Assembly: GCA_016213895.1 (NCBI GenBank)
Contig: JACQZJ010000030.1
Span: 1-62,865, forward strand
Reading direction: 5' to 3'
Length of the DNA: 62,865 nucleotides
Source: Planctomycetota bacterium
Lineage (GTDB): Bacteria > Planctomycetota > B15-G4 > JADJEK01
Part shown: piece after piece, positions 1-62,865 of the stretch
How the letters are laid out: each line of letters begins with the position of its first letter
Numbering within the stretch: the first letter of the stretch is position 1
Made by a program: the position numbers and the translations under genes
The notes under the pieces: generated by a model
Told to the model about the DNA's origin: nothing
The model's input: only the letters and a program-made list of their open reading frames with translations
The model's database searches: none

Positions 1-21
1 CGCCTGCTCCCCCTCCACCGT

Positions 22-69
22 GACGAGACCCTGCTCGTTCGTCGCGCACACGATGCACCGGGAGTCGCG
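22..69. repeat. 48-bp direct repeat, copy A
   Basis: This segment matches 312-359 at about 45 of 48 positions, with an offset of exactly 290. Read on the minus strand, both copies encode a peptide like RDSRCIV-ATNEQGLV. Two of the three differences are silent in that frame (CAG/CAA and GGT/GGG) and the third changes Cys to Arg. This hints at a former or present coding sequence, or at a genome-wide interspersed repeat. Confidence 0.7.
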
Positions 70-311
70 ATGCGGCCCCGGACCCGGGGAAACGGCCGTG
101 CATTCATTCCGTGGCGGGAGCGGGCTCCTGCCCGCGAGCGCCTACCTCAAGTAAGTTGTCCCGGAGCGGCCCGCCTCGACCGCGGGCCTCGGGAAGGCGC
201 GCCGGCCGAGCGGAGCAGCGTTTCCCCGGCGCAGGGAGCGGCCGCGACGACGTACCACCTCGCACCGCCCGTGCCTTCACCACGCTGAGCCACCTGCCTC
301 GCCTCTGCCTC

Positions 312-359
312 GACGAGCCCTTGCTCGTTCGTCGCGCGCACGATGCACCGGGAGTCGCG
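312..359. repeat. 48-bp direct repeat, copy B
   Basis: Second copy of the repeat at 22-69, in the same orientation. On the minus strand an ATG lies directly before the shared peptide, in a frame running 362 to 147, but nothing supports translation. Confidence 0.7.
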
Positions 360-438
360 CATCCGCTCCCGGAGGCCGGGAAAACGGCTGCGACCGCTCG
401 TCTCACCCGCTCTCCCCTCCCCTCCGGCTCCCAGCCAA

Positions 439-1512
439 TCAGCCGCGACGCCCCCCGCTTCCCGGCAGTAGGCCCCACTCGCGCAGCGCGGCAGCCACGG
501 TCTCGGCCACGAGGCGGTAGCCCGCGGGCTCCAGGTGGCCCATGTCGATGAACAGGCGCGGGTCCTTGCGCGCGCGGAACGCGGAGAGCAGGTCCACGAG
601 CAGGGCGTCTTGCTCCCGGCAGAAGGAGCGCAGGGCCTGCTGGTAGGGGTTCTCCACCGCTTCCTCGGCGATCACCTGGCCGCGGAAGGGCCAGAGCAGG
701 AACACCGCGCGGCTGCCCGCGGCCTCTGCCTCCTGGAGGACGGCGCCGCAGTTCTCCACGTATTCGTCGAGCGGGACGCGCGGGGTGCGCTCCCCGGCCG
801 AGAGGGCGACCTGCATGGAGTAGACCGCCTTGCGCAGCGCCAGGTAGAGGGCGCTGTGCGAGAGCAGGCCGTCGAGCGAGGAGTCGCTCTCGCCGCGCAG
901 GAGCAGGCTGATGGAGCGGTCCGTGCGGTCGTCCCAGACGTTCATGTCGTTCCAGCCGAAGGAGACCAGCACGAGATCCGGGGCGAGCGCGAACCCGTTC
1001 TCGCGCAGGCCGTTCAGGCACTGGAAGGACGAGTAGCCCGGCACACCCGCGTTCAGCACCTGGTACTGCGCGCGCCGGGGCGGCTCTGCGCCCGCGGGCC
1101 GCGCCCGGTTCAGCAGGTCCTCGAGCTGCCAGGGGTAGCTGTCCTCCATGTCCACGCCAGTGCCGAAAGTGCAGGAATCCCCGAGCGCGAGGATGCGGAA
1201 CACGCCGGGGGCCTTCTCGCTCTTCAACTCCTCGTTGCGCAGCCCGAGCGAGTTGGAGACGAAGCCGCGGAAGTAGCGGTCGCCGGTCTCGCCCAGATCG
1301 ACGTTCGGCCGAAAGGTCCAGAACAGGGTGCGGCTCGGCAGCAGCGCTTCCTGGTACGCGGCGTTGCCGGTCTCGATGAGGTGGCGGCGGCTCTGCTCGA
1401 AGCGGTCCGGGGAGAGGCTCGGCGCGAACAGCCTGAGGATCGCCTCGGACACCACGAGGGCGATCCCGAGGAAGACCAGGGTCATGAGGAGCTTGGCCGC
1501 GGGCTTGCGCAT
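439..1512 (-). CDS. membrane-anchored SGNH/GDSL hydrolase
   Basis: This 357-residue protein has one N-terminal membrane segment (about residues 8-28) followed by an SGNH/GDSL esterase domain. The block I motif ALGDSCTFG places the nucleophile at Ser113. A GWNDMN segment fits block III, and FIDMGHLEPAGY near residue 330 supplies the C-terminal Asp-x-x-His pair. Proteins of this kind act outside the cytoplasm on acyl groups of glycans or lipids; the substrate here is unknown. It lies 36 bases downstream of a GT39-type glycosyltransferase on the same strand, so the two are probably co-transcribed and may modify the same surface glycan. Confidence 0.85.
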   Translation of the reverse strand: MRKPAAKLLMTLVFLGIALVVSEAILRLFAPSLSPDRFEQSRRHLIETGNAAYQEALLPSRTLFWTFRPNVDLGETGDRYFRGFVSNSLGLRNEELKSEKAPGVFRILALGDSCTFGTGVDMEDSYPWQLEDLLNRARPAGAEPPRRAQYQVLNAGVPGYSSFQCLNGLRENGFALAPDLVLVSFGWNDMNVWDDRTDRSISLLLRGESDSSLDGLLSHSALYLALRKAVYSMQVALSAGERTPRVPLDEYVENCGAVLQEAEAAGSRAVFLLWPFRGQVIAEEAVENPYQQALRSFCREQDALLVDLLSAFRARKDPRLFIDMGHLEPAGYRLVAETVAAALREWGLLPGSGGRRG

Positions 1513-1548
1513 TGGGCGCCGGCCAGGATACCAGGGCGGCGCCGCGCG

Positions 1549-3447
1549 CTACGGGTCCGGGACGTGGAAGGTGAGCGGCTCCGAGGCGGGGCCCTCGCCG
1601 CCGGCGCCGACCGGCGTGACCGTGGCCTGGTAGGCGCCGGGCGGGAGGCAGCCGAGCTGGCAGGCGGTCCGGTGCGCGGGCAGGCAGGCCGGCCCCCACT
1701 CCGCGGCCGCTGCTCCCGGGTCGGCCCGGCTGGCGCGCACCTGGAAGCCCGCCAGGGCCGGTTCGAGATCCACGCTCCAGGAGAGCCTGACCGCCCCCGC
1801 GGCGTTCACCGTGACCGCGAGGTCGCGCGGCGGGAGCGCGGGCCGCTCGCCCGCGGGCGGCGCCGCGGCCGGTAGCAGGCGGAAGACGGCGACGTTGGGC
1901 CCGGGGCGGGCGAGCGCGGCCAGGCCAACCAGCGGATAGAAGTAGAAGTCGTTCAGCACGCACTCCACGCTTCCGGCCTGCTCGTCCGTCGCCCGGAACT
2001 CGGCTACGCGCTCGAAGCTGGCCGCGGCAGCGAGGACCTGCGCGGCTCCGCGCGGCGTGCCCACGTAGGGGTTGGGGTGGTCGAACACGATCAGGTACTC
2101 GGCCAGGCCGGTGACCAGGCGGGGCGGATCCCAGGGCACGGCGCGCGCGCGCGGCAAGAGACACGCGGCGAGATCGGTGTCGGTCGCGGCGATGGTCGCG
2201 CCCCGCGGGAGCGCCGCCTCGGCCCAGCGCGCGAGCTGGTTCAACGTGGTTTCCTGCCGCATGAGCCGCACCACGGAGAGCGACCTCCACGCCGCGGGCG
2301 CCGCGCACGCCAAAACCACGAGAAGGGCCGCGGCTTGCCGCAGCCGCGAACGCTCCGCGCAGAAGAGACGGCAGGCGCCGAGCGCGGCGAGCACGGCGAG
2401 CAGAGGCAGGAGCGGGATGACGTAGCGCACGTAGGCGGTCTGCGCCGGGGCGAACGCGGCCGCGTAGCAGACCGCGCCGAAAGCGAGCACCTTCTGTCCG
2501 CGGGAGCGGCTGAAGAAAGCGGCGAGCAGGCCGAACGCGGCCAAGAGCGCGAGCGGCCAGCCGAGACCGTGTCCGAGCGAGTTCTTGGCGTGGTAGGCGA
2601 GGGACGGCCAGAGGTCGAAAGGCGTGGCCCGGGTGCTCAGGCTCGCCTGTTCTGCCAGGCCGGAGCGGAAGCCTCCGAACTCGAGGAGCGTGTAGGGAGC
2701 GCCGAGCAGGAAGGCGCCGAGCGCGGCCAGGGCAGCGAGCGCGGCCGCGAGCGTGGCCCGGCCCGGCCGGAGCGCGCGGCCGCGGGCAGCGAGGAAGGCG
2801 GCGAGCAGCAGCGGCACGAGCAGCACGCCGGGCAGGTACTTCATGGCCGCGGCCGCTCCGACCGCGGCGCCGGCCGCGAGGAAGCTCAGGAGCGAGCCGC
2901 GCTGGGCGGCGCGCGCCATGCAAAGGAACGCGAGCGCGACCAGCAGGCCGAGCGGCACGTCCATCACGCCGAAATGGGAGTCGCGCACGTGCAGCGGGAC
3001 GAGAGCGAGGATGAGCGCGGCGAGCAGGCCGGCGCAGGAGGAATGCAGGGCGCGCCCCAGGAGGAAGACGGCGAGCAGGGTGAGCGTGCCGAGCGCGGCC
3101 GAGAGGCCGCGCTGGTAGAGCGTCACGCGGCGTTCGTCGGCCACGTAGCCGGCGAAGGACCGTGGCGTGGCGTCGGGCCGCGCCGCGCGTTCGATGGCAT
3201 GGCCGGCCTTCAGCACGGCGTGCAGTGGATAGAAGGCCAGGCCGCCGTAGGCGTACATGCGCGGCTCGAGCGTGTTGCTCTCGGCAAAGCCGGCGACGGC
3301 CTCGCGGTAGAGGTGCTCGTCCGGGTGGAACTGCAGGGGCAGGCCGAAGTCGAGCCCGATGAAGCGCAAGAGGCCGCCGATCAGGACGATCGCGGCCGCG
3401 ATGGAGATCACGGGAAGGGAGAGTCTTGCTGGCCGGTCCGGTTCCAT
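1549..3447 (-). CDS. GT39-type membrane glycosyltransferase with C-terminal Fn3-like domain
   Basis: This 632-residue polytopic membrane protein resembles the dolichyl-phosphate-mannose mannosyltransferase (PMT/GT39, ArnT-like) group. An Asp-Glu pair in QFHPDEHLY (residues 43-44), just after the first membrane segment, matches the catalytic acidic loop of the GT-C fold. About ten more hydrophobic segments follow. The last 95 residues look like a fibronectin type III domain (RLSWSVDLEPALAGFQV). The start at 3447 puts the hydrophobic region close to the N-terminus; the frame is open further upstream, but that part would overlap a plus-strand gene. A TACCAT hexamer at 3499-3504, preceded by TG, could be an extended -10 element. 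It is probably co-transcribed with the SGNH hydrolase. Confidence 0.8.
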   Translation of the reverse strand: MEPDRPARLSLPVISIAAAIVLIGGLLRFIGLDFGLPLQFHPDEHLYREAVAGFAESNTLEPRMYAYGGLAFYPLHAVLKAGHAIERAARPDATPRSFAGYVADERRVTLYQRGLSAALGTLTLLAVFLLGRALHSSCAGLLAALILALVPLHVRDSHFGVMDVPLGLLVALAFLCMARAAQRGSLLSFLAAGAAVGAAAAMKYLPGVLLVPLLLAAFLAARGRALRPGRATLAAALAALAALGAFLLGAPYTLLEFGGFRSGLAEQASLSTRATPFDLWPSLAYHAKNSLGHGLGWPLALLAAFGLLAAFFSRSRGQKVLAFGAVCYAAAFAPAQTAYVRYVIPLLPLLAVLAALGACRLFCAERSRLRQAAALLVVLACAAPAAWRSLSVVRLMRQETTLNQLARWAEAALPRGATIAATDTDLAACLLPRARAVPWDPPRLVTGLAEYLIVFDHPNPYVGTPRGAAQVLAAAASFERVAEFRATDEQAGSVECVLNDFYFYPLVGLAALARPGPNVAVFRLLPAAAPPAGERPALPPRDLAVTVNAAGAVRLSWSVDLEPALAGFQVRASRADPGAAAAEWGPACLPAHRTACQLGCLPPGAYQATVTPVGAGGEGPASEPLTFHVPDP

Positions 3448-3681
3448 GAGAAGCCGCGCCAAGGCGCGGGCCGTGTCGGTCTTGCTCGGGCGGTTGGGAT
3501 GGTAGCAGACGGAACGCGCCGTTCCTCGGAGAGCGGTGGCGCGGGCGCGGTACGTCCGTTGCGAGCGCCTTCTGCGCGGGCCGGGCCGGCGCGGTCTGGA
3601 CGGCGCGGATGAATGGGTTCCGGACAGAGCATCCGGAATCCGAACGCTCGTGTTCCTGCGGCTTGCGGGAGAGGAGGACCG

Positions 3682-3936
3682 ATGCATTTCAGTCCGAACG
3701 ACATGATCGAGGTGCTTCCCCTGCTGGCAGTCGTGTTCGGGATCTTCGGCGTGGTGCTGCCCGCGATCGTCCTGAGCTTCGTGCGCAAGACCCTCACCGA
3801 CCACGAGCACCTCGCGGGACCGCTCCTCTTCTGCGGGACCGTCATCTGCGTGATCGGGATCCTGGTCGGCGGCGTCGCCTTCCTCGCGGCCATCGGCTGG
3901 CTGCCGCCGCTGTCGCAGTTGATCCACATGCGCTGA
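3682..3936 (+). CDS. small two-helix membrane protein
   Basis: This 84-residue protein has two hydrophobic helices (about residues 10-30 and 45-70) and a basic loop between them (FVRKTLTDHEH). It has no recognised family. The ATG at 3682 follows a strong Shine-Dalgarno sequence (GAGGAGG), which is why it is preferred over an in-frame start at 3613. It converges on the regulatory-like-domain gene with 27 bases between the stop codons. Confidence 0.6.
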   Translation: MHFSPNDMIEVLPLLAVVFGIFGVVLPAIVLSFVRKTLTDHEHLAGPLLFCGTVICVIGILVGGVAFLAAIGWLPPLSQLIHMR

Positions 3937-3963
3937 CCGCGGCGCGCGCAACAGCGGAGCAGG

Positions 3964-6900
3964 TCATTCGTTGACGGGCACGGGCCGCAGCGTGAGGCCG
4001 CGGACTCCTCCCTCAGGCACGACGACCGAAGTCCGGTACGAGACCCAGACCCGGGTGGCGGGATCCCAGGTCTCGCAGTCCACCTCGTACTCGCCCGGCG
4101 AGAGGTCGTGCGTCGTGAAGCGCATCTCCTGGGCGCCGACGTAGACGTTCGAGGGGGCGCCACCGTCCTTGCGCCGGAAGTTCATCCAGACGAAGCGGCT
4201 CGCGGCGGCGTCCGGGATGACGATCGTGCCGCTCACCTCGATCGCGGCGGCGAGGCGGATCACGAGCGGCGGGGGCTCGCCGCCGTCCGGCACGCGGATC
4301 GGGCCGACCTGCTGGTCGATGTACTCCTGGGTGTCGACCGCGACGAAGAAGTCCCCGGCCGGGAGCATGTCCACGCTGAATTGGCCGTCGCGATCCGTGG
4401 TCACCCGCTGCCAACTGAAGGGCTCGGATTCCTCGGGCACCGCGGCCCCGGCCTCCGACCCGTCTTCCGCCTCGAACAGGGACATCGTCCGCTCTGCCTC
4501 GTGGTTCACCGAACTCACCGTCACCTCGGCGAGAGGAACCGGCGCGCCATCCGCGTCGCGGACCACGCGGCCGGCCAGGCGGCCGGTGCGGATGTCGATG
4601 ACCAGCAAGCGCGTCTCCCCTTCGCTCAGGTGGACCCTGCGGGTGTGGAAGCCGCCGTCCCACCAGGATTCCTGCTTCATGCCGCGCGGCGTGACGGTGA
4701 CGATGACCAGACCCCTGTCGCCGATCGAGATCGCTCCGAAGTCGAAAGCGCCCTGCAGGTCGGTGACCGTGCTCTTCTGCCCGGACCAGTCGTCGGCCCG
4801 CTGGGCATGAACGCTCGCTCCCTGCGCCGGGGCGCTGTTCAGCGTTACCCTGCCGCTCAGCCGGGCCGACGGCCCTTCCGTGGGCGCGGCGAGGATGTCG
4901 ATGTCGAGCTGGGTCTCCTGTCCTTCGAAGACCACGACGTCGACCTCCCTTTCAGGCCTGGAGAGGCCCATGGCGCCCTCGGCCAGGCCCAGCACGCTGC
5001 GGTCGTGGGCGAAGCGGCGCTCCACGAAGACCTCGTACTGGCCGGGCTCGAGGCGCGCGAAGCGGAAGGCGCCCTCGAGGTCGGTCACGGCGAACCGGGG
5101 GAACTCGAACTGGCCGTCGCGGCCGAGGCCGATGAAGCGCGGCGCGTCAGGCGGCCGCGCGCCGGCACGGACGCGGCCGGCGATGGAGCCGCCCTGCGCC
5201 AGCGCGACGACCACCTCGTGGTCGCACGACTCGACCTCCTGGCTGTGCAGGCCGTAGCCGGGGTGAGAGACCTTCAGGCGGCAGCCGTCCGCTGCGATTC
5301 CCTCCAGTTCGGCGCGCCCCTCCTCATCCGTGCGGGCGCTGGCCACGGGAGCGGGGAAGTCGAGGAACTCCTTGGCGCGCGCGGACGCGGACACGCTGGC
5401 GAAGGGCACGGGCGCGCCGTCGCTCGCGGCCACGACGCGCACCGCCAGCAGCAGCGCCACCTCCAGGGTGACCGTGACCTCCTTCGGTCCCTGGCTCAGG
5501 TCCACTTCCTCGGTCTTTACGGCGAAGCCCGGCGCCTTGATCAGCACGCGGCAGCGCCCAGAGCCGATGCCCTTGATCTCCAGCGAGCCGTCCTCCAGGT
5601 GGGCGACGTCGGTGCGCAGGCGCGGCAGGGCGCCTCCCACGGCGGCCATCAAGAAGGTCTCTTCGTGGTCCATTCCGCTGAGCCGGATCTCGGGCCTCTT
5701 CACGACCTCGCCCTGCGGGTCGAGCACGGTGAGCTTCAGGTCGTACGCCGGTTCCAGGCGCAGGACCGGCTCTTCGCCGCCCGGGAAGACGCCGTCCACG
5801 ACCGTCCATTCGAGCGCGCCAGCGCGCCGCGCGGCCACGTAGTGCTCGCGGTCGGCCACGCCCGCGGCCAGGAAACGGCCGTCCGCGCCGGTCGCACCCG
5901 CGGGGCGCACGAGCACCACATCCATGCCCGGCACGTCGTGGCGCGGGCCGATCATCACCTCGGCATCGGGCACGGGGACGCCTTCGCTGTCCTCGACGCG
6001 GCCGGAGAGCACGTCCCCCTCGTCGAGCACGAGGGTGCCGATGTCGCGCGTCCCGCCGGCCGCGCCCGTCGGCAGCGGTCCTTTGACCAGGGTCACGAAC
6101 TCGTCCTTGTCGACCAGCACCGTGACCAGTCCCTGCGGCACGCCGGCGAGCGTGAACGCGCCGTCCCCGGCGCTGTACGTCGTCGGCACGGGGAAGCGCT
6201 CAATCAGCTCCGCGAGGCGCGGCGGGCAGCGGATGAGCTTCCAGCGGCCCTTCGCGGCGTTCCGGCTTCCCGCCTGGAACAAGACGCCGCCGTCCGGCCG
6301 CACCTCGGCGGCGCCGAACTGGAAGGCGATGGGCGGCAGATCGGTGGCGCGCACGCGCGCGTCCGGGACCGGCCCTCCGGCGAGGTCCACGACCTTGCCG
6401 GTGAAGGTGATGTACGGTTCGAGCACGACGTCGCCGAGATCGCTCTCTTCCCCGCTGCGCGGGCTGATGTCCACGAAGCGCAGGGTGGCGCGCGGCCCGC
6501 CGAGGTCGACGCCGAGGCCGTGGATCCCGCGCGGGTCGAGCGCGGCGAAGCGGAAGCGGCCCTCGGCGTCGCTGCGCGTTCCGGCCCGGAGGAAGCTCGG
6601 GGCGCTCTCTTCGCCGGCGAAGAACGCCTGCGGGGAGAGCAGGATGTCTTCCATGGACAGGGCGAGCAGCTCGACGCTCATGTCCGGCACGGGCGCGCCG
6701 TCTTTCTCGACGAGCCGGCCGGTGATGCCGCCGAGCGCGGCGAGAAAGGAGGCGGGCGGCCCCTCGAGCGGGGCCGGCGTCGGTTCAGCCTCGGCGACGC
6801 TGCGCTCGGCCGACGCGCCAGAACCGGCCGCGGCAGGCTGCGGCTCGACCACAACCGGCGCCTCGGCCGCGGGCGCGGGCTCGAGCGTTGGGGCGTCGTC

Positions 6901-7005
6901 GGCTCCCGGCCCGCCCGCCCGCAAGAGGAAGAAGACCAGCGCCGCGAGCGCGAGCGCGGCTCCGCCGAGCACGAAGGGGATCACGCGCGTCGTGGGATTG
7001 TCCAT
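3964..7005 (-). CDS. anchored multi-module carboxypeptidase-regulatory-like protein, copy 1
   Basis: This 1,013-residue protein begins with one membrane anchor (about residues 8-27) and an Ala/Pro/Glu-rich linker. It is otherwise a chain of beta-sandwich modules of the carboxypeptidase regulatory-like / CNA-B type. The recurring signature is G-x-V-x(n)-G-x-P-V-P-x-A-x-V followed by a T-D-x-x-G-x-F strand, for example at GRLVEKDGAPVPDMSVELL, GRVEDSEGVPVPDAEVMIG and GRVVRDADGAPVPLAEVTV. Such proteins are surface-exposed scaffolds or adhesins, and no catalytic motif is visible. The neighbouring gene is a close paralogue, with stretches near 5240-5620 almost identical at DNA level to 8290-8680. 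A TATAAT hexamer ends 7 bases before the ATG, so the mRNA may be leaderless. Confidence 0.85.
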   Translation of the reverse strand: MDNPTTRVIPFVLGGAALALAALVFFLLRAGGPGADDAPTLEPAPAAEAPVVVEPQPAAAGSGASAERSVAEAEPTPAPLEGPPASFLAALGGITGRLVEKDGAPVPDMSVELLALSMEDILLSPQAFFAGEESAPSFLRAGTRSDAEGRFRFAALDPRGIHGLGVDLGGPRATLRFVDISPRSGEESDLGDVVLEPYITFTGKVVDLAGGPVPDARVRATDLPPIAFQFGAAEVRPDGGVLFQAGSRNAAKGRWKLIRCPPRLAELIERFPVPTTYSAGDGAFTLAGVPQGLVTVLVDKDEFVTLVKGPLPTGAAGGTRDIGTLVLDEGDVLSGRVEDSEGVPVPDAEVMIGPRHDVPGMDVVLVRPAGATGADGRFLAAGVADREHYVAARRAGALEWTVVDGVFPGGEEPVLRLEPAYDLKLTVLDPQGEVVKRPEIRLSGMDHEETFLMAAVGGALPRLRTDVAHLEDGSLEIKGIGSGRCRVLIKAPGFAVKTEEVDLSQGPKEVTVTLEVALLLAVRVVAASDGAPVPFASVSASARAKEFLDFPAPVASARTDEEGRAELEGIAADGCRLKVSHPGYGLHSQEVESCDHEVVVALAQGGSIAGRVRAGARPPDAPRFIGLGRDGQFEFPRFAVTDLEGAFRFARLEPGQYEVFVERRFAHDRSVLGLAEGAMGLSRPEREVDVVVFEGQETQLDIDILAAPTEGPSARLSGRVTLNSAPAQGASVHAQRADDWSGQKSTVTDLQGAFDFGAISIGDRGLVIVTVTPRGMKQESWWDGGFHTRRVHLSEGETRLLVIDIRTGRLAGRVVRDADGAPVPLAEVTVSSVNHEAERTMSLFEAEDGSEAGAAVPEESEPFSWQRVTTDRDGQFSVDMLPAGDFFVAVDTQEYIDQQVGPIRVPDGGEPPPLVIRLAAAIEVSGTIVIPDAAASRFVWMNFRRKDGGAPSNVYVGAQEMRFTTHDLSPGEYEVDCETWDPATRVWVSYRTSVVVPEGGVRGLTLRPVPVNE

Positions 7006-7012
7006 CCCGGCG

Positions 7013-7018
7013 ATTATA
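7013..7018 (-). promoter_or_regulatory. candidate -10 element 7 bases before the start codon
   Basis: TATAAT on the minus strand is separated by 7 bases from the ATG at 7005. That spacing would place the transcript start at or beside the start codon. The paralogue upstream has TATGAT at the same distance. No clear -35 box is visible. Confidence 0.35.
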
Positions 7019-7056
7019 CGGCCGCGGCCGGGAACGGATGGCTTTCGCGAGGTCCG

Positions 7057-10020
7057 CTATTGCCCGTCGTTCACGACGCCGGGTCGCCAGTCGCGGACCA
7101 GCACGGGCCGCAGCGTGAGGTCGCGGATCCCTCCCTCGGGCACGGTCAGCGAGGTGCAATACGTGGCACAGGTCTCGCGCGGGGCGTCCCAGACTTCGCA
7201 GATCACCTCGTAGTCGCCGGGCTTCAGGTTGTACGTTGTGAAGCGCGTCCCCTGCGGTCGCACGGAGTTGGTCCAGCCGGAGTCCTTCTGCCGGAAGTGC
7301 ACCCTGCCGAGATTGCTCGCGCCGATGCCCGGAATGATGACGGTGCCGCTCACCTCGGTCGCGGCAACGAGCTGGATCACGAGCGGCGGGGGCTCGCCTC
7401 CGTCTGGGACGCGGATCGGGCCGACCTGCTGGTCGACGTACTCATCGGTGAGCACGGCGACGGAGAAGTCCCCCGCCGGAAGCATGCCCACGCTGAACTG
7501 ACCGTCGCGATCCGTGGTAACGCGTTGCCAGCTGAAGGCCTCTGACTCCATGGGCGCGGTGGAGCGTATCGTCACCGCGGCCAGGGGAACGGGCGCGCCG
7601 TCCGCGCTGCGCACCACGCGTCCGGCCAGGCGACCGGTGCGGAGCTCGATGGGGAGGAAGCGTGTCTCCCCCTCGCGCACGAGGATCCTCCGGCTGTAGA
7701 AGCCGCCATTCAACGTGTGCCGCGGCTTCACTCCCCTCGGCGTGACGGTGACGATGACCGAGCCAGATTCGCCGATCGCGATCGCGCCGAGATCGAAGGC
7801 GCCCTCCCGGTCGGTGACCGTCCTCTTCGCGCACCAATCGCCCTCGTCATCCTTGCGGGTGTGTACCTCGGCTCCCTGCGCGGGCGCGCCGTTCAGCGTC
7901 ACCCTGCCGCTCAGCCAGGCCGACGGCCCGTCCGAGGGCGCGGTGAGATCGTCGATATCGACCTGGGTCTCCTCTCCCTCGACGACCGCGACGTCTACCT
8001 CCCGCTCGGGGTTGGAGGTGGCCAGGACCTCCGTAGCGATGCGCAGCACGCCGTGGTCGTGGGCGAAGCGGCGCAGCACGGCGATGCTGTACTTGCCGGG
8101 CTCGAGGCGTGCGAAGCGGAAGGCGCCCTCGAGGTCGGTCACGGCGAACCGGGGGAAAGCGAAGTCGGTCGTCCGGGTGAGGGCGATGAAGCGCGGCGCG
8201 TCGGGCGGACGCGCGCCGGCGCGCACGCGGCCGGCGATGGAGCCGCCCTGCGCCAGCGCGACGACCACCTCGTGGTCGCACGACTCGACCTCCTGGCTGT
8301 GCACGCCGTAGCCGGGGTGAGAGACCTTCAGGCGGCAGCCGTCCGCCTCGATCCCCTTCAGCTCGGCGTGCCCCTCCTCATCCGTGCCCGCGCTGGCCAC
8401 GGGAGAGAGGAAGTCGAGGAACTTCTTGGCGCGCGCGGACGCGGACACGCTGGCGAAGGGCACGGGCGCGCCGTCGCCCGCGGCCACGACGCGCCCGCGC
8501 AGCACGTGCGCTGCCTCCAGGGTGACCGTGACCTCCTTCGGTCCCTGGCTCAGGTCCACTTCCTCGGTCTTCACGGCGAAGCCCGGCGCCTTGATCAGCA
8601 CGCGGCAGCGCCCAGAGCCGATGCCCTTGATCTCCAGCGAGCCGTCTTCCAGGTGGGTCACGTTGGCGCGCAGGCACGGCAGGGCTCCTCCAAAGGCGGC
8701 GATGACGAAGGTCTCCTTCTGGAGATCGCTGAGCCGGATCTCGGGCCTGCGCACGACTTCGCCCTGCGGGTCGAGCACGGTGAGGTTCAGGTCGTACGCC
8801 GGTTCCAGGCGCAGGACCAACTCCTCGCCCCCCGGGAAGACTCCGCCCACGACCGTCCAGTCGAGCGCGCCAACGCGCCGCGCGGCCACGTAGTGCTCGC
8901 GATCCGCAACGCCCGCGGCCAGGAAGCGGCCGTCGGCGCCGGTAGTGCCCGCGGGCCGCGTGAAGGCGATCTCCGCCAGGGGGGCGCCCGGGCCGATCAT
9001 GATCTCGACGCCGGCCACGGGCACGCCTTCGCTGTCCTCGACGCGGCCGGAGAGCACGTCGCCCTCGTCGAGCACGAGGACGCCGATGTCGCGCGTCCCT
9101 CCCGCGCCGCCGGTCGGCAGCGGCCCCTTGACCAGGGTCACGAACTCGTCTTTGTCCACCAGCACCGTCACCAGTCCCTGCGGTACGCCGGCGAGCGTGA
9201 ACGAGCCATCCTCGGCGCTGTATGTCGTCGGGACGGGGAAGCGCTCGATCAGCTCTGCGATGCGCGGCGGGCAGCGGATCAGCTTCCAGCGGGATTGTGC
9301 GGCGTTCCGGCTTCCCGCCTCGAACAAGGCGCCGCCGTCCGGGCGCACCTCGGCGGCGCCGAACTGGAAGGCGATGGCCGGCAGGTCGGTCGCGCGCACC
9401 CGCGCGTCCGGCACCGGTGAGCCTGCGAGATCGACGACCCTACCGGTGAAGGTGACGTACGGCTCCAGCACGATGTCGCCGAGATCGCTCTCTTCCTCGC
9501 TGCGCGGGCTGATGTCCACGAAACGCAGTGTGGCGCGCGGCCCGCCGAGGTCGATGCAGAGACCGTGGATGCCGCGCGGGTGGAGCGCGGTGAAGCGGAA
9601 GCGGCCCCCTGCGTCGCTGCGCGTTCGGGCCCGGATGAAGCTCGGGGAGCCTTCTTCGCCGGCGAAGAGCGCCTGTGGGGCGAGGAGGATCTCCTCCATG
9701 GAGAGCGCGAGCAGCTCGACGCTCATGTCCGGGACGGGCGTCCCATCGTTCTCGACAAGGCGGCCGAAGATGCCTCCGAGCGCGGCGAGGAAGGAGGCCG
9801 GCAGCCACTCGGGCAAGGCCGTGTCCACGGCCGCTTCGGCGGCGCTGCGCTCGGCTATCGGACCGGCCGAGACTTCGACCGGCAGCGGCTCGGCCTCGAC
9901 CACGGCCGGCTTGACGCCCTCCGGCTCGCCCGTGCGCAGCAGGAGAAGGACCAGCGCGGCGAGCGCGAGCGCTGCCCCGCCCAGCACGAAGGGGACCAGG
10001 CGAGTCCCGGGGCTTTCCAT
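7057..10020 (-). CDS. anchored multi-module carboxypeptidase-regulatory-like protein, copy 2
   Basis: This 987-residue paralogue of the protein encoded at 3964-7005 has the same order of N-terminal anchor, acidic linker and tandem carboxypeptidase-regulatory-like modules. The two proteins match over their whole length. The largest differences are a shorter module near the C-terminus (it lacks an acidic insertion of about 25 residues) and a different last module. The start at 10020 (MESPGTRLVPFVLGG) aligns exactly with the start of copy 1; the frame is open further upstream, but that would break the alignment. It lies 51 bases upstream of copy 1 on the same strand. The pair is a tandem duplication, and nothing shows what either binds. 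Confidence 0.85.
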   Translation of the reverse strand: MESPGTRLVPFVLGGAALALAALVLLLLRTGEPEGVKPAVVEAEPLPVEVSAGPIAERSAAEAAVDTALPEWLPASFLAALGGIFGRLVENDGTPVPDMSVELLALSMEEILLAPQALFAGEEGSPSFIRARTRSDAGGRFRFTALHPRGIHGLCIDLGGPRATLRFVDISPRSEEESDLGDIVLEPYVTFTGRVVDLAGSPVPDARVRATDLPAIAFQFGAAEVRPDGGALFEAGSRNAAQSRWKLIRCPPRIAELIERFPVPTTYSAEDGSFTLAGVPQGLVTVLVDKDEFVTLVKGPLPTGGAGGTRDIGVLVLDEGDVLSGRVEDSEGVPVAGVEIMIGPGAPLAEIAFTRPAGTTGADGRFLAAGVADREHYVAARRVGALDWTVVGGVFPGGEELVLRLEPAYDLNLTVLDPQGEVVRRPEIRLSDLQKETFVIAAFGGALPCLRANVTHLEDGSLEIKGIGSGRCRVLIKAPGFAVKTEEVDLSQGPKEVTVTLEAAHVLRGRVVAAGDGAPVPFASVSASARAKKFLDFLSPVASAGTDEEGHAELKGIEADGCRLKVSHPGYGVHSQEVESCDHEVVVALAQGGSIAGRVRAGARPPDAPRFIALTRTTDFAFPRFAVTDLEGAFRFARLEPGKYSIAVLRRFAHDHGVLRIATEVLATSNPEREVDVAVVEGEETQVDIDDLTAPSDGPSAWLSGRVTLNGAPAQGAEVHTRKDDEGDWCAKRTVTDREGAFDLGAIAIGESGSVIVTVTPRGVKPRHTLNGGFYSRRILVREGETRFLPIELRTGRLAGRVVRSADGAPVPLAAVTIRSTAPMESEAFSWQRVTTDRDGQFSVGMLPAGDFSVAVLTDEYVDQQVGPIRVPDGGEPPPLVIQLVAATEVSGTVIIPGIGASNLGRVHFRQKDSGWTNSVRPQGTRFTTYNLKPGDYEVICEVWDAPRETCATYCTSLTVPEGGIRDLTLRPVLVRDWRPGVVNDGQ

Positions 10021-10027
10021 TCCGCCA

Positions 10028-10033
10028 ATCATA
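10028..10033 (-). promoter_or_regulatory. candidate -10 element 7 bases before the start codon
   Basis: TATGAT on the minus strand ends 7 bases before the ATG at 10020, the same spacing as TATAAT before the paralogous gene. The conservation between paralogues supports a role, but may only reflect the duplication. Confidence 0.3.
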
Positions 10034-10128
10034 GGGGCGTGGTGCAGTCCGCCCCTTGCTCGTCCTGATCCACGCGCCTGGCTGACCGGCCCTGTAGAAT
10101 CCGCGTCCACCTGCCAGCGGAGGGGCTC

Positions 10129-10710
10129 ATGCGCGCACTCGTCGTTCTTCTCGGCTTTCTTGCCGCGATCTCGATCGTGACCTTGCTCGTCGTGACGCTG
10201 GGCTCAGACGATGGTGGACCCGCGTTCGAGTCCAGCGGCACGGACCTCGCGGAGCTGCGGCAGTCCATCGACTCCCTGCGCCAGAGCATTGACAGGCTTT
10301 CGCAGCTCCTGGTCGATCGCCCGGAACCGGCTGTTCCGGGGCAAGGGACCGCGGCGCCCGCGCCGGCGATCAGCGGGCCGGAGCTGCGAGAAGTCGTCGC
10401 GGACTCGGTGAGGCAGGCGCTGCAGGAGGCGCCGATCGGCCCTGCCGCACCGCGGCTGGACGCAGCGGCGCTGCGCGCGTTGTACGAGGAGAAGCGGGGC
10501 CAGACCTCGGTCTCGCCGCGCACGCTCGGCGCCACCCGTGACGCGGCCGAACGTGAGCTGCTCCTGCTCGACTACTCCGCAGTGCTGCAGAAACTCGGTG
10601 TCCCGATGTCGATCAGCGGGGATGAGACTGGGGGCGTGAGGTGGTGGTACGAGGGCGGCACCGTCTACTTCCATGATGGACTCGTGATCGGATTGTCCGG
10701 GTGGCGCTAG
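10129..10710 (+). CDS. hypothetical anchored coiled-coil protein
   Basis: This 193-residue protein has an N-terminal membrane segment (residues 3-23), a heptad-rich stretch (LAELRQSIDSLRQSIDRL, about residues 42-60), a Pro/Ala-rich linker and a small C-terminal domain ending in GGTVYFHDGLVIGLSGWR. No family is recognised. The ATG has a good ribosome binding site (GCGGAGGGG). TAGAAT at 10095-10100 could be a -10 box. Its TAG stop overlaps the stop of a decayed gene on the other strand within a shared CTAG. Confidence 0.65.
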   Translation: MRALVVLLGFLAAISIVTLLVVTLGSDDGGPAFESSGTDLAELRQSIDSLRQSIDRLSQLLVDRPEPAVPGQGTAAPAPAISGPELREVVADSVRQALQEAPIGPAAPRLDAAALRALYEEKRGQTSVSPRTLGATRDAAERELLLLDYSAVLQKLGVPMSISGDETGGVRWWYEGGTVYFHDGLVIGLSGWR

Positions 10711-10841
10711 CGCCGCAGCGCGCCGGCCCGCGCATCGAGGAACTCGAACGCGGCGGGCAGGGCGTCCTGCACCACGAAGAGGTGCTCGGTCGCCGGAACC
10801 TCGAGCGAGTGGACGTCTCCGGGCGGCTGCCGGCGATGAGC
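10707..10841 (-). pseudogene. alpha/beta-hydrolase-like C-terminal remnant
   Basis: The minus strand reads VPATEHLFVVQDALPAAFEF and then LDARAGALRR before a stop. This resembles the last catalytic-His segment of alpha/beta hydrolases of the dienelactone or prolyl-oligopeptidase type (GA-x-H-x-F... followed by a helix). The frame loses any likeness within about 45 codons upstream and has no start, so this is taken as a 3' remnant. Its stop shares bases with the stop of the convergent plus-strand gene. Confidence 0.4.
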
Positions 10842-10964
10842 GCGCCGGTGCCAGCATCGGCCGCGCGCCTCGCATCGCAGGCTGGCGCCCGCAACCTAAC
10901 TTCAGGACGGACGCCATGCCCAGGTTCTCATCCAGTCACGCCGACGGAGTCACTGGTGTTCCGA
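10842..10964. other. intergenic stretch, nothing recognised
   Basis: Part of a stretch of about 312 bases without an intact gene (10711-11022). Nothing was recognised between the hydrolase remnant and the palindromic element. Confidence 0.4.
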
Positions 10965-11025
10965 ACTCAAGCAATCCGCCTGAGAATCGTGAATCCCGGA
11001 TGAGCCTCTCCTGCGGAGAGGCTCA
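10965..11025 (-). repeat. 61-bp palindromic interspersed element, copy 1
   Basis: This element matches 45287-45347 in the opposite orientation, with equal length (61 bp) and differences only in a short central block. It contains a near-perfect hairpin at 11002-11024 (GAGCCTCTCC, TGC loop, GGAGAGGCTC) and a second weaker inverted pair (CTCAAGC ... GCCTGAG). The hairpin overlaps the stop codon of the M28 peptidase gene and could act as its terminator, although no T-run follows. Confidence 0.7.
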
Positions 11026-13419
11026 GCGCCACCTGCGTCCCGGCTGCTCGGCGCCGATGGCGCGCATGTTGCCGCCCGCGATGCCGCCCCAGTTGCGCCG
11101 CGTGCCGCAGATCTCGCGCGACGCCCAGCCCTTGCCGAGCAATCCGAGATAGAGCGGCTTGCGCGCGTCCTCCAGGCCCTCGACCGAGGTGAGCCACGCC
11201 ACGAGCAGCTCGCGCCGTCCGACGCGCTCCTTCAGGTCCTCGAGGCGCGCGATGAAGTCCTCCACCTGCTTGGGATCGAAGTCCACGCCGAGCAGCACGC
11301 TCTTCTCGACCACCAGGTCGGCGCGGGACTCGTCGACGTCGAACTTGCCGGTGACCAGGAAGGGCTTCTGCGCCGCCTGCAGGAAGTCGTCGAGGAGCGC
11401 CGCGCCGGGCGACTCGAGGTGCACGGCGATGCCGCGCCCCTCGAGCACGCCGAGCGCCGCCCTGCCGGCGTCGGTCAGCCTGCCCTCTCGCACCAGGAAG
11501 CCGTCGTCGCCGCGAACGTCGACCCGGCCGAAACCGAAGCAGCGCGAGGCCTTGTCCAGGAGCTGGGCGTCGCCCTCGAAGACCCTGAGGTCGGCGATGC
11601 CGCGCGCGACCGCCGGCTCCGGGCGCGCCGCCCGCGCTGGCCGCTCGCCCGCTTCAGCGCCGGGCTCAACGGGCGGGGCCTCGATGATCTCCACCGCGCG
11701 CGCCAGGATCTGCTCGCGCAGGGCCTCCTTGTTGGCCGCGTCGATCGTCAGGCGCTCCCAGGCGCTGTCCTTCAGGTCGGGATTGAAGTTGCTGATCTTC
11801 ACGCGCAGCGCGTCGTAGATGCGCTTGCGGTCCGCGAGGAGCAGCGGCTCCTGCGTCTCGCTGGCGAGGTTCATCACTCCCTGCGTCACGAACTGCGCCG
11901 TCCTCTGCAGCATCTGCGGGTCGAGGCGCGCGGCGTCGTCCTCGGGCTGGTGGTAATCGGGATGGTCGGCGCCGCCCTCGCCGATCAGCATGAGCGCCTC
12001 GATTCCCTGCACGATGAAGCCGGAGTGGTCGGAGCCGCCCGGCCCGCCCTCGCTCGGCGCCACGAGCTTCATGAGCTCCGGGTCCTGGCCGCGCTGGATC
12101 ACCTCCCAGATGGAGGGGAAGTTCAGGGCGCCCTCGGCCGCGAGCTTCTCGCCGCGGCCGACCATGTCGGGGTTGAAGCAGGCGACCACCCGGTCCATGG
12201 ACACGCCGTCGCACGGGTGGCTGGTGTAGTAGTTCGAGCCGAGCAGGCCCAGCTCCTCGCCGCACCAGCAGGCGAGGATGACGGTGCGCAGCGGCTGGAA
12301 GCCGCTCTCCTTGAGCGCGCGGCCCACCTCCAAGACCACGGTCACGCCCGAGACGTTGTCGTCCGCGCCGTTGTAGACGTAGCCGTCGCTCATGCCCACG
12401 TGGTCGAGGTGCGCGCCCACGAACACGTACTCGTTCTGCAGCGCGGGATCCACGCCCGGGATCCTGGCCAGGACGTTCGGCGCGCGGTTGTTCCCCTGCT
12501 CCTTGCCGTAGGTGATGGTCTGGTCGTATCCCTTGAGCCGCGCCAGGACGCCGGTCGCGCGCGAGCGCGCCTGCTTCGCCTCGATCTCGCGCCGCGACTC
12601 CTCCAGGCGCCGCGTGAAGCCGCGCGGCGATTCCTGCGGGTCGGTGCGCAGGATCTGGCGGAAGACGCGCTCGGCGATGGAGAAACACAGGAAGCCGCGC
12701 TCTGGCGCGAAGGCGTTCTCCTCCTCGCGCCACGGGCGGCGCGCGCGGCCGCCGCGCTCGGCCGAGGCCGCGGGGTCGTACACGAGCAGGGCCGCGGCGC
12801 CCTTGTCGTACGCGGCCCGCGCCTTGGCACGGAGCGTCGCGTGCTCGCGCCACTCGTCCTCGGCCTGCGCTTCCCTGCGCTCTCCGCGCCGCGCCGGCCA
12901 CTCGCGCGTCTCGAGCGCGTCGTGCGGCGATCCGGCGAGGACGAGGACGATCTTCCCGGCCGCGTCGAGGCCGGCGTACTCGTCCAGGCCCTTGTCGGGG
13001 GCCGCAATGCCGTAGCCAGCGAAGACGACCTCGGCCTCGACCGTCACGCCCGGCGTCGAGCCGGCGCGCAGGGCGAAGTCTTCGTCGTCGAGAAGGAACG
13101 CGCGCCCGGCCACGCTCAGCTCCGGCCTGCCGTCATGCCACTCGTAGCCCTCGACCTCGACCTGCTGGAAGTAGCTGCCGTCCTCTCCGGCGGGCACGAG
13201 GCCCCACTCGGCGAAGCGCGCCGCCACCCACTCCGCGGCCCGCTGATAGCCTTCCGTGCCGCTCTTGCGGCCCTGCATGTCGTCGGCGGCCAGGGCCGCC
13301 GCGTACTCCATCATGCGCGTCCCGCTGGCAAGCGGCCTGACGGCGTTCTCGCCCGCGGCGGGGAGAGAGGCGCAGGCGGCGAGGGAGGCGAGCAGCGCGG
13401 CGTGCAGCAGCAGGATCAT
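11023..13419 (-). CDS. M28-family metallopeptidase lipoprotein
   Basis: This 798-residue lipoprotein has the lipobox LAAC near residue 15. A protease-associated-like region (about residues 90-230) is followed by an M28 zinc aminopeptidase domain. The metal and catalytic motifs are all present: GAHLDHVG (His337, Asp339), NGADDNVSG, the EELG pair, NPDMVGR and GGSDHSGF. The C-terminal 250 residues are an extra domain with alternating helices and strands, ending in a basic tail. The start at 13419 follows AAGGAG at a good distance and gives a proper signal peptide; the frame is open upstream but antisense to the phosphoesterase gene. Likely role: extracytoplasmic peptide trimming. Confidence 0.88.
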   Translation of the reverse strand: MILLLHAALLASLAACASLPAAGENAVRPLASGTRMMEYAAALAADDMQGRKSGTEGYQRAAEWVAARFAEWGLVPAGEDGSYFQQVEVEGYEWHDGRPELSVAGRAFLLDDEDFALRAGSTPGVTVEAEVVFAGYGIAAPDKGLDEYAGLDAAGKIVLVLAGSPHDALETREWPARRGERREAQAEDEWREHATLRAKARAAYDKGAAALLVYDPAASAERGGRARRPWREEENAFAPERGFLCFSIAERVFRQILRTDPQESPRGFTRRLEESRREIEAKQARSRATGVLARLKGYDQTITYGKEQGNNRAPNVLARIPGVDPALQNEYVFVGAHLDHVGMSDGYVYNGADDNVSGVTVVLEVGRALKESGFQPLRTVILACWCGEELGLLGSNYYTSHPCDGVSMDRVVACFNPDMVGRGEKLAAEGALNFPSIWEVIQRGQDPELMKLVAPSEGGPGGSDHSGFIVQGIEALMLIGEGGADHPDYHQPEDDAARLDPQMLQRTAQFVTQGVMNLASETQEPLLLADRKRIYDALRVKISNFNPDLKDSAWERLTIDAANKEALREQILARAVEIIEAPPVEPGAEAGERPARAARPEPAVARGIADLRVFEGDAQLLDKASRCFGFGRVDVRGDDGFLVREGRLTDAGRAALGVLEGRGIAVHLESPGAALLDDFLQAAQKPFLVTGKFDVDESRADLVVEKSVLLGVDFDPKQVEDFIARLEDLKERVGRRELLVAWLTSVEGLEDARKPLYLGLLGKGWASREICGTRRNWGGIAGGNMRAIGAEQPGRRWR

Positions 13420-13496
13420 GGCGGCTCCTTGCGTGAAGGCGAGGCGCGCCCTCGCGGCGCGCGGGGCAGTGCGGCGCCGGCCTGACAATAGGACGA

Positions 13497-15701
13497 TCAG
13501 GGCAGCAGCGTCAACGGGAAGGGATTGCTGGCGAAGCAGGCCGTGCTGGCGGGCGGCGGGTCGAAGACGACGTAGGCGTGGCAGAGCGTCGTTCCCACGA
13601 AGCTCGCGGCCAGGCCGGGAGCGAGGTTCACCGCGGCGGCCGCGGCGCCGGCGCCGTCGAGAGCGCCGAAGGTGCTGGCGAAGACCGTGCTGTTCGCGGC
13701 TTGGATCGTCACCACCATGTACCAGTCCGGCACGAGCGGCAGCGTCAATGCGCCGAGCGGCAGGCCTGGCTCGGTGCCGCTCATCGAACCCACCAGGAAG
13801 TACGGCTTGCCCGCGTTCCCGGCGCCGGAGTCGAGGGCAAGGCTCTGCGTGCCGCCGGCGCTCACGGAGAGCGCGGTCGTGTCGCCGGTCAGGCCCTCGT
13901 TCGGGAAGGAGCGCAGCGTGAACTGGTCGAGGATCTGCCCCTGGTCGTCGAGGAAGACCGCGTCCAGGCGGTCGCCGTCGACGTCGAGCAGCGCCGAGCC
14001 GTAGCTGAGGCGCGAGAAGTGCATGGCCGGGTGGTTGAGCGGACCGGTCGAGAGCTTGCCGGAGCAGCCGACCACGGCGTGGACCGCGCCCGCGTGCGGC
14101 ACGGCCGCCTTGACGTACGGGCCGTCCGTGCCTTCCTTGCCGCCGCCGTCGTCCTTGAGGTGCGCGGGCGCGAACGTCGTCGAGTCGCCATAGTGGCCGT
14201 CGATGAAGTAGGAACGCTCGTAGGCGTGGCTGTGGCCGGTGAGCACCAGGTCGGCGCCGCCTGCCTCGAGCAGCGGCAGGAAGTTCTGGCGCATCTCGAT
14301 CATCGTCGTCTCGGTGTCCGAGTCGTGCGAGCCCTTGGAGTAGGGCGGGTGGTGCCAGAAGGCGATGATCCAGTGCTGAGCCGTCGCCGCGAGGTCCTGC
14401 TGCAGCCATGTCCACATCGGCCCGCCGGCCGTTCGGTCGGAGCCGGTCGAGTCCAGGCAGATGAAGTGCACGTTGGCGTGATCGAAGGAGAAGAAGGCCT
14501 CGGTGCCGGACGGCGTTCCGCCGGCCTCTCCCTGGGCGGGCAGGACGAAGATGCCGTAGTGCACGGCGGCGTCCTTCTCGTGATTGCCGCGCGTGGGCCA
14601 GAGAACGCTCTTTCTCAGCACCTGGGGGTACGTGTCGAACACCGCGGCCTGGTATTCGGAGTCCGAGCCGAGGAAGTAGGCGTTGTCGCCGAGCATGAGC
14701 CAGAGGTCGGTGGGCGTCGCCCCGGTGTATGCCAGGTAGGCGTCGCGCACGGCCGCGGCGTGCGAGTCGGCGGTGCCGGAGTCACCGAGCACCCAGACGC
14801 GCACGGGCTGCTCCGTGCCGGGCGGCGGCGCGGTCACGAAGCGGTGCTCGGCGTCGTCTCCGGCGAGCACCGTGCTGGTCGTGCCGACCGAGTAGTAGCA
14901 GACCGAGCCCGGGAGCAGCCCGGCAATGGCAATCTGGTGGTCGTTCTGCACCACGGGATCGTCGGCGAAGAGGTTCAGGCTGCCGGGCGCCGGGCCGTAG
15001 CGCACCCGGCCGCTGGTCGGCCCGTTGGTGCGCCAGCACACGGTCGCGCCCTGCGGCGTGCCGAGCTGGAGATACGGCGCGCGCGAGACCTTGAGGAGGG
15101 TCTCGCCGATCAGCTCGAGGTCGAAGCTGATGTCGTTGCTGGTGACGCTGGACTGGTGGACCTCGACGGCGAGGCAGTTCGCGCCCGCGACCAGCAGGCT
15201 CGGGCTCAGCGGGATGACCTTGAACATGTCCTCGGCTTCGCCGTCGATCGCGTGGGGCGCGAGCGTCTGGTAGTGGAACGCTCCCGCGGACATGTTGGCG
15301 CGCGCCGCCTCCACGCCGTTCATGTAGACGATGGCGCCGTCGTCCCGCAGCATGGAAAGCGCGAGGTTCAGGTACTGCGCGGGGTTGATAGCGGTGAAGG
15401 TGCAGCGGAAGTAGGTCGTGACGTACTTGCTCGACGGGTTCGGGCCGTAGCTCACCACCGTGGCCTCGTCGCCGTCGCCGTAGCCGAGCTGCGCCAGGCC
15501 GGAGGCCCAGGCAGCGTCGTTGAACGCGGGCGCGGTCCAGGCGGTGCCCTGGTTCGAGCCGTCGTCGAGGTACTTCCAGCGGGAGCCGCTGGGGAGCAGC
15601 ACGTCGTCGGCGCGCGCCGCGGGCAGCGCGGCGGCTGCTGCGAGCAGCGCCGCGCCTGCCGCGCCGCGGCCGCGCAGGGACGCGGTGAGCCATCGGGGCA
15701 T
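13497..15701 (-). CDS. secreted purple-acid-phosphatase-like metallophosphoesterase
   Basis: This 734-residue secreted protein starts with a signal peptide (about residues 1-32, ending ALPAARADD). An N-terminal beta-rich region (residues 35-190) and a Fn3-like purple acid phosphatase N-domain follow. The calcineurin-like phosphoesterase domain has all five motifs: GDSG (Asp307), GDNAYF, GNHE, FWHHPPYS and GHSHAYERS (His490). The last 170 residues are a beta-rich module ending FASNPFPLTLLP, a type of tail seen on exported planctomycete proteins. The start at 15701 gives the signal peptide. It probably hydrolyses phosphate esters outside the cytoplasm. Confidence 0.87.
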   Translation of the reverse strand: MPRWLTASLRGRGAAGAALLAAAAALPAARADDVLLPSGSRWKYLDDGSNQGTAWTAPAFNDAAWASGLAQLGYGDGDEATVVSYGPNPSSKYVTTYFRCTFTAINPAQYLNLALSMLRDDGAIVYMNGVEAARANMSAGAFHYQTLAPHAIDGEAEDMFKVIPLSPSLLVAGANCLAVEVHQSSVTSNDISFDLELIGETLLKVSRAPYLQLGTPQGATVCWRTNGPTSGRVRYGPAPGSLNLFADDPVVQNDHQIAIAGLLPGSVCYYSVGTTSTVLAGDDAEHRFVTAPPPGTEQPVRVWVLGDSGTADSHAAAVRDAYLAYTGATPTDLWLMLGDNAYFLGSDSEYQAAVFDTYPQVLRKSVLWPTRGNHEKDAAVHYGIFVLPAQGEAGGTPSGTEAFFSFDHANVHFICLDSTGSDRTAGGPMWTWLQQDLAATAQHWIIAFWHHPPYSKGSHDSDTETTMIEMRQNFLPLLEAGGADLVLTGHSHAYERSYFIDGHYGDSTTFAPAHLKDDGGGKEGTDGPYVKAAVPHAGAVHAVVGCSGKLSTGPLNHPAMHFSRLSYGSALLDVDGDRLDAVFLDDQGQILDQFTLRSFPNEGLTGDTTALSVSAGGTQSLALDSGAGNAGKPYFLVGSMSGTEPGLPLGALTLPLVPDWYMVVTIQAANSTVFASTFGALDGAGAAAAAVNLAPGLAASFVGTTLCHAYVVFDPPPASTACFASNPFPLTLLP

Positions 15702-15809
15702 GGGGTGCCTCTGCCGGAGTTGCCGAAGGGACGATCCTGACGCCTGGATTCTACCCGGCGCGCGCGGCCGCGGCGGGCGCATGTTCAGGCGTGCGCCGCT
15801 CCGTCTTGC

Positions 15810-18070
15810 TCAGCGAGGGGGCGGCAGCCCATGCCGGCGCAGGATGGTGCGCACCTCGTCCGGGAACTCCTGGGCTACTTCGCTCGTGTGCTCGCGCGTG
15901 AGCCGCACGGCCAGGGCGCGCAGCTCCTCCTGCGCGTCCGCGGGACAGAGGCGGGCCGTGGAACCGTCCGCGGCGCGATAGAGCGCCGGCCTTCCAGTCG
16001 ACCAGAGAAGCTCCGAGGCCATGCGCCGCGCCAGCTCCGCGTCCTTGGTGCGAAGAGCGGCGTCCTGCAGGGTTGCGGGCGCCGCCCGCGCCAAAGGCGC
16101 GAGCAGGTCGTGATCCCATTCGGTGGCCGCCGCCAGCACCGCGAGGGGATCAGCGGCTACCACGTGGTCCGGCACGTAGGCGGCGCGCAGAGGGGTCTTG
16201 TCGAACCGCGCCAGCACGACGCGCCAGTCGGCTTGCGTGAACCGCGCCGTCACCGCCGCAAACTCCGCCTCGTCCAGCGAGTGGCCCCAGAGCACGAACT
16301 CCTCGACGTCCATGTGCGGGGAGAGCGCTCGCGCCAGCGACTCCCGCTCCCACCAGGACAGAGCCCGCTCTTGTTCCTCGTCGGTTCCCTGCTGGAGGAC
16401 GTCGTCGCTCCGCAACCACTCGCGCACGACCTCGAGCGCGTCGGCGCGGCCGCAGGACGCGGCCAGGAGCGTGGCGTAGTGCTCGGCCAGGGGATCGTCC
16501 GCCTGGAACGGCGCGCTCGCCACGCCGCGGCGCGCCAGCGCCTCGACCAGCACGTCGCGCCAGGAATCCTCACGCCGTTCCGCCAGCTCGGCGGCGAGGG
16601 CGGCGTCCGTATGCGGCGACGCCGCGAGGACCGGCACCAGCTCGCGGCTCTCGGCCAGGGCGCGCAGCGCGGGCAGCGGCGCCGCGGCGAGCGTCGAAGC
16701 GCCCAGGACCTCGATGACCTCGTCCGGCTGGTCGCACGTGCCGCGCTCGGCCAGCCAGGCGAGGACGGCGTGGGAGCCGTGGATACCCGTGCTCAGGAGG
16801 CGGCGCACGGCCTGGCCGTCGATGTCGCAGTCCGGATCCTCGGCGGCGCGCAGGAGCGCGGGCGGTATGCCGGTCAGCAAGTGGTCGGGAAGCGCGTCCG
16901 CGGCCGCCGCGCGGATCTCCGGGCGGGGATCGCCGAGCGCGGCGAGCAGCGCCGGCGCCACGCGCTCCAGGAGCTCGCTGCTTTCCGGATAGAAGCCCAG
17001 GAGGGCGCAGAACGCCTCCTTCCCTCGCTCGCCTCCCGTGTGCAGCGCCGCCCGCAGCCACACGTCCAAGACCGCCGCGACGCGGGGGAGACCGCGCCCG
17101 CCGGTCAGCAGGTCGCGCCACAGCCCGACAGGACCGTCGCGCATCAGCTGCTGCGCCCCGTCCTCGGTGAGAAGTTTTCCCAGCAGCCGCCAGCGCAGCC
17201 GCTCCTTCTCGGCCTCGAACCAGGCAAGCGTCGCGCCAGGAAGGGCTCCCTGCATCGTGCCGCAGGGATCGAGCGCTTCGCACAGCGACTGGAGCGCGTC
17301 GGAATCCGCCCGCGGCGGGCGCGCGCCAATCCGATCGACGAGGATCTCGAGCAGCGGTGTCCAGGCGAGGACCTCGTCCGGGATCTGCTCGCCGTCGCAG
17401 GTCACCACGCCGTCCCGGAAGCTCGCGTCCACCACGGCAGACCAGAACGGCCCCGTCGCCAGCTCATCCAGGTGACGGCACACCAGATTGAAGCGCGCCT
17501 CGCCGTCAAGCCCGCTGACGTCCGGCGCGGCCAGTAAGCGGAGCAGCGCAGCTCTGTGTTCCTCGTCTGACTCCTGGCGCAAGCCCCTGGCGGCGAAGAG
17601 GGCCAGGCCGCTCCTGCCCGGGTCCGCGTCCTTGCTTGCGCAGGCCCTTCTCCTCTCCTGCGCCTCGGGCAGCGCGAGCGTCGCCGCGGCGAAGACTTCC
17701 AGCACTTCCGGATGGGCGAGCCAGCGCGTCGCGACGCGCTCTCCCTCGGCGAGGAGGGCGAGGGGCCCGGCGTTGCCGCACAGCGCGTGCAGCTCGCGGA
17801 TCGTGTTGCACGCCCGGGATGACTCGCTCGTGTGGAGGAGCGTCCAGAGCAGCGCGGCGATCCGCTCCTGCAGGCGTGCCCCGCTGAGCAGCGGGGAGAG
17901 CGACGCACCTTCCGCGCGAGGGCGCGGCGCCGTCACGACGAGCCGGGCGCCGCGTGACGCGCCGCAGAGGTCCGGCGCGTACATCGCCTCGGCCACGGCC
18001 TGCGGCCACGCCACCTCTCCGGTATGCGCCGGCAGGAGGCGCAGCACGGCCCGGCTGGTCGTCTCGCAGC
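15810..18070 (-). CDS. C-terminal part of alpha-2-macroglobulin gene with HEAT-like repeats (shifted frame)
   Basis: This frame continues the alpha-2-macroglobulin gene after a frame change near 18070. Its first residues (LRLLPAHTGEVAWP, then AVAEAMYAPDLCGASRGARLVV) match the closing segment of bacterial A2Ms, which normally ends near EAMYAPD. About 700 more residues follow, rich in Leu/Ala helices of HEAT type, for example APALLAALGDPRPEIRAAAA and LLRAAEDPDCDIDGQAVRRL. There is no independent start with a ribosome binding site, so translation depends on the upstream frame. Either the gene is broken or the sequence has an error. The HEAT extension on an A2M is unusual. Confidence 0.65.
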
Positions 18071-21000
18071 TCCCAGCCTGAACCGCCGGCCACCTCGAAG
18101 CCCGCCGGCAGCGGGCACGAAACCACCACGTAGGCGACCGGCTCGTCGCAGCGCACCTCGATCCGCGCCTCGAGCAGGTCGCCCAGATGCACCGGGTCCG
18201 CGTCCGCCAGGTCGGTGAGGTGTTCGCTGCCGCTGGCGTCGGTCTCGACGCGCAGCAGCCTGCGCTCGACCTGCAGCGGGGAACGCCAGCCGACATGGGT
18301 CGAGCCCTGCGCTTCCGCTTCCCCTTGCAGCACGGCGACCACCGGCTGCTTGCCGTCCACCGCGACCGCCAGCCTGCCCGCGGCCGAGACCGGCAGCTTC
18401 ACGCGATAGCCGTTCGTCTCGTCGAGCGTCACCGCCAGCGTGCGGGAGTCGTCCTCGATCGTGGCGCGGACCGCGCCGCTCTCTCGGCCGCCGCCATGGA
18501 ACTCGGCGTCGAGCGCGAGCGTGTGGATCGCCGCGGCCGCCGCGAAGGTCGAGACGCTGTTGCCGCCGTGGAGGCGCAGCAGGCGCTCCATGAGGCGCGG
18601 CCGCGCCGGGTGGTCCGGGCTCACGGTCAGGGCGAGCTCCAGGAGCTGCGCGACGCGCTCCGCCTCGGCCTCGCCGACCGGAATCGCGCCTCGCGGCCAG
18701 TCCGGTTGGAGGAGATCGCGCGCGGCGAGGATCCGCTCCAACACGGCCGCCGCGAGCGCCTCGCTGCCGGAACAATGGAGCGCGAGACCGGCACGCGCCA
18801 GCAGTCCCGCGGGCAATGCCTGCTGCTCCTCGACCAGCGCGCGCACCGCGTGCGCGAAGTACGGCAGGTTCGCGCCATAGCGCAGGCACGCGACCAGCAG
18901 CTCCGCCTGGTCCAGGGAGACCTCGTCTTCTCTGTCGCCGACCTGGCTGCCGCAGGCCTCCGCGTGCATGGCGAGCGCCGCCAGCTCGCCTGCGTCGGGT
19001 GTGACCTCGATGCCGTAGCGCGTTCCATCGATGCCGGATTCGCGTGCGTGGGAGAGCGCGGTCAGCGCCAGCGCCGTCATGCGCTCGTCCACCGGTCCGG
19101 CCGGCCACCAGCGGAAGCCCGTGCTGCGATCCGCCAGCAGGCCGCGCAAGTGCGCCATGCCGGCCTCGAGGGCGAGGCCCTGCTCTCGGGAAAGCGAAGC
19201 CTCCCTGCCCTGGCCTGAGACGCGCCGGGCGCGCGCCGCCGCGAACAGGGGCGCCATGCGGGACAGGACCTGCTCGACGCAGCCGTGCGGATAGCCCTGC
19301 AGGTATTCAGCCGCGCGCCGCAGCAGGGCCTCGCGCCCGGAGAGAAGCTCGAGCGTGCGCCGCGCCACGGGGCCGGGCAGGTCATCCGGCAGGCAGAGTT
19401 CCGCGCGCCTCTCGACCAGCACGGCGCTCGACACTGGCCGCACGGTGAGGTCGGGCAGGACGGGCAGGGTGTGCACGGCTGCGTGCGCCGTGGATCCGTC
19501 CGCCACCTCGCTGATCGTGGTGGCTGCCCGCGCTTCGACCGCTCTCAGGCGGAACGTCGTGCGCGCCGCCTCCTCGGGAGCGACGAGCACCGTGGCGCGC
19601 TCCACTCCCTCGACCCTGGCGCCGCCTTCGGCGCGCATCGCGACCTCGCACGGCCCGGCCGTGCCGTCTTGCCTGTTCAGCAGGACGGAAACGTCCAGCT
19701 CATCCCCCTGGCGCAACAGCCGCGGCAGGATCGGCGTGGCCGAGAGCGGCAGCGTGGTCTCGGTCGCGAACGTGCGCAGGCATCCCCGCACGCCGCAATC
19801 GATCGCGGCCACGGTGATGCGCCAGCGGGTCAGGTCATCGGGAAACGTGAAGGAGACGCTGCCGCGCCCATCCTCGTCCGTCTCGAGGGAAGCCGCGAAC
19901 AGCGCCGTGGCCCGGAAGTCCCGGCCCACGGTGAGCGCGCCGATCGCGGCGGGCGCCTTGGCGGGGTTTGCCCAGCCGGAGCCCGCCCCCGAGTACCACT
20001 CCACGGCCCAGGGCGCGATCGCGCCGTCCCGGAGCAGCTCGCCAAGCGTCAGCCAGGGGCTGGGGCAGCCCAGCGAATGGGCAGCCAGAGCCGCGCTCGC
20101 GTCGATGGGCGGCGTGAGCGATAAAGTGGGATGCGCGGTGCGATCCGCCTCCAGCTCGAACACGGTCTCATCCACGACTGCCACGGTCGTCGTGGCCTTG
20201 ACGCCGCGACCCTGTTCGTCGGAAACGCGCAGTTTCAGCTCGGCCCGTTCCCCCGGGGCGTAGCGGGCGCGCGCGTCCAGTTCGACCAGGAGCGGACCGG
20301 CAGGCGGCGAGAGCGCGACGGAGAGCGACGTGCCGTACCAGTACGGGCGCCAGCGCTCCAGAACCTCCGGGATCTCCTGGATCGCGCGCACCACGATCCC
20401 CGGCCAGTGCTCGGGGAGCGTCTCGATGATGACCTCGCCGCGGCCGCGTTCGTCCAGGAGCACGCGCGCAGCGCCGAGGAGGCCCAGCCGCCCATGGGTC
20501 ACGAGCACGGGCCGCCCCGGGAGCCCGCCGGCGAGCCTGATGCGGACGGGCCGGCCGGCCCGCGGCTCCTCGGTGATGAGCGTGAGCTGCAGACCGTCGT
20601 CGGCCGCGGCCACCTGCTCTTCGGCCTCGAGGCGGAAGGAACAACTGTCGGCGAGGATCTGACCGTCGGGCGCCACGACCTCGAAACGAACGGACACCTG
20701 CTGTTCGCCGGGGGGCAGCGGCAGCTCATGCAGGTGGAGCGGCGCCCGCGCGGTGCCGCTGCCGTCGAGAAGGAAGGCGCGTTGTTCCTGCAGCGGCCCC
20801 ACGCTGGCGATGATCCTCCCGGCAAGCCCCGCGGCCGGCGGGCCGGCGGGGTAGCGCGCGCGCACCGCGACGAGCGCCGGCTCGCCCCGGCGCGCCAGTT
20901 CCGGACCGCTTGCCTCGACCAGCAGGAAGGGCCGGCGGAACTCGCGCACGGCAAACGGAGTCCACGTGCCCACGTCCAGGTCCTTGCGACCGTCCGCGCT

Positions 21001-22371
21001 CGGGCTGGATGGATTGCTGTCGGTAAGGCTCAGTGTCAGGCTGGCATTGCCGAGGGGCGTCGCCTGGCCAAGAGGCAAGGTGAACGGGATCACGCCCGAG
21101 GCGTCGCTTCGCGCCTCGATGGTCTCCTCGGCGGGCGAACCCTCCCAGAACGTCAATCGTGCCGGCGCGCAGGCGAGGGGCAGGCTGTGGATGCGGTCGT
21201 CCTTCAGGTCGTGGCGCCGGAGCACGACGCGGCCCTGCACCGTGTCTCCCGGCCGGTAGAGCGGCCGATCGACCATCACGTGCGCTTCGATCCAGGATGA
21301 CTCGTGTTCCGAGGCCTGGAGACACAGGTCATGCACGCGCGCACAGTGTCCGCCCGCATCCGCGATCACGTCGAACCGCATACTGCGCGCCCGCAGGTCC
21401 GCCGGTATACGCACCACGGCCAGTCCCATCTCGTCCGTGCTCAGCTCGAAGCGCCGCTCGCAGGCGCCGCTGCTGTCGACGCCAATCGACACGTTCGCGC
21501 TGGCCGCCGGGGTGCCGCCGAGGCTCGCCAGGACGGCGATGCCGTCCTCCCATGCCTCGACGGTCAGGGACAGGTCGGAGACCAGGAGGCGCCGCAGGGT
21601 CGTCGATCCAGAGGCGAGCGACCTTTGTTCGAGCAAGTACTCCCCGGGCGGCGGCGCCTCCACCTGCTGGCCGAAGACGGCCGCTGCCAGGCGCCGCGGC
21701 GGTGACCCGGGGCCCCTGGCGTCGCGGTACACCTCCAGGACGCAACGGCCGTCGTCCGGCCAAGGCAGGAAGCGCACCTCGATGTCCTCGGCCAGGGGTG
21801 CCGGGACCGGGATGAAGGCGCCGGCGGCGATCCGCACGGGTCTGTCCACTCTGGCGACCGCGGCCGTGGCGAGGATCCACTCCGCGTCCTGCAGGGCTTC
21901 CTCGGCGCCTCGCCATTGGCGCTGCGTCTCGAGCGCATCCTGGAAGCCTGCGAGCAGCTCGGCCACCCGCACCACGTCGACGGTATCACGATCGTCGTCG
22001 TATGCGGGACCGTCCCGGCCGGGGAGTCCGGAGTCCGCGAGCAGCCAGTCGCGATCCTGGAGGTCCAGAAGCGCGGCGAGCCCCGCTACCAGGGCGGTGT
22101 CCGCGGCCGGCGTACGAGCGTAGATCCGGCAGATCTGCAGCATGGCCTCGGCGCGCGCGCCTGCGTCGAGGGTCGCTGCCTCGAGCAGGACGCGCGACGC
22201 GAGGTCCACCGCGGCGCCAGCCTCGGGCAGGAGGTCGCGCGCCGCCGCGAGGTCGCCCAGCAAGACGTGCTGGCGGAAGCGGACCAGAGCAGCCGGCTCA
22301 TCGCCGGGCGTGCCTCCGGCCTGGAGCAGCAGGAAGGGCACGAGGCAGTGGATCGCGCACGAGCCGGGCAT
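18066..22371 (-). CDS. bacterial alpha-2-macroglobulin family protein, N-terminal part
   Basis: The start at 22371 follows GGAAGGAG at ideal spacing and gives a signal peptide. An MG2-like segment (VDRPLYRPGDTV, about residue 368) is followed by further macroglobulin domains. The A2M core lies near residue 840 (TFPDDLTRWRIT), and the thioester domain carries YPHGCVEQ with the thioester Cys at residue 1031. Such proteins trap attacking proteases in the periplasm. Homology continues to GWELRDD near 18075; this frame then stays open to 17506 without likeness, while the expected A2M ending appears in the next frame. About ten to fifteen residues usually found at this point seem missing, so a small deletion is more likely than one skipped base. 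No pbpC partner is in the window. Confidence 0.85.
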
Positions 22372-22591
22372 GGCGCGGCTCCTTCCGCATGGCGTGGAAT
22401 GGCCCAACAGCGGAAGGAGCAAAAAGCACGCCACACCCCGCTTTCTCCCAAGGAGGCGGAATCGGGGAGGGCGCTGCTACGATCTGGTAACCAGGCGTTA
22501 CGCTGCCGACCAACTCACGCGCGCCTGCTGGCGCTGATCGCAAGCAAGCCGCAGCGCCGTGGGTCGCGGCGAGGTTGAGCCCATGCGCCCG

Positions 22592-23507
22592 CTACGGCGG
22601 CGCGACCGTGGAGAAGCTGTTGTTGATGAAGATGTTCTGCTCGGGGCCCGTCTGGTCGTCCAGGTCGTAGTCCTGGCTCTTGCTGGCCTTGTTCTGGACG
22701 AAGACGTTGCCCGTGCCGACCACGGAGAAGCCGCTCATGGAGGCCTTCGTCACCGTGTTCTTGCTCACGAGCGCGCCGGAGCATCCCAGCGCGATGCGGA
22801 TGCCGTCCTCGGCCGACTCCGTGACGGTGTTCTGGAGGAGGGCGCAGAAGTCCGAGTCGATGAAGACTCCGTAGTCGCCGGTCTCGCGCACCGTGTTCTT
22901 CGAGATGACGTGGCCGTCGGAGCCGGCCTCCGCGATGACTCCCTGGACCACCGAGTTGATCACGCTGTTCTCCAAGATGCTGCAGTCCTGGGCGTCCGCG
23001 AAGCACAAGATCCCGACGGTGCCAGCGCCGGTGATCTTGTTGCCCAGCACCAGGGCGTTCCGGCAGCCGGTCGCTCCGTCGCCGACCTGGATCCCCGCCT
23101 CACCCGTCCCGTCGATGGTGTTGGCCTCGAACGTGTGCATGTCCCCATCGGCCTCGATGCCTTCCATTGAGGCGTTCTTGATCTTGTTCTTCTGCACGAC
23201 GCAGCCGTCGCAGTCGTGCAGGTTGATGCCATCGCCGCCGGGCGCGGTGATGGAGCACTTGTCGATCAGCACGCCGGTCGAGCTCGTGACCAGGATGCCG
23301 TCCTCACCCGTGTTCTTCAGGGCGCACTGGCGGACGGTCACGTAGGTCGAGGAGCCGATGAACACCCCCTGGCTCTGCGTGTCCTCCAGGCGCAGGCTCT
23401 TCAGCACGATGCGATCGCTCGCGTTGATGAAGAAGACCGGGTCCGGGCCGTTGCCCGCGTCGACCGTGACCTTGTCGCCCTTCTTTGCCTGGATGGTCAG
23501 GTCCGAC
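22592..23507 (-). pseudogene. right-handed beta-helix protein, unit 1, start deleted
   Basis: The frame encodes about 300 residues of right-handed parallel beta-helix (PbH1/NosD-like) coils, with repeated G-I-x(n)-N-x-I turns such as NTVTESAEDGIRIALGCSGA. It ends in a tail (DDQTGPEQNIFINNSFSTV). Compared with the sister units, the signal peptide, start codon and about 45 following codons are missing. The presumed leader sequence (reading CACACGGAGCAC on the minus strand) joins directly to the codons for SDLTIQ at about 23507. Only a weak GTG at 23407 could serve as a start. It is the third unit in the direction of transcription. Confidence 0.7.
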
Positions 23508-23537
23508 GTGCTCCGTGTGTGCTGACCCTTGGGCCGA

Positions 23538-23552
23538 GGGAGAGCCTCTCCC
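23538..23552 (-). terminator. hairpin after beta-helix unit 2
   Basis: GGGAGAG-C-CTCTCCC lies directly after the stop codon of unit 2. The sister gap (24560-24576) keeps the same stem with a different loop. There is no T-run, so termination or mRNA stabilisation are both possible. Confidence 0.4.
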
Positions 23553-23554
23553 CG

Positions 23555-24525
23555 TTACGGCGCGATGGTGCCGAACTTGTTGTTGATGTAGGTGTTCTCC
23601 CCGGGCAGCGTGTCGTCGTCGAGGTCGAAGAGCCCGCTCTTGCTCGCCTTGTTCCCGACGAAGGTGTTGCCGGTGCCGCGCACGGTAATGCCGTTCTCCA
23701 GGCACTTGGTGATCGTGTTCTTGATCACGAGCGCGCCGGAGCACTCCGTGGCGATGCGGATGCCGTCTTCGGCCGAGGTGGCGATCGAGTTCTTGTGGAT
23801 GGTGCAGCCGTCGGACTCGATCACGATCGAGTGGTCGCCGGTGCTCCGCAGCTTGTTCTTCGAGATGAAGTGGCCGCCTGGACCGTCCGCCGTGTTGATG
23901 CCCTCATTCTCCGGATCGTCCACGTCGTTCTCCAGGATGGTGCACTGCTGGGCGTCGGCGAGGCAGGAGATGCCATCATTCCCGGACTTCGTGATCTTGT
24001 TGCCGGACACCAGGGCGTTCAAGCAGCCGGTGACTCCGTTGCCGAGCAGGATGCCCTCGGCGCCCGGCGCGGTGATGGTGTTGGCCTCGAACGTGTGCAT
24101 GTCTCCATCGGCCTGGATGCCCTCCTCCACCGTGTTCTTGATCTTGTTCTTCGTTGCGACGCAGCCGTTGCTGCTCGTCAACCGCAAGCCCTCGGTGCCG
24201 GGCGCGGTGATGGAGCACTTGTCGATCAGCACGCCCGTCGAGCCGTTGATCCGGATCCCCTCTTGAGCCATGTTCTTCAGGGCGCACTGGCGGACGGTCA
24301 CGTAGCTGGAGGAGCCGATGAACACGCCCTGGCTCTGCGTGTCCTCCAGGCGCAGGCTCTTCAGCACGATGCGATCGCTCGCGTTGATGAAGAAGACCGG
24401 GTCCGGGCCGTTGCCCGCGTCGACCGTGACCTTGTCGCCCTTCTTTGCCTGGATGGTCAGGTCCGACCGGCACCGGGACTCAAGGACGCGGCGACGAGGA
24501 TGACGGCAAGTGCACTGGTTCTCAT
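23555..24525 (-). pseudogene. right-handed beta-helix protein, unit 2, internal deletion after signal peptide
   Basis: The ATG at 24525 opens a 22-codon frame encoding a signal peptide (MRTSALAVILVAASLSPGA) and ends at a TGA at 24457-24459. Relative to unit 3, about 45 codons between the signal peptide and SDLTIQ are missing. The join near 24467 puts the beta-helix out of frame. The remaining frame, downstream to 23555, holds intact PbH1-type coils and the tail DDDTLPGENTYINNKFGTIAP. About 160 bp near 24301-24463 are almost identical to 23341-23503 in unit 1, which indicates recent duplication or gene conversion. Confidence 0.7.
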
Positions 24526-24559
24526 GCTGGTGCTCCGTGTGTGCTGACTCTTGGGCCGA

Positions 24560-24576
24560 GGGAGAGTGTCTCTCCC
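24560..24576 (-). terminator. hairpin after beta-helix unit 3
   Basis: GGGAGAG-TGT-CTCTCCC lies directly after the stop of unit 3 and matches the hairpin at 23538-23552 with a changed loop. There is no T-run. Confidence 0.4.
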
Positions 24577-25674
24577 CTACGGCGCAATCGTGGGGAAGGT
24601 GTTGTTGATGTAGACATTGTCGCCGGGGAGCGTATCGTCGTCGAGGTCGTAGGCGGCACTCTTGCTCGCCTTGTTCTGGACGAAGGCGTTGCCCGTGCCC
24701 TGCACGCCGACGCCGTTCCCCCCGGACTTGGTGACCTTGTTCTTGCTCACGAGCGCGCCGGAGCAAGTTGTCCCGATGAAGATGCCGTCCGCGGCCGGTT
24801 CCGTGATGGTGTTCTGGAGAAGGGAGCACCAGTCGGATTCGAGCGTGATCCCCAAGTCGTGACCATCACGCAGCGCGTTCTTCGCGATGAGGTGGCCGTC
24901 GGAGCCTCCCGTCACGTAGATGCCATCGCTTCCCGGCTCGATCAGGTCGTTTCCCAGGATGGTGCAGTCCCGGCTATCGGGCCTGCACCAAATGGCGTAG
25001 CTGAACGTGGCCGTGACCTTGTTCTCCAGGACCAGGACGTTGCTGCATCCGGCCGCTCCGTCTCCGAGCAGGATCCCGGCGCCACCCGTCCCGTCGATGG
25101 TGTTGGCCTCGAACGTGTGCATGTCCCCATCGGCCTCGATGCCCTCCACTCCGGCGTTCTTGATCTTGTTCTTCACCGCGACGCAGCCGTCGCTGAGGTG
25201 CACATGGATGCCATCGCCGCCGGGCGCGGTGATGGAGCACTTCTCGATCAGGACGCCGCTCGAGCCGTTGATCTGAATGCCGTCCTGAGCCACGTCCTTC
25301 AGGGCGCACTGGCGAATCGTCACGTAGGTCGAGGAGCCGATGAACACGCCCTGGCTCTGTGTGTTCTCGAGGCGCAGGCTCTTCAACACGATGCGATCGC
25401 TCGCGTTGATGAAGAAGGGCGGGTCCGGGCCGTTGCCCGCGTCGACCGTGACCTGGTGGCCCTCTTTTGCCTGGATGGTCAGGTCCGACCTGGCGTTGAC
25501 GACGATGTTCTCGGCGTAGGTCCCCTACGAGATCTCGATGACGTCGCCCGCGGCGGCCGCGTCCACGGCCGCCTGGATGGTCGCGTGGTCTGCCGGCACC
25601 TTGATCTTGGCCGCGGCGGCGGTCGGACTCAATGATGCGGCGATGAGGATGACGACGAACGGTCCGGTTCTCAT
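24577..25674 (-). pseudogene. right-handed beta-helix protein, unit 3, in-frame TAG
   Basis: This is the most complete unit. The ATG at 25674 gives a signal peptide (ending SLSPTAAAA) and then KIKVPADHATIQAAVDAAAA, a typical opening of NosD/pectate-lyase-like helices. A TAG at 25525-25527 interrupts the frame at codon 50, where homologues read GTYAENI after a Pro or Glu codon; a GAG to TAG change would explain it. The frame then continues through about ten PbH1 coils to NTFPTIAP at 24577. Family members are secreted carbohydrate-binding or -cleaving proteins; no catalytic residues can be assigned. Unless the TAG is read through or is an error, the product is a 49-residue stub. Confidence 0.72.
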
Positions 25675-25745
25675 GCTGAATCTCCGCGCGTGTTGACCCC
25701 TGAGGCGAGGAAGCGCTCGATTCTACCGCCGATCCGCCGCCTCGC

Positions 25746-26315
25746 CTACTTCGCGGCGCGCTTCCTGGCCCACTCAGGCGTACGCACCTCGCCTGACGCT
25801 CCGTCCGGACCCGGACTGTACGGCTTCAGGTCGAGGATCGGGGTCGAGTCGAACGCGTCGATGTCCTCGACCGTCACCACGCGGCCCTCGACGGAGAGGA
25901 TGCGACAGGTGCTGAGCGCCAAGAGGTTCGGCCTGACCGGAGAGCGGCAGGCGAAGACGCCGGTCATGGGAGCGCTCGCGTCGCCCCGCGGGCGCACCTG
26001 GAGCACGGCGCGTTGCTCGGGCGTGTCGTTCTGGTCGAACCAGTAGATGACCTGCACGTGCGACCACTCGGCCAGCCCGAGCAGCCCGTCCGCGTAACGC
26101 TCGTCGATCTCGAGCCGCACCGGGCCGCTCTTGCCCTTCACGACCTTGCCGATGGGATGGACGCTGAACACGCGTTCGCCCTCCGCGGCCGCGAGGGCCG
26201 TTTCGCCGGGAGCTTCTCGGCCCGCGGGCCCGAACTGACACGCGGCGAGGGGCCCTGCGAGAGCAGCTGCCGCGAGCCAGAGCCCGCCGCGAAACCGCGT
26301 CACACGGACGTTCAT
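25746..26315 (-). CDS. lipoprotein with TsaA/TrmO-like domain
   Basis: This 189-residue protein has a lipoprotein signal peptide (LAGPLAAC, lipidated Cys26). Residues 49-170 match the TsaA/TrmO (YaeB, UPF0066) beta-barrel fold: FSVHPIGKVVK, LEIDERYADGL, WSHVQVIYWFD, GVFACRSPVRPNLLALSTCR and VEDIDAFDSTPILDLKPY. TrmO uses S-adenosylmethionine to methylate t6A37 in tRNA in the cytoplasm, so a lipidated, exported version is unexpected. It may have taken another role, or the signal may be misread. It is divergent from a metallo-beta-lactamase lipoprotein gene, with a 98-bp shared promoter region. Confidence 0.8.
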   Translation of the reverse strand: MNVRVTRFRGGLWLAAAALAGPLAACQFGPAGREAPGETALAAAEGERVFSVHPIGKVVKGKSGPVRLEIDERYADGLLGLAEWSHVQVIYWFDQNDTPEQRAVLQVRPRGDASAPMTGVFACRSPVRPNLLALSTCRILSVEGRVVTVEDIDAFDSTPILDLKPYSPGPDGASGEVRTPEWARKRAAK

Positions 26316-26413
26316 GTCGATCTCTCCGGGGAACGCGAAACCGGTAGCATCGTAACTCCTCGGCCCGCTGCCACGAACACCCGGCTGGCGCGCGCCGCAG
26401 GCACGAGGTCCGG

Positions 26414-27295
26414 ATGAAACCGCGCGAGCTTCTCCTTCTGGCCCTGCTCGGCGCCGGCTGCGCGGCGCCCGTTGAGAACGACCAGCCGCTCGCGGTCACG
26501 TACCTCGCGAACGAGGGCTTTCTAATCGAGAGCGGGTCCACGAAGCTGCTCATCGACGCCCTGTTCGACGACGAGACCATCGAGTACTGCGACGTGCCGG
26601 ACAGCGCGCTGCGGGCGCGGATGGAGGCGGCGCAGGGGCTTTTCTCGGACGTGGACCTGGTGCTGGTCACACACGCCCACGTGGATCACTTCGATCCGCG
26701 CTGCGTCCTCGCCCACCTGCGAAGCAACGCGCGCGCGACGCTCGTCTGTCCATCCCCGGCTGCCGCGGCCATGCAGGCGGAGCGCCTGGGTGACAGCGAG
26801 ACCGCGCAGAGAACGCGCGCGCCCGCCCTGGAGCCGGGGCGCTCCGTGGACCTGGTGGAGAACGAGATCCGCCTGACCGCCATGCGCCTGCGGCACGGGC
26901 GCTACCTGGTGATGGACGAGGAGACGGGCCGCCAGTACGACCGGCACGAGAAGGTCGAGAACCTGGCCTACCTCGTCGATCTCGGCCGCTGGCGCATCCT
27001 GCACCTCGGGGACGCGGCGCTCCTGCAGAACGAGGATCTGCTCGAGGGGCTGAAGCTGAACGAACGATCTCTCGACCTGGCCTTCGTCCAGTGCCATTCC
27101 CGCGACGCCGAGAGCGTGCGCATTCTCTCGGACCTCATCGCCCCAACGCAGGTCGTCTGGATGCACCTGCCGGCGGAAAGGCAGCGCAAGGAGGCGCTCG
27201 GCGCCTTCCTGGCGCAAGCCTGGCCCGGCTCCTCGGTCTTCCTCGAGCCGCTCGAGACGCGGACCTTCTCCGCGCCGGGCGCGCCTCTGCCATAG
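26414..27295 (+). CDS. metallo-beta-lactamase-fold lipoprotein
   Basis: This 293-residue protein has a lipobox at LGAGC (Cys16) and a metallo-beta-lactamase fold of the UlaG/L-ascorbate-6-P-lactonase-like type. The zinc motif THAHVDHFD (His87, His89, Asp91, His92) is intact. A later His in MRLRHGRY and the Asp in LHLGDAAL complete the metal site. The closing His near QVVWMHLP is also present. Substrate unknown; it acts outside the cytoplasm. TAGCAT at 26345-26350 could be a -10 element. It converges on the DUF1080 gene with 7 bases between. Confidence 0.85.
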   Translation: MKPRELLLLALLGAGCAAPVENDQPLAVTYLANEGFLIESGSTKLLIDALFDDETIEYCDVPDSALRARMEAAQGLFSDVDLVLVTHAHVDHFDPRCVLAHLRSNARATLVCPSPAAAAMQAERLGDSETAQRTRAPALEPGRSVDLVENEIRLTAMRLRHGRYLVMDEETGRQYDRHEKVENLAYLVDLGRWRILHLGDAALLQNEDLLEGLKLNERSLDLAFVQCHSRDAESVRILSDLIAPTQVVWMHLPAERQRKEALGAFLAQAWPGSSVFLEPLETRTFSAPGAPLP

Positions 27296-27302
27296 AGACG
27301 CG

Positions 27303-28628
27303 TCAGCCCTCGATCGGCGCGAGCCGGATGTTCTGGAAGTGCATTTCCGCCCCTTCGGCCTGCAGCGCCACGTGGCCCGGCCGCACGAGCACGTCCCACG
27401 CCTCGTTCACCACCTCGTCATTGACGATGAGCGTGATCCTCGGCCCGTCCACGATGATCTCGTACTGGTTCCACTCGCCGATCGGCCGCTCGGCGCCGTG
27501 CGTCTTCTGCGTGTTGCGGCCGGACATGCGCTCCGGCGCGGTGCTCATCGGGTACTCGCCGATGGTCCAGAAGTCGCCCGCCGCGCCGCTCATGAGCTGG
27601 GCCTCCACGCTCTCAGGCCAGACTTGGTGCTCGCCGCCCACGCGCAGGAGCACGCCGCCGTTGCCGGCCTCTAGCGTCTCCGGGTTGAAGCGCCATTCCA
27701 GCTTGAGCACGTAGCTCTCGTAGGTGGCCGCGGTGTAGAGGTAGCCGGCCGGGGTCCCGGCGGTCTTGAGCAGCCCGTCCTCCACGCGCCACGCATCCGT
27801 GCCGGTCGAGCCGTCCTCGGAGAAGCACTGCCACCCCTCCAGGCTCTCGCCGTTGAACAGCTCGACCTCGCCCGGCACGGGCCGGGTCAGGTCGCGGACC
27901 TTGAGGTTCCTGAACCAGATGTCGTTGCCGTGATCCTGCAGGCAGAGGTGCCCGGAGCCCTGCCGGCCGAATCCCGCGTACTCGCTGAACTTGCTGTTCG
28001 CGACGCGCTCGTTCCAGTCGTCGCCGCCGAGCTCGGCCTCGAGCACCTTCACGCCGTTCACGAAGTGCGAGAGACGTCCGGCCCGAACCACGATGCGCCC
28101 GCTGTTCCACTCGCCGGCCGGCTTCAGGGTCTTGTTCTCGGGCGCGTAAAGCGCGTAGAGCGCGCCGCAGGAGTGTGGGTCGTTCGGTTCGACGCCCGCC
28201 CCGGCATCGTCGAAGATCTGGTACTCGGGGCCGGTCTGCCACGGCGCCTCTTCCGTCTCAGCGACGTGGAACATGACGCCGCTGTTGGCCCCCTCCGCCA
28301 CCTTCCACTCGAAGCAGAAGTCGAACTCGGCGAAGCGGTCGATGGTCACGATGTCCCCGCCGCCGCCGCCCGCGACCACGCGCAGGCAGCCGTCCTCGAC
28401 CGCCCAGCCGGCCTCCGGGAACGCGTCACGGCCGTAGCCGCGCCAGCACTCCGGCGACTCGCCGTCGAAGAGCAGCGTCCAGCCGGCGGCCTTCTCCGCG
28501 GGCGTGAGGGCCTGCGCCTCTTCTTGCGGCGCAGCGCCGCCCGCCGGTGCGGCGAGCAAGGAGAAGAGCGCGAGGGCCGCGGGCGCGAGGACGTTGCGGG
28601 CGCGGGCGGCTTCTTTGTTCACCAGCAT
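27303..28628 (-). CDS. secreted double-DUF1080 (3-keto-disaccharide hydrolase-like) protein
   Basis: This 441-residue protein has a signal peptide (about residues 1-33) and two DUF1080 lectin-like jelly-roll domains. The first opens at GWTLLFDGESPECWRGYG and the second at VELFNGESLEGWQCF. Conserved motifs such as EWKVAEGANSGVMFHV, GPEYQIFDD and WNQYEIIVDG are present. DUF1080 enzymes cleave glycosidic bonds next to a 3-keto sugar by an elimination route. The start at 28628 gives the signal peptide. It is the last gene of a five-gene operon, 10 bases after the preceding stop. The Gfo/Idh/MocA oxidoreductases upstream would make the 3-keto group. Confidence 0.85.
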   Translation of the reverse strand: MLVNKEAARARNVLAPAALALFSLLAAPAGGAAPQEEAQALTPAEKAAGWTLLFDGESPECWRGYGRDAFPEAGWAVEDGCLRVVAGGGGGDIVTIDRFAEFDFCFEWKVAEGANSGVMFHVAETEEAPWQTGPEYQIFDDAGAGVEPNDPHSCGALYALYAPENKTLKPAGEWNSGRIVVRAGRLSHFVNGVKVLEAELGGDDWNERVANSKFSEYAGFGRQGSGHLCLQDHGNDIWFRNLKVRDLTRPVPGEVELFNGESLEGWQCFSEDGSTGTDAWRVEDGLLKTAGTPAGYLYTAATYESYVLKLEWRFNPETLEAGNGGVLLRVGGEHQVWPESVEAQLMSGAAGDFWTIGEYPMSTAPERMSGRNTQKTHGAERPIGEWNQYEIIVDGPRITLIVNDEVVNEAWDVLVRPGHVALQAEGAEMHFQNIRLAPIEG

Positions 28629-28638
28629 GGTCGAAACC

Positions 28639-29439
28639 TCAGCTTGTCGTTTCCCGGCCAGCGCGCGGCGCCGGCCGCCAGAGATCCACGAGGACGAGCA
28701 GTAAGGACAGGGCAGTCGCGGCCGCGAAGGCGGCACCGCCGCCGGCGATCGCGAACACCCAGGCATCATTCGTTCGAGCGAGCAGCCAGGACGCGAGGTC
28801 GGCGGCCAGCCCCAGGGCGAAGACCAGGGCCAGGAGCCCGACGAGCGGCCGCGGCCAGGCCGTGCCGAGGAGCAGGATCAGGGTGACGAGCGCGACGAGC
28901 GTCATGCCGAGGGCGTGCGTGTGCAGCGAGGCGAGGATGATCGCGGGAGCGGTCGCCTCGACCTCCTGGGCGAAGGCGACCAGCTTGACGTCGGGCCAGC
29001 CCTCCAGCGGGACGGGCGGCTCGCCGCCCGCGGCCTGCTCAGGCGCGCGCGCGTGGCAGGAGAGGCAGCGCGCGGCGATGATCTCGGCGGGCGCGGCGTC
29101 GCCGAGGTCGAGGTTGTCGTAGTCCTCGCTCAGGCGCCCGCTCGCGAGCCAGCGCAGCAGCAGAGCGCGATCGCTCTCCGTCAGGGAGGCATCCGCCTCG
29201 GCGTCCGCGTGTCCCCGCTCGAGGATCGCGCGCATGGGCGACTCGCGCCGCACGCCGTGATAGTGCGCGCGCACGTCGTCGAGCGAGAGCCCGGGCCTGT
29301 CGTCGCGCTTCTCCAGGTGCTCCGCCAGGTAGCGTCCCGAGGCGCAGAGCCCGCCGAGCAGGACGAGAAGGAGCACGCTCAAGGCCAGCCGGATCGGCCA
29401 GGCTTCAGCGCGCCAGCGCGGGAAGGTCGCGCCGGACAT
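28639..29439 (-). CDS. membrane protein with a CxxCH haem-type motif
   Basis: This 266-residue protein has one N-terminal membrane segment (residues 17-35) and a soluble region with RCLSCH (Cys125, Cys128, His129), the covalent haem c attachment motif. Three more membrane segments (about residues 160-245) follow. The second contains HTHALG near its start, offering possible haem ligands. The layout suggests a small membrane-bound cytochrome that carries electrons outside the cytoplasm. No named family was recognised. It starts 3 bases after the upstream Gfo/Idh stop and ends 10 bases before the DUF1080 gene. Confidence 0.7.
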   Translation of the reverse strand: MSGATFPRWRAEAWPIRLALSVLLLVLLGGLCASGRYLAEHLEKRDDRPGLSLDDVRAHYHGVRRESPMRAILERGHADAEADASLTESDRALLLRWLASGRLSEDYDNLDLGDAAPAEIIAARCLSCHARAPEQAAGGEPPVPLEGWPDVKLVAFAQEVEATAPAIILASLHTHALGMTLVALVTLILLLGTAWPRPLVGLLALVFALGLAADLASWLLARTNDAWVFAIAGGGAAFAAATALSLLLVLVDLWRPAPRAGRETTS

Positions 29440-29442
29440 GCC

Positions 29443-30675
29443 TCAGTCCTCCTCGAAGAGGGAGGGGTCGATCTCGACCGTGGCGCCGCTCCGAACCGCC
29501 TGGTCGGCGAGGATCCCCACGGCCGCGGCGCGCAGGCCCTCCGCCGCCTGGCAGGCCAAGGGCGCTCCCGCGGCGACGCTTTTCACGAAGTCCTCGAGCG
29601 CGTAGTAGAGCGGCGGATGCGGCAGCCCGATGCCCTCCTTCAGCTTGCCCTGGGCCGCGAGCTTGGTGGCGTCGGCGATGAGGGTGATCCCCTCCTCGTT
29701 GTGGAACTGCTGGCGGTTGGCATACACCTCCCAGCCCTGGGTCACCGCGTCCGCCTCCTTGAACAGCCAGCCGGCCGTGCCGCACAGCTTGATCGTGCCC
29801 ATCGTGCCCGCGACCTGCTCATACTGGCCCTCGAAGGAGTTGGCCAGCGTGGCGTCATAGATGAGCTCGACGCCGTCCTCGAAGGAGAGGGTGCACTGCA
29901 CCGTGTCCGCCAGCTCGCGCCCGTCCTGGTGCATGCGGATGGCGCCGGTGCCGCGAACGCGCCGCGGGTACTTGCCGTGGAACCAGTGGGCGACGTCGAA
30001 CTGGTGCGTGCCGCACTCGCCCGCCAGGCCGATCGACACCTCCGGATCGAGGCGCCAGTTCACCTCGCGCTCGCGCGCGGGGTCGGCGGCCGGCGTGCGC
30101 CACGAGGTCTTCCTGTGGTTCTGGGCGCGCAGCGCCACGACCTCGCGGATCGCGCCTGAGCGCAGGAAGGAGTGGGCCAGCTTGTAGATGGGGTTGGAGC
30201 GGCCGGTGAGCCCGGCCTGGCACACGCGGCCGGAGCGCGCCGCGGCCGCGACGATCGCCTGGCAGTCGGCGATGGTGGCCGCGAGCGGCGCCTCGCAATA
30301 GACGTGGCGGCCCGCGGCGAGCGCGTCCTCCGCGACCTCGCGGTGGCGGTGCGTCGGCGTGGCCACGATGACCGCGGCAAGCCCGCCGCTCTCTGCGAGC
30401 AGCTCGCGGTGATCCGCGAAGGGCCGCGCGCCGGGCGCGCGCCGCGCGCCCGACTCGAGGCGGCTCGCGTCGCTGTCGCAGATCGCCGCCACCGCCAGCC
30501 CCTCGATCTTTTGCAGCTCGGCGAGGATGGCGCGCCCCTGGCGTCCCGCGCCGACCACCGCGACCTGGAGCGGCTCGTCGAGCACGAGCGTCCGGCCGGC
30601 GAGGGCAGGCATCAAGGCGAGGGCCGCGGCCCCGCCGGCCTGCTGCAGAAAGAGGCGGCGTGTGGTCTCGTTCAT
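29443..30675 (-). CDS. TAT-exported Gfo/Idh/MocA oxidoreductase
   Basis: This 410-residue protein has an N-terminal TRRLFLQQ twin-arginine signal followed by a hydrophobic stretch. A Rossmann NAD(P)-binding fold begins at VAVVGAGRQGRAI (about residue 39). The second domain has the usual EAPLA (in place of EKP) and GECGTHQFDVAHWF active-site segments; the family Lys of EKP is Ala here, which is uncommon. Members oxidise sugars at a ring carbon with NAD(P). The start at 30675 overlaps the ApbE stop (ATGA), so translation is probably coupled. The C-terminus carries SGAT, resembling an ApbE flavinylation tetrad, but in a place where the family often reads R-S-G. Confidence 0.85.
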   Translation of the reverse strand: MNETTRRLFLQQAGGAAALALMPALAGRTLVLDEPLQVAVVGAGRQGRAILAELQKIEGLAVAAICDSDASRLESGARRAPGARPFADHRELLAESGGLAAVIVATPTHRHREVAEDALAAGRHVYCEAPLAATIADCQAIVAAAARSGRVCQAGLTGRSNPIYKLAHSFLRSGAIREVVALRAQNHRKTSWRTPAADPAREREVNWRLDPEVSIGLAGECGTHQFDVAHWFHGKYPRRVRGTGAIRMHQDGRELADTVQCTLSFEDGVELIYDATLANSFEGQYEQVAGTMGTIKLCGTAGWLFKEADAVTQGWEVYANRQQFHNEEGITLIADATKLAAQGKLKEGIGLPHPPLYYALEDFVKSVAAGAPLACQAAEGLRAAAVGILADQAVRSGATVEIDPSLFEED

Positions 30676-31634
30676 TGGCTTTCCCAGCAATGGAAGGCGG
30701 CGGCCCGGTCTCCGGCGGCGCGGGACTCTTCCGCGCGCGCGGCGCCGGCCTGGTCCAGAGGGACGATGAGCGACGTGACCTCCGGGCCGAGCGCGGGCGG
30801 GCGCCGGCCGAGGGCGATGAGCGCGGTCGACCAGGCGTCGCTCTCCCTGGCCGAGCGCGAGAGCGCTGCGGCGAGCGCGGCGCCGCCCGTGATTGGCCGC
30901 GCGGTCGCGGGATCGATGACGTGGCCGAGGCGCTCGCCGTCCTGCTCGAGCCAGCGCCCGAAGCGGCCCGAGACCGAGAGCGACTCGTCGGCGAGGGTCA
31001 CGCGCGCAAAGCGGCCGGGCCCCGCGCCTCCGGCGGGCGCGGGCAGGCGCACGGCCACGTCGAACCCTTCCTTCCCCGGCGGCCGGCCGATTGCCTTGAT
31101 CGTGCTCGTGCCGCCGTGCAGGAGCGCGGCCTGCACCGCACCGTTCGCCTGGCGCACGACGCGCTCGGCCAGGTCGAGCGCGTGTCCCTTGCCGATCGCG
31201 CCCAAGTCGAGCGCCATGCCGGGCCGGGCGAAGCGCACGCTGTGCTCTTCCTCGTCGCGCAGCAGGCCGTCCGAGCCGATGAAGAAGGCGCCCGCCGCGC
31301 CAGGGCAGGCCGGGGCGGCCGCGTCGTGGAAGCCGAGCGCGCGCATGGCCGGGCCGATGGTCACGTCGAAGGCGCCGCCCGAGGCCCGGTGCACCGCGAG
31401 GCAGGCGCGCAGCAGGCCGAACGTGTCCTCATCGAGGCGCACCGGCCGCGCGCCGGCCGTGCGGTTCACGTGCGCGAGCAGGCTGTCCTGCCGGAAGACG
31501 CTGAGCCTCCGGTCCCACTCGCCGATCTCCGCGAGCGCCGCCTCGGCCACGTCGCCGAGCGCGCGCTCCCCCTCGCCGGCGAGGGCGATCTCGAAGCGCG
31601 TGCCCATGGCGAAGAGGGCGCGGCGCACGATCAT
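30672..31634 (-). CDS. apbE: FAD:protein FMN transferase
   Basis: This 320-residue protein transfers FMN from FAD to Thr/Ser of redox proteins. Family motifs are present: MGTRFEIAL at the N-terminus, GGAFDVTIGP, LDLGAIGKGHALD, HVIDPATARPI and a metal-binding ESDAWSTALIALG near the end. No signal peptide is seen in this start, although family members usually act outside the membrane; a missed upstream start is unlikely because only 21 bases separate it from the previous gene. The ribosome binding site is GGAAGG. It sits inside the Gfo/Idh - CxxCH - DUF1080 operon, so its target may be encoded here or elsewhere. Confidence 0.9.
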   Translation of the reverse strand: MIVRRALFAMGTRFEIALAGEGERALGDVAEAALAEIGEWDRRLSVFRQDSLLAHVNRTAGARPVRLDEDTFGLLRACLAVHRASGGAFDVTIGPAMRALGFHDAAAPACPGAAGAFFIGSDGLLRDEEEHSVRFARPGMALDLGAIGKGHALDLAERVVRQANGAVQAALLHGGTSTIKAIGRPPGKEGFDVAVRLPAPAGGAGPGRFARVTLADESLSVSGRFGRWLEQDGERLGHVIDPATARPITGGAALAAALSRSARESDAWSTALIALGRRPPALGPEVTSLIVPLDQAGAARAEESRAAGDRAAAFHCWESQ

Positions 31635-31655
31635 CTGCGGTCCGCCTTCCCTCTG

Positions 31656-33017
31656 CTACGCCTGGCGCGCGGTCATGGTCGTGGGATCGAAGACGTAGGC
31701 GTGGCCCTCCCACATGGAGCGCGTGGCCAGGTCCACGGCGACCATCATCTTGCTGGCCAGGTCGATGCCGCTCACCGCCGGCTCGCGCGAGCGGATCGAG
31801 TCGAGCCAGTTGACGCGCAGGGCGTCCTGGTCGTCGCCGATGTCCGCACAGGCGACGGTCTGCTCCTCGATCTCGTCGGCATAGATGCGCTCCGGCCGCA
31901 GCACGCAGTCGCGGCCGTTCAAGTAGAGCGTGGCCTTGTGGCCGCGGATCATCACCTCGATGCCGACCTCGTTGCACGTCGAGCCGGCGACGATCATGGT
32001 GTGGCCGCGCTCGAACTCGATGGTCATGTTGACCTGGTCGTGGTTCTCCATCTTCTGGTCGACGTAGTGCCCGCCGGAGGCGGTGACGCGCGTCGGCCAG
32101 CCGGCGTCGAGCGCCATCATCAGCGGCGTCATCTGGTGCACGAGCAGGTCGCCAACGATGCCCGTCGAGAACTTGCGGTAGCGGCGCCACTGCGCCAGGA
32201 CCGCGCCGTCGAACGGCTGCGGCCCGAGCGGGCCGCACCAGCCCTCCCAGTCGAGGTTCTCGCCTGGGACGACCTCGGGGTCGATGGTGTAGTAGAGCCA
32301 CTCCCCGTCTTTGGAATTGCGGCAATAGCTCGTCTGGCTGAACGTCGGCTTGCCGATCACGTCCTCGGCGATGAGCTTTTTGGCCGCTCCCCACTTCGGC
32401 AGGATCATCTTCTGCGTGCCGACCTGGAAGATCATGTCCGGATTGGCGAGCACCACCTGCCTGAGGCGCAGCGCCTCGGGCAGGCGCAGCGTCATCGGCT
32501 TCTCGACGTAGACGTCCTTGCCGGCGGCGAGCGCGTCGATCGCCATCTGCGCGTGCCAGTGCTCGGGCGCGGCGATGAGGACGCCGTGCAGATCGGAGCG
32601 CGCCAGCAGCTCGCGGTAGTCGCGATGCACGTCGACCTTGGCGCCCTGCTTCTCCTCGCAGCCGCGGTGCGTGCTCGCCAGGCGCTTCCTGTTGACGTCG
32701 CACAAGGCGGCGATGCGCACGTTCGCCCGGCCCTCGGCGTTCAAGTTCATGAACGAGACGCAGTGGGCGTCGCCCATGCCGCCCGTGCCGATCACTCCCA
32801 TGAGCACCGGCTCGCCCGGCGCGAGGGGCGTGCGCGGGGCGTGGCGCGGAATGGGCCCGGCCGCGGCGCCGATCGCCGGGACCGAGCGGCACGAGGCGAG
32901 CGCGGCCGCGGCCGCGGCGAGCGCCGCGGCGTTGCCCAGGAACTCGCGGCGCGACGGCCGCGCGTCTTCTGGCGGGGTGGCGGGGGACGGCTGGACGGGG
33001 GATGCGTCTCGGCTCAC
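31656..33017 (-). CDS. TAT-exported Gfo/Idh/MocA oxidoreductase, first gene of operon
   Basis: This 453-residue protein has the twin-arginine motif SRREFLGNAA (about residues 22-31), a hydrophobic core and ALASC that could also act as a lipobox. The Rossmann motif VIGTGGMGDAH follows. EKPMTLRL supplies the catalytic Lys, and GDLLVHQMTPLMMALDAGWP contains the conserved His region. It belongs to the planctomycete-type TAT-exported Gfo/Idh/MocA group. It opens the five-gene operon that ends with DUF1080 and is divergent from the aldehyde dehydrogenase gene across 166 bp. It probably oxidises a sugar or cyclitol outside the cytoplasm or during export. Confidence 0.88.
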   Translation of the reverse strand: MSRDASPVQPSPATPPEDARPSRREFLGNAAALAAAAAALASCRSVPAIGAAAGPIPRHAPRTPLAPGEPVLMGVIGTGGMGDAHCVSFMNLNAEGRANVRIAALCDVNRKRLASTHRGCEEKQGAKVDVHRDYRELLARSDLHGVLIAAPEHWHAQMAIDALAAGKDVYVEKPMTLRLPEALRLRQVVLANPDMIFQVGTQKMILPKWGAAKKLIAEDVIGKPTFSQTSYCRNSKDGEWLYYTIDPEVVPGENLDWEGWCGPLGPQPFDGAVLAQWRRYRKFSTGIVGDLLVHQMTPLMMALDAGWPTRVTASGGHYVDQKMENHDQVNMTIEFERGHTMIVAGSTCNEVGIEVMIRGHKATLYLNGRDCVLRPERIYADEIEEQTVACADIGDDQDALRVNWLDSIRSREPAVSGIDLASKMMVAVDLATRSMWEGHAYVFDPTTMTARQA

Positions 33018-33183
33018 GGCGGTCTCCTTCGCGGGATCCGGGGGCGATACGTGGTCGGGGGCCGGAATCCGTCAGACTAGCGATCCGGGGAGGAAAGCGC
33101 GCCCGGATTCGCGTCGCGCCGCCGCGCGCGGGAGGTATCATGCCGCGTTCTGGCGCCGCCGATCGGGCGGCGAGGGGAGGAAC

Positions 33184-34740
33184 ATGAACCGACGTATGGC
33201 GAGGATGCGCACGCGTATGGACTTCCTGAGAGATCTGGGAATCGGCAAGACGAACTCGGGCGCCTACTGCGGCAAGTGGCTGAAGTGCTCCGGCGCGGTG
33301 CTCGAGAGCAGGAACCCCGCGACCGGCAAGGTCATCGCCAAGGTGAAGCAGGCCGGCCCCGAGGACTACGAGAAGTGCCTGGCCGCGGCGCACGAGGCCT
33401 TTCTCAGGTGGCGCGAGGTGCCGGCGCCCAAGCGCGGCGAGATCGTGCGGCGCGTGGGCAACGCCATTCGCGCGCGCCAGGAGGCCCTCGGCCGCCTGGT
33501 CACCCTGGAGAACGGCAAGATCCTCCAGGAGGGGCTGGGAGAGGTGCAGGAGGCGATCGACATCGCTGACTTCGCGGTCGGGCAGTCGCGCATGCTCTAC
33601 GGCCTGTCCATGCATTCGGAGCGGCCCGCCCACGCCATGCGCGAGCAGTGGCATCCGCTCGGCGTGGTGGGCGTCGTCACCGCCTTCAACTTCCCCATGG
33701 CGGTCTGGGCCTGGAACTCGATGATCGCCTGGATCTGCGGCGATCCCTGCGTGTGGAAGCCCTCCAGCTCGACGCCCTTGTGCGCCATCGGGCTGGTCAA
33801 CGCCTGCCGGCCGATCCTCGAGGAGGAGGGCTTCGGCGCACTCGCCACGCTGTGCATCGGCTCGGGCCGGGACGTGGGCCAGAAGCTGCTCGAGGACGCG
33901 CGCGTGCCGCTCGTCTCCTTCACCGGCTCGACCGCGGTGGGGCGGAAGGTCGCCGGCACCGTGGCGCAGCGCTTCGGCCGCACCATCCTCGAGCTGGGCG
34001 GGAACAACGCCGTGGTCCTCATGGAGGACGCGGACCTCAAGCTGGCCATCCCCGCGATCGTGTTCGGCGCGGTCGGCACGGCCGGACAGCGCTGCACCTC
34101 GACGCGCCGCGTGCTGGTGCACGAGAGCATCCTGTCCGAGGTCGAGCGCCGCCTGCTCGCGGCCTACGAGAGCATCCCGATCGGCGACCCCATGGACGGG
34201 AAGACGCTCTGCGGCCCGCTCATCGACGAGGACGCGGTGAAGACCATGATAGACGCCCTGGAGCGCGTGAAGGCCGAGGGTGGACGCGTGCTCTACGGCG
34301 GCGGGCGCGTGAAGCTCGGCGGGCGGCTGGCCGGCGGCCACTTCGTCCGGCCGGCGATCGTGAGCGCCGAGAACCACTACGGCATCGTCCAGGAGGAGAC
34401 CTTCGCGCCGATCCTCTACCTCATTCCCGTGGGCGGCCTGGACGAGGCCATCGCCAAGCACAACGCGGTGCCGCAGGGGCTGTCCTCGGCCATGTTCACG
34501 CTCAACGTGCGCCACGCCGAGCGCTTCCTCTCGGCAGCGGGCTCGGACTGCGGCATCGCCAACATCAACATCGGCACCTCGGGCGCCGAGATCGGCGGAG
34601 CGTTCGGCGGCGAGAAGGAGACGGGCGGCGGCCGCGAGTCCGGCTCCGACGTCTGGAAGGCCTACATGCGGCGTCAGACGAACACGGTGAACTGGTCGAC
34701 GGCCTTGCCGCTCGCCCAGGGCGTCAAGTTCGGCGACTGA
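33184..34740 (+). CDS. ALDH7-family aldehyde dehydrogenase
   Basis: This 518-residue protein is most like the antiquitin / alpha-aminoadipic semialdehyde dehydrogenase group. Catalytic residues are visible: Glu270 in LELGGNN and Cys304 in GTAGQRCTSTRR. The C-terminal signature GTSGAEIGGAFGGEKETGGG followed by RESGSDVWKAYMRR is typical of ALDH7. The reaction would be NAD-dependent oxidation of an amino-aldehyde, as in lysine breakdown. The ATG follows GGGGAGGA. TATCAT at 33136-33141 could be the -10 box. The APC permease gene begins 27 bases after the stop, which fits uptake and catabolism of an amino acid. Confidence 0.9.
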   Translation: MNRRMARMRTRMDFLRDLGIGKTNSGAYCGKWLKCSGAVLESRNPATGKVIAKVKQAGPEDYEKCLAAAHEAFLRWREVPAPKRGEIVRRVGNAIRARQEALGRLVTLENGKILQEGLGEVQEAIDIADFAVGQSRMLYGLSMHSERPAHAMREQWHPLGVVGVVTAFNFPMAVWAWNSMIAWICGDPCVWKPSSSTPLCAIGLVNACRPILEEEGFGALATLCIGSGRDVGQKLLEDARVPLVSFTGSTAVGRKVAGTVAQRFGRTILELGGNNAVVLMEDADLKLAIPAIVFGAVGTAGQRCTSTRRVLVHESILSEVERRLLAAYESIPIGDPMDGKTLCGPLIDEDAVKTMIDALERVKAEGGRVLYGGGRVKLGGRLAGGHFVRPAIVSAENHYGIVQEETFAPILYLIPVGGLDEAIAKHNAVPQGLSSAMFTLNVRHAERFLSAAGSDCGIANINIGTSGAEIGGAFGGEKETGGGRESGSDVWKAYMRRQTNTVNWSTALPLAQGVKFGD

Positions 34741-34767
34741 CCCGCGAAGCCGGGAGCGCTGCGCGTC

Positions 34768-36108
34768 ATGACCGACCCCGCACGGCCGCGGCTCGAGCGC
34801 ACCCTCACGCTCTTCGACGGCACGATGATCGTCATGGGCACGATCATCGGCATCGGCGTGTTCTTCACGCCGAGCCGCGTGGCCGGGGCCACCGGATCGC
34901 ACGGCCTCTCCTTGCTCGCCTGGACCCTGGGCGCGCTGATCGCGCTCGCCGGCGGGTGCACCTACGCGGCACTCGGCGCCGCGCTCCCGCGCACCGGCGG
35001 GCCGTACGTGTACCTGCGCGAGGGCTGCGGCCGTCTGGTCGCGTTCCTCTACGGCTGGATGCTGCTCGCGGCGATCGTCTCGGGCGCGATCGCCGTGATC
35101 GGCCTGGTCTTCGCCGACCACCTCGCGCGCTTCTTCCCGCTGGGCGGCGCGGGCAGGAGCTGCGTCGCGGCCGCGACCATCGTCCTGCTCACCGCGGTCA
35201 ACGTGCTGGGGGTGCGCTGGGGGAGCCGCGTGCAGAACCTCTTCACGCTGCTCAAGATCGCCTCGCTACTGCTGCTGGTGGCGGCCGGGCTGTGGCGCGG
35301 CAGCGAGCCGCTCTCGCTTCGCGTGACCGCCGAGCCGCAGGCGTCATCGCTCGCCGCCGGCTTCATCTCCGCCATGGTCGGCGTGCTCTTTTCCTTCGGC
35401 GGCTGGCAGAACCTGTGCAACGTGGCCGGCGAGCTGAAGCGGCCGGAGCGCGACCTGCCGCGCGCCATCCTCATCGGCGTGCTCGGCGTGGCCGCGGTCT
35501 ACCTGCTCGCCAACTTCGCCTACCTGCGCCTTTTGCCCATCGAGGAGCTTCGCGCCTCGGCCGCGCCGGCCGCGGCCGCGCTCGAGCGTGCCATCGGTGA
35601 GCGCGCCGGCGACGTGACCGCGCTCCTCACCCTCTGCTCCGCGTTCGGCATCCTGAACGGCCTCTTGCTCTCGGCGCCGCGCGTCTACTACGCCATGGCC
35701 GAGGACGGCCTCCTCTTCCGCCCGTTCGGCGCCGTGTCCTGCCGCTTCCGCACGCCCGCGACCGCCATCCTCGTGCAGGGAGGGGCGGCCGCGCTGCTCG
35801 TCTTCTGGGGCAGCGTCTTCGACCTCCTCGACTACGTGGTCTTCGCCGACTGGCTCTTCTTCACGCTCAACGCCCTCGCTCTCTTCGTCATCGTGCGCCG
35901 CTCGCGGCCCGCGGCGCTGCAGCGCGGCGCCTTCGGCTACCCCTGGGCGCCCGCGCTCTTCGGCCTGCTCGGGGCGGCGGTGACCGCGGGCACCCTGATC
36001 GTCCAGTGGCGGAGCGCGGGGCGCGGCGTGGCCATCCTTGCGGCCGGGGCGCTCGTCTACGCCATGTTCCTGCGCCGGGGACGCGGCGGCCGCGCGCCGG
36101 CGCCGTAG
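34768..36108 (+). CDS. APC-family amino-acid permease
   Basis: This 446-residue protein has about twelve membrane segments. The first carries the APC substrate-binding signature (GTIIGIGVFFTPS) and the later GGPYVYLREG and FSFGGWQNL segments are characteristic. It is closest in style to the LAT/YbeC-like amino-acid transporters. It lies 27 bases downstream of the ALDH7 gene, which suggests import of the amino acid whose semialdehyde the enzyme oxidises. The last 45 codons belong to a 290-bp segment that is repeated at 38930-39219, so the C-terminus is encoded twice in the window. Confidence 0.88.
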   Translation: MTDPARPRLERTLTLFDGTMIVMGTIIGIGVFFTPSRVAGATGSHGLSLLAWTLGALIALAGGCTYAALGAALPRTGGPYVYLREGCGRLVAFLYGWMLLAAIVSGAIAVIGLVFADHLARFFPLGGAGRSCVAAATIVLLTAVNVLGVRWGSRVQNLFTLLKIASLLLLVAAGLWRGSEPLSLRVTAEPQASSLAAGFISAMVGVLFSFGGWQNLCNVAGELKRPERDLPRAILIGVLGVAAVYLLANFAYLRLLPIEELRASAAPAAAALERAIGERAGDVTALLTLCSAFGILNGLLLSAPRVYYAMAEDGLLFRPFGAVSCRFRTPATAILVQGGAAALLVFWGSVFDLLDYVVFADWLFFTLNALALFVIVRRSRPAALQRGAFGYPWAPALFGLLGAAVTAGTLIVQWRSAGRGVAILAAGALVYAMFLRRGRGGRAPAP

Positions 36109-36260
36109 AGCGCCCGGGCCCCGCACGCCGCCAGCTCCGCGAGGGACACGACGTCCGCGCGCGGCCCCAGGGCATAGCGCCGTTCACCGGGGTAGAGCAC
36201 GGCGAGGCGGTCCAGGCCGAGGTCCTCGAGCGCGATCCGCATCGAGGGCGTGAGCCGCGG
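35971..36260 (+). repeat. 290-bp direct repeat, left copy
   Basis: This segment aligns without gaps to 38930-39219 at a constant offset of 2959. It covers the 3' end of the permease gene and, on the other strand, the 3' end of a DUF4143 ATPase gene. The two copies differ at scattered positions, most densely just after the permease stop, so the duplication is not recent. The pair brackets the GGDEF-EAL gene. Confidence 0.85.
36057..36242 (-). pseudogene. DUF4143 ATPase C-terminal remnant within the left repeat
   Basis: On the minus strand this reads ALEDLGLDRLAVLYPGERRY and matches the last 60 residues of the larger DUF4143 remnant at 39016-39588. It stops at the repeat boundary (36260). It overlaps the permease 3' end in antisense. 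It has no start and no upstream domain. Confidence 0.6.
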
Positions 36261-36579
36261 CTGCGCTTCAGGGCGGCGCGGTCAGCGGCGGGCCAGGCGG
36301 CCGGCCGCACGTGCCTCGCGGCTGCGTGACTTTCCAGCACTTGCGGGCGACTGGCGCTGGCCGGCGCCAGCCTGTAGGTTGACCACCTGGTGCCCGTCGC
36401 AGGCGATGGGGCCGGGGCTTAGCTGGCGCGTCCGAGACGTCACGAGCGACGCCCCAGCACGTCGCGCCAAGGAGAAGGATGCGGAGGTTCTCCAAGCAAG
36501 TCACGGCCCTCAGAGCGAGGTGCCCCAACAGCGTCCGTCATGCGACCATGGCGCTGGCGGCGCGGAGGAAGAAGAAACC
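36261..36579. other. upstream region of the GGDEF-EAL gene
   Basis: These 319 bases hold no recognised gene. A TGGCGC / GCGCCA inverted pair with a 6-base loop lies near 36349-36366. No promoter could be assigned with confidence. Confidence 0.4.
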
Positions 36580-38694
36580 ATGTTTGAGCATTCCGTGCAG
36601 GAAGAGGGATTCCGAGAGCTGTTCGACGCCTTCCCCGACGCCATGCTCGTCGTCGACCCGCGGGGAAACCTGGTCGCGCTGAATCGGCAGGCCGAGCGAC
36701 TGATCGGCTGGACTCAGACGGATCTGCTGGGCGAGCCGTTGAGTCGGCTCATCCCGGAGCGCTTCCAGCAGGTGTCCGGGTCGCTGCACCTGATCGATGC
36801 CGAGTCGCGAGGGATCCGCGCGCAGAATGCGTCGGTCAGCCTCTTCGTTCGGCGAAAGGACGGGAGCGAGTTCCCGGTGGAGTTCAACCGCAGCTCCCTT
36901 GGTTCCGGCGAGGAGGGGCTCGTCTTGGTGACGATTCGCGATCTCACCAAGTGGAGGCACGCTCAAGAGGTCCTCTACCAGGAGAAGGAGCGAGCCATCG
37001 TCACTTTGGCATCGATCGCGGATGCCGTCATCACGACCGACGTGGCGGGGACGCTCACGTACCTGAATCCCACGGCGGAGCGGCTCACCGGCTGGCGCAT
37101 GACCGAAGCTCTGGGGCAGCCCCTGGCCACCGTCCTGGCGCTCGTCTCCGACGCGACGCGGCAGCCCATCGAGAGCATCCCGGCTCGCTGTCTCAGCGAA
37201 GGGCGCGCGGTGGACCTGGCCGATGGCGTCCTGCTGCTGCGCCGTGATGGGACGGAAGTCGCGGTCGGGGACTCAGCGGCCCCGCTCCGCGACCGCCACG
37301 GGGACACGATCGGAGTGGTGCTGGTCTTTCACGACGCTACCGAGAAACGGCGCGTGGTCCGCGAACTGTCACACGAAGCGACGCATGACGCCCTCACGGG
37401 TCTGGTCAGCCGCAAGGAGTTCGAGCGACGCCTGGCGCGGGTCGTGGCGGATGTCTCGCTGGGTGCGGCGGAGCATTCCCTGTGCTACCTGGACCTGGAC
37501 CGGTTCAAAGTGGTGAACGACACCTGCGGTCACGAGGCCGGGGATGACCTGCTCCGCACGATCGGGCGCCTGCTGGGTGCTCGCCTGCGCAGCCGCGACA
37601 CGATCGGGCGCCTTGGCGGCGACGAATTCGGTGTCCTTCTCGAACACTGTTCGTTGGCAAAGGCCGAGGGAATCGCTGGAAGCCTCCAGCGGGCGATCGA
37701 AAGGCACCGGTTCGAGTGGGCGGGGAGGAGCTTCTCGCTCGGCGTCAGCGTCGGCGTCATCCCGATCACCGCCGCGAGCGGACGAACGGCGGACGTGCTG
37801 CGCGCCGCGGATAGCGCCTGCTACGCTGCCAAGAACGCAGGAGGCAACCGCGTCCATCTCGAGCGGCTGGAGGCGGCCCTCGAGGGCCAGCAGCAGGTGG
37901 AAGACCGACGAATCACGCGGCTCACCCGAGCGGTGGACGAGGGCCGCTTTCGCTTGTACGCCCAGGCGATCGTGCCCTTGGGGCTGGAGCGTCCTGCACG
38001 CCCACGGTGCGAGATCCTCCTGCGCCTGCCGGACGAGCAGGGCGGCGTGGAGACCGCCGACTCGTTCCTCCCGCACGCCGAGCGCTTTCGCCTCACGGCG
38101 GCGATCGACCGATGGGTCGTGCGCGAGACGGTCGCGCTCCTGGGCAAGTGGCACCGGGACCACCCGGAGTGCGAGCTGCCCCTGTGCTCGATCAACCTCA
38201 GCGTTTCTTCCCTGGAGGATGCGGACCTGGTCGCCGTCGTGCAGGAGTGCCTGGCGCAGCACCGCCTTCCGCCAGGGGCTCTCTCCTTCGAGGTCGCCGA
38301 GGCGGCGGCTTTCGGGAACTTCGCCCAACTGGTGCGCCTCATTGCCGAGATTCGGGCGGTGGGCTGCGGAGTCGGGCTGGACGACTTCGGCAGCGGGCTG
38401 GCCTCGTTCGCCCACCTCAAGGCGCTGCCGGTCGATTTCGTGAAGATCGGCGGTCACTACGTGCGGGGCGTCGTCGAGGACCCCGTGTTCGGCACGCTCG
38501 TGAGCGCCGTCAACGAGATCGGTCGGATCATGGGCATTACGACGATCGCGGCCGAGGTGGAGAGCGAGGCCATTCTGAAGAAGGTGCAGGACTTGGGGGT
38601 GGGATACGCGCAGGGGCAAGCCGTGGGGCCGCCGGCGCCGCTGGTTGGCGCGGAGGGAGGCCTGACCCTGCCCTGTGTTCGGCGATCGGCGTGA
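36580..38694 (+). CDS. PAS-PAS-GGDEF-EAL cyclic-di-GMP signalling protein
   Basis: This 704-residue protein has two PAS domains (about residues 10-120 and 135-255), a GGDEF domain with an intact RLGGDEF (residues 346-350) and an RSRD inhibitory site at 337-340, and an EAL domain. The EAL domain keeps Glu478 (EILLR), NLS, the FEVAE glutamate, LDDFGSG (Asp601, Asp602), the Lys of DFVKIGG and QG near the end. It has lost the Asp normally next to that Lys and reads AAEVES in place of AEGVE. Synthesis of cyclic di-GMP is likely; hydrolysis is uncertain. The start at 36580 follows GGAGGAAG. It is flanked by the 290-bp repeats and may be a later arrival. Confidence 0.88.
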   Translation: MFEHSVQEEGFRELFDAFPDAMLVVDPRGNLVALNRQAERLIGWTQTDLLGEPLSRLIPERFQQVSGSLHLIDAESRGIRAQNASVSLFVRRKDGSEFPVEFNRSSLGSGEEGLVLVTIRDLTKWRHAQEVLYQEKERAIVTLASIADAVITTDVAGTLTYLNPTAERLTGWRMTEALGQPLATVLALVSDATRQPIESIPARCLSEGRAVDLADGVLLLRRDGTEVAVGDSAAPLRDRHGDTIGVVLVFHDATEKRRVVRELSHEATHDALTGLVSRKEFERRLARVVADVSLGAAEHSLCYLDLDRFKVVNDTCGHEAGDDLLRTIGRLLGARLRSRDTIGRLGGDEFGVLLEHCSLAKAEGIAGSLQRAIERHRFEWAGRSFSLGVSVGVIPITAASGRTADVLRAADSACYAAKNAGGNRVHLERLEAALEGQQQVEDRRITRLTRAVDEGRFRLYAQAIVPLGLERPARPRCEILLRLPDEQGGVETADSFLPHAERFRLTAAIDRWVVRETVALLGKWHRDHPECELPLCSINLSVSSLEDADLVAVVQECLAQHRLPPGALSFEVAEAAAFGNFAQLVRLIAEIRAVGCGVGLDDFGSGLASFAHLKALPVDFVKIGGHYVRGVVEDPVFGTLVSAVNEIGRIMGITTIAAEVESEAILKKVQDLGVGYAQGQAVGPPAPLVGAEGGLTLPCVRRSA

Positions 38695-38929
38695 GGCCGC
38701 GGTCGTTGCGGCGACTGCCCATCGCGGCGGGGCCGCAACCAAGCGCTGGTCGTCGGTCCGTGGTGGCTGGAAGGGGTGACATCCTGATCCTCGTGCGGCG
38801 GTGGTTCCGCGGCGAGGCGGTGAGCGCTCGGCGGTCAGCCTCTTCCTTGGCGGCCAGCGTCGACCGCCGGGCCGCGAGCCCCCCCGCCTCCTCCGGCTCC
38901 TGCACTCCAACTGCCGCCCGCGGTGCTGC
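38695..38929. other. spacer after the GGDEF-EAL gene
   Basis: Nothing was recognised here. With the following right repeat copy, this makes about 320 bases without an intact gene. Confidence 0.4.
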
Positions 38930-39219
38930 GGGGCGGCGGTGACCGCGGGCACCCTGATCGTCCAGTGGCGGAGCATGGGGCGCGGCGTGGCCATCCTCGC
39001 GGCCGGGGCGCTCGTCTACGCCATGTTCCTGCGCCGGGGACGCGGCGGCCGCGCGCCGGCGCCGTAGAGCGCCGCCGCCCCGCGCGCCGAAAGCTCGGCA
39101 AACGGCACGACCTCTACGCGCGGCCCCAGGGCATAGCGCCGTTCACCGGGGTAGAGCACGGCGAGGCGGTCCAGGCCGAGGTCCTCGAGCGCGCTCCGCA
39201 TGGAGGGCGTGAGCCGCGG
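38930..39219 (+). repeat. 290-bp direct repeat, right copy
   Basis: Gapless match to 35971-36260. It carries a headless copy of the permease C-terminus (VTAGTLIVQWRSMGRGVAIL) on the plus strand and the true 3' end of the DUF4143 remnant on the minus strand. It is therefore probably the place where the permease and ATPase genes originally converged. Confidence 0.85.
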
Positions 39220-39588
39220 CGCGTCCTGGAACTTGACCTCCACGCCGATGCGGCGGCCGCGCACGAAGAGCAGCAGGTCCAGCTCCGCGCCGGTGTGCGT
39301 GGCCCAGAAGTAGGCCGCCTCGGGCCGCGCCAGGCGCAGGGTTTCCTCGATCACGAAGCCCTCCCAGGAAGCGCCCACCTTGGGATGAGCCAGGATGTCC
39401 CGGTCGTGGGCCTGTCCCAGGAGGGCGTGCAGCAGGCCGCTGTCACGCAGGTAGACCTTGGGCGCCTTGACCTGCCGCTTCGTCAGGTTCTCGTGCCACG
39501 GCTGGAGCTGGCGGACGAGGAAAAGCCTCGTGAGGATGTCGAGGTAGCGACGCGCGGTGGGCTCGCTGGCGCCGAGCGAGCGGGCCGC
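39016..39588 (-). pseudogene. DUF4143 ATPase, N-terminal AAA domain missing
   Basis: The frame reads LGASEPTARRYLDILTRLFL, then KAPKVYLRDSGLLHALLG and KVGASWEGFVIEETLRLAR. These are the hallmarks of the DUF4143 domain at the C-terminus of AAA ATPases of the archaeal/bacterial ORF-DUF4143 family. The P-loop domain (about 200 residues) is absent. The frame begins directly after the TGA stop of the 2'-5' RNA ligase-like gene at 39589, so a deletion or recombination joined the two. Its 3' end overlaps the duplicated permease tail in antisense. Confidence 0.75.
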
Positions 39589-40170
39589 TCAGCGCGCGCC
39601 GGGAGGATCACCGCGTGCCGCGGGCGCGTCCTGTCCGGAGAAGGCGATGCGCCGTGCCACGCGAAAGGGCGTGGCCGCGCCGCGCTGGATCAGGGCGACG
39701 TGGTCCGCGAGGAACGAAAGCGGGGACCACTCGCGCTCGAGCCGCTCGATGAGGCGCCGCGCGTGCGCCGCGGAGGAGGCCTGGCCCACGGAGAGGTGCG
39801 GCGTGAAGCCGCCGGCGGAGCGTGACGTATCGCCGAGCTCGGGGAAGGCGCGCTCGAGGTCCTGCTGCAGGCGGATCAGCGGCTCCGCGGGCTCGGGCCG
39901 TAGCCACACGGTCGCGCCGCCCGAGGGGTGCTGGAAGAAGGAGAAGGCGGCCAGGCGCACGAGGAACGGCCGGATCTCCTGGACGGCGCGCGCGATGACC
40001 GGGATCTGCGCCTCGAACTCGCGCGCCGGCAGAAAGGGGTAGAGGAGGTTGACGTGCGGCATCCAGCGCTCGAACTGCCGGTCATGGACCTCGCGGATGG
40101 CCTGGATCGGCTCCCAGGTCCCCTCCGGCGGGATCAGGCAGAGCGCGCTCTTGTGGGTCTTCCTCTCCAT
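39589..40170 (-). CDS. 2'-5' RNA ligase / 2H phosphoesterase family protein
   Basis: This 193-residue protein has the two H-x-[TS]-like motifs of the 2H phosphoesterase fold: MPHVNLLYPF near residue 38 and GFTPHLSVGQ near residue 125. In the first, Asn replaces Thr/Ser, as in many LigT-like proteins with HVNL. It probably hydrolyses a 2',3'-cyclic or 2'-5' phosphodiester. The start at 40170 (MERKTHKSALCLIPP) fits the fold and leaves a 16-base gap to terC; a start at 40236 would overlap it. The stop abuts the truncated DUF4143 remnant, so its last residues may come from a junction. Confidence 0.8.
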   Translation of the reverse strand: MERKTHKSALCLIPPEGTWEPIQAIREVHDRQFERWMPHVNLLYPFLPAREFEAQIPVIARAVQEIRPFLVRLAAFSFFQHPSGGATVWLRPEPAEPLIRLQQDLERAFPELGDTSRSAGGFTPHLSVGQASSAAHARRLIERLEREWSPLSFLADHVALIQRGAATPFRVARRIAFSGQDAPAARGDPPGAR

Positions 40171-40186
40171 GCGCCCCGGGCGGCTT

Positions 40187-40939
<753 letters not shown>

Positions 40940-40994
40940 GTTCGGTTCCTCCTGTCCGACTCCAGTGTGCTCGGCGCAGGCGCTGCCGCGGCCG

Positions 40995-43406
40995 TCAGTA
41001 CGGCCACTGCCAGTCCCTGATCTCGGGCACGTCCTCGCCGTGCTTCCTGATGTACTGGCGGTGCTCGATCAGGCGGTGCTCCATGTACTGCTTGGCGTAG
41101 GCCGCGCTGCTGCCGAGACGCTTGACGCGGTCGATCACGTCGCCGGCCAGGTGGAAGCGGTCCAGGTCGTTCATGACCACCATGTCGAACGGCGTGGTCG
41201 TGGTGCCCTCTTCCTTGTAGCCGCGCACGTGCAGGTTCTTGTGGTTGGTGCGGCGGTAGGTCAGGCGGTGGATGAGCCACGGGTAGCCGTGATAGGCGAA
41301 GATGATCGGCCGGTCGCTGGTGAAGAGCGCGTCGAACGCCCGGTCGGACAGGCCGTTGGGATGTTCCTCCTTGGGCTGCAGCTTCATCAGGTCCACGACG
41401 TTGACCACGCGGAGCTTGAGGTCGGGAAGGTGCTGGCGCAGCAGGTCGACGGCGGCCAAGGTCTCGAGCGTCGGGATGTCCCCGGCGCAGGCCATGACCG
41501 CGTCCGGCTCGCCGCCCTTGTCGTTGCTCGCCCATTCCCAGATGCCGATGCCGGCCGTGCAGTGCTTGATGGCCGCGTCCATGTCCAGGTACTGCAGCGC
41601 CGGCTGCTTGCCCGCGACGATGACGTTGACGTGGTCGCGCGAGCGCAGGCAGTGATCGGTCACGGAGAGCAGCGAGTTGGCGTCCGGCGGCAAGTAGACG
41701 CGGATGATGTCGGCCTTCTTGTTGATCACGTGGTCGATGAAGCCCGGATCCTGGTGGCTGAAGCCGTTGTGGTCCTGGCGCCAGACGTGCGAGGTGAGCA
41801 GGTAGTTGAGCGAGGCGATGGAGCGCCGCCAGGGGATCTCGCGCGTCGTCACCTTGAGCCACTTGGCGTGCTGGTTGAACATCGAGTCGATCAGGTGGAT
41901 GAAGGCCTCGTAGCAGGAGAAGAGGCCGTGGCGGCCGGTGAGCAGGTAGCCCTCGAGCCATCCCTGCACCGTGTGCTCGGAGAGGATCTCCATCACGCGC
42001 CCGTCCGGGGCGAGGTGGCCGTCCGCGTCCTCGGGCAGGACGTCTCCGACCCAGCCGCGCTCGGTCACCTCGAAGAGGGCGCCGAGCCGGTTGGAGAGCG
42101 TCTCGTCCGGGCCGAACACGCGGAAGTTGCGCGAGGCGAGGTTCTGCTTCATCACGTCGCGCAGGAACCTGCCCATCTCGCGCGTGGCTTCGCCCGGGAC
42201 CGTGCCCGGCTTCTGCACGGCCACGGCGTAGTCGCGGAAGTCGGGCATGAGGAGCGCACGCAGCAGCACGCCGCCGTTGGCGTGCGGGTTGGCGCCCATG
42301 CGCCGCGCGCCCCGCGGCGCCAGCTCTGCCAGCTCGGGGAGCAGGACGCCCCGCTCGTCGAACAGCTCGTCCGGCCGGTAGCCCTTCATCCACTTCTCGA
42401 GCAGCCGCACGTGCTGCGGCTTCTCCTTCATCTCGGCGAAGGGCACCTGATGCGAGCGCCAGTGTCCCTCGGTCCTCTGGCCGTCGACCTCGCGCGGGCC
42501 GGTCCACCCCTTGGGCGTGCGCAGCACGATCATGGGCCAGCGCGGGCGGCCGGCGCGGCCGTTTCCTCTGGCCTCGGTCTGGATGGTACGGATCTCGGCC
42601 AGGACGGCGTCGAGCACGCCGGCCATCTGCTGGTGCATGGCCAGCGGCTCGTCGCCCTCGACGAAGTACGGCCTGTAGCCGTAGCCGATGAACAGGCTCT
42701 CGAGCTCCGCGCGCGGCACGCGCGCCAGCACCGTGGGATTGTGGATCTTGTAGCCGTTGAGATGCAGGATCGGCAGGACCGCGCCGTCGCCGGCCGGGTT
42801 CAGGAACTTGTTCGAGTGCCAGGCCGTGGCCAGCGGCCCGGTCTCTGCCTCGCCGTCGCCGACCACGCAGGCCACGATCAGGTCCGGGTTGTCGAAGGCG
42901 GCGCCATAGGCGTGGGAAAGGGCGTAGCCCAGCTCGCCGCCCTCGTGGATCGAGCCCGGCGTCTCCGGGGCGACGTGGCTCGGCACGCCGCCCGGGAAGG
43001 AGAACTGCCGGAAGAGGCGCTTCATGCCCTCGGCGTCCTGGCTGATGTTGGGATAGACCTCGCTGTAGGTTCCCTCGAGGTAGGTGTTCGCCACCAGGGC
43101 CGGGCCGCCGTGGCCGGGCCCGGCCACGTAGATCATGTCGAGGTCGTGCGCCTTGATGATGCGGTTGAGGTGCACGTAGAGGAAGTTCAGGCCGGGGGTC
43201 GTGCCCCAGTGGCCGAGCAGGCGCGGCTTGATGTGCTCCAGGGCCAGCGGCTTCTTCAGCAGCGGGTTGTCGAGGAGGTAGATCTGGCCGACCGAGAGGT
43301 AGTTGGCCGCGCGCCAGTAGGCGTCCATCCTCTGCAGCTCGTCGGCGGACAGAGGACCTGCCTGGGCGGCGGGAGAAGGAGTCCGGCTGGCTTTCTTCAC
43401 GGGCAT
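40995..43406 (-). CDS. xfp: phosphoketolase
   Basis: This 803-residue thiamine-diphosphate enzyme cleaves xylulose 5-phosphate and/or fructose 6-phosphate to acetyl phosphate plus an aldose phosphate. Characteristic segments are [58 protein letters not shown] and the cofactor motif [14 protein letters not shown]. Length is typical for the family. The start at 43406 has GGAGG at a good distance. It is preceded on the same strand by the LOG-family gene (88-base gap) and followed by terC. No acetate kinase or phosphotransacetylase is in the window. Confidence 0.95.
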
Positions 43407-43494
43407 GGCTGATGCCTCCACGGCACGGGACGGGGAAGACGCGAAACCGCGGCCGCCGCGGGCGGACGAAGGGAAGTCCGCGCGCGGCGAGCGC

Positions 43495-44232
43495 TCATGT
43501 GAGGTAGCCCAGTTCGCGGGCCTTGGCGACGATGGGGGCGGCGGCGTCCTCGGGACGGTCGGCCACGATGAAGAGGTCAACGTCCCCGGGCGCGATGGTC
43601 CTCTCGGCGAGCAGCGCCCGCTTGAGCCAGGAGAGCAGCCCCTGCCAGAACGAGCTGCCGTAGAGGACGATCGGGAAGTGCTCGACCTTGCCCGTCTGCA
43701 CCAGCGTGAGCGAGTTGAACAGCTCGTCGAGCGTGCCGAAGCCGCCGGGGAAGATGATGTAGCCGATCGAGTACTTGACGAACATCATTTTGCGCACGAA
43801 GAAGTAGCGGAAGGAGAGCGAGATGTCCTGGTAGGGGTTGGGCTCCTGCTCGTGCGCCAGCTCGATGTTGCAGCCGATGGAGAGCCCGGTCTCGCCGTAG
43901 GCGCCGCGGTTTCCGGCCTCCATGATGCCCGGCCCGCCGCCGGTGATGATGTTCAGGCCCGCGGCGGCCAGGATCTTCGCCGTGCGCTCCGCGGCGCGAT
44001 ACCAGCGGTCGCTTTCCTTCTTGCGCGCCGAGCCGAAGAGCGCGACGCACGGGCTGACCTTGGAGAGCGCGTCGAACCCCTCGACGAACTCTCCCAGGAT
44101 GCGCAGCGCGCGCCACGGGTCCGTGGTGGTGAAGTCCTGCTCGGCGCGCGGGCCGATGGTGAGCATGTCGTGGTCTTCGTGCGCGTGCGCGCGCGACCGC
44201 GGCTTGTCGGGTTTCCTCCTGACGTTTCTCAC
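43495..44232 (-). CDS. LOG-family nucleotide 5'-monophosphate nucleosidase-like protein
   Basis: This 245-residue Rossmann-like protein of the LOG / TIGR00730 family carries [26 protein letters not shown] and the signature [21 protein letters not shown]. Family members release the base from nucleoside 5'-monophosphates; older databases call them lysine decarboxylase-like. The GTG start at 44232 is chosen because GGGAGG precedes it by 7 bases; an ATG at 44166 is the alternative. It is likely co-transcribed with the phosphoketolase gene. Confidence 0.88.
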
Positions 44233-44327
44233 GTCGCGACCTCCCGTGCGGGCCCATGCGGCCGGAGCGATCCGCGGCGCATCCTGGTCCCGCGACGCTC
44301 CCGCACTGCCCAGAGGAGATGTCCGGG

Positions 44328-44612
44328 CTACTCCGACTTCTTCCCGCAGGCGAAGCAGTTGTAGAGCCAGGCGAAGACCGCGCCTCCGACCAGCCCGTCG
44401 AGCAGGGCGTAGGCCGCGCCGACGAGGGTGTCGGTCAGCCCCGGAGTCCCGTGGTAGCCGGGATAGATCGAAGCCATGGCCAGCAGGAAGTCCTTGCCGT
44501 AGTAGGCCCCTTCCGTGACTCCCAGGATGGTCGCCCCTCCGCCGACGCATAGGATGCACAGGGCCCACAGGACTCCGCCGGCGAGCGCCATGCCCTTGAC
44601 ACTGAGCTTCAT
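44328..44612 (-). CDS. small holin-like membrane protein
   Basis: This 94-residue protein has two membrane segments, with SIYPGYHGTP between them and DGLVGGAVFAWLYNCFA near the end. This pattern is shared by small bacterial proteins labelled bacteriophage-holin-like. There are no phage genes nearby, so a prophage origin is not supported and the function is unknown. The C-terminus holds a Cys-x-x-Cys-like pair (NCFACGKK). It lies 95 bases upstream of the LOG-family gene on the same strand. Confidence 0.7.
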   Translation of the reverse strand: MKLSVKGMALAGGVLWALCILCVGGGATILGVTEGAYYGKDFLLAMASIYPGYHGTPGLTDTLVGAAYALLDGLVGGAVFAWLYNCFACGKKSE

Positions 44613-44789
44613 TGGAACCGCCTCCTCTCGCTTGGGAACCGCCGTTGCTGCAAGTTAGCGCACGGGAGGGGTGAAATGGATGGTGGAAGCCGCCGACCTC
44701 GCCTTTTTCGCCGCGCGGCCGGCGCCGCTCGGGCGTAGCGCTCCGCGGGCGAGGAAGGCCGAGAAGGAGGCGGCGCGCGCTACCAGGAG

Positions 44790-45227
44790 CTACTGGTCAA
44801 GCGGCAGCAGCTTGAGGTCCGGCCTGCCGAAGAAGAGCGGAAGCAGCTCTTCCACCGTTCCCTGCCCGACCTCCTGCGCGTCCGCTCCCTGATGGCGGTA
44901 GCCTCTTCCCAGCGGCGTGACGAAGCCGATCCGCTCGAACTTGTTGTTCTCGATGAACATGGTACCGTCGGCGTACTTGCGGTCCACGCCGGCGTTCTCG
45001 GGCAGGGGATCGCAGCGCACCACGTAGCCGATCGTGACGCCGCTGGCCGTGTCCTGCACCTTGAAGTACGTGCTGAGAGCGGGGCGCATGGGTTCCGAGT
45101 CCGGGATCGGCAGTCCGGCGATGGCGGAGGGCTGATCCTTGACGAGCGGCGACGTCTCCTCGTGGGGGAACGAGGTGCATGAAGCCAGGGCCAGCAGGGC
45201 GGCGGTCATCACGTGCCGGAAAGCCAT
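44790..45227 (-). CDS. hypothetical lipoprotein
   Basis: This 145-residue protein has a lipobox at LALASC (about Cys17). The mature part is small and beta-rich (TYFKVQDTASGVTIGYVVRC) and no family is recognised. GGAGG 8 bases before the ATG supports the start. A copy of the 61-bp palindromic element lies 60 bases upstream, within the likely promoter region. Confidence 0.7.
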   Translation of the reverse strand: MAFRHVMTAALLALASCTSFPHEETSPLVKDQPSAIAGLPIPDSEPMRPALSTYFKVQDTASGVTIGYVVRCDPLPENAGVDRKYADGTMFIENNKFERIGFVTPLGRGYRHQGADAQEVGQGTVEELLPLFFGRPDLKLLPLDQ

Positions 45228-45286
45228 CGTCTTGTCCTCCGCGACTCAGAGAGAGCGCCAGTGTAGCAGCCTTGCCGAGGGAAGCC

Positions 45287-45347
45287 ATGAGCCTCTCCGC
45301 AGGAGAGGCTCATCTGGAACCCACGATTCTCAGGCGGATTGCTTGAG
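45287..45347 (+). repeat. 61-bp palindromic interspersed element, copy 2
   Basis: This element matches 10965-11025 in reverse complement with equal length. It contains the hairpin arm pair GAGCCTCTCC / GGAGAGGCTC (45288-45310) and a second weaker pair ending in CTTGAG. Here it lies upstream of a lipoprotein gene, whereas copy 1 overlaps a gene's stop codon. Confidence 0.7.
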
Positions 45348-45460
45348 CTTGGGGAGCCCGGGGATGCGTCGCGAGCGGGCAGGACCGCGAGGATGCCGGG
45401 GAAGGGCGCTATCGCCCAAGGGGTAGGAGATCCTCGCGGCGCTACCTGCGCCACGCAGGC

Positions 45461-45820
45461 TTGCGGAAGACAGAAGCGGGCCCAGGGGTCTTCTTGCTTC
45501 CGACTTCGATCTTCGGACTTCCAACTCGCGGCGGCGCCGCCGCGCTGAGCGAGAGCAACGAGCCGGGAGAGCTGGGCGCACGCATCGTCAAGCTCGAAGC
45601 GGACGTTGCGAGCCTCGCCAAGGCGGCCGGGAGGTCCCGGGCCGGCGGCCTCTGGCACCCGGCAGTGACGTTCCTGGTGGGCCTGGCCATGGGCTTCTTC
45701 CTGGCGTTCGGCATCCTCAAGGAGCTGCACCGGCTGTTCACGGTGCTCCTGCCGGTCGCGGCCGCGCTACTCGTCTACGTTCCGTTCTACTCGTGGGCGA
45801 GGAGAGGCGGCGGCCCGTGA
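45461..45820 (+). CDS. hypothetical small membrane protein, start uncertain
   Basis: The convincing part runs from ESNEPGELGARIVKLEADVA, a short coiled coil, to two hydrophobic helices (FLVGLAMGFFLAFGILKEL and LLPVAAALLVYVPFYSWA). No clean ATG precedes it. The frame opens with TTG codons inside a low-complexity stretch (TTCTTGCTTCCGACTTCGAT) that looks non-coding, so the N-terminus is doubtful and the gene could be decayed. Confidence 0.45.
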   Translation: MRKTEAGPGVFLLPTSIFGLPTRGGAAALSESNEPGELGARIVKLEADVASLAKAAGRSRAGGLWHPAVTFLVGLAMGFFLAFGILKELHRLFTVLLPVAAALLVYVPFYSWARRGGGP

Positions 45821-45836
45821 CGGCCGCCCGCCGGGA

Positions 45837-46493
45837 TCAGAGGGGCCGCTTGCGCGGTCGGCCCGGGGAACGCGGGTAGAGGTCAGGGACCGGGCGCTCC
45901 TTGCGAATCGCCAGGACCACGCCCGCGCCGCCGGCGGTCTCGATCCTGTCCGGCGCTGCGCCTCCGAGCACGCGCAGGGCGTTCTCGGCCGCGGCCAGCT
46001 CTTCTTCGAACTGTCTGCCTTTCATGGCGAGCAGCAGCCCGCCGACCTTGAGAAACGGCAGGGTGTACTCCAGGATCTCCCGGAGCGGGCCAACCGCGCG
46101 GCAGGTCGCGGCGTCGTAGCCTTCGCGGTGCTCCGGATCCCGGGCCGCGCTCTCCGCCCGCTCGCACAGGACGCACGCGCCCGGAAGCGGCAGCTCCGCC
46201 ACGCAGCGCGCCAGGAAGCGGGCCTTCCTGGCAGTCGCCTCGAGCAGCGTGACGCGCAGGTCCGGCCGGCAGGCGGCGAGCGGAACGCCCGGCAGGCCGC
46301 CGCCAGACCCGACGTCGATGACGCGCGCCCCCGGCCCCAGGGGGCGCAGCAGCGGCAGGAGCGTCAGGCTGTCGAGCACGTGGCGGCGCCACGCCTGGTC
46401 GCGGTCGCGGACCGAGGTCAGGTTGACGCTCTTCCCGGCCTCCAGCAGGAGGTCCAGGTAGCGATCCAGGAGATCCCGGCGGCGCGCGCGCAT
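45837..46493 (-). CDS. rsmG: 16S rRNA (guanine-N7) methyltransferase RsmG
   Basis: This 218-residue protein has the RsmG/GidB pattern: SVNLTSVRDRDQAWRRHVLDS, the SAM-binding DVGSGGGLPGVPLA, LEATARKARFL and the characteristic C-terminal YPRSPGRPRKRPL. It methylates G527 of 16S rRNA. The start at 46493 aligns with the usual N-terminus; the frame is open further upstream without similarity. It is not next to the parABS or gid genes that often accompany it. Confidence 0.92.
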   Translation of the reverse strand: MRARRRDLLDRYLDLLLEAGKSVNLTSVRDRDQAWRRHVLDSLTLLPLLRPLGPGARVIDVGSGGGLPGVPLAACRPDLRVTLLEATARKARFLARCVAELPLPGACVLCERAESAARDPEHREGYDAATCRAVGPLREILEYTLPFLKVGGLLLAMKGRQFEEELAAAENALRVLGGAAPDRIETAGGAGVVLAIRKERPVPDLYPRSPGRPRKRPL

Positions 46494-46592
46494 GGATTCA
46501 CCATACCTGCGGCCGGGCGCGTCCGCGCGCGCCCGGCACGAGAGCGCCCGGCGCCGCCGTGACACAACCGGCGAGTTCCCGTTGCGCCGGCC

Positions 46593-47156
46593 TTACTTGG
46601 ACTTGACGTGCGGGAACGTGCCGGACTCGGAGCAGGTCTTCACGCGCTCCTGGCCCTCGTGGTCGCACTCGTCGCTGACGCACCTGCCGGGCAGCAGGGA
46701 GGGGCTGTAGCACCCCTCGCACACGTACTGGATCACGGCCAGAGAGGTGATCTTCTCGAGCTGCGGGCTCTTCTCGTCGTCGCACACCGGGCAGGCTCCG
46801 GGCTCGAGGGCCGTCTCCCCGCAATCGGGGCACTCGTAGTAGACCTTCACGCAGGCCTCGCACTCCGCGGGCGGGGCGTAGCAGGCCGGACAGACGTCCT
46901 TGCCGGAGACCTTCTTCTCGAGCGGCGCGTTGCACCACTCGCAGTCGCCGGCCTTGTCCGCGGCGATCTCGCAGTCCTTGCAGAAGTAGTACTCCTTGTC
47001 GGAGATGAGGTCCTTCTTCTCGTAGACCTCGTCGCACTCCGCGCAGAAGTAGGCCTTGATCACCGTCTTCATGTCGCACTCCTCGGTCGAGGTCGCGGCC
47101 TGGACCGAAAGGAGCAGGAGCGGCGCGGCGCACAGAAACGCGGCGAAGGTCTTCAT
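46593..47156 (-). CDS. secreted Cys-rich protein with eight CxxC pairs
   Basis: This 187-residue protein has a signal peptide (about residues 1-21) and eight CxxC pairs at regular spacing (CAEC, CKDC, CEWC, CPAC, CEAC, CPDC, CPVC, CEGC), plus CVSDEC near the end. The arrangement looks like consecutive zinc ribbons or rubredoxin-like knuckles. Such knuckles usually occur inside the cell, so an exported array suggests metal binding or structural disulfides outside the cytoplasm. No named family is recognised. AAAGGA precedes the ATG at 47156. A GGGCTC / GAGCCC palindrome at about 47174-47187 lies just upstream. Confidence 0.72.
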   Translation of the reverse strand: MKTFAAFLCAAPLLLLSVQAATSTEECDMKTVIKAYFCAECDEVYEKKDLISDKEYYFCKDCEIAADKAGDCEWCNAPLEKKVSGKDVCPACYAPPAECEACVKVYYECPDCGETALEPGACPVCDDEKSPQLEKITSLAVIQYVCEGCYSPSLLPGRCVSDECDHEGQERVKTCSESGTFPHVKSK

Positions 47157-47391
47157 CGACGTGGTCCTTTCAACGGGCTCTCGAGCCCTGGTTCTGTCGC
47201 GGACCGGGAGAGGGTCCGTCTCGTCTTCCTTGTCGGGGCCCCTCGGGAGGCCGCGCGGCTCAGCCAGCGAGCCCGTGGTCGTCCGCGGGGACGCGGCCGG
47301 CCAGCATACCCGGCCGGCGCGCCCGGCGAACCGGCGCGGATCGCTGCTGGGCGCACGGGCGGCGGCGTCGCCGGCCACCGTCCAGGACGAG

Positions 47392-47799
47392 CTAGTTCCG
47401 CGACGGCTCGCCCAGCGCCGCCGGGGCGGCGCTGCTGAACAGGACGATGGCGCACCTGCCGCCGCCCTCCGCTCCGAGGATCGAGGCCAACATCCCCACG
47501 AGCACGTCCTCGAAGAAGAGCACGAGCGAAGGCGCGCCGTCCAGGCGCACGCTGCCGTGCACGAAGCGGTGCCTGGGCATCAGGCTGAGCCGGAGGTCCG
47601 AGAGGCGGACCTGCGCGCCGAAGGCCGAGCGCGCCATCTCCGGCAGGACGCTCTCGAGCAGGCCGTGGCGGATCGGCACGCCGCGCTCGAGGAAGTCCGC
47701 ATCGTCCGCGAGGTGGTCGATGAAGTAGAGGAGCGCGCCGGAGGGATCTTCGCCCCACACGAGGAGCCTCTTCAGCTCGGCGAGCCGCGCGTCATCCAT
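47392..47799 (-). CDS. hypothetical 135-residue protein
   Basis: This cytoplasmic protein has a strong Shine-Dalgarno (AAAGGAGG) before the ATG. It is mostly helical, with LLYFIDHLADDADFLERG and a beta-rich C-terminal half (HGSVRLDGAPSLVLFFEDVL). The family is not recognised. Codon use matches the neighbours. It precedes the Cys-rich gene on the same strand by 235 bases. Confidence 0.6.
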   Translation of the reverse strand: MDDARLAELKRLLVWGEDPSGALLYFIDHLADDADFLERGVPIRHGLLESVLPEMARSAFGAQVRLSDLRLSLMPRHRFVHGSVRLDGAPSLVLFFEDVLVGMLASILGAEGGGRCAIVLFSSAAPAALGEPSRN

Positions 47800-47906
47800 G
47801 GAGCCTCCTTTGAGCGGCCGAGGGGCGTCCCTCGAACCGCGCGCTGGAAGACGGGGCTGCCGCGCCGGGGTTAGCGCGGGAAATCGCGGCTCGCGCTGGA
47901 AACGAA

Positions 47907-47938
47907 GGGGGCCGGACCCGCTTCCGGACCCGGCCCCC
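47907..47938 (-). terminator. intrinsic-terminator-like hairpin
   Basis: A GC-rich inverted pair (GGGGGCCGG ... CCGGCCCCC) lies about 33 bases after the stop of the secreted-protein gene at 47972. On the minus strand it is followed by the T-rich CTTCGTTTCC. The T-run is interrupted, so efficiency is uncertain. Confidence 0.5.
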
Positions 47939-47971
47939 GGGGTGGTTACTGGGCTGATGGACTCCCGCTGG

Positions 47972-49036
47972 CTACGGGATGTCGATCTGGACTCCGTTCG
48001 TGGTGATCAGGTTGCCCGCGTCCTGGATGACCACCTGCGTGTAGACCGTGCCGGCCGGCGCCGTAGACGGGATGACGCCCGCGAAGGAGAGGCCGCCGCC
48101 GCCCGGGCCTGCGCCCGGAAGGGGTCCGAGGTAGGTCAGGATGAAGGGCGCGCCGATGTCGAGGAAGCACATGCCGTACGGGTCGAGCGGGATCGCGCCC
48201 GGGAAGGCCCCGATGATCAGCGCAGCCGGGGCGCCGCCCAGGGCGTTCGAGATGGTCAGGGTCACGGTGCTGCCCGCGCAGGCGCAGTCGCCGAGCGAGA
48301 GGTTCGGCAGGAAGCCGCCCGTGCCCGTGCAGGCCGCGCCGAAGTTGATGAACGACTCCCAGCCGTGGAGGGCGAAGTAGAACGACGCGAACGGGGTGCC
48401 GCCGAACCAGTAGGTTCCGTCATAGACGTTGGTGCCGGCGATGTACCTGTCGAAGGCGTTCGCCACGCCCGCCTCGTTCGGCGGTCCGATGAGGTAGGGG
48501 CCGGTAAGCGTGTCGAAGACCTCGTACGCGTAGCCGATGGGGCCGTCCGGCAGGTGGAAGCAGAGGTCAGGGCTGAGGGGGACGTTGACGAGCCAGCCCG
48601 TCGGACTGCCACTGGTGGAGCCGGGGAGCCCGGTGAGCAGAAGCTCGAACTCCAGCGTGCCCTGCGTGCCGTAGCCCGTGGCGCCGGAGAAGACCCTGAC
48701 CTTGATGTCCACGCCGGCCGCGGCCGTGGACGAGGTCACGTACGCGATGTCGAACTGCGTGATGCAGTTGTACGGCGTCGCGGCCAGCGTGCCCCAGTCC
48801 ATGACGTACTTGCCCACGGCCGGCTTGTAGTAGTAGCCGTTGGTCGTGGTGTTGTTGTAGACGGGGTTGGTGGGGGGGGCGCCCTTCACCAGGGACGGGG
48901 TGACCGTGTGCGTCGCCAGGTCGTACACGACGTGCGTCATCGGTCCGTTGTACGGAACGGACCGCTCGTTCGCCGCGAAGGCGGGCGCTGCCGAGATCAT
49001 TCCCGCCGCGACGAGTGCCAGAGTTGCGAGTTTCAT
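47972..49036 (-). CDS. secreted protein with lineage-type C-terminal module
   Basis: This 354-residue protein has a signal peptide (about residues 1-21, ending APAFAA). A beta-rich N-terminal domain of about 200 residues has no known family. The C-terminal domain, from GAACTGTGGFLPNLSLGDCA to TNGVQIDIP, is about 120 residues and clearly related to the end of the SBBP protein at 54744-57320: both share the CxGTG-F-P-L start, an ALGG turn, GPGxGxLSF and the final AGxVYxQ...TNG. Function is unknown; it may be a stalk, cap or sorting module. A terminator-like hairpin follows the gene. Confidence 0.7.
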   Translation of the reverse strand: MKLATLALVAAGMISAAPAFAANERSVPYNGPMTHVVYDLATHTVTPSLVKGAPPTNPVYNNTTTNGYYYKPAVGKYVMDWGTLAATPYNCITQFDIAYVTSSTAAAGVDIKVRVFSGATGYGTQGTLEFELLLTGLPGSTSGSPTGWLVNVPLSPDLCFHLPDGPIGYAYEVFDTLTGPYLIGPPNEAGVANAFDRYIAGTNVYDGTYWFGGTPFASFYFALHGWESFINFGAACTGTGGFLPNLSLGDCACAGSTVTLTISNALGGAPAALIIGAFPGAIPLDPYGMCFLDIGAPFILTYLGPLPGAGPGGGGLSFAGVIPSTAPAGTVYTQVVIQDAGNLITTNGVQIDIP

Positions 49037-49266
49037 GCTTGCTACGACTCCTGAAGGTGGGTCCGGATCACTCCAGACAACAGTGGTTCTGTTCCCATGG
49101 TCCATTATGTAGATGCACTAAGCGGAGCGTCAAGAGAGTGCGATCGAGAGATGCCCCAACTGCCACGTGCAGTGCCGGGCCGCCGCTCCGTCCTACCCTG
49201 CCGGCCTTGAGGGTGCCACCCCGGTCTCGTCCCGGCATGCTGACCCACTCAAGGCGGCGTATAACT

Positions 49267-49294
49267 TTGTTCTACAAGTAGTTACGTGTACAAT
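49267..49294 (+). promoter_or_regulatory. promoter and possible operator before the cupin gene
   Basis: A -35-like TTGTTC (49267-49272) and a -10-like TACAAT (49289-49294) are separated by 16 bases, with the ATG 38 bases downstream. The stretch is markedly AT-rich for this window. Its ends form an imperfect inverted repeat (TTGTTC ... GTACAA), so a dimeric repressor site is possible. Confidence 0.45.
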
Positions 49295-49331
49295 CTTCTC
49301 CGGCCGGCCGCCAGACCCGAAGGAGCCTCGC

Positions 49332-49706
49332 ATGTCAGATCCGCCGCTCTACGTGATCCGCACCGATGTCCGCTTCGGCCCGCTCGAGCGCATGGACGTG
49401 GGGGAGATCGAACGCTCGTGCACGCACCCCTGGTACAACGAGACCCTTTGCCGGGTGAACGACTGCGTCGTGCGCCTCGGCGTGCTGCACGGGGAGTTCC
49501 ACTGGCACGCGCATGAGCGGGAAGACGAGTTCTTCCACGTCGTGCGCGGCCGCCTGCTCATCGACGTCGAGGGAAAGACCATCGAGCTTGCGCCCGGCCA
49601 GGGCGTCGTGGTTCCGCGCGGCACGCTGCACCGGCCGCGCGCCCCGGAGCGGACGGTCGTGCTGATGATGGAGGGGGCGACGGTCACTCCCACGGGAGAC
49701 CAGTGA
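49332..49706 (+). CDS. small cupin-domain protein
   Basis: This 124-residue single-domain cupin has both motifs. Motif 1 is G-x5-HxH-x4-E...G (GEFHWHAHEREDEFFHVVRG) and supplies the metal ligands. Motif 2 is PGQGVVVPRGTLHRP, with the final His. Such proteins bind a divalent metal and act as small dioxygenases, isomerases or sensors; the substrate is not predictable here. AAGGAG before the ATG fixes the start. Confidence 0.85.
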   Translation: MSDPPLYVIRTDVRFGPLERMDVGEIERSCTHPWYNETLCRVNDCVVRLGVLHGEFHWHAHEREDEFFHVVRGRLLIDVEGKTIELAPGQGVVVPRGTLHRPRAPERTVVLMMEGATVTPTGDQ

Positions 49707-49958
49707 TGCGCGCGCCGCATCCGCCGCTTGCGCGCCGGCCGGGTCCGCGCTACTTAAGAGTGCGCTCGAACGTGCGCCGGGTCCACGAATAGCCCTCGCG
49801 GCCGCTCCCGTCGCCGCTCGTCTCCTTGCGGCTTGACCAAGAGCTGCTTCCCCCACGCGCCTCGCCGCCGCCCGAGACCGCTCGGCCATGCGGGCCGCCG
49901 GAATGCTCGGACACGCTCCCGGCTGCTGGCGCCGCACGGGCCAGAGAACAGGCTCGCC

Positions 49959-52067
<2,109 letters not shown>

Positions 52068-52113
52068 CTGGGCGCGGGCACGGTAAGCCTGACGCTTCCT
52101 CGCGACGGGACGG

Positions 52114-52122
52114 TGCTACGAT
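52114..52122 (+). promoter_or_regulatory. candidate extended -10 element
   Basis: TGCTACGAT fits an extended -10 (TGnTAnnnT) about 56 bases before the ATG of the nucleotidyltransferase-like gene. A similar TGCTACCAT precedes the GT39 gene on the minus strand (3499-3507). No -35 box is clear. Confidence 0.3.
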
Positions 52123-52177
52123 GGAGGCCGTGAGGAGCACCTTCGCGGAAGTCGTGCGCCGAGCCGGGGAGTTCTTC

Positions 52178-52732
52178 ATGGGCAAGTCCCCGATTCAGGT
52201 GGCGTCGGCGCGCATCACGGGCGCCCTCGCCAGGAAGAAGATCCCCTTCGCCGTGGCCGGCGCGCTGGCCGCGAACGCGCATGGGCACGTGCGCACGACG
52301 GAAGACGTGGCCCTTCTGCTGACGGCCGACGGACTGGCGCGCTTCAAGAAGGAATGGCTCGGTCGCGGCTGGGTGGAGCAGTTCGAAGGGTCGAGGGGCC
52401 TGCGGGACACGACCCACGGCGTCCGCATCGACGTCCGCATCGCCGGGGAGTTCCCGGGAGACGGCAAGCCGAAGCCCGTCAGGTTCCCTGACCCGGCTTC
52501 CTCTTCCGAGCTCGACGCGAACGGCGTCCCCATCCTGACCCTGAGCGCGCTCATCACGCTGAAGCTGGCGAGCGGCCTCACTGCGCCGCACCGCCCCCGG
52601 GATCTCGACGACGTCATCCAGCTCATCCGCGTGAACGGGCTGCCACTGGGCTACGGCGACCAGCTGGATCCGTACGTGCGCGGCAAGTTCCGCGAGATGT
52701 GGCACGCGGCGCAGATCCGGGACGAGTCCTGA
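52178..52732 (+). CDS. nucleotidyltransferase-fold protein with altered active site
   Basis: This 184-residue protein resembles small nucleotidyltransferases of the AbiEii/DUF-type antitoxin-toxin families. Its core reads FAVAGALAANAHGHVRTTED followed by VALLLTADGL. The family normally has GG...T-x-D-V-D; here Gly-Ala replaces Gly-Gly and the second catalytic Asp is Ala, so it may be inactive. The start at 52178 follows GGGGAG; an in-frame ATG at 52121 overlaps a -10-like sequence and is less likely. It is next to, but on the opposite strand from, the AlbA_2 gene. Confidence 0.7.
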   Translation: MGKSPIQVASARITGALARKKIPFAVAGALAANAHGHVRTTEDVALLLTADGLARFKKEWLGRGWVEQFEGSRGLRDTTHGVRIDVRIAGEFPGDGKPKPVRFPDPASSSELDANGVPILTLSALITLKLASGLTAPHRPRDLDDVIQLIRVNGLPLGYGDQLDPYVRGKFREMWHAAQIRDES

Positions 52733-52752
52733 CCGCTGGGGCGCGGCAGCGG

Positions 52753-53937
52753 TCAGTCGGGGAGTTCCAGCCGCTTCGTGTCGCGGTTCCACTCGCGCGG
52801 CAGGAAGTCCCCGTCGTGGCCCCACTCGCGATAGATGCGGCTCACGGCGCGCAAGGCGATGGCGTCGCGCTGGCGCAGCTCGCGGCGCGTGAAGCGCAAG
52901 GGATCGCTCCAGAGGAGCGCGTCTCTGTCGAAGGCGCGTGCGTTCGTCCGGTAGCCGAGCGCATCCGGCGAATGCGGGCCCAGGGTCCACGCTTCTGCGC
53001 CGGTCAGTCCCATGTCGAACAGGATCGGGGTCTCGTCATCCACGCCCGCGAGCTGGTAGAGGGCGTCGAGCAGCCGCAGGAATGACGCCGGCAGCTCGCA
53101 GAGGACGTAGGGCCAGAGAGCACGTTCCTTGCGAAACGGCAGGTTGAACGCGAGCACGTCGAGGGGCACGTGGAAGGACAGCGTCCCCCCGTGGTCGATG
53201 CGCAGCGACCAGTGTGCGTCGTCGTCGGCGCCGATCCATGCGGCCTCAGCGCGCAGGTCGATCGTCGCGAACCGGTTGACCACGGTGAATCCCTGAGGGC
53301 GGTTCCCGCTGCGCGCCGGATCCACGAGAGTCTGGTGCAGGTTGGCCCGGAACGAGTCGTCATCGAATGGCAGCGTCATCGGCGTGCCCGGCGTGGCGAG
53401 CATCCAGAAGCGGTCCGGGAAGCGCTTCCTGTCGGTCACGAGGCCACGGAAGTCCTCGATGATCCGCATGGCCTCGCCGTCGGGCCGCGGGTCTCGGGGC
53501 TTCGAAAACGCTCGGGCCAGCTCCTCACGCGACATGCGGCGCACGCGCGCGCCGGCGCGCGTCAGAAACTCGCGGCCGTCGCGCCCGAGAACGGCGAATG
53601 GTCCGCCGCCGGCGTTCTCCCTGCACACGACGACCAGGAGGGCTCTTGCGCCGTGCGGAACCTCCTCGATCGTGCCCAGCTCGGCTGACCACGGCGGCTC
53701 GAGCAGGTCGCAGAGCGCGTCCTCGAGGCTGCGGCGTGCGCGTGCAGCGTCCTCCACGCCCTCGATCTCGACCGGCACTTCCGCCTCCGCGCGCACGCCG
53801 ATCCAGATCTCCCCGCCCTTTGCGTTCAGCATCGCGGCCACGGCGCGGGCGATGCGGCTCGTGTCCTTCAGCGCCGCCGCGCTCTTGTACTCGAGGCGCG
53901 GCCCTTCCGCGCGGTTTGCGTCCAGGCGCGAGCTCAC
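52753..53937 (-). CDS. AlbA_2 (Schlafen-like) domain protein
   Basis: This 394-residue protein begins with an AlbA_2/Schlafen nucleic-acid-binding domain (LEYKSAAALKDTSRIARAVA, then AMLNAKGGEIWIGV) over about residues 14-140. The rest is a 250-residue region with no clear family, containing aromatic-rich segments (FDRDALLWSDPLRFTRREL). The start is a GTG at 53937 with GGAGG before it, overlapping the upstream stop (GTGA), so the two genes are translationally coupled. AlbA_2 proteins occur as regulators and in defence-related contexts; the role here is unknown. Confidence 0.78.
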   Translation of the reverse strand: MSSRLDANRAEGPRLEYKSAAALKDTSRIARAVAAMLNAKGGEIWIGVRAEAEVPVEIEGVEDAARARRSLEDALCDLLEPPWSAELGTIEEVPHGARALLVVVCRENAGGGPFAVLGRDGREFLTRAGARVRRMSREELARAFSKPRDPRPDGEAMRIIEDFRGLVTDRKRFPDRFWMLATPGTPMTLPFDDDSFRANLHQTLVDPARSGNRPQGFTVVNRFATIDLRAEAAWIGADDDAHWSLRIDHGGTLSFHVPLDVLAFNLPFRKERALWPYVLCELPASFLRLLDALYQLAGVDDETPILFDMGLTGAEAWTLGPHSPDALGYRTNARAFDRDALLWSDPLRFTRRELRQRDAIALRAVSRIYREWGHDGDFLPREWNRDTKRLELPD

Positions 53938-54530
53938 GGCATGCCCTCCGGCCGGCGAATGGCAAGCCAGGGATCGAGCAGGAAGCGGTGCAAGGGGAGG
54001 AGCAGGACTCCCGAGCGCTCTACTTCCTCGAGGCCGCAGTGAATCACCACCGATTGCTCCGCCCCGAGCCGCTGCGCCGCCTCCTTGAGACGTTCCAGCT
54101 TGCTGTGCCTGGACGGATCGGCCGTCGTCACCTCGATGGCCGTCAGGCGGTCCTCTGCATCCACGACGAAGTCGCACTCCCCCTTGCTGTCACGGAAGTA
54201 CGACAGGCCGCTGCGGGTCAGCTCCCGGAGATGGCGGTACACGACCGTCTCGACCACGCGGGCGTTCGCCGTGATCGAGGCTCCTCGACCGACGGACAGG
54301 GCGGCGACCAGGCCGTGGTCCGCGGCGAAGTACTTCGCTATCGGATTCAGGCGCGGGCCCGCCTTGCTGGAGGCGGGGTGCCGGTCCAGCCGGCGGATCA
54401 GGCCAGCGGCCTGCAGGAGCGCGAGCCAGCCTTCCAGCGAACGCTTGTCAACGTCAAGGTCAGCAGCACGGTCGGCCAGGTTCTGCTCCGCCCCGGATTC
54501 CTGAGCGAGGTAGACGAAGAAGCGCCGCAA
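53934..54530 (-). CDS. DUF4143-type protein lacking the AAA domain
   Basis: About 198 residues match the C-terminal half of AAA-DUF4143 ATPases: a winged-helix-like start (RSLEGWLALLQAAGLIRRLD), SKAGPRLNPIAKYFAADHGL and the nuclease-like ECDFVVDAEDRLTAIEV segment. No P-loop domain precedes it; a TGA lies four codons before the first possible start (TTG at 54530). It may be a 5'-truncated remnant or a stand-alone domain. The overlap with the AlbA_2 gene suggests it is still translated or was until recently. It is the second headless DUF4143 frame in the window. Confidence 0.65.
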   Translation of the reverse strand: MRRFFVYLAQESGAEQNLADRAADLDVDKRSLEGWLALLQAAGLIRRLDRHPASSKAGPRLNPIAKYFAADHGLVAALSVGRGASITANARVVETVVYRHLRELTRSGLSYFRDSKGECDFVVDAEDRLTAIEVTTADPSRHSKLERLKEAAQRLGAEQSVVIHCGLEEVERSGVLLLPLHRFLLDPWLAIRRPEGMP

Positions 54531-54743
54531 GTGCTGAGTTCAAGCCAAGAAGGATGTCACCCCGCCCCCGGAAGGCGGTAGACACTCCTGTCACCCGCAA
54601 GGAACGTCCGTCCCAACTGCCTGCCCGGCCGCCTGCAACGTCGGCCCGTCCGATGGCCCCCTCGGCGCGGACGTGGTAGGCTGTCAAGGTCGGTGTTCCC
54701 TGGCCCAGGGGGACGCCGAATCACCCGACTGGAGATCCCATCA

Positions 54744-57320
54744 ATGCAGAGCCACTGGATCCCTGTCGCCGCGGCTCTTTTCGCAGCGGCGCTTCTGGCC
54801 CCGGGTACGGCCCGGGCGGACTCGTCGGAAACGGCCGCGACGCTCCTCGCGGGACAGCGGGTTTCCCCAGGCTTCGTCGAGAACGGCGGCCAGGCGGACG
54901 CGCGCGCGCGCTTCCTTCTGCGCTGCAGCGGGATCACGGCCCTCTTCACCGAGCGCACCATGATCGTGCAGGGGGTGGTGCGCCCGGATCCTGCCGCGCT
55001 CACGGAGCTCAGCGGGGTGACCGTGCACCTCACCTTCGAAGGCGCGTCGAGCAGGGCGCGCCTTGAGGGCGAGAGCGAGCTGCCCGGCCGCGTGAGCTAC
55101 TTCACCGGCGCGGACCCCGCGCGCTGGGCCGCGGACCTCAGGACCTTCGACTCCATCCGCTACGCGGGGCTCTACGACGGCATCGACGTGGTGGTCCACG
55201 ACACGAACGGGAAGGTGGAGTACGACCTGGTGCTCGAGCCCGGCGCCGATCCGGCGCGGGTGGTGGTGCGCTGCGAGGGGGCGGACGGGCTCTCCCTGGC
55301 GGAAGACGGCGCGCTCCTCCTCCACACCGCCATCGGCCCGCTGCGGCAGGAGCGGCCGCAGACCTACGCCGTGGCGGAAGACGGCGCGCGCCGCGAGGTG
55401 CAGTGCCGCTACCTGCTGCTCGACGACTCGGCCTTCGGCTTCGCGGTGAGCGGCTGGGAGTCGGCTCGAGAGCGTCTGGTCATCGACCCTGGCATGGCGT
55501 TCGCCACCTTTCTCGGCGGCAGCGGCTCGGACGTGATCGGCGCGGTCGCGGCCGGCCCCGAGGAGTCGATCTACGTGGCGGGCCAGACCCTGTCGCTCAA
55601 CTTCCCGACCACGCCCGGCGCCTTCGACACGTCGTTCAACGGCAGCGGCGTGGGCGCGGACGACGTGTTCGTGGCCAAGCTGAACGCCACGGGCACGACG
55701 CTCCTCTACGCGACCTACATCGGCGGCACGGACGGCGAGACCTTCCTCGGCGAGTTCGCGAGCGACCTGACGGTGAACGCCTCGGGCCAGGCGATCGTCG
55801 CCGGCACATCGACCGCGAGCAACTTCCCCACCACGGCGGGCGCCTTCCAGACCAACCGCAAGGGCACGCGCGACGGCTTCGTGCTCAAGCTCTCGGCCAG
55901 CGGCAGCAGCCTGGTGTTCTCGACCTACCTGGGCGGCGGCGGCAGCGAGAACGCGGTGGGCGTGGCGCTCCTCAGCACGGGCGAGGTGTACGTCACCGGC
56001 GACACCTCCTCCAGCAACTTCCCCTTCACGGCCAACGCTTTCGACAAGACTCTGCAGGGCCCGGGCGTGTTCGACGGCTTCGTGGCCGTGCTCGACGCGG
56101 CCGGCTCCGCGCTCACCTACGCCAGCTACTTCGGCGGCACCGCGAACGACCTCGGCCTCGGCATCGACGTGGACGCCACCGGACGCGCCTACGTCACCGG
56201 CCAGACCGACTCGGCCGACTTCCCGGTGAGCCCGGGCGCCTTCAACACGACCTCGAACGGCGGCCAGGACATCGTCGCCCTGAAGATCTACCCGGTGGGC
56301 GCGGGCGGCTCGGTCCCGGAGTTCTCCACCTACCTGGGCGGCGCCGCGCTCGAGGCCGGGAACGCCATCGCCGTCGGCCAGGACGGCAGCGTCTACATCG
56401 CCGGCGGGGTGAAGTCCTCGAACTTCCCGATCACGCCGGGGGCCTACGACAGCCTCTACGGCGGCAGCGGCGAGGCGTTCGTCGCCCGGCTCACGCCGAC
56501 CGGCAGCGGGCTGATGTACTCGACCTTCCTCGGCGGCAACGGCGCGGGCATCTACCCCGAGCAGGCGAACGGTATCGCGGTGAACGCGCTCGGCTTCGCG
56601 ACCGTCGCTGGCGAGACCGACTCGACCGACTTTCCAGCGCTGGGCGACGGCTCCACCGGCACGCTCGCGGGCATGACGGACGCGTTCGTCGCCAGGCTGG
56701 AAGAGGACGGGTCGGCGCTGACCTACAGCACGCTCATCGGCGGGACGGCCGGGGACGCGGGGAACGACGTCGCCATGAACAGCGCCGGGAACGCGTGCGT
56801 CGCCGGCCGCACCTCCTCCGCCGGTCTGCCCGTGAGCCTGGGCACGGCGCAGCCGGTCTTCGGCGGGGGGTACTCGGACGGCTTCCTCGCGCTCTACAAC
56901 ATCGGCTGCTCCGGCGGCTTCTTGAAGTTCGGAACCGGCTGCCCGGGCACGGGCGCCTTCGTGCCGGCGCTCTCCGGATCCGGCTGCCCGGAGCCGGGCT
57001 TCACCATCACCATTCTGGTCACCAAGGCCCTGGGCGGAGCGTTCGGCCTGATCACGGTCGGCGCCGGAACCGGCCAGCTTCCGGTCACGCCCTACTGCTA
57101 CGTCTTGAACGCGCCGCTCGTGCTCGTCGTTCCGATCACGGCGGGCGGCTCTGGGCCGGGCAATGGTTCGCTGAGCTTCAGCGCTCCGATCCCGCCGGCG
57201 ACCGCGGCCGGCGTGGTCTACATCCAGGCCCTGTTCAGCGACGCGGACGCGCTCGGGGGCGTCTCCTCCACGAACGGCCTGGCGATCGGCGTGAGCACCG
57301 AGCCGATCCTCGGGCCGTAG
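54744..57320 (+). CDS. secreted SBBP-repeat beta-propeller protein
   Basis: This 858-residue protein has a signal peptide (about residues 1-25). A DUF7948-like N-terminal domain (FVENGGQADARARFLLR) covers residues 40-250. About seven SBBP repeats follow with the recurring pattern YSTYLGG...D...GNAYVAG-T-S--FP-T-GAF, for example at STYLGGGGSENAVGVAL and FPVSPGAFNT. The last 130 residues form the same Cys/Gly-rich module (GTGCPGTGAFVPALSG) as in the protein at 47972-49036. It is probably a cell-surface or secreted structural protein. GGAG precedes the ATG. It converges on the kinase gene with 21 bases between. Confidence 0.87.
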   Translation: MQSHWIPVAAALFAAALLAPGTARADSSETAATLLAGQRVSPGFVENGGQADARARFLLRCSGITALFTERTMIVQGVVRPDPAALTELSGVTVHLTFEGASSRARLEGESELPGRVSYFTGADPARWAADLRTFDSIRYAGLYDGIDVVVHDTNGKVEYDLVLEPGADPARVVVRCEGADGLSLAEDGALLLHTAIGPLRQERPQTYAVAEDGARREVQCRYLLLDDSAFGFAVSGWESARERLVIDPGMAFATFLGGSGSDVIGAVAAGPEESIYVAGQTLSLNFPTTPGAFDTSFNGSGVGADDVFVAKLNATGTTLLYATYIGGTDGETFLGEFASDLTVNASGQAIVAGTSTASNFPTTAGAFQTNRKGTRDGFVLKLSASGSSLVFSTYLGGGGSENAVGVALLSTGEVYVTGDTSSSNFPFTANAFDKTLQGPGVFDGFVAVLDAAGSALTYASYFGGTANDLGLGIDVDATGRAYVTGQTDSADFPVSPGAFNTTSNGGQDIVALKIYPVGAGGSVPEFSTYLGGAALEAGNAIAVGQDGSVYIAGGVKSSNFPITPGAYDSLYGGSGEAFVARLTPTGSGLMYSTFLGGNGAGIYPEQANGIAVNALGFATVAGETDSTDFPALGDGSTGTLAGMTDAFVARLEEDGSALTYSTLIGGTAGDAGNDVAMNSAGNACVAGRTSSAGLPVSLGTAQPVFGGGYSDGFLALYNIGCSGGFLKFGTGCPGTGAFVPALSGSGCPEPGFTITILVTKALGGAFGLITVGAGTGQLPVTPYCYVLNAPLVLVVPITAGGSGPGNGSLSFSAPIPPATAAGVVYIQALFSDADALGGVSSTNGLAIGVSTEPILGP

Positions 57321-57341
57321 CCCGCGTCGCTTCCCGCGCGC

Positions 57342-58994
57342 TTACGCGCCGATGATCCGGTCGTAGGCCAGGAAGTCCTGGTACATGCGCTGGAAGACCT
57401 GGTGCTTCTGCTCGTGGTACCTGGCCGTCGCGCCGCGCTCGGGCAAGAGGACGCGGTCGCTCTGGCACATCGCGCGCATGGCCGACAGCACCGAGTCGAA
57501 GTCGCGCGTCGCCGCGGCGCCGAGGATGGCGGCGCCGAGCAGCACCGCCTCGGGCTCGCGCGGCAGGATGACCCGGCAGCCGGTGACGTCCTTGTGCTCG
57601 CGCACGAAGATGGGGTTCCTCGTGCCGCCGCCGCAGGCCACCAGCTCGCGGATGCGAAGGCCCTGCGCGTTCATGACGTCGATGATGTGGCGCGTGCCGT
57701 GGGCGATGGCCTGGATGGCGGCGAGGTAGAGGAGCGCCAGGGAGTCGGCGCTGTCGCTGAGCTTCAAGCCCGAGATCATGCCGCGCAGGTCCGGGTTGGC
57801 GCGCGGGCTGCGGTTGCCGTGGAAGTAGGGCAAGACATGCAGCCTGCGCGTCAAAGCCGCGGGAGGCGCGTCGAGGCCGCTTGCGAGGCGCTCGAGGCGC
57901 GCGTTCAGGAGGTCATAGACGGTGGCGCCTTCCCGCCGGGCCTCCTCTTCCAGCTCGGCGCCGCGGCAGTGGCTCGCGATGACGTGGTCGATGAGCGCTC
58001 CCGTGGCCGACTGGCCTCCTTCGGTGAGCCACAGTCCCGGCACCATGGCCGAGAAATACGGGCCCCACAAGCCGTCGATGAAGCGCGGCGTGCGCGAGAC
58101 CGCCATGTGGCAGCTCGAGGTGCCGCCGATCAGGGCGAGGCGCTCTTCCAGTTCGTCCTCGCCGGGCGCGCGGCCGTCGAGCGGCGCGCCGAGCAGGCCG
58201 ATGCCGCCGGCGTGCGCATCGATGATGGACACGGCCACCGGGATGCCGGCGACAAGCCCGAGCTCGGCGGCGGCGCGCGGCAGAAGCCCGCCGACCGGCT
58301 CGCCCATGGGCCGCACGCGCCTGCCGATGCGCGCGAAGCGCTCCTCCGCCAGCTCGCCCAGGCCAACGGCGTGGAAGAAGCCGGGATCGAAGCGCCCGAC
58401 GCTCTCGCCCTCGCCTTGCTCGTGCCCGAGGTAGGTCCACTTGCACACCGTGGTGCAGAGAGAGCGCGTGTCGCGGCCCGTGGCGCGAAAGGAGAGGAAG
58501 TCGGGCAGGTCGAGGAAGCGCCGCGCGCGCGCGAAACTCCCTGGCAGGTTCTCCTTGAGCCAGAGCAGCTTGGGGCTCTGCATCTCGGGGGACATGACGC
58601 CGCCGACGTAGCGCAGCACCTCGTGGCCGCTGGCGTTGATGCGCGCGGCCTGCGCGGCCGCGCGGTGATCCATCCAGACGATGACGTTGCGCTCGTCGTC
58701 CCCCTCGAGCGCGACGCTCACCGGCTTGTCCTCGGCGTCGAGCAGGACGAGCGAACATGTGGCGTCGCAGCCGATGCCGCGCACCTGGCCGGCGTCGAGC
58801 GCGGCCTGGCTGAGCGCGGCGTGCACGGCCTCGCCGCAGGCGCGCCAGATGTTGCTCGACGACTGCTCGACGAAGTCCTCTTGCGGCCGCCACGTGCGGA
58901 TCGGCTCCACGCCCATGCCGAGCATCTTGCCGCGGCCGTCGAACAGGCCGGCGCGCGCCGACCCGGTGCCGACGTCGATCCCGAGGTAGACCAT
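57342..58994 (-). CDS. FGGY-family pentulose kinase
   Basis: This 550-residue kinase has the FGGY fold: [15 protein letters not shown] (phosphate loop 1), [25 protein letters not shown] and the C-terminal [19 protein letters not shown]. Length and the CDATCSLV and WLKENLP segments fit the ribulokinase-like pentulose kinase subgroup (FGGY/YDR109C type). It would phosphorylate a ketopentose such as ribulose or a related ketose. AAGGAG lies inside the end of the preceding isomerase gene, 4 bases upstream of the start region, so the two form an operon. Confidence 0.9.
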
Positions 58995-58998
58995 CCCT

Positions 58999-60519
58999 CT
59001 ACTCCTTCCTGGCGAGCACGCGCAGGCGGAAGCCCAGCTCCAGGGAGAGCGCGGCCATCTCCTCGAACACGTCGCCGTACGCGACCGCCACGTGGTTCGA
59101 CAGGTAGTGGGCCATGATCGTGTCGCGGCTCACGCCGAGGTCGGCGGCCATGAGCGGCCACTGCCGGTTCGTGCCGTTCCACCAGGCGTCGCGCTTCTCC
59201 GCCGGCAGCGCCACCACCTCGCCCCGGCCGATGTCCATCCACAGGACTCCGCCCTTCAAGTACGCGCGCGCCCAGGTGACGCGGCCCGGGAGGCTCTCGC
59301 CGGAGAAGGTCCCGCCCGGGATGGGGAAGTACTCCGCGGGCTGGCGAAAGCTGTGCACGCCGCGGAGCGTGTCCGGGTCGTGGTTGAAGGCGTAGGCGCC
59401 GCAGGAGCCGGAGTTGAGCAACACCCAGACGAAGCGCCCCTCGTGCGCGCCTCCCCAGCGCACGTCGTGGAACATGACCGCGGGATGCAGGCCCTTCTCC
59501 TTGAGCAGGCGCTTCAAGAGCTCCATGGGCACGGCGTTCCCTTGGTCCGCCTCGGTGGCGCAGATGAACGGCTCGCCGTCCGACTCGGGCCGGCAGGCGG
59601 AGTTCAAGAGCCCCTCGGCGAAGTCGGAAGGCGGGCGCAGAGGGATCAGGCCGAGCTGGTACTGCCAGCCGGCGCAGTCGGCGTGCTCTTCCTTGATCAG
59701 GTCGAGGACCGCGAGGTAGTCGCGCAGCTGCTCGCGCGTGGCGTGCTCGTCGAAGTCCGCGGCGCCCTCCTCGCCCCAGTGGAACGTCACTCCCTTGTCT
59801 TTGACGAAGGCCAGGGCCGCGGCGATGCGCTCCTCCGCGATGCCCCGCCCGCGGTCGAGGAGCCACGCCTGGTCGATCTTGTGCTCGGCGAAGCCGTGGC
59901 GCGCGAGCAGCCGCGGGCCGAAGTAGCCGTTGATCATCCCCATGGACGTGTCGCCCAGCATGAGCAGCAGGGCGCGCCGCGCGCGCAGGCCGCGCGCCAC
60001 CGCGGCCGCGCGCCGCGCCGCCTCGGGGCCGATGGGAGCGTGCAGGGAGATCTCGTCCTCGGGGTAGCCGATGCGGCCGGTCGTGCACCACTCCTCGAGG
60101 CGCGCCATGAAGGCGGCGTCGGCGCTCCAGTCGGAGGCGTCAGTCCAGATGCGCGAGAAGGGGCGCTCGAGGCTCTCCAGGCAGGCGCCGGTGTTCAAGA
60201 GCCCGACCAGCCCGGGCCACTCGCCGGAGAAGTTGCTGGCGAGGAGCAGGGGGTTGTCCTTGCCGACCACGCCGTCGGTGGTGTGCGGGCCGTAGCACCA
60301 GTGCACGCAGATGCCGATCATCGGGTCCTGGATCGGCCCGAGCTTCTCGATGGCGTGGTGCGGCTTGGAGAGGAAGCCCTCCACGCGGTACGGCTCGCGG
60401 CCGAGCTTCGCGAGCGCGCGCTCCATCTGCGCGGTCGCCGCGCGCACGCTCGGCAGGGCCAGCTCGTTCGGCCGCGCCCGGCCGTCGCCGGGCCAGAAGA
60501 GGGCGATCTTCCTGCTCAT
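58999..60519 (-). CDS. L-fucose/L-arabinose isomerase-family protein
   Basis: This 506-residue protein belongs to the fucose/arabinose isomerase superfamily: [50 protein letters not shown] and [14 protein letters not shown]. It would interconvert an aldose and a ketose using manganese. The start at 60519 has a ribosome binding site (GGAG) and matches the domain start. The next gene, 4 bases on, is a pentulose kinase, so the product ketose is probably phosphorylated at once. Exact sugar (fucose, arabinose or a methyl pentose) cannot be told. Confidence 0.88.
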
Positions 60520-60678
60520 CGGTTTCGCTCCGTTTCGCCGGGGTGGCGTGCATCGTAGCGGCCGCGCGCGCGGCGGCGATCGGCCCCGGGTCCTTGACTC
60601 CGCTGGGCGCGCGCGCTGTCCTGGCCGGGTGATGACGCGCCGCGGGCCGCGCCGGCCCGGGCGTAAAGGAGCGACGGC

Positions 60679-61614
60679 ATGATGAAGCAGCAGCGCGCGG
60701 CCCACGGGACGCGCCGCGAGTTCCTCGCCTCCGCCGGTGCGATCGGCGCGGCCGTGCTCTTGCCCGGCGCGCTCCAGGCGCAGGAAGGGACGGGCGAGCC
60801 GCTGTTCCGCATCTCGCTGGCGCAGTGGTCCCTGCACCGCGCGCTCTACGCGGGTGATCTCGACAACCTCGACTTCGCGCGCATTGCGCGCGAGCAATAC
60901 GGGATCGCGGCGGTGGAGTACGTCAGCGGGTTCTTTCCGGACAAGGCGGTCGACTTCGACTACCTCGCCGAGATGAAGAAGCGGGCCGCGCAGGCGGGCG
61001 TGCAGAGCCTGCTGATCATGATCGACGGCGAGGGGCGGCTCGCCGCAACGGACGAAGAGGAGCGCGCTCTGGCGCTCGAGAACCACTTCAAGTGGATCGC
61101 GGCGGCGCGCTTCCTCGGCTGCCACTCGATCCGCGTCAACGCCGCCGGCGACGGCGAGCGCGAGGAAGTGGCGCGGCGCGCGGCTGCCTCCTTGAAGCGC
61201 CTGGGGCGCATCGGCGACCAGTACGGCGTCAACGTGCTGGTGGAGAACCACGGCGGCCTGTCGTCCGACGGCGCCTGGCTGGCGGACGTCATACGCCGCG
61301 CCGATCATCCGCGCGTGGGCACCCTGCCCGACTTCGGCAACTTCCACCTCGGCGGCGACGACTGGTACGACCGCTACCAGGGCGTCATCGAGATGATGCC
61401 GTTCGCCAAGGCGGTCAGCGCCAAGTCGCACGACTTCGACGCCGAGGGCAACGAGGAGCACACCGACTTCCGCCGCATGCTGCAGATCGTGCTCGCGGCC
61501 GGCTACCACGGCCACGTCGGCATCGAGTACGAGGGCGGCGCGCTCTCCGAGGAAGAGGGCATCAGGAAGACCAAGGCCTTGCTGGAGCGCGTGCGGGACG
61601 AGCTGCGCGGCTGA
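60679..61614 (+). CDS. TAT-exported sugar phosphate isomerase/epimerase-like TIM barrel
   Basis: This 311-residue protein has a twin-arginine signal (TRREFLASAG) and a xylose-isomerase-like TIM barrel. Metal ligands are plausible in VENHGG, PDFGNFH, AKSHDFD and GIEYEGG. Relatives act as epimerases, isomerases or 3-keto-glycoside hydrolases on sugars. Export matches the Gfo/Idh and DUF1080 proteins of the operon at 27.3-33 kb. AAAGGAG precedes the ATG. It is divergent from the isomerase-kinase operon across 159 bp. Confidence 0.86.
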   Translation: MMKQQRAAHGTRREFLASAGAIGAAVLLPGALQAQEGTGEPLFRISLAQWSLHRALYAGDLDNLDFARIAREQYGIAAVEYVSGFFPDKAVDFDYLAEMKKRAAQAGVQSLLIMIDGEGRLAATDEEERALALENHFKWIAAARFLGCHSIRVNAAGDGEREEVARRAAASLKRLGRIGDQYGVNVLVENHGGLSSDGAWLADVIRRADHPRVGTLPDFGNFHLGGDDWYDRYQGVIEMMPFAKAVSAKSHDFDAEGNEEHTDFRRMLQIVLAAGYHGHVGIEYEGGALSEEEGIRKTKALLERVRDELRG

Positions 61615-61948
61615 GGAGGGAACATGGCCGGCGCCGAGGTCATCCGGGACGCGAGCGAGACCCTGGTCGCGCTCCCCGAGGAGGCGGACGCCTGGCGGGA
61701 CATGGTCCAACTGACATCGTGTCAGATAGCAGGTAATCCTCCGTTGGCGAGTGACTTGCCGCGATCGGCGTTCAGGCGCCGTACTCGCCGACTAACCGTT
61801 CGGAGATGCCGCGATGGAGGCGGTGCCCGTGGGCGGCCGAGACACGAAGGCGCCGGAGCGCTCGCATGCGAGCGATCGGTGCCGGCGCCGGGCATCACGG
61901 ACCGGGACGGATTCGCCGAGTCACGCTTCGAGACTCACTCCCCTTCGC
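61615..61948. other. stretch with a secretin-like fragment
   Basis: This stretch of about 330 bases has no intact gene. An ATG at 61624, with a good ribosome binding site (GGAGGGAAC), opens a frame reading ASETLVALPEEADAWRDMVQ. It resembles LVAPLDEADAWRDVVTQL in the gene on the opposite strand, and 21 bases (61681-61701) recur exactly in inverted orientation at 62644-62664. The likeness ends soon after 61713. It is probably a fragment of a second secretin-type gene. The rest was not recognised. Confidence 0.4.
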
Positions 61949-62865
61949 CTACAGGTCCTTCCACCACCGCGCCCGGGTCGCGGCCCACTCCTCCAGGCCG
62001 GGAGTCTTCGGCGGGAGCCGCTTCGCGGTCCAGCGCGGTCCAGCCTCGAGACCGCCGAGCGTCTCCCCCGGACCGGATCGTCCGAGCCCCTCGGCCGCGT
62101 CCTCTCGCGCCCTCCGCCCGCACGCGCACTGAAGCGTGATCCGCAGACCCTCGCTGGAATCGCTCGGCGGCGTCCCTGTGGCTCCGTGCTTCGCGCCGTC
62201 CGCGTCCGGCGGCGCCGGAGGGGAGGGCTCCTCCGGCCTGACCTCGCGCACGCTCCGCTGCGCGGGCGGCGCGGCCGGAGACGGCGCGGCCGGCGCCGGC
62301 TCGAACAACTCGGCGTCCACGAGCTCTTGGATCAGGGCCACGACCTCGCGGACGCCGCGGTTCTTGATGGGGAAGGCGCGGATCTGCCGGCGCGCTCGGG
62401 GCGGCACCGCATCGAGCCGCTCGACGATGCCCGCGAACATCGCGTGCTGGCTCGCCGTGCCGGTCACGATCAGCGTGCCGGTGAGCTCGTCCGCCACCAG
62501 GCGGAACGTCGGCTCGCTCCCGGCCTTCTTCAGCGGCTCGTCCACGACCGAGGAGATGAGCGCGGCCACGTCCTTCACCGGAAAGGTGCGCGGCGAGTAC
62601 GTGAGCGTTCGCACGCCCTCGCCCTGGTCGAGCTGCGTGACGACGTCCCGCCAGGCGTCCGCCTCGTCGAGCGGCGCCACGAGCACCACGCCCAAGGCGG
62701 CCTGGGCAGGATCGCGCTCCGGATCACCCTCCAGTGCTCGAGGGAGTACCCCGCGGTCGAGTCCGGGAAAGGCGACCTCCACGAGGGCGGGAAGGGGGAC
62801 GACCGCCAGGGGACCGGTCCGGTTCCTTGGATCACGGTCCGGCGGTTCTTGCCGGACACGCCCGG
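61949..62865 (-). CDS. secretin N-domain-like protein, 5' end beyond window, possibly truncated
   Basis: The frame is open to the right edge of the window, so the start is missing. Two secretin N-type (NolW-like) repeats are visible: SPRTFPVKDVAALISSVVDE followed by LTGTLIVTGTASQHAMFAGI, and IRAFPIKNRGVREVVALIQE. A Pro/Ala-rich linker and SSEGLRIT follow, where secretins normally continue with another N-domain or the barrel. Here the likeness stops and about 60 unrelated residues (ending EEWAATRARWWKDL) close the frame. The barrel domain is therefore absent and the gene may be a fusion or a decayed copy. A fragment of a related gene lies inverted just downstream. Confidence 0.6.
   Translation of the reverse strand, partial: GRVRQEPPDRDPRNRTGPLAVVPLPALVEVAFPGLDRGVLPRALEGDPERDPAQAALGVVLVAPLDEADAWRDVVTQLDQGEGVRTLTYSPRTFPVKDVAALISSVVDEPLKKAGSEPTFRLVADELTGTLIVTGTASQHAMFAGIVERLDAVPPRARRQIRAFPIKNRGVREVVALIQELVDAELFEPAPAAPSPAAPPAQRSVREVRPEEPSPPAPPDADGAKHGATGTPPSDSSEGLRITLQCACGRRAREDAAEGLGRSGPGETLGGLEAGPRWTAKRLPPKTPGLEEWAATRARWWKDL

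Follow-up and report, generated by a model that had tools for sequence, protein, structure and literature searches.

A probable young pseudogene array of tandem beta-helix genes with a locally copied tract in an uncultured planctomycete-like bacterium

Three tandem beta-helix units lie head to tail on the minus strand in an uncultured planctomycete-like bacterium, and the locus raises the question of why all of them are damaged in front, with two of the truncations stopping at practically the same point. The window, i.e. the whole stretch of DNA analyzed, is 62,865 nucleotides long with a G+C content of 71%, and belongs to the draft genome G000 (218 contigs, 95.5% complete). The original prediction for this locus envisaged two independent deletions with one shared end, and headless units serving as a sequence reservoir for one expressed copy. 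The evidence presented here makes it probable that the locus is a young pseudogene array shaped by birth-and-death evolution and local gene conversion, a case of ordinary gene decay rather than a new switching system.

The features of the array and its flanks are collected in Table 1. In one flanking gene, a TrmO_N domain, which normally belongs to a tRNA-modifying enzyme, sits behind an apparent lipoprotein signal peptide; this gene is conserved in the sister genome. The start of the window (1-388) is a dispersed imperfect repeat: matches to its first 300 bases occur at about 90 places in the genome, in stretches about 100 or about 200 nt long and 71-97% identical; an Rfam search of this window start returned no family.

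Table 1. Positions of the three units, their lesions and tracts, and the flanking genes in the window.
Feature	Position	Strand	Remarks
Unit 3	24577..25674	-	Full-length beta-helix gene with nonsense codon; ORF reading and PF13229 in body
In-frame TAG, codon 50 of unit 3	25525..25527	-	Context GDVIEIS*GTYAEN; CAG (Gln) in sister genome
Unit 2	23555..24525	-	Start codon and signal peptide present; 127 nt gone relative to unit 3
Unit 2 signal-peptide frame	24457..24525	-	MRTSALAVILVAASLSPGAGRT, then TGA
Unit 1	22592..23507	-	Headless body; front without start codon and signal peptide
Unit 1 5' leader, retained	23508..23554	-	35/36 nt as in unit 2 leader
141-nt tract in unit 1, identical to unit 2	23367..23507	-	Shared end point forms its upstream edge
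141-nt tract in unit 2, identical to unit 1	24327..24467	-	
TrmO-domain lipoprotein-like gene	25746-26315	-	One flank of array
Alpha-2-macroglobulin-like (A2M) gene	17506-22434		Other flank of array

All three units are broken, each by a different lesion. As originally described, unit 3 is one of three tandem copies and has a complete head, starting with ATG at 25674 and interrupted by the TAG at codon 50. For unit 2, the claim that the signal peptide is still encoded holds, but the stated loss of about 45 codons hides a frame break: compared with unit 3 the net deletion amounts to 127 nt, which is not a multiple of three, so that signal peptide and body lie in different frames. The signal-peptide frame, MRTSALAVILVAASLSPGAGRT, meets its TGA just past the junction and the body is never entered. 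In unit 1 the start codon and signal peptide are indeed gone, making it 62 nt shorter than unit 2, but the leader, also thought to be lost, is retained: it matches that of unit 2 in 35 of 36 nt and is present up to GGAGCAC, from which it runs straight into GTCGGACC. Homology to unit 3 starts at 24468 for unit 2 and at 23507 for unit 1. At an offset of 960 these positions are a single base out of register, which confirms that the two truncations end within one base of each other. The frame of unit 1 comes directly after the stop codon of unit 2, in the same frame; a read-through fusion between the units was considered and rejected as a frame coincidence only.

The coincident end is largely explained by copying, since the shared point is the edge of a tract over which units 1 and 2 are identical. 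From this point inward 141 nt are the same, after which the identity is about 76%. Units 1 and 2 show a single difference in the 144 nt of the first 48 codons but 185 in the 759 nt of the remaining 253 codons; over the first 48 codons each of them shows 10-11 differences from unit 3. A permutation test on the run of ten successive polymorphic sites common to units 1 and 2 gives p = 0.0008. In the tree, unit 1 clusters with unit 2 inside the tract, but beyond the tract unit 2 clusters with the copy of the sister genome (support 91). Furthermore, dS is 0.03 in the tract, while two flanking orthologues compared with the sister genome give 0.29 and 0.38. Local identity is thus combined with phylogenetic conflict, the pattern by which gene conversion is recognized, and the comparison indicates that copying of one unit's front onto the other took place after divergence from the sister genome. 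Consequently, the ends of units 1 and 2 are not independent, and the two separate deletions first proposed give way to another option from the same proposal, the spread of one end by gene conversion; neither a recombination hot spot nor a cassette is needed. At both junctions the search for microhomology gave no convincing repeat, and the fold of the unit 2 stretch from leader to junction is weak. A 12-nt direct repeat, GACCATCCAGGC, formed by the codons for ATIQA in the head and LTIQA in the body, was rejected as a deletion substrate, since the bases retained by unit 2 include some upstream of the body copy but none upstream of the head copy.

The bodies of units 1-3 comprise 301-302 codons, are open and show zero indels between units. 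The original description of them as open and well kept is correct in this respect, but openness is weak evidence here, because of the high G+C content, because the strand antisense to the array is itself open for 443 codons, and because an unconstrained simulation leaves the body free of stops in about 19-46% of runs. Outside the tract, the dN/dS values of the damaged trio (0.71-0.98) have wide intervals spanning both neutrality and the range of the family, and are only slightly above those of intact relatives. Body values in the intact tandem pairs of the family, mostly 0.3-0.8, are also high, which makes fast change a family trait. Judged by these ratios, barely above those of intact relatives, a long neutral decay of the bodies is not shown, and this counts against the preferred reading.

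The comparison with a related genome that had been proposed was carried out with the same-genus genome G001 (which includes contig DYIW01000333.1), where the locus is split over contigs C64 and C260. C64 matches window positions 25502-36261 at 88% and has the same upstream neighbor; its head is intact, with CAG in place of the TAG. On C260 the body is intact and 347 codons long, and the A2M gene follows it at 86%. The lesions are thus absent at the orthologous locus, with head and body lying on two contigs that may form one gene. By homology the gap between them is 14 nt, and its phase is compatible with a single continuous gene, although extra units in the gap are possible. No other bodies of the clade of the trio were found in G001 beyond C260. 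Two sister-genome contig ends (L073, position 1; L045, position 5844) lie at the SDLTIQ point that also marks the deletions in the window, a warning that this place may be hard to assemble. The sister beta-helix gene at L045 4802-5842 also contains an in-frame internal duplication of about 46 codons, which fits slippage or unequal exchange between coils, as expected.

In G000, 24 places are related to unit 3, and 46 Beta_helix matches are found at E <= 1e-10. Of the family genes outside the locus, 16 were read, and every one keeps the start, the signal peptide and, in frame, VPxDxxTIQAAVxAxxGDxIxVxxGTYxExV or a close variant. Contig C42 carries an array (L037 10043-17408) of six tandem beta-helix genes, all intact, whose heads are conserved and whose bodies diverge fast; dN/dS reaches about 0.8, exceeding 1 for some pairs in columns 50-100, and the longest identical run between any copies is at most 36 nt. 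In an intact tandem pair of G001 (C122), an 87-nt identical run lies near the 5' end. A search of viral contigs gave no relatives, and no relevant papers were found on planctomycete tandem beta-helix genes or on gene conversion involving beta-helix pseudogenes.

With respect to the encoded proteins, the three bodies score 95-106 bits against PF13229 (Beta_helix; curated cut-off 25.9). Unit 3, with the TAG read as Gln, was modeled together with 18 relatives. The unit 3 model is a right-handed parallel beta-helix with regular short strands (pLDDT 93.6, pTM 0.90), in which the predicted cap helix (residues 33-39) and first strands (45-60) lie inside the part missing from units 1 and 2, although most of the unit 2 signal peptide remains, out of frame. 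According to the model, products of headless units would not be exported and would have no cap, because the lost stretch corresponds to the signal peptide, the N-terminal cap helix and the first coil. Scores, the confident helix model and regular asparagines ally the trio with the Beta_helix PF13229/TIGR03804 repeat proteins, from which it differs in that the genes at this locus are broken in front. Fold matches in the PDB include AlgE epimerases, the adhesin PfbA, NosD and tailspikes, at 10-17% identity. The best are AlgE-type mannuronan C5 epimerases (5lw3, 2pyh; TM about 0.6), but identity is about 15% and the invariant columns of the family are almost all structural. NosD (PF05048; 7o0y) combines a fold match with a weak sequence match, but the score is 27 bits against a subfamily cut-off of 300. 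The invariant columns are mostly glycines, hydrophobic residues and evenly spaced asparagines (N218, 242, 266, 288, 312 and 334), with no invariant His, Lys, Arg or Glu among them. This conservation suggests a scaffold or binding role rather than a conserved enzyme, and the intact proteins are probably exported helices, non-enzymatic or in contact with carbohydrate.

The main rival to the pseudogene reading is an assembly or consensus error, in which three genes intact in the cell were mis-joined at near-identical 5' ends. It is unlikely, but several observations are compatible with it: the genome is a draft, the sister assembly breaks at the very same point (the 14-nt gap before C260), damage within the family is confined to this locus, the heads of the 16 other G000 genes being intact, and an exact repeat of 141 nt is of the order of size of an assembler word length. 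Against it, three different lesions, one of them a point nonsense codon, are not what one mis-join produces; the 127-nt and 62-nt junctions lie away from shared words; the array is inside the 62.9-kb contig; and neither end of the window has an exact overlap with another contig end. Contig-end overlaps, examined to infer the assembly word length, likewise gave no exact overlaps. The break in the sister assembly, together with right ends that coincide within one base, could also reflect two independent deletions at a hot spot such as the short palindrome CAGGTCGGACCTG, which is found at the shared point in unit 3. This is improbable, as the identical tract shows recent common ancestry of units 1 and 2 exactly there, the palindrome stem measures only 6 bp, and 0 of the 16 other family genes in G000 are cut at this place.

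Readings that assign the units a function fare worse. It is very improbable that the tandem beta-helix arrays of the genus form a recombining diversity system for exported proteins, with fronts and bodies swapped between neighbors at a fixed SDLTIQ boundary and the trio as parked bodies. Still harder to credit is an archive of silent units that recombine into a single expressed copy, in the manner of pilS/pilE- or vlsE-type variation. The adjacent headless bodies, the copied tract and the fast body evolution in the family resemble such antigenic variation systems, but no intact expressed recipient sharing DNA with silent copies was found for the trio. The locus holds no intact unit, the closest intact relative in the genome has only about 41% protein identity, and the reservoir idea is therefore left without a copy close enough to be fed by the units. 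The short identical runs within the intact C42 array also give no sign of ongoing shuffling there. The least credible reading is that translation of the bodies continues, either initiated internally (e.g. at the GTG at 23407) or by TAG/TAA read-through, and that the products are used inside the cell. Open bodies and the frame of unit 1 directly following the unit 2 stop would allow it, but such products lack signal peptide and cap, and the head is kept in every other family gene read in G000.

A young pseudogene array therefore remains the best explanation. Three body copies arose by duplication and diverged, and every unit is now without a usable front: through a nonsense codon in unit 3, the 127-nt frame-breaking deletion in unit 2, and loss of start and signal peptide in unit 1. 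In units 1 and 2 the leader and the initial 141 nucleotides of the body became (near) identical recently. In the proposed sequence of events, the deletion would have hit unit 2, and homologous recombination between neighbors would then have placed its leader and truncated front onto unit 1, unless the transfer went the other way. Unit 1 would subsequently have lost a further 62 nt, from the leader to the old junction. Points against this reading are that the tract is short, that the start of the body is conserved across the family anyway, and that the right end of the 62-nt loss falls at the old junction within one base; this last coincidence is unexplained by copying and needs chance or a weak spot.

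The locus illustrates that an apparently striking shared deletion end can stem from tract copying between tandem genes. If recombination were ongoing, the arrays would offer a tractable surface-diversity system; nothing here requires it. Beyond this, the analysis describes a family of exported beta-helix proteins that is expanded and evolves fast in an uncultured genus.
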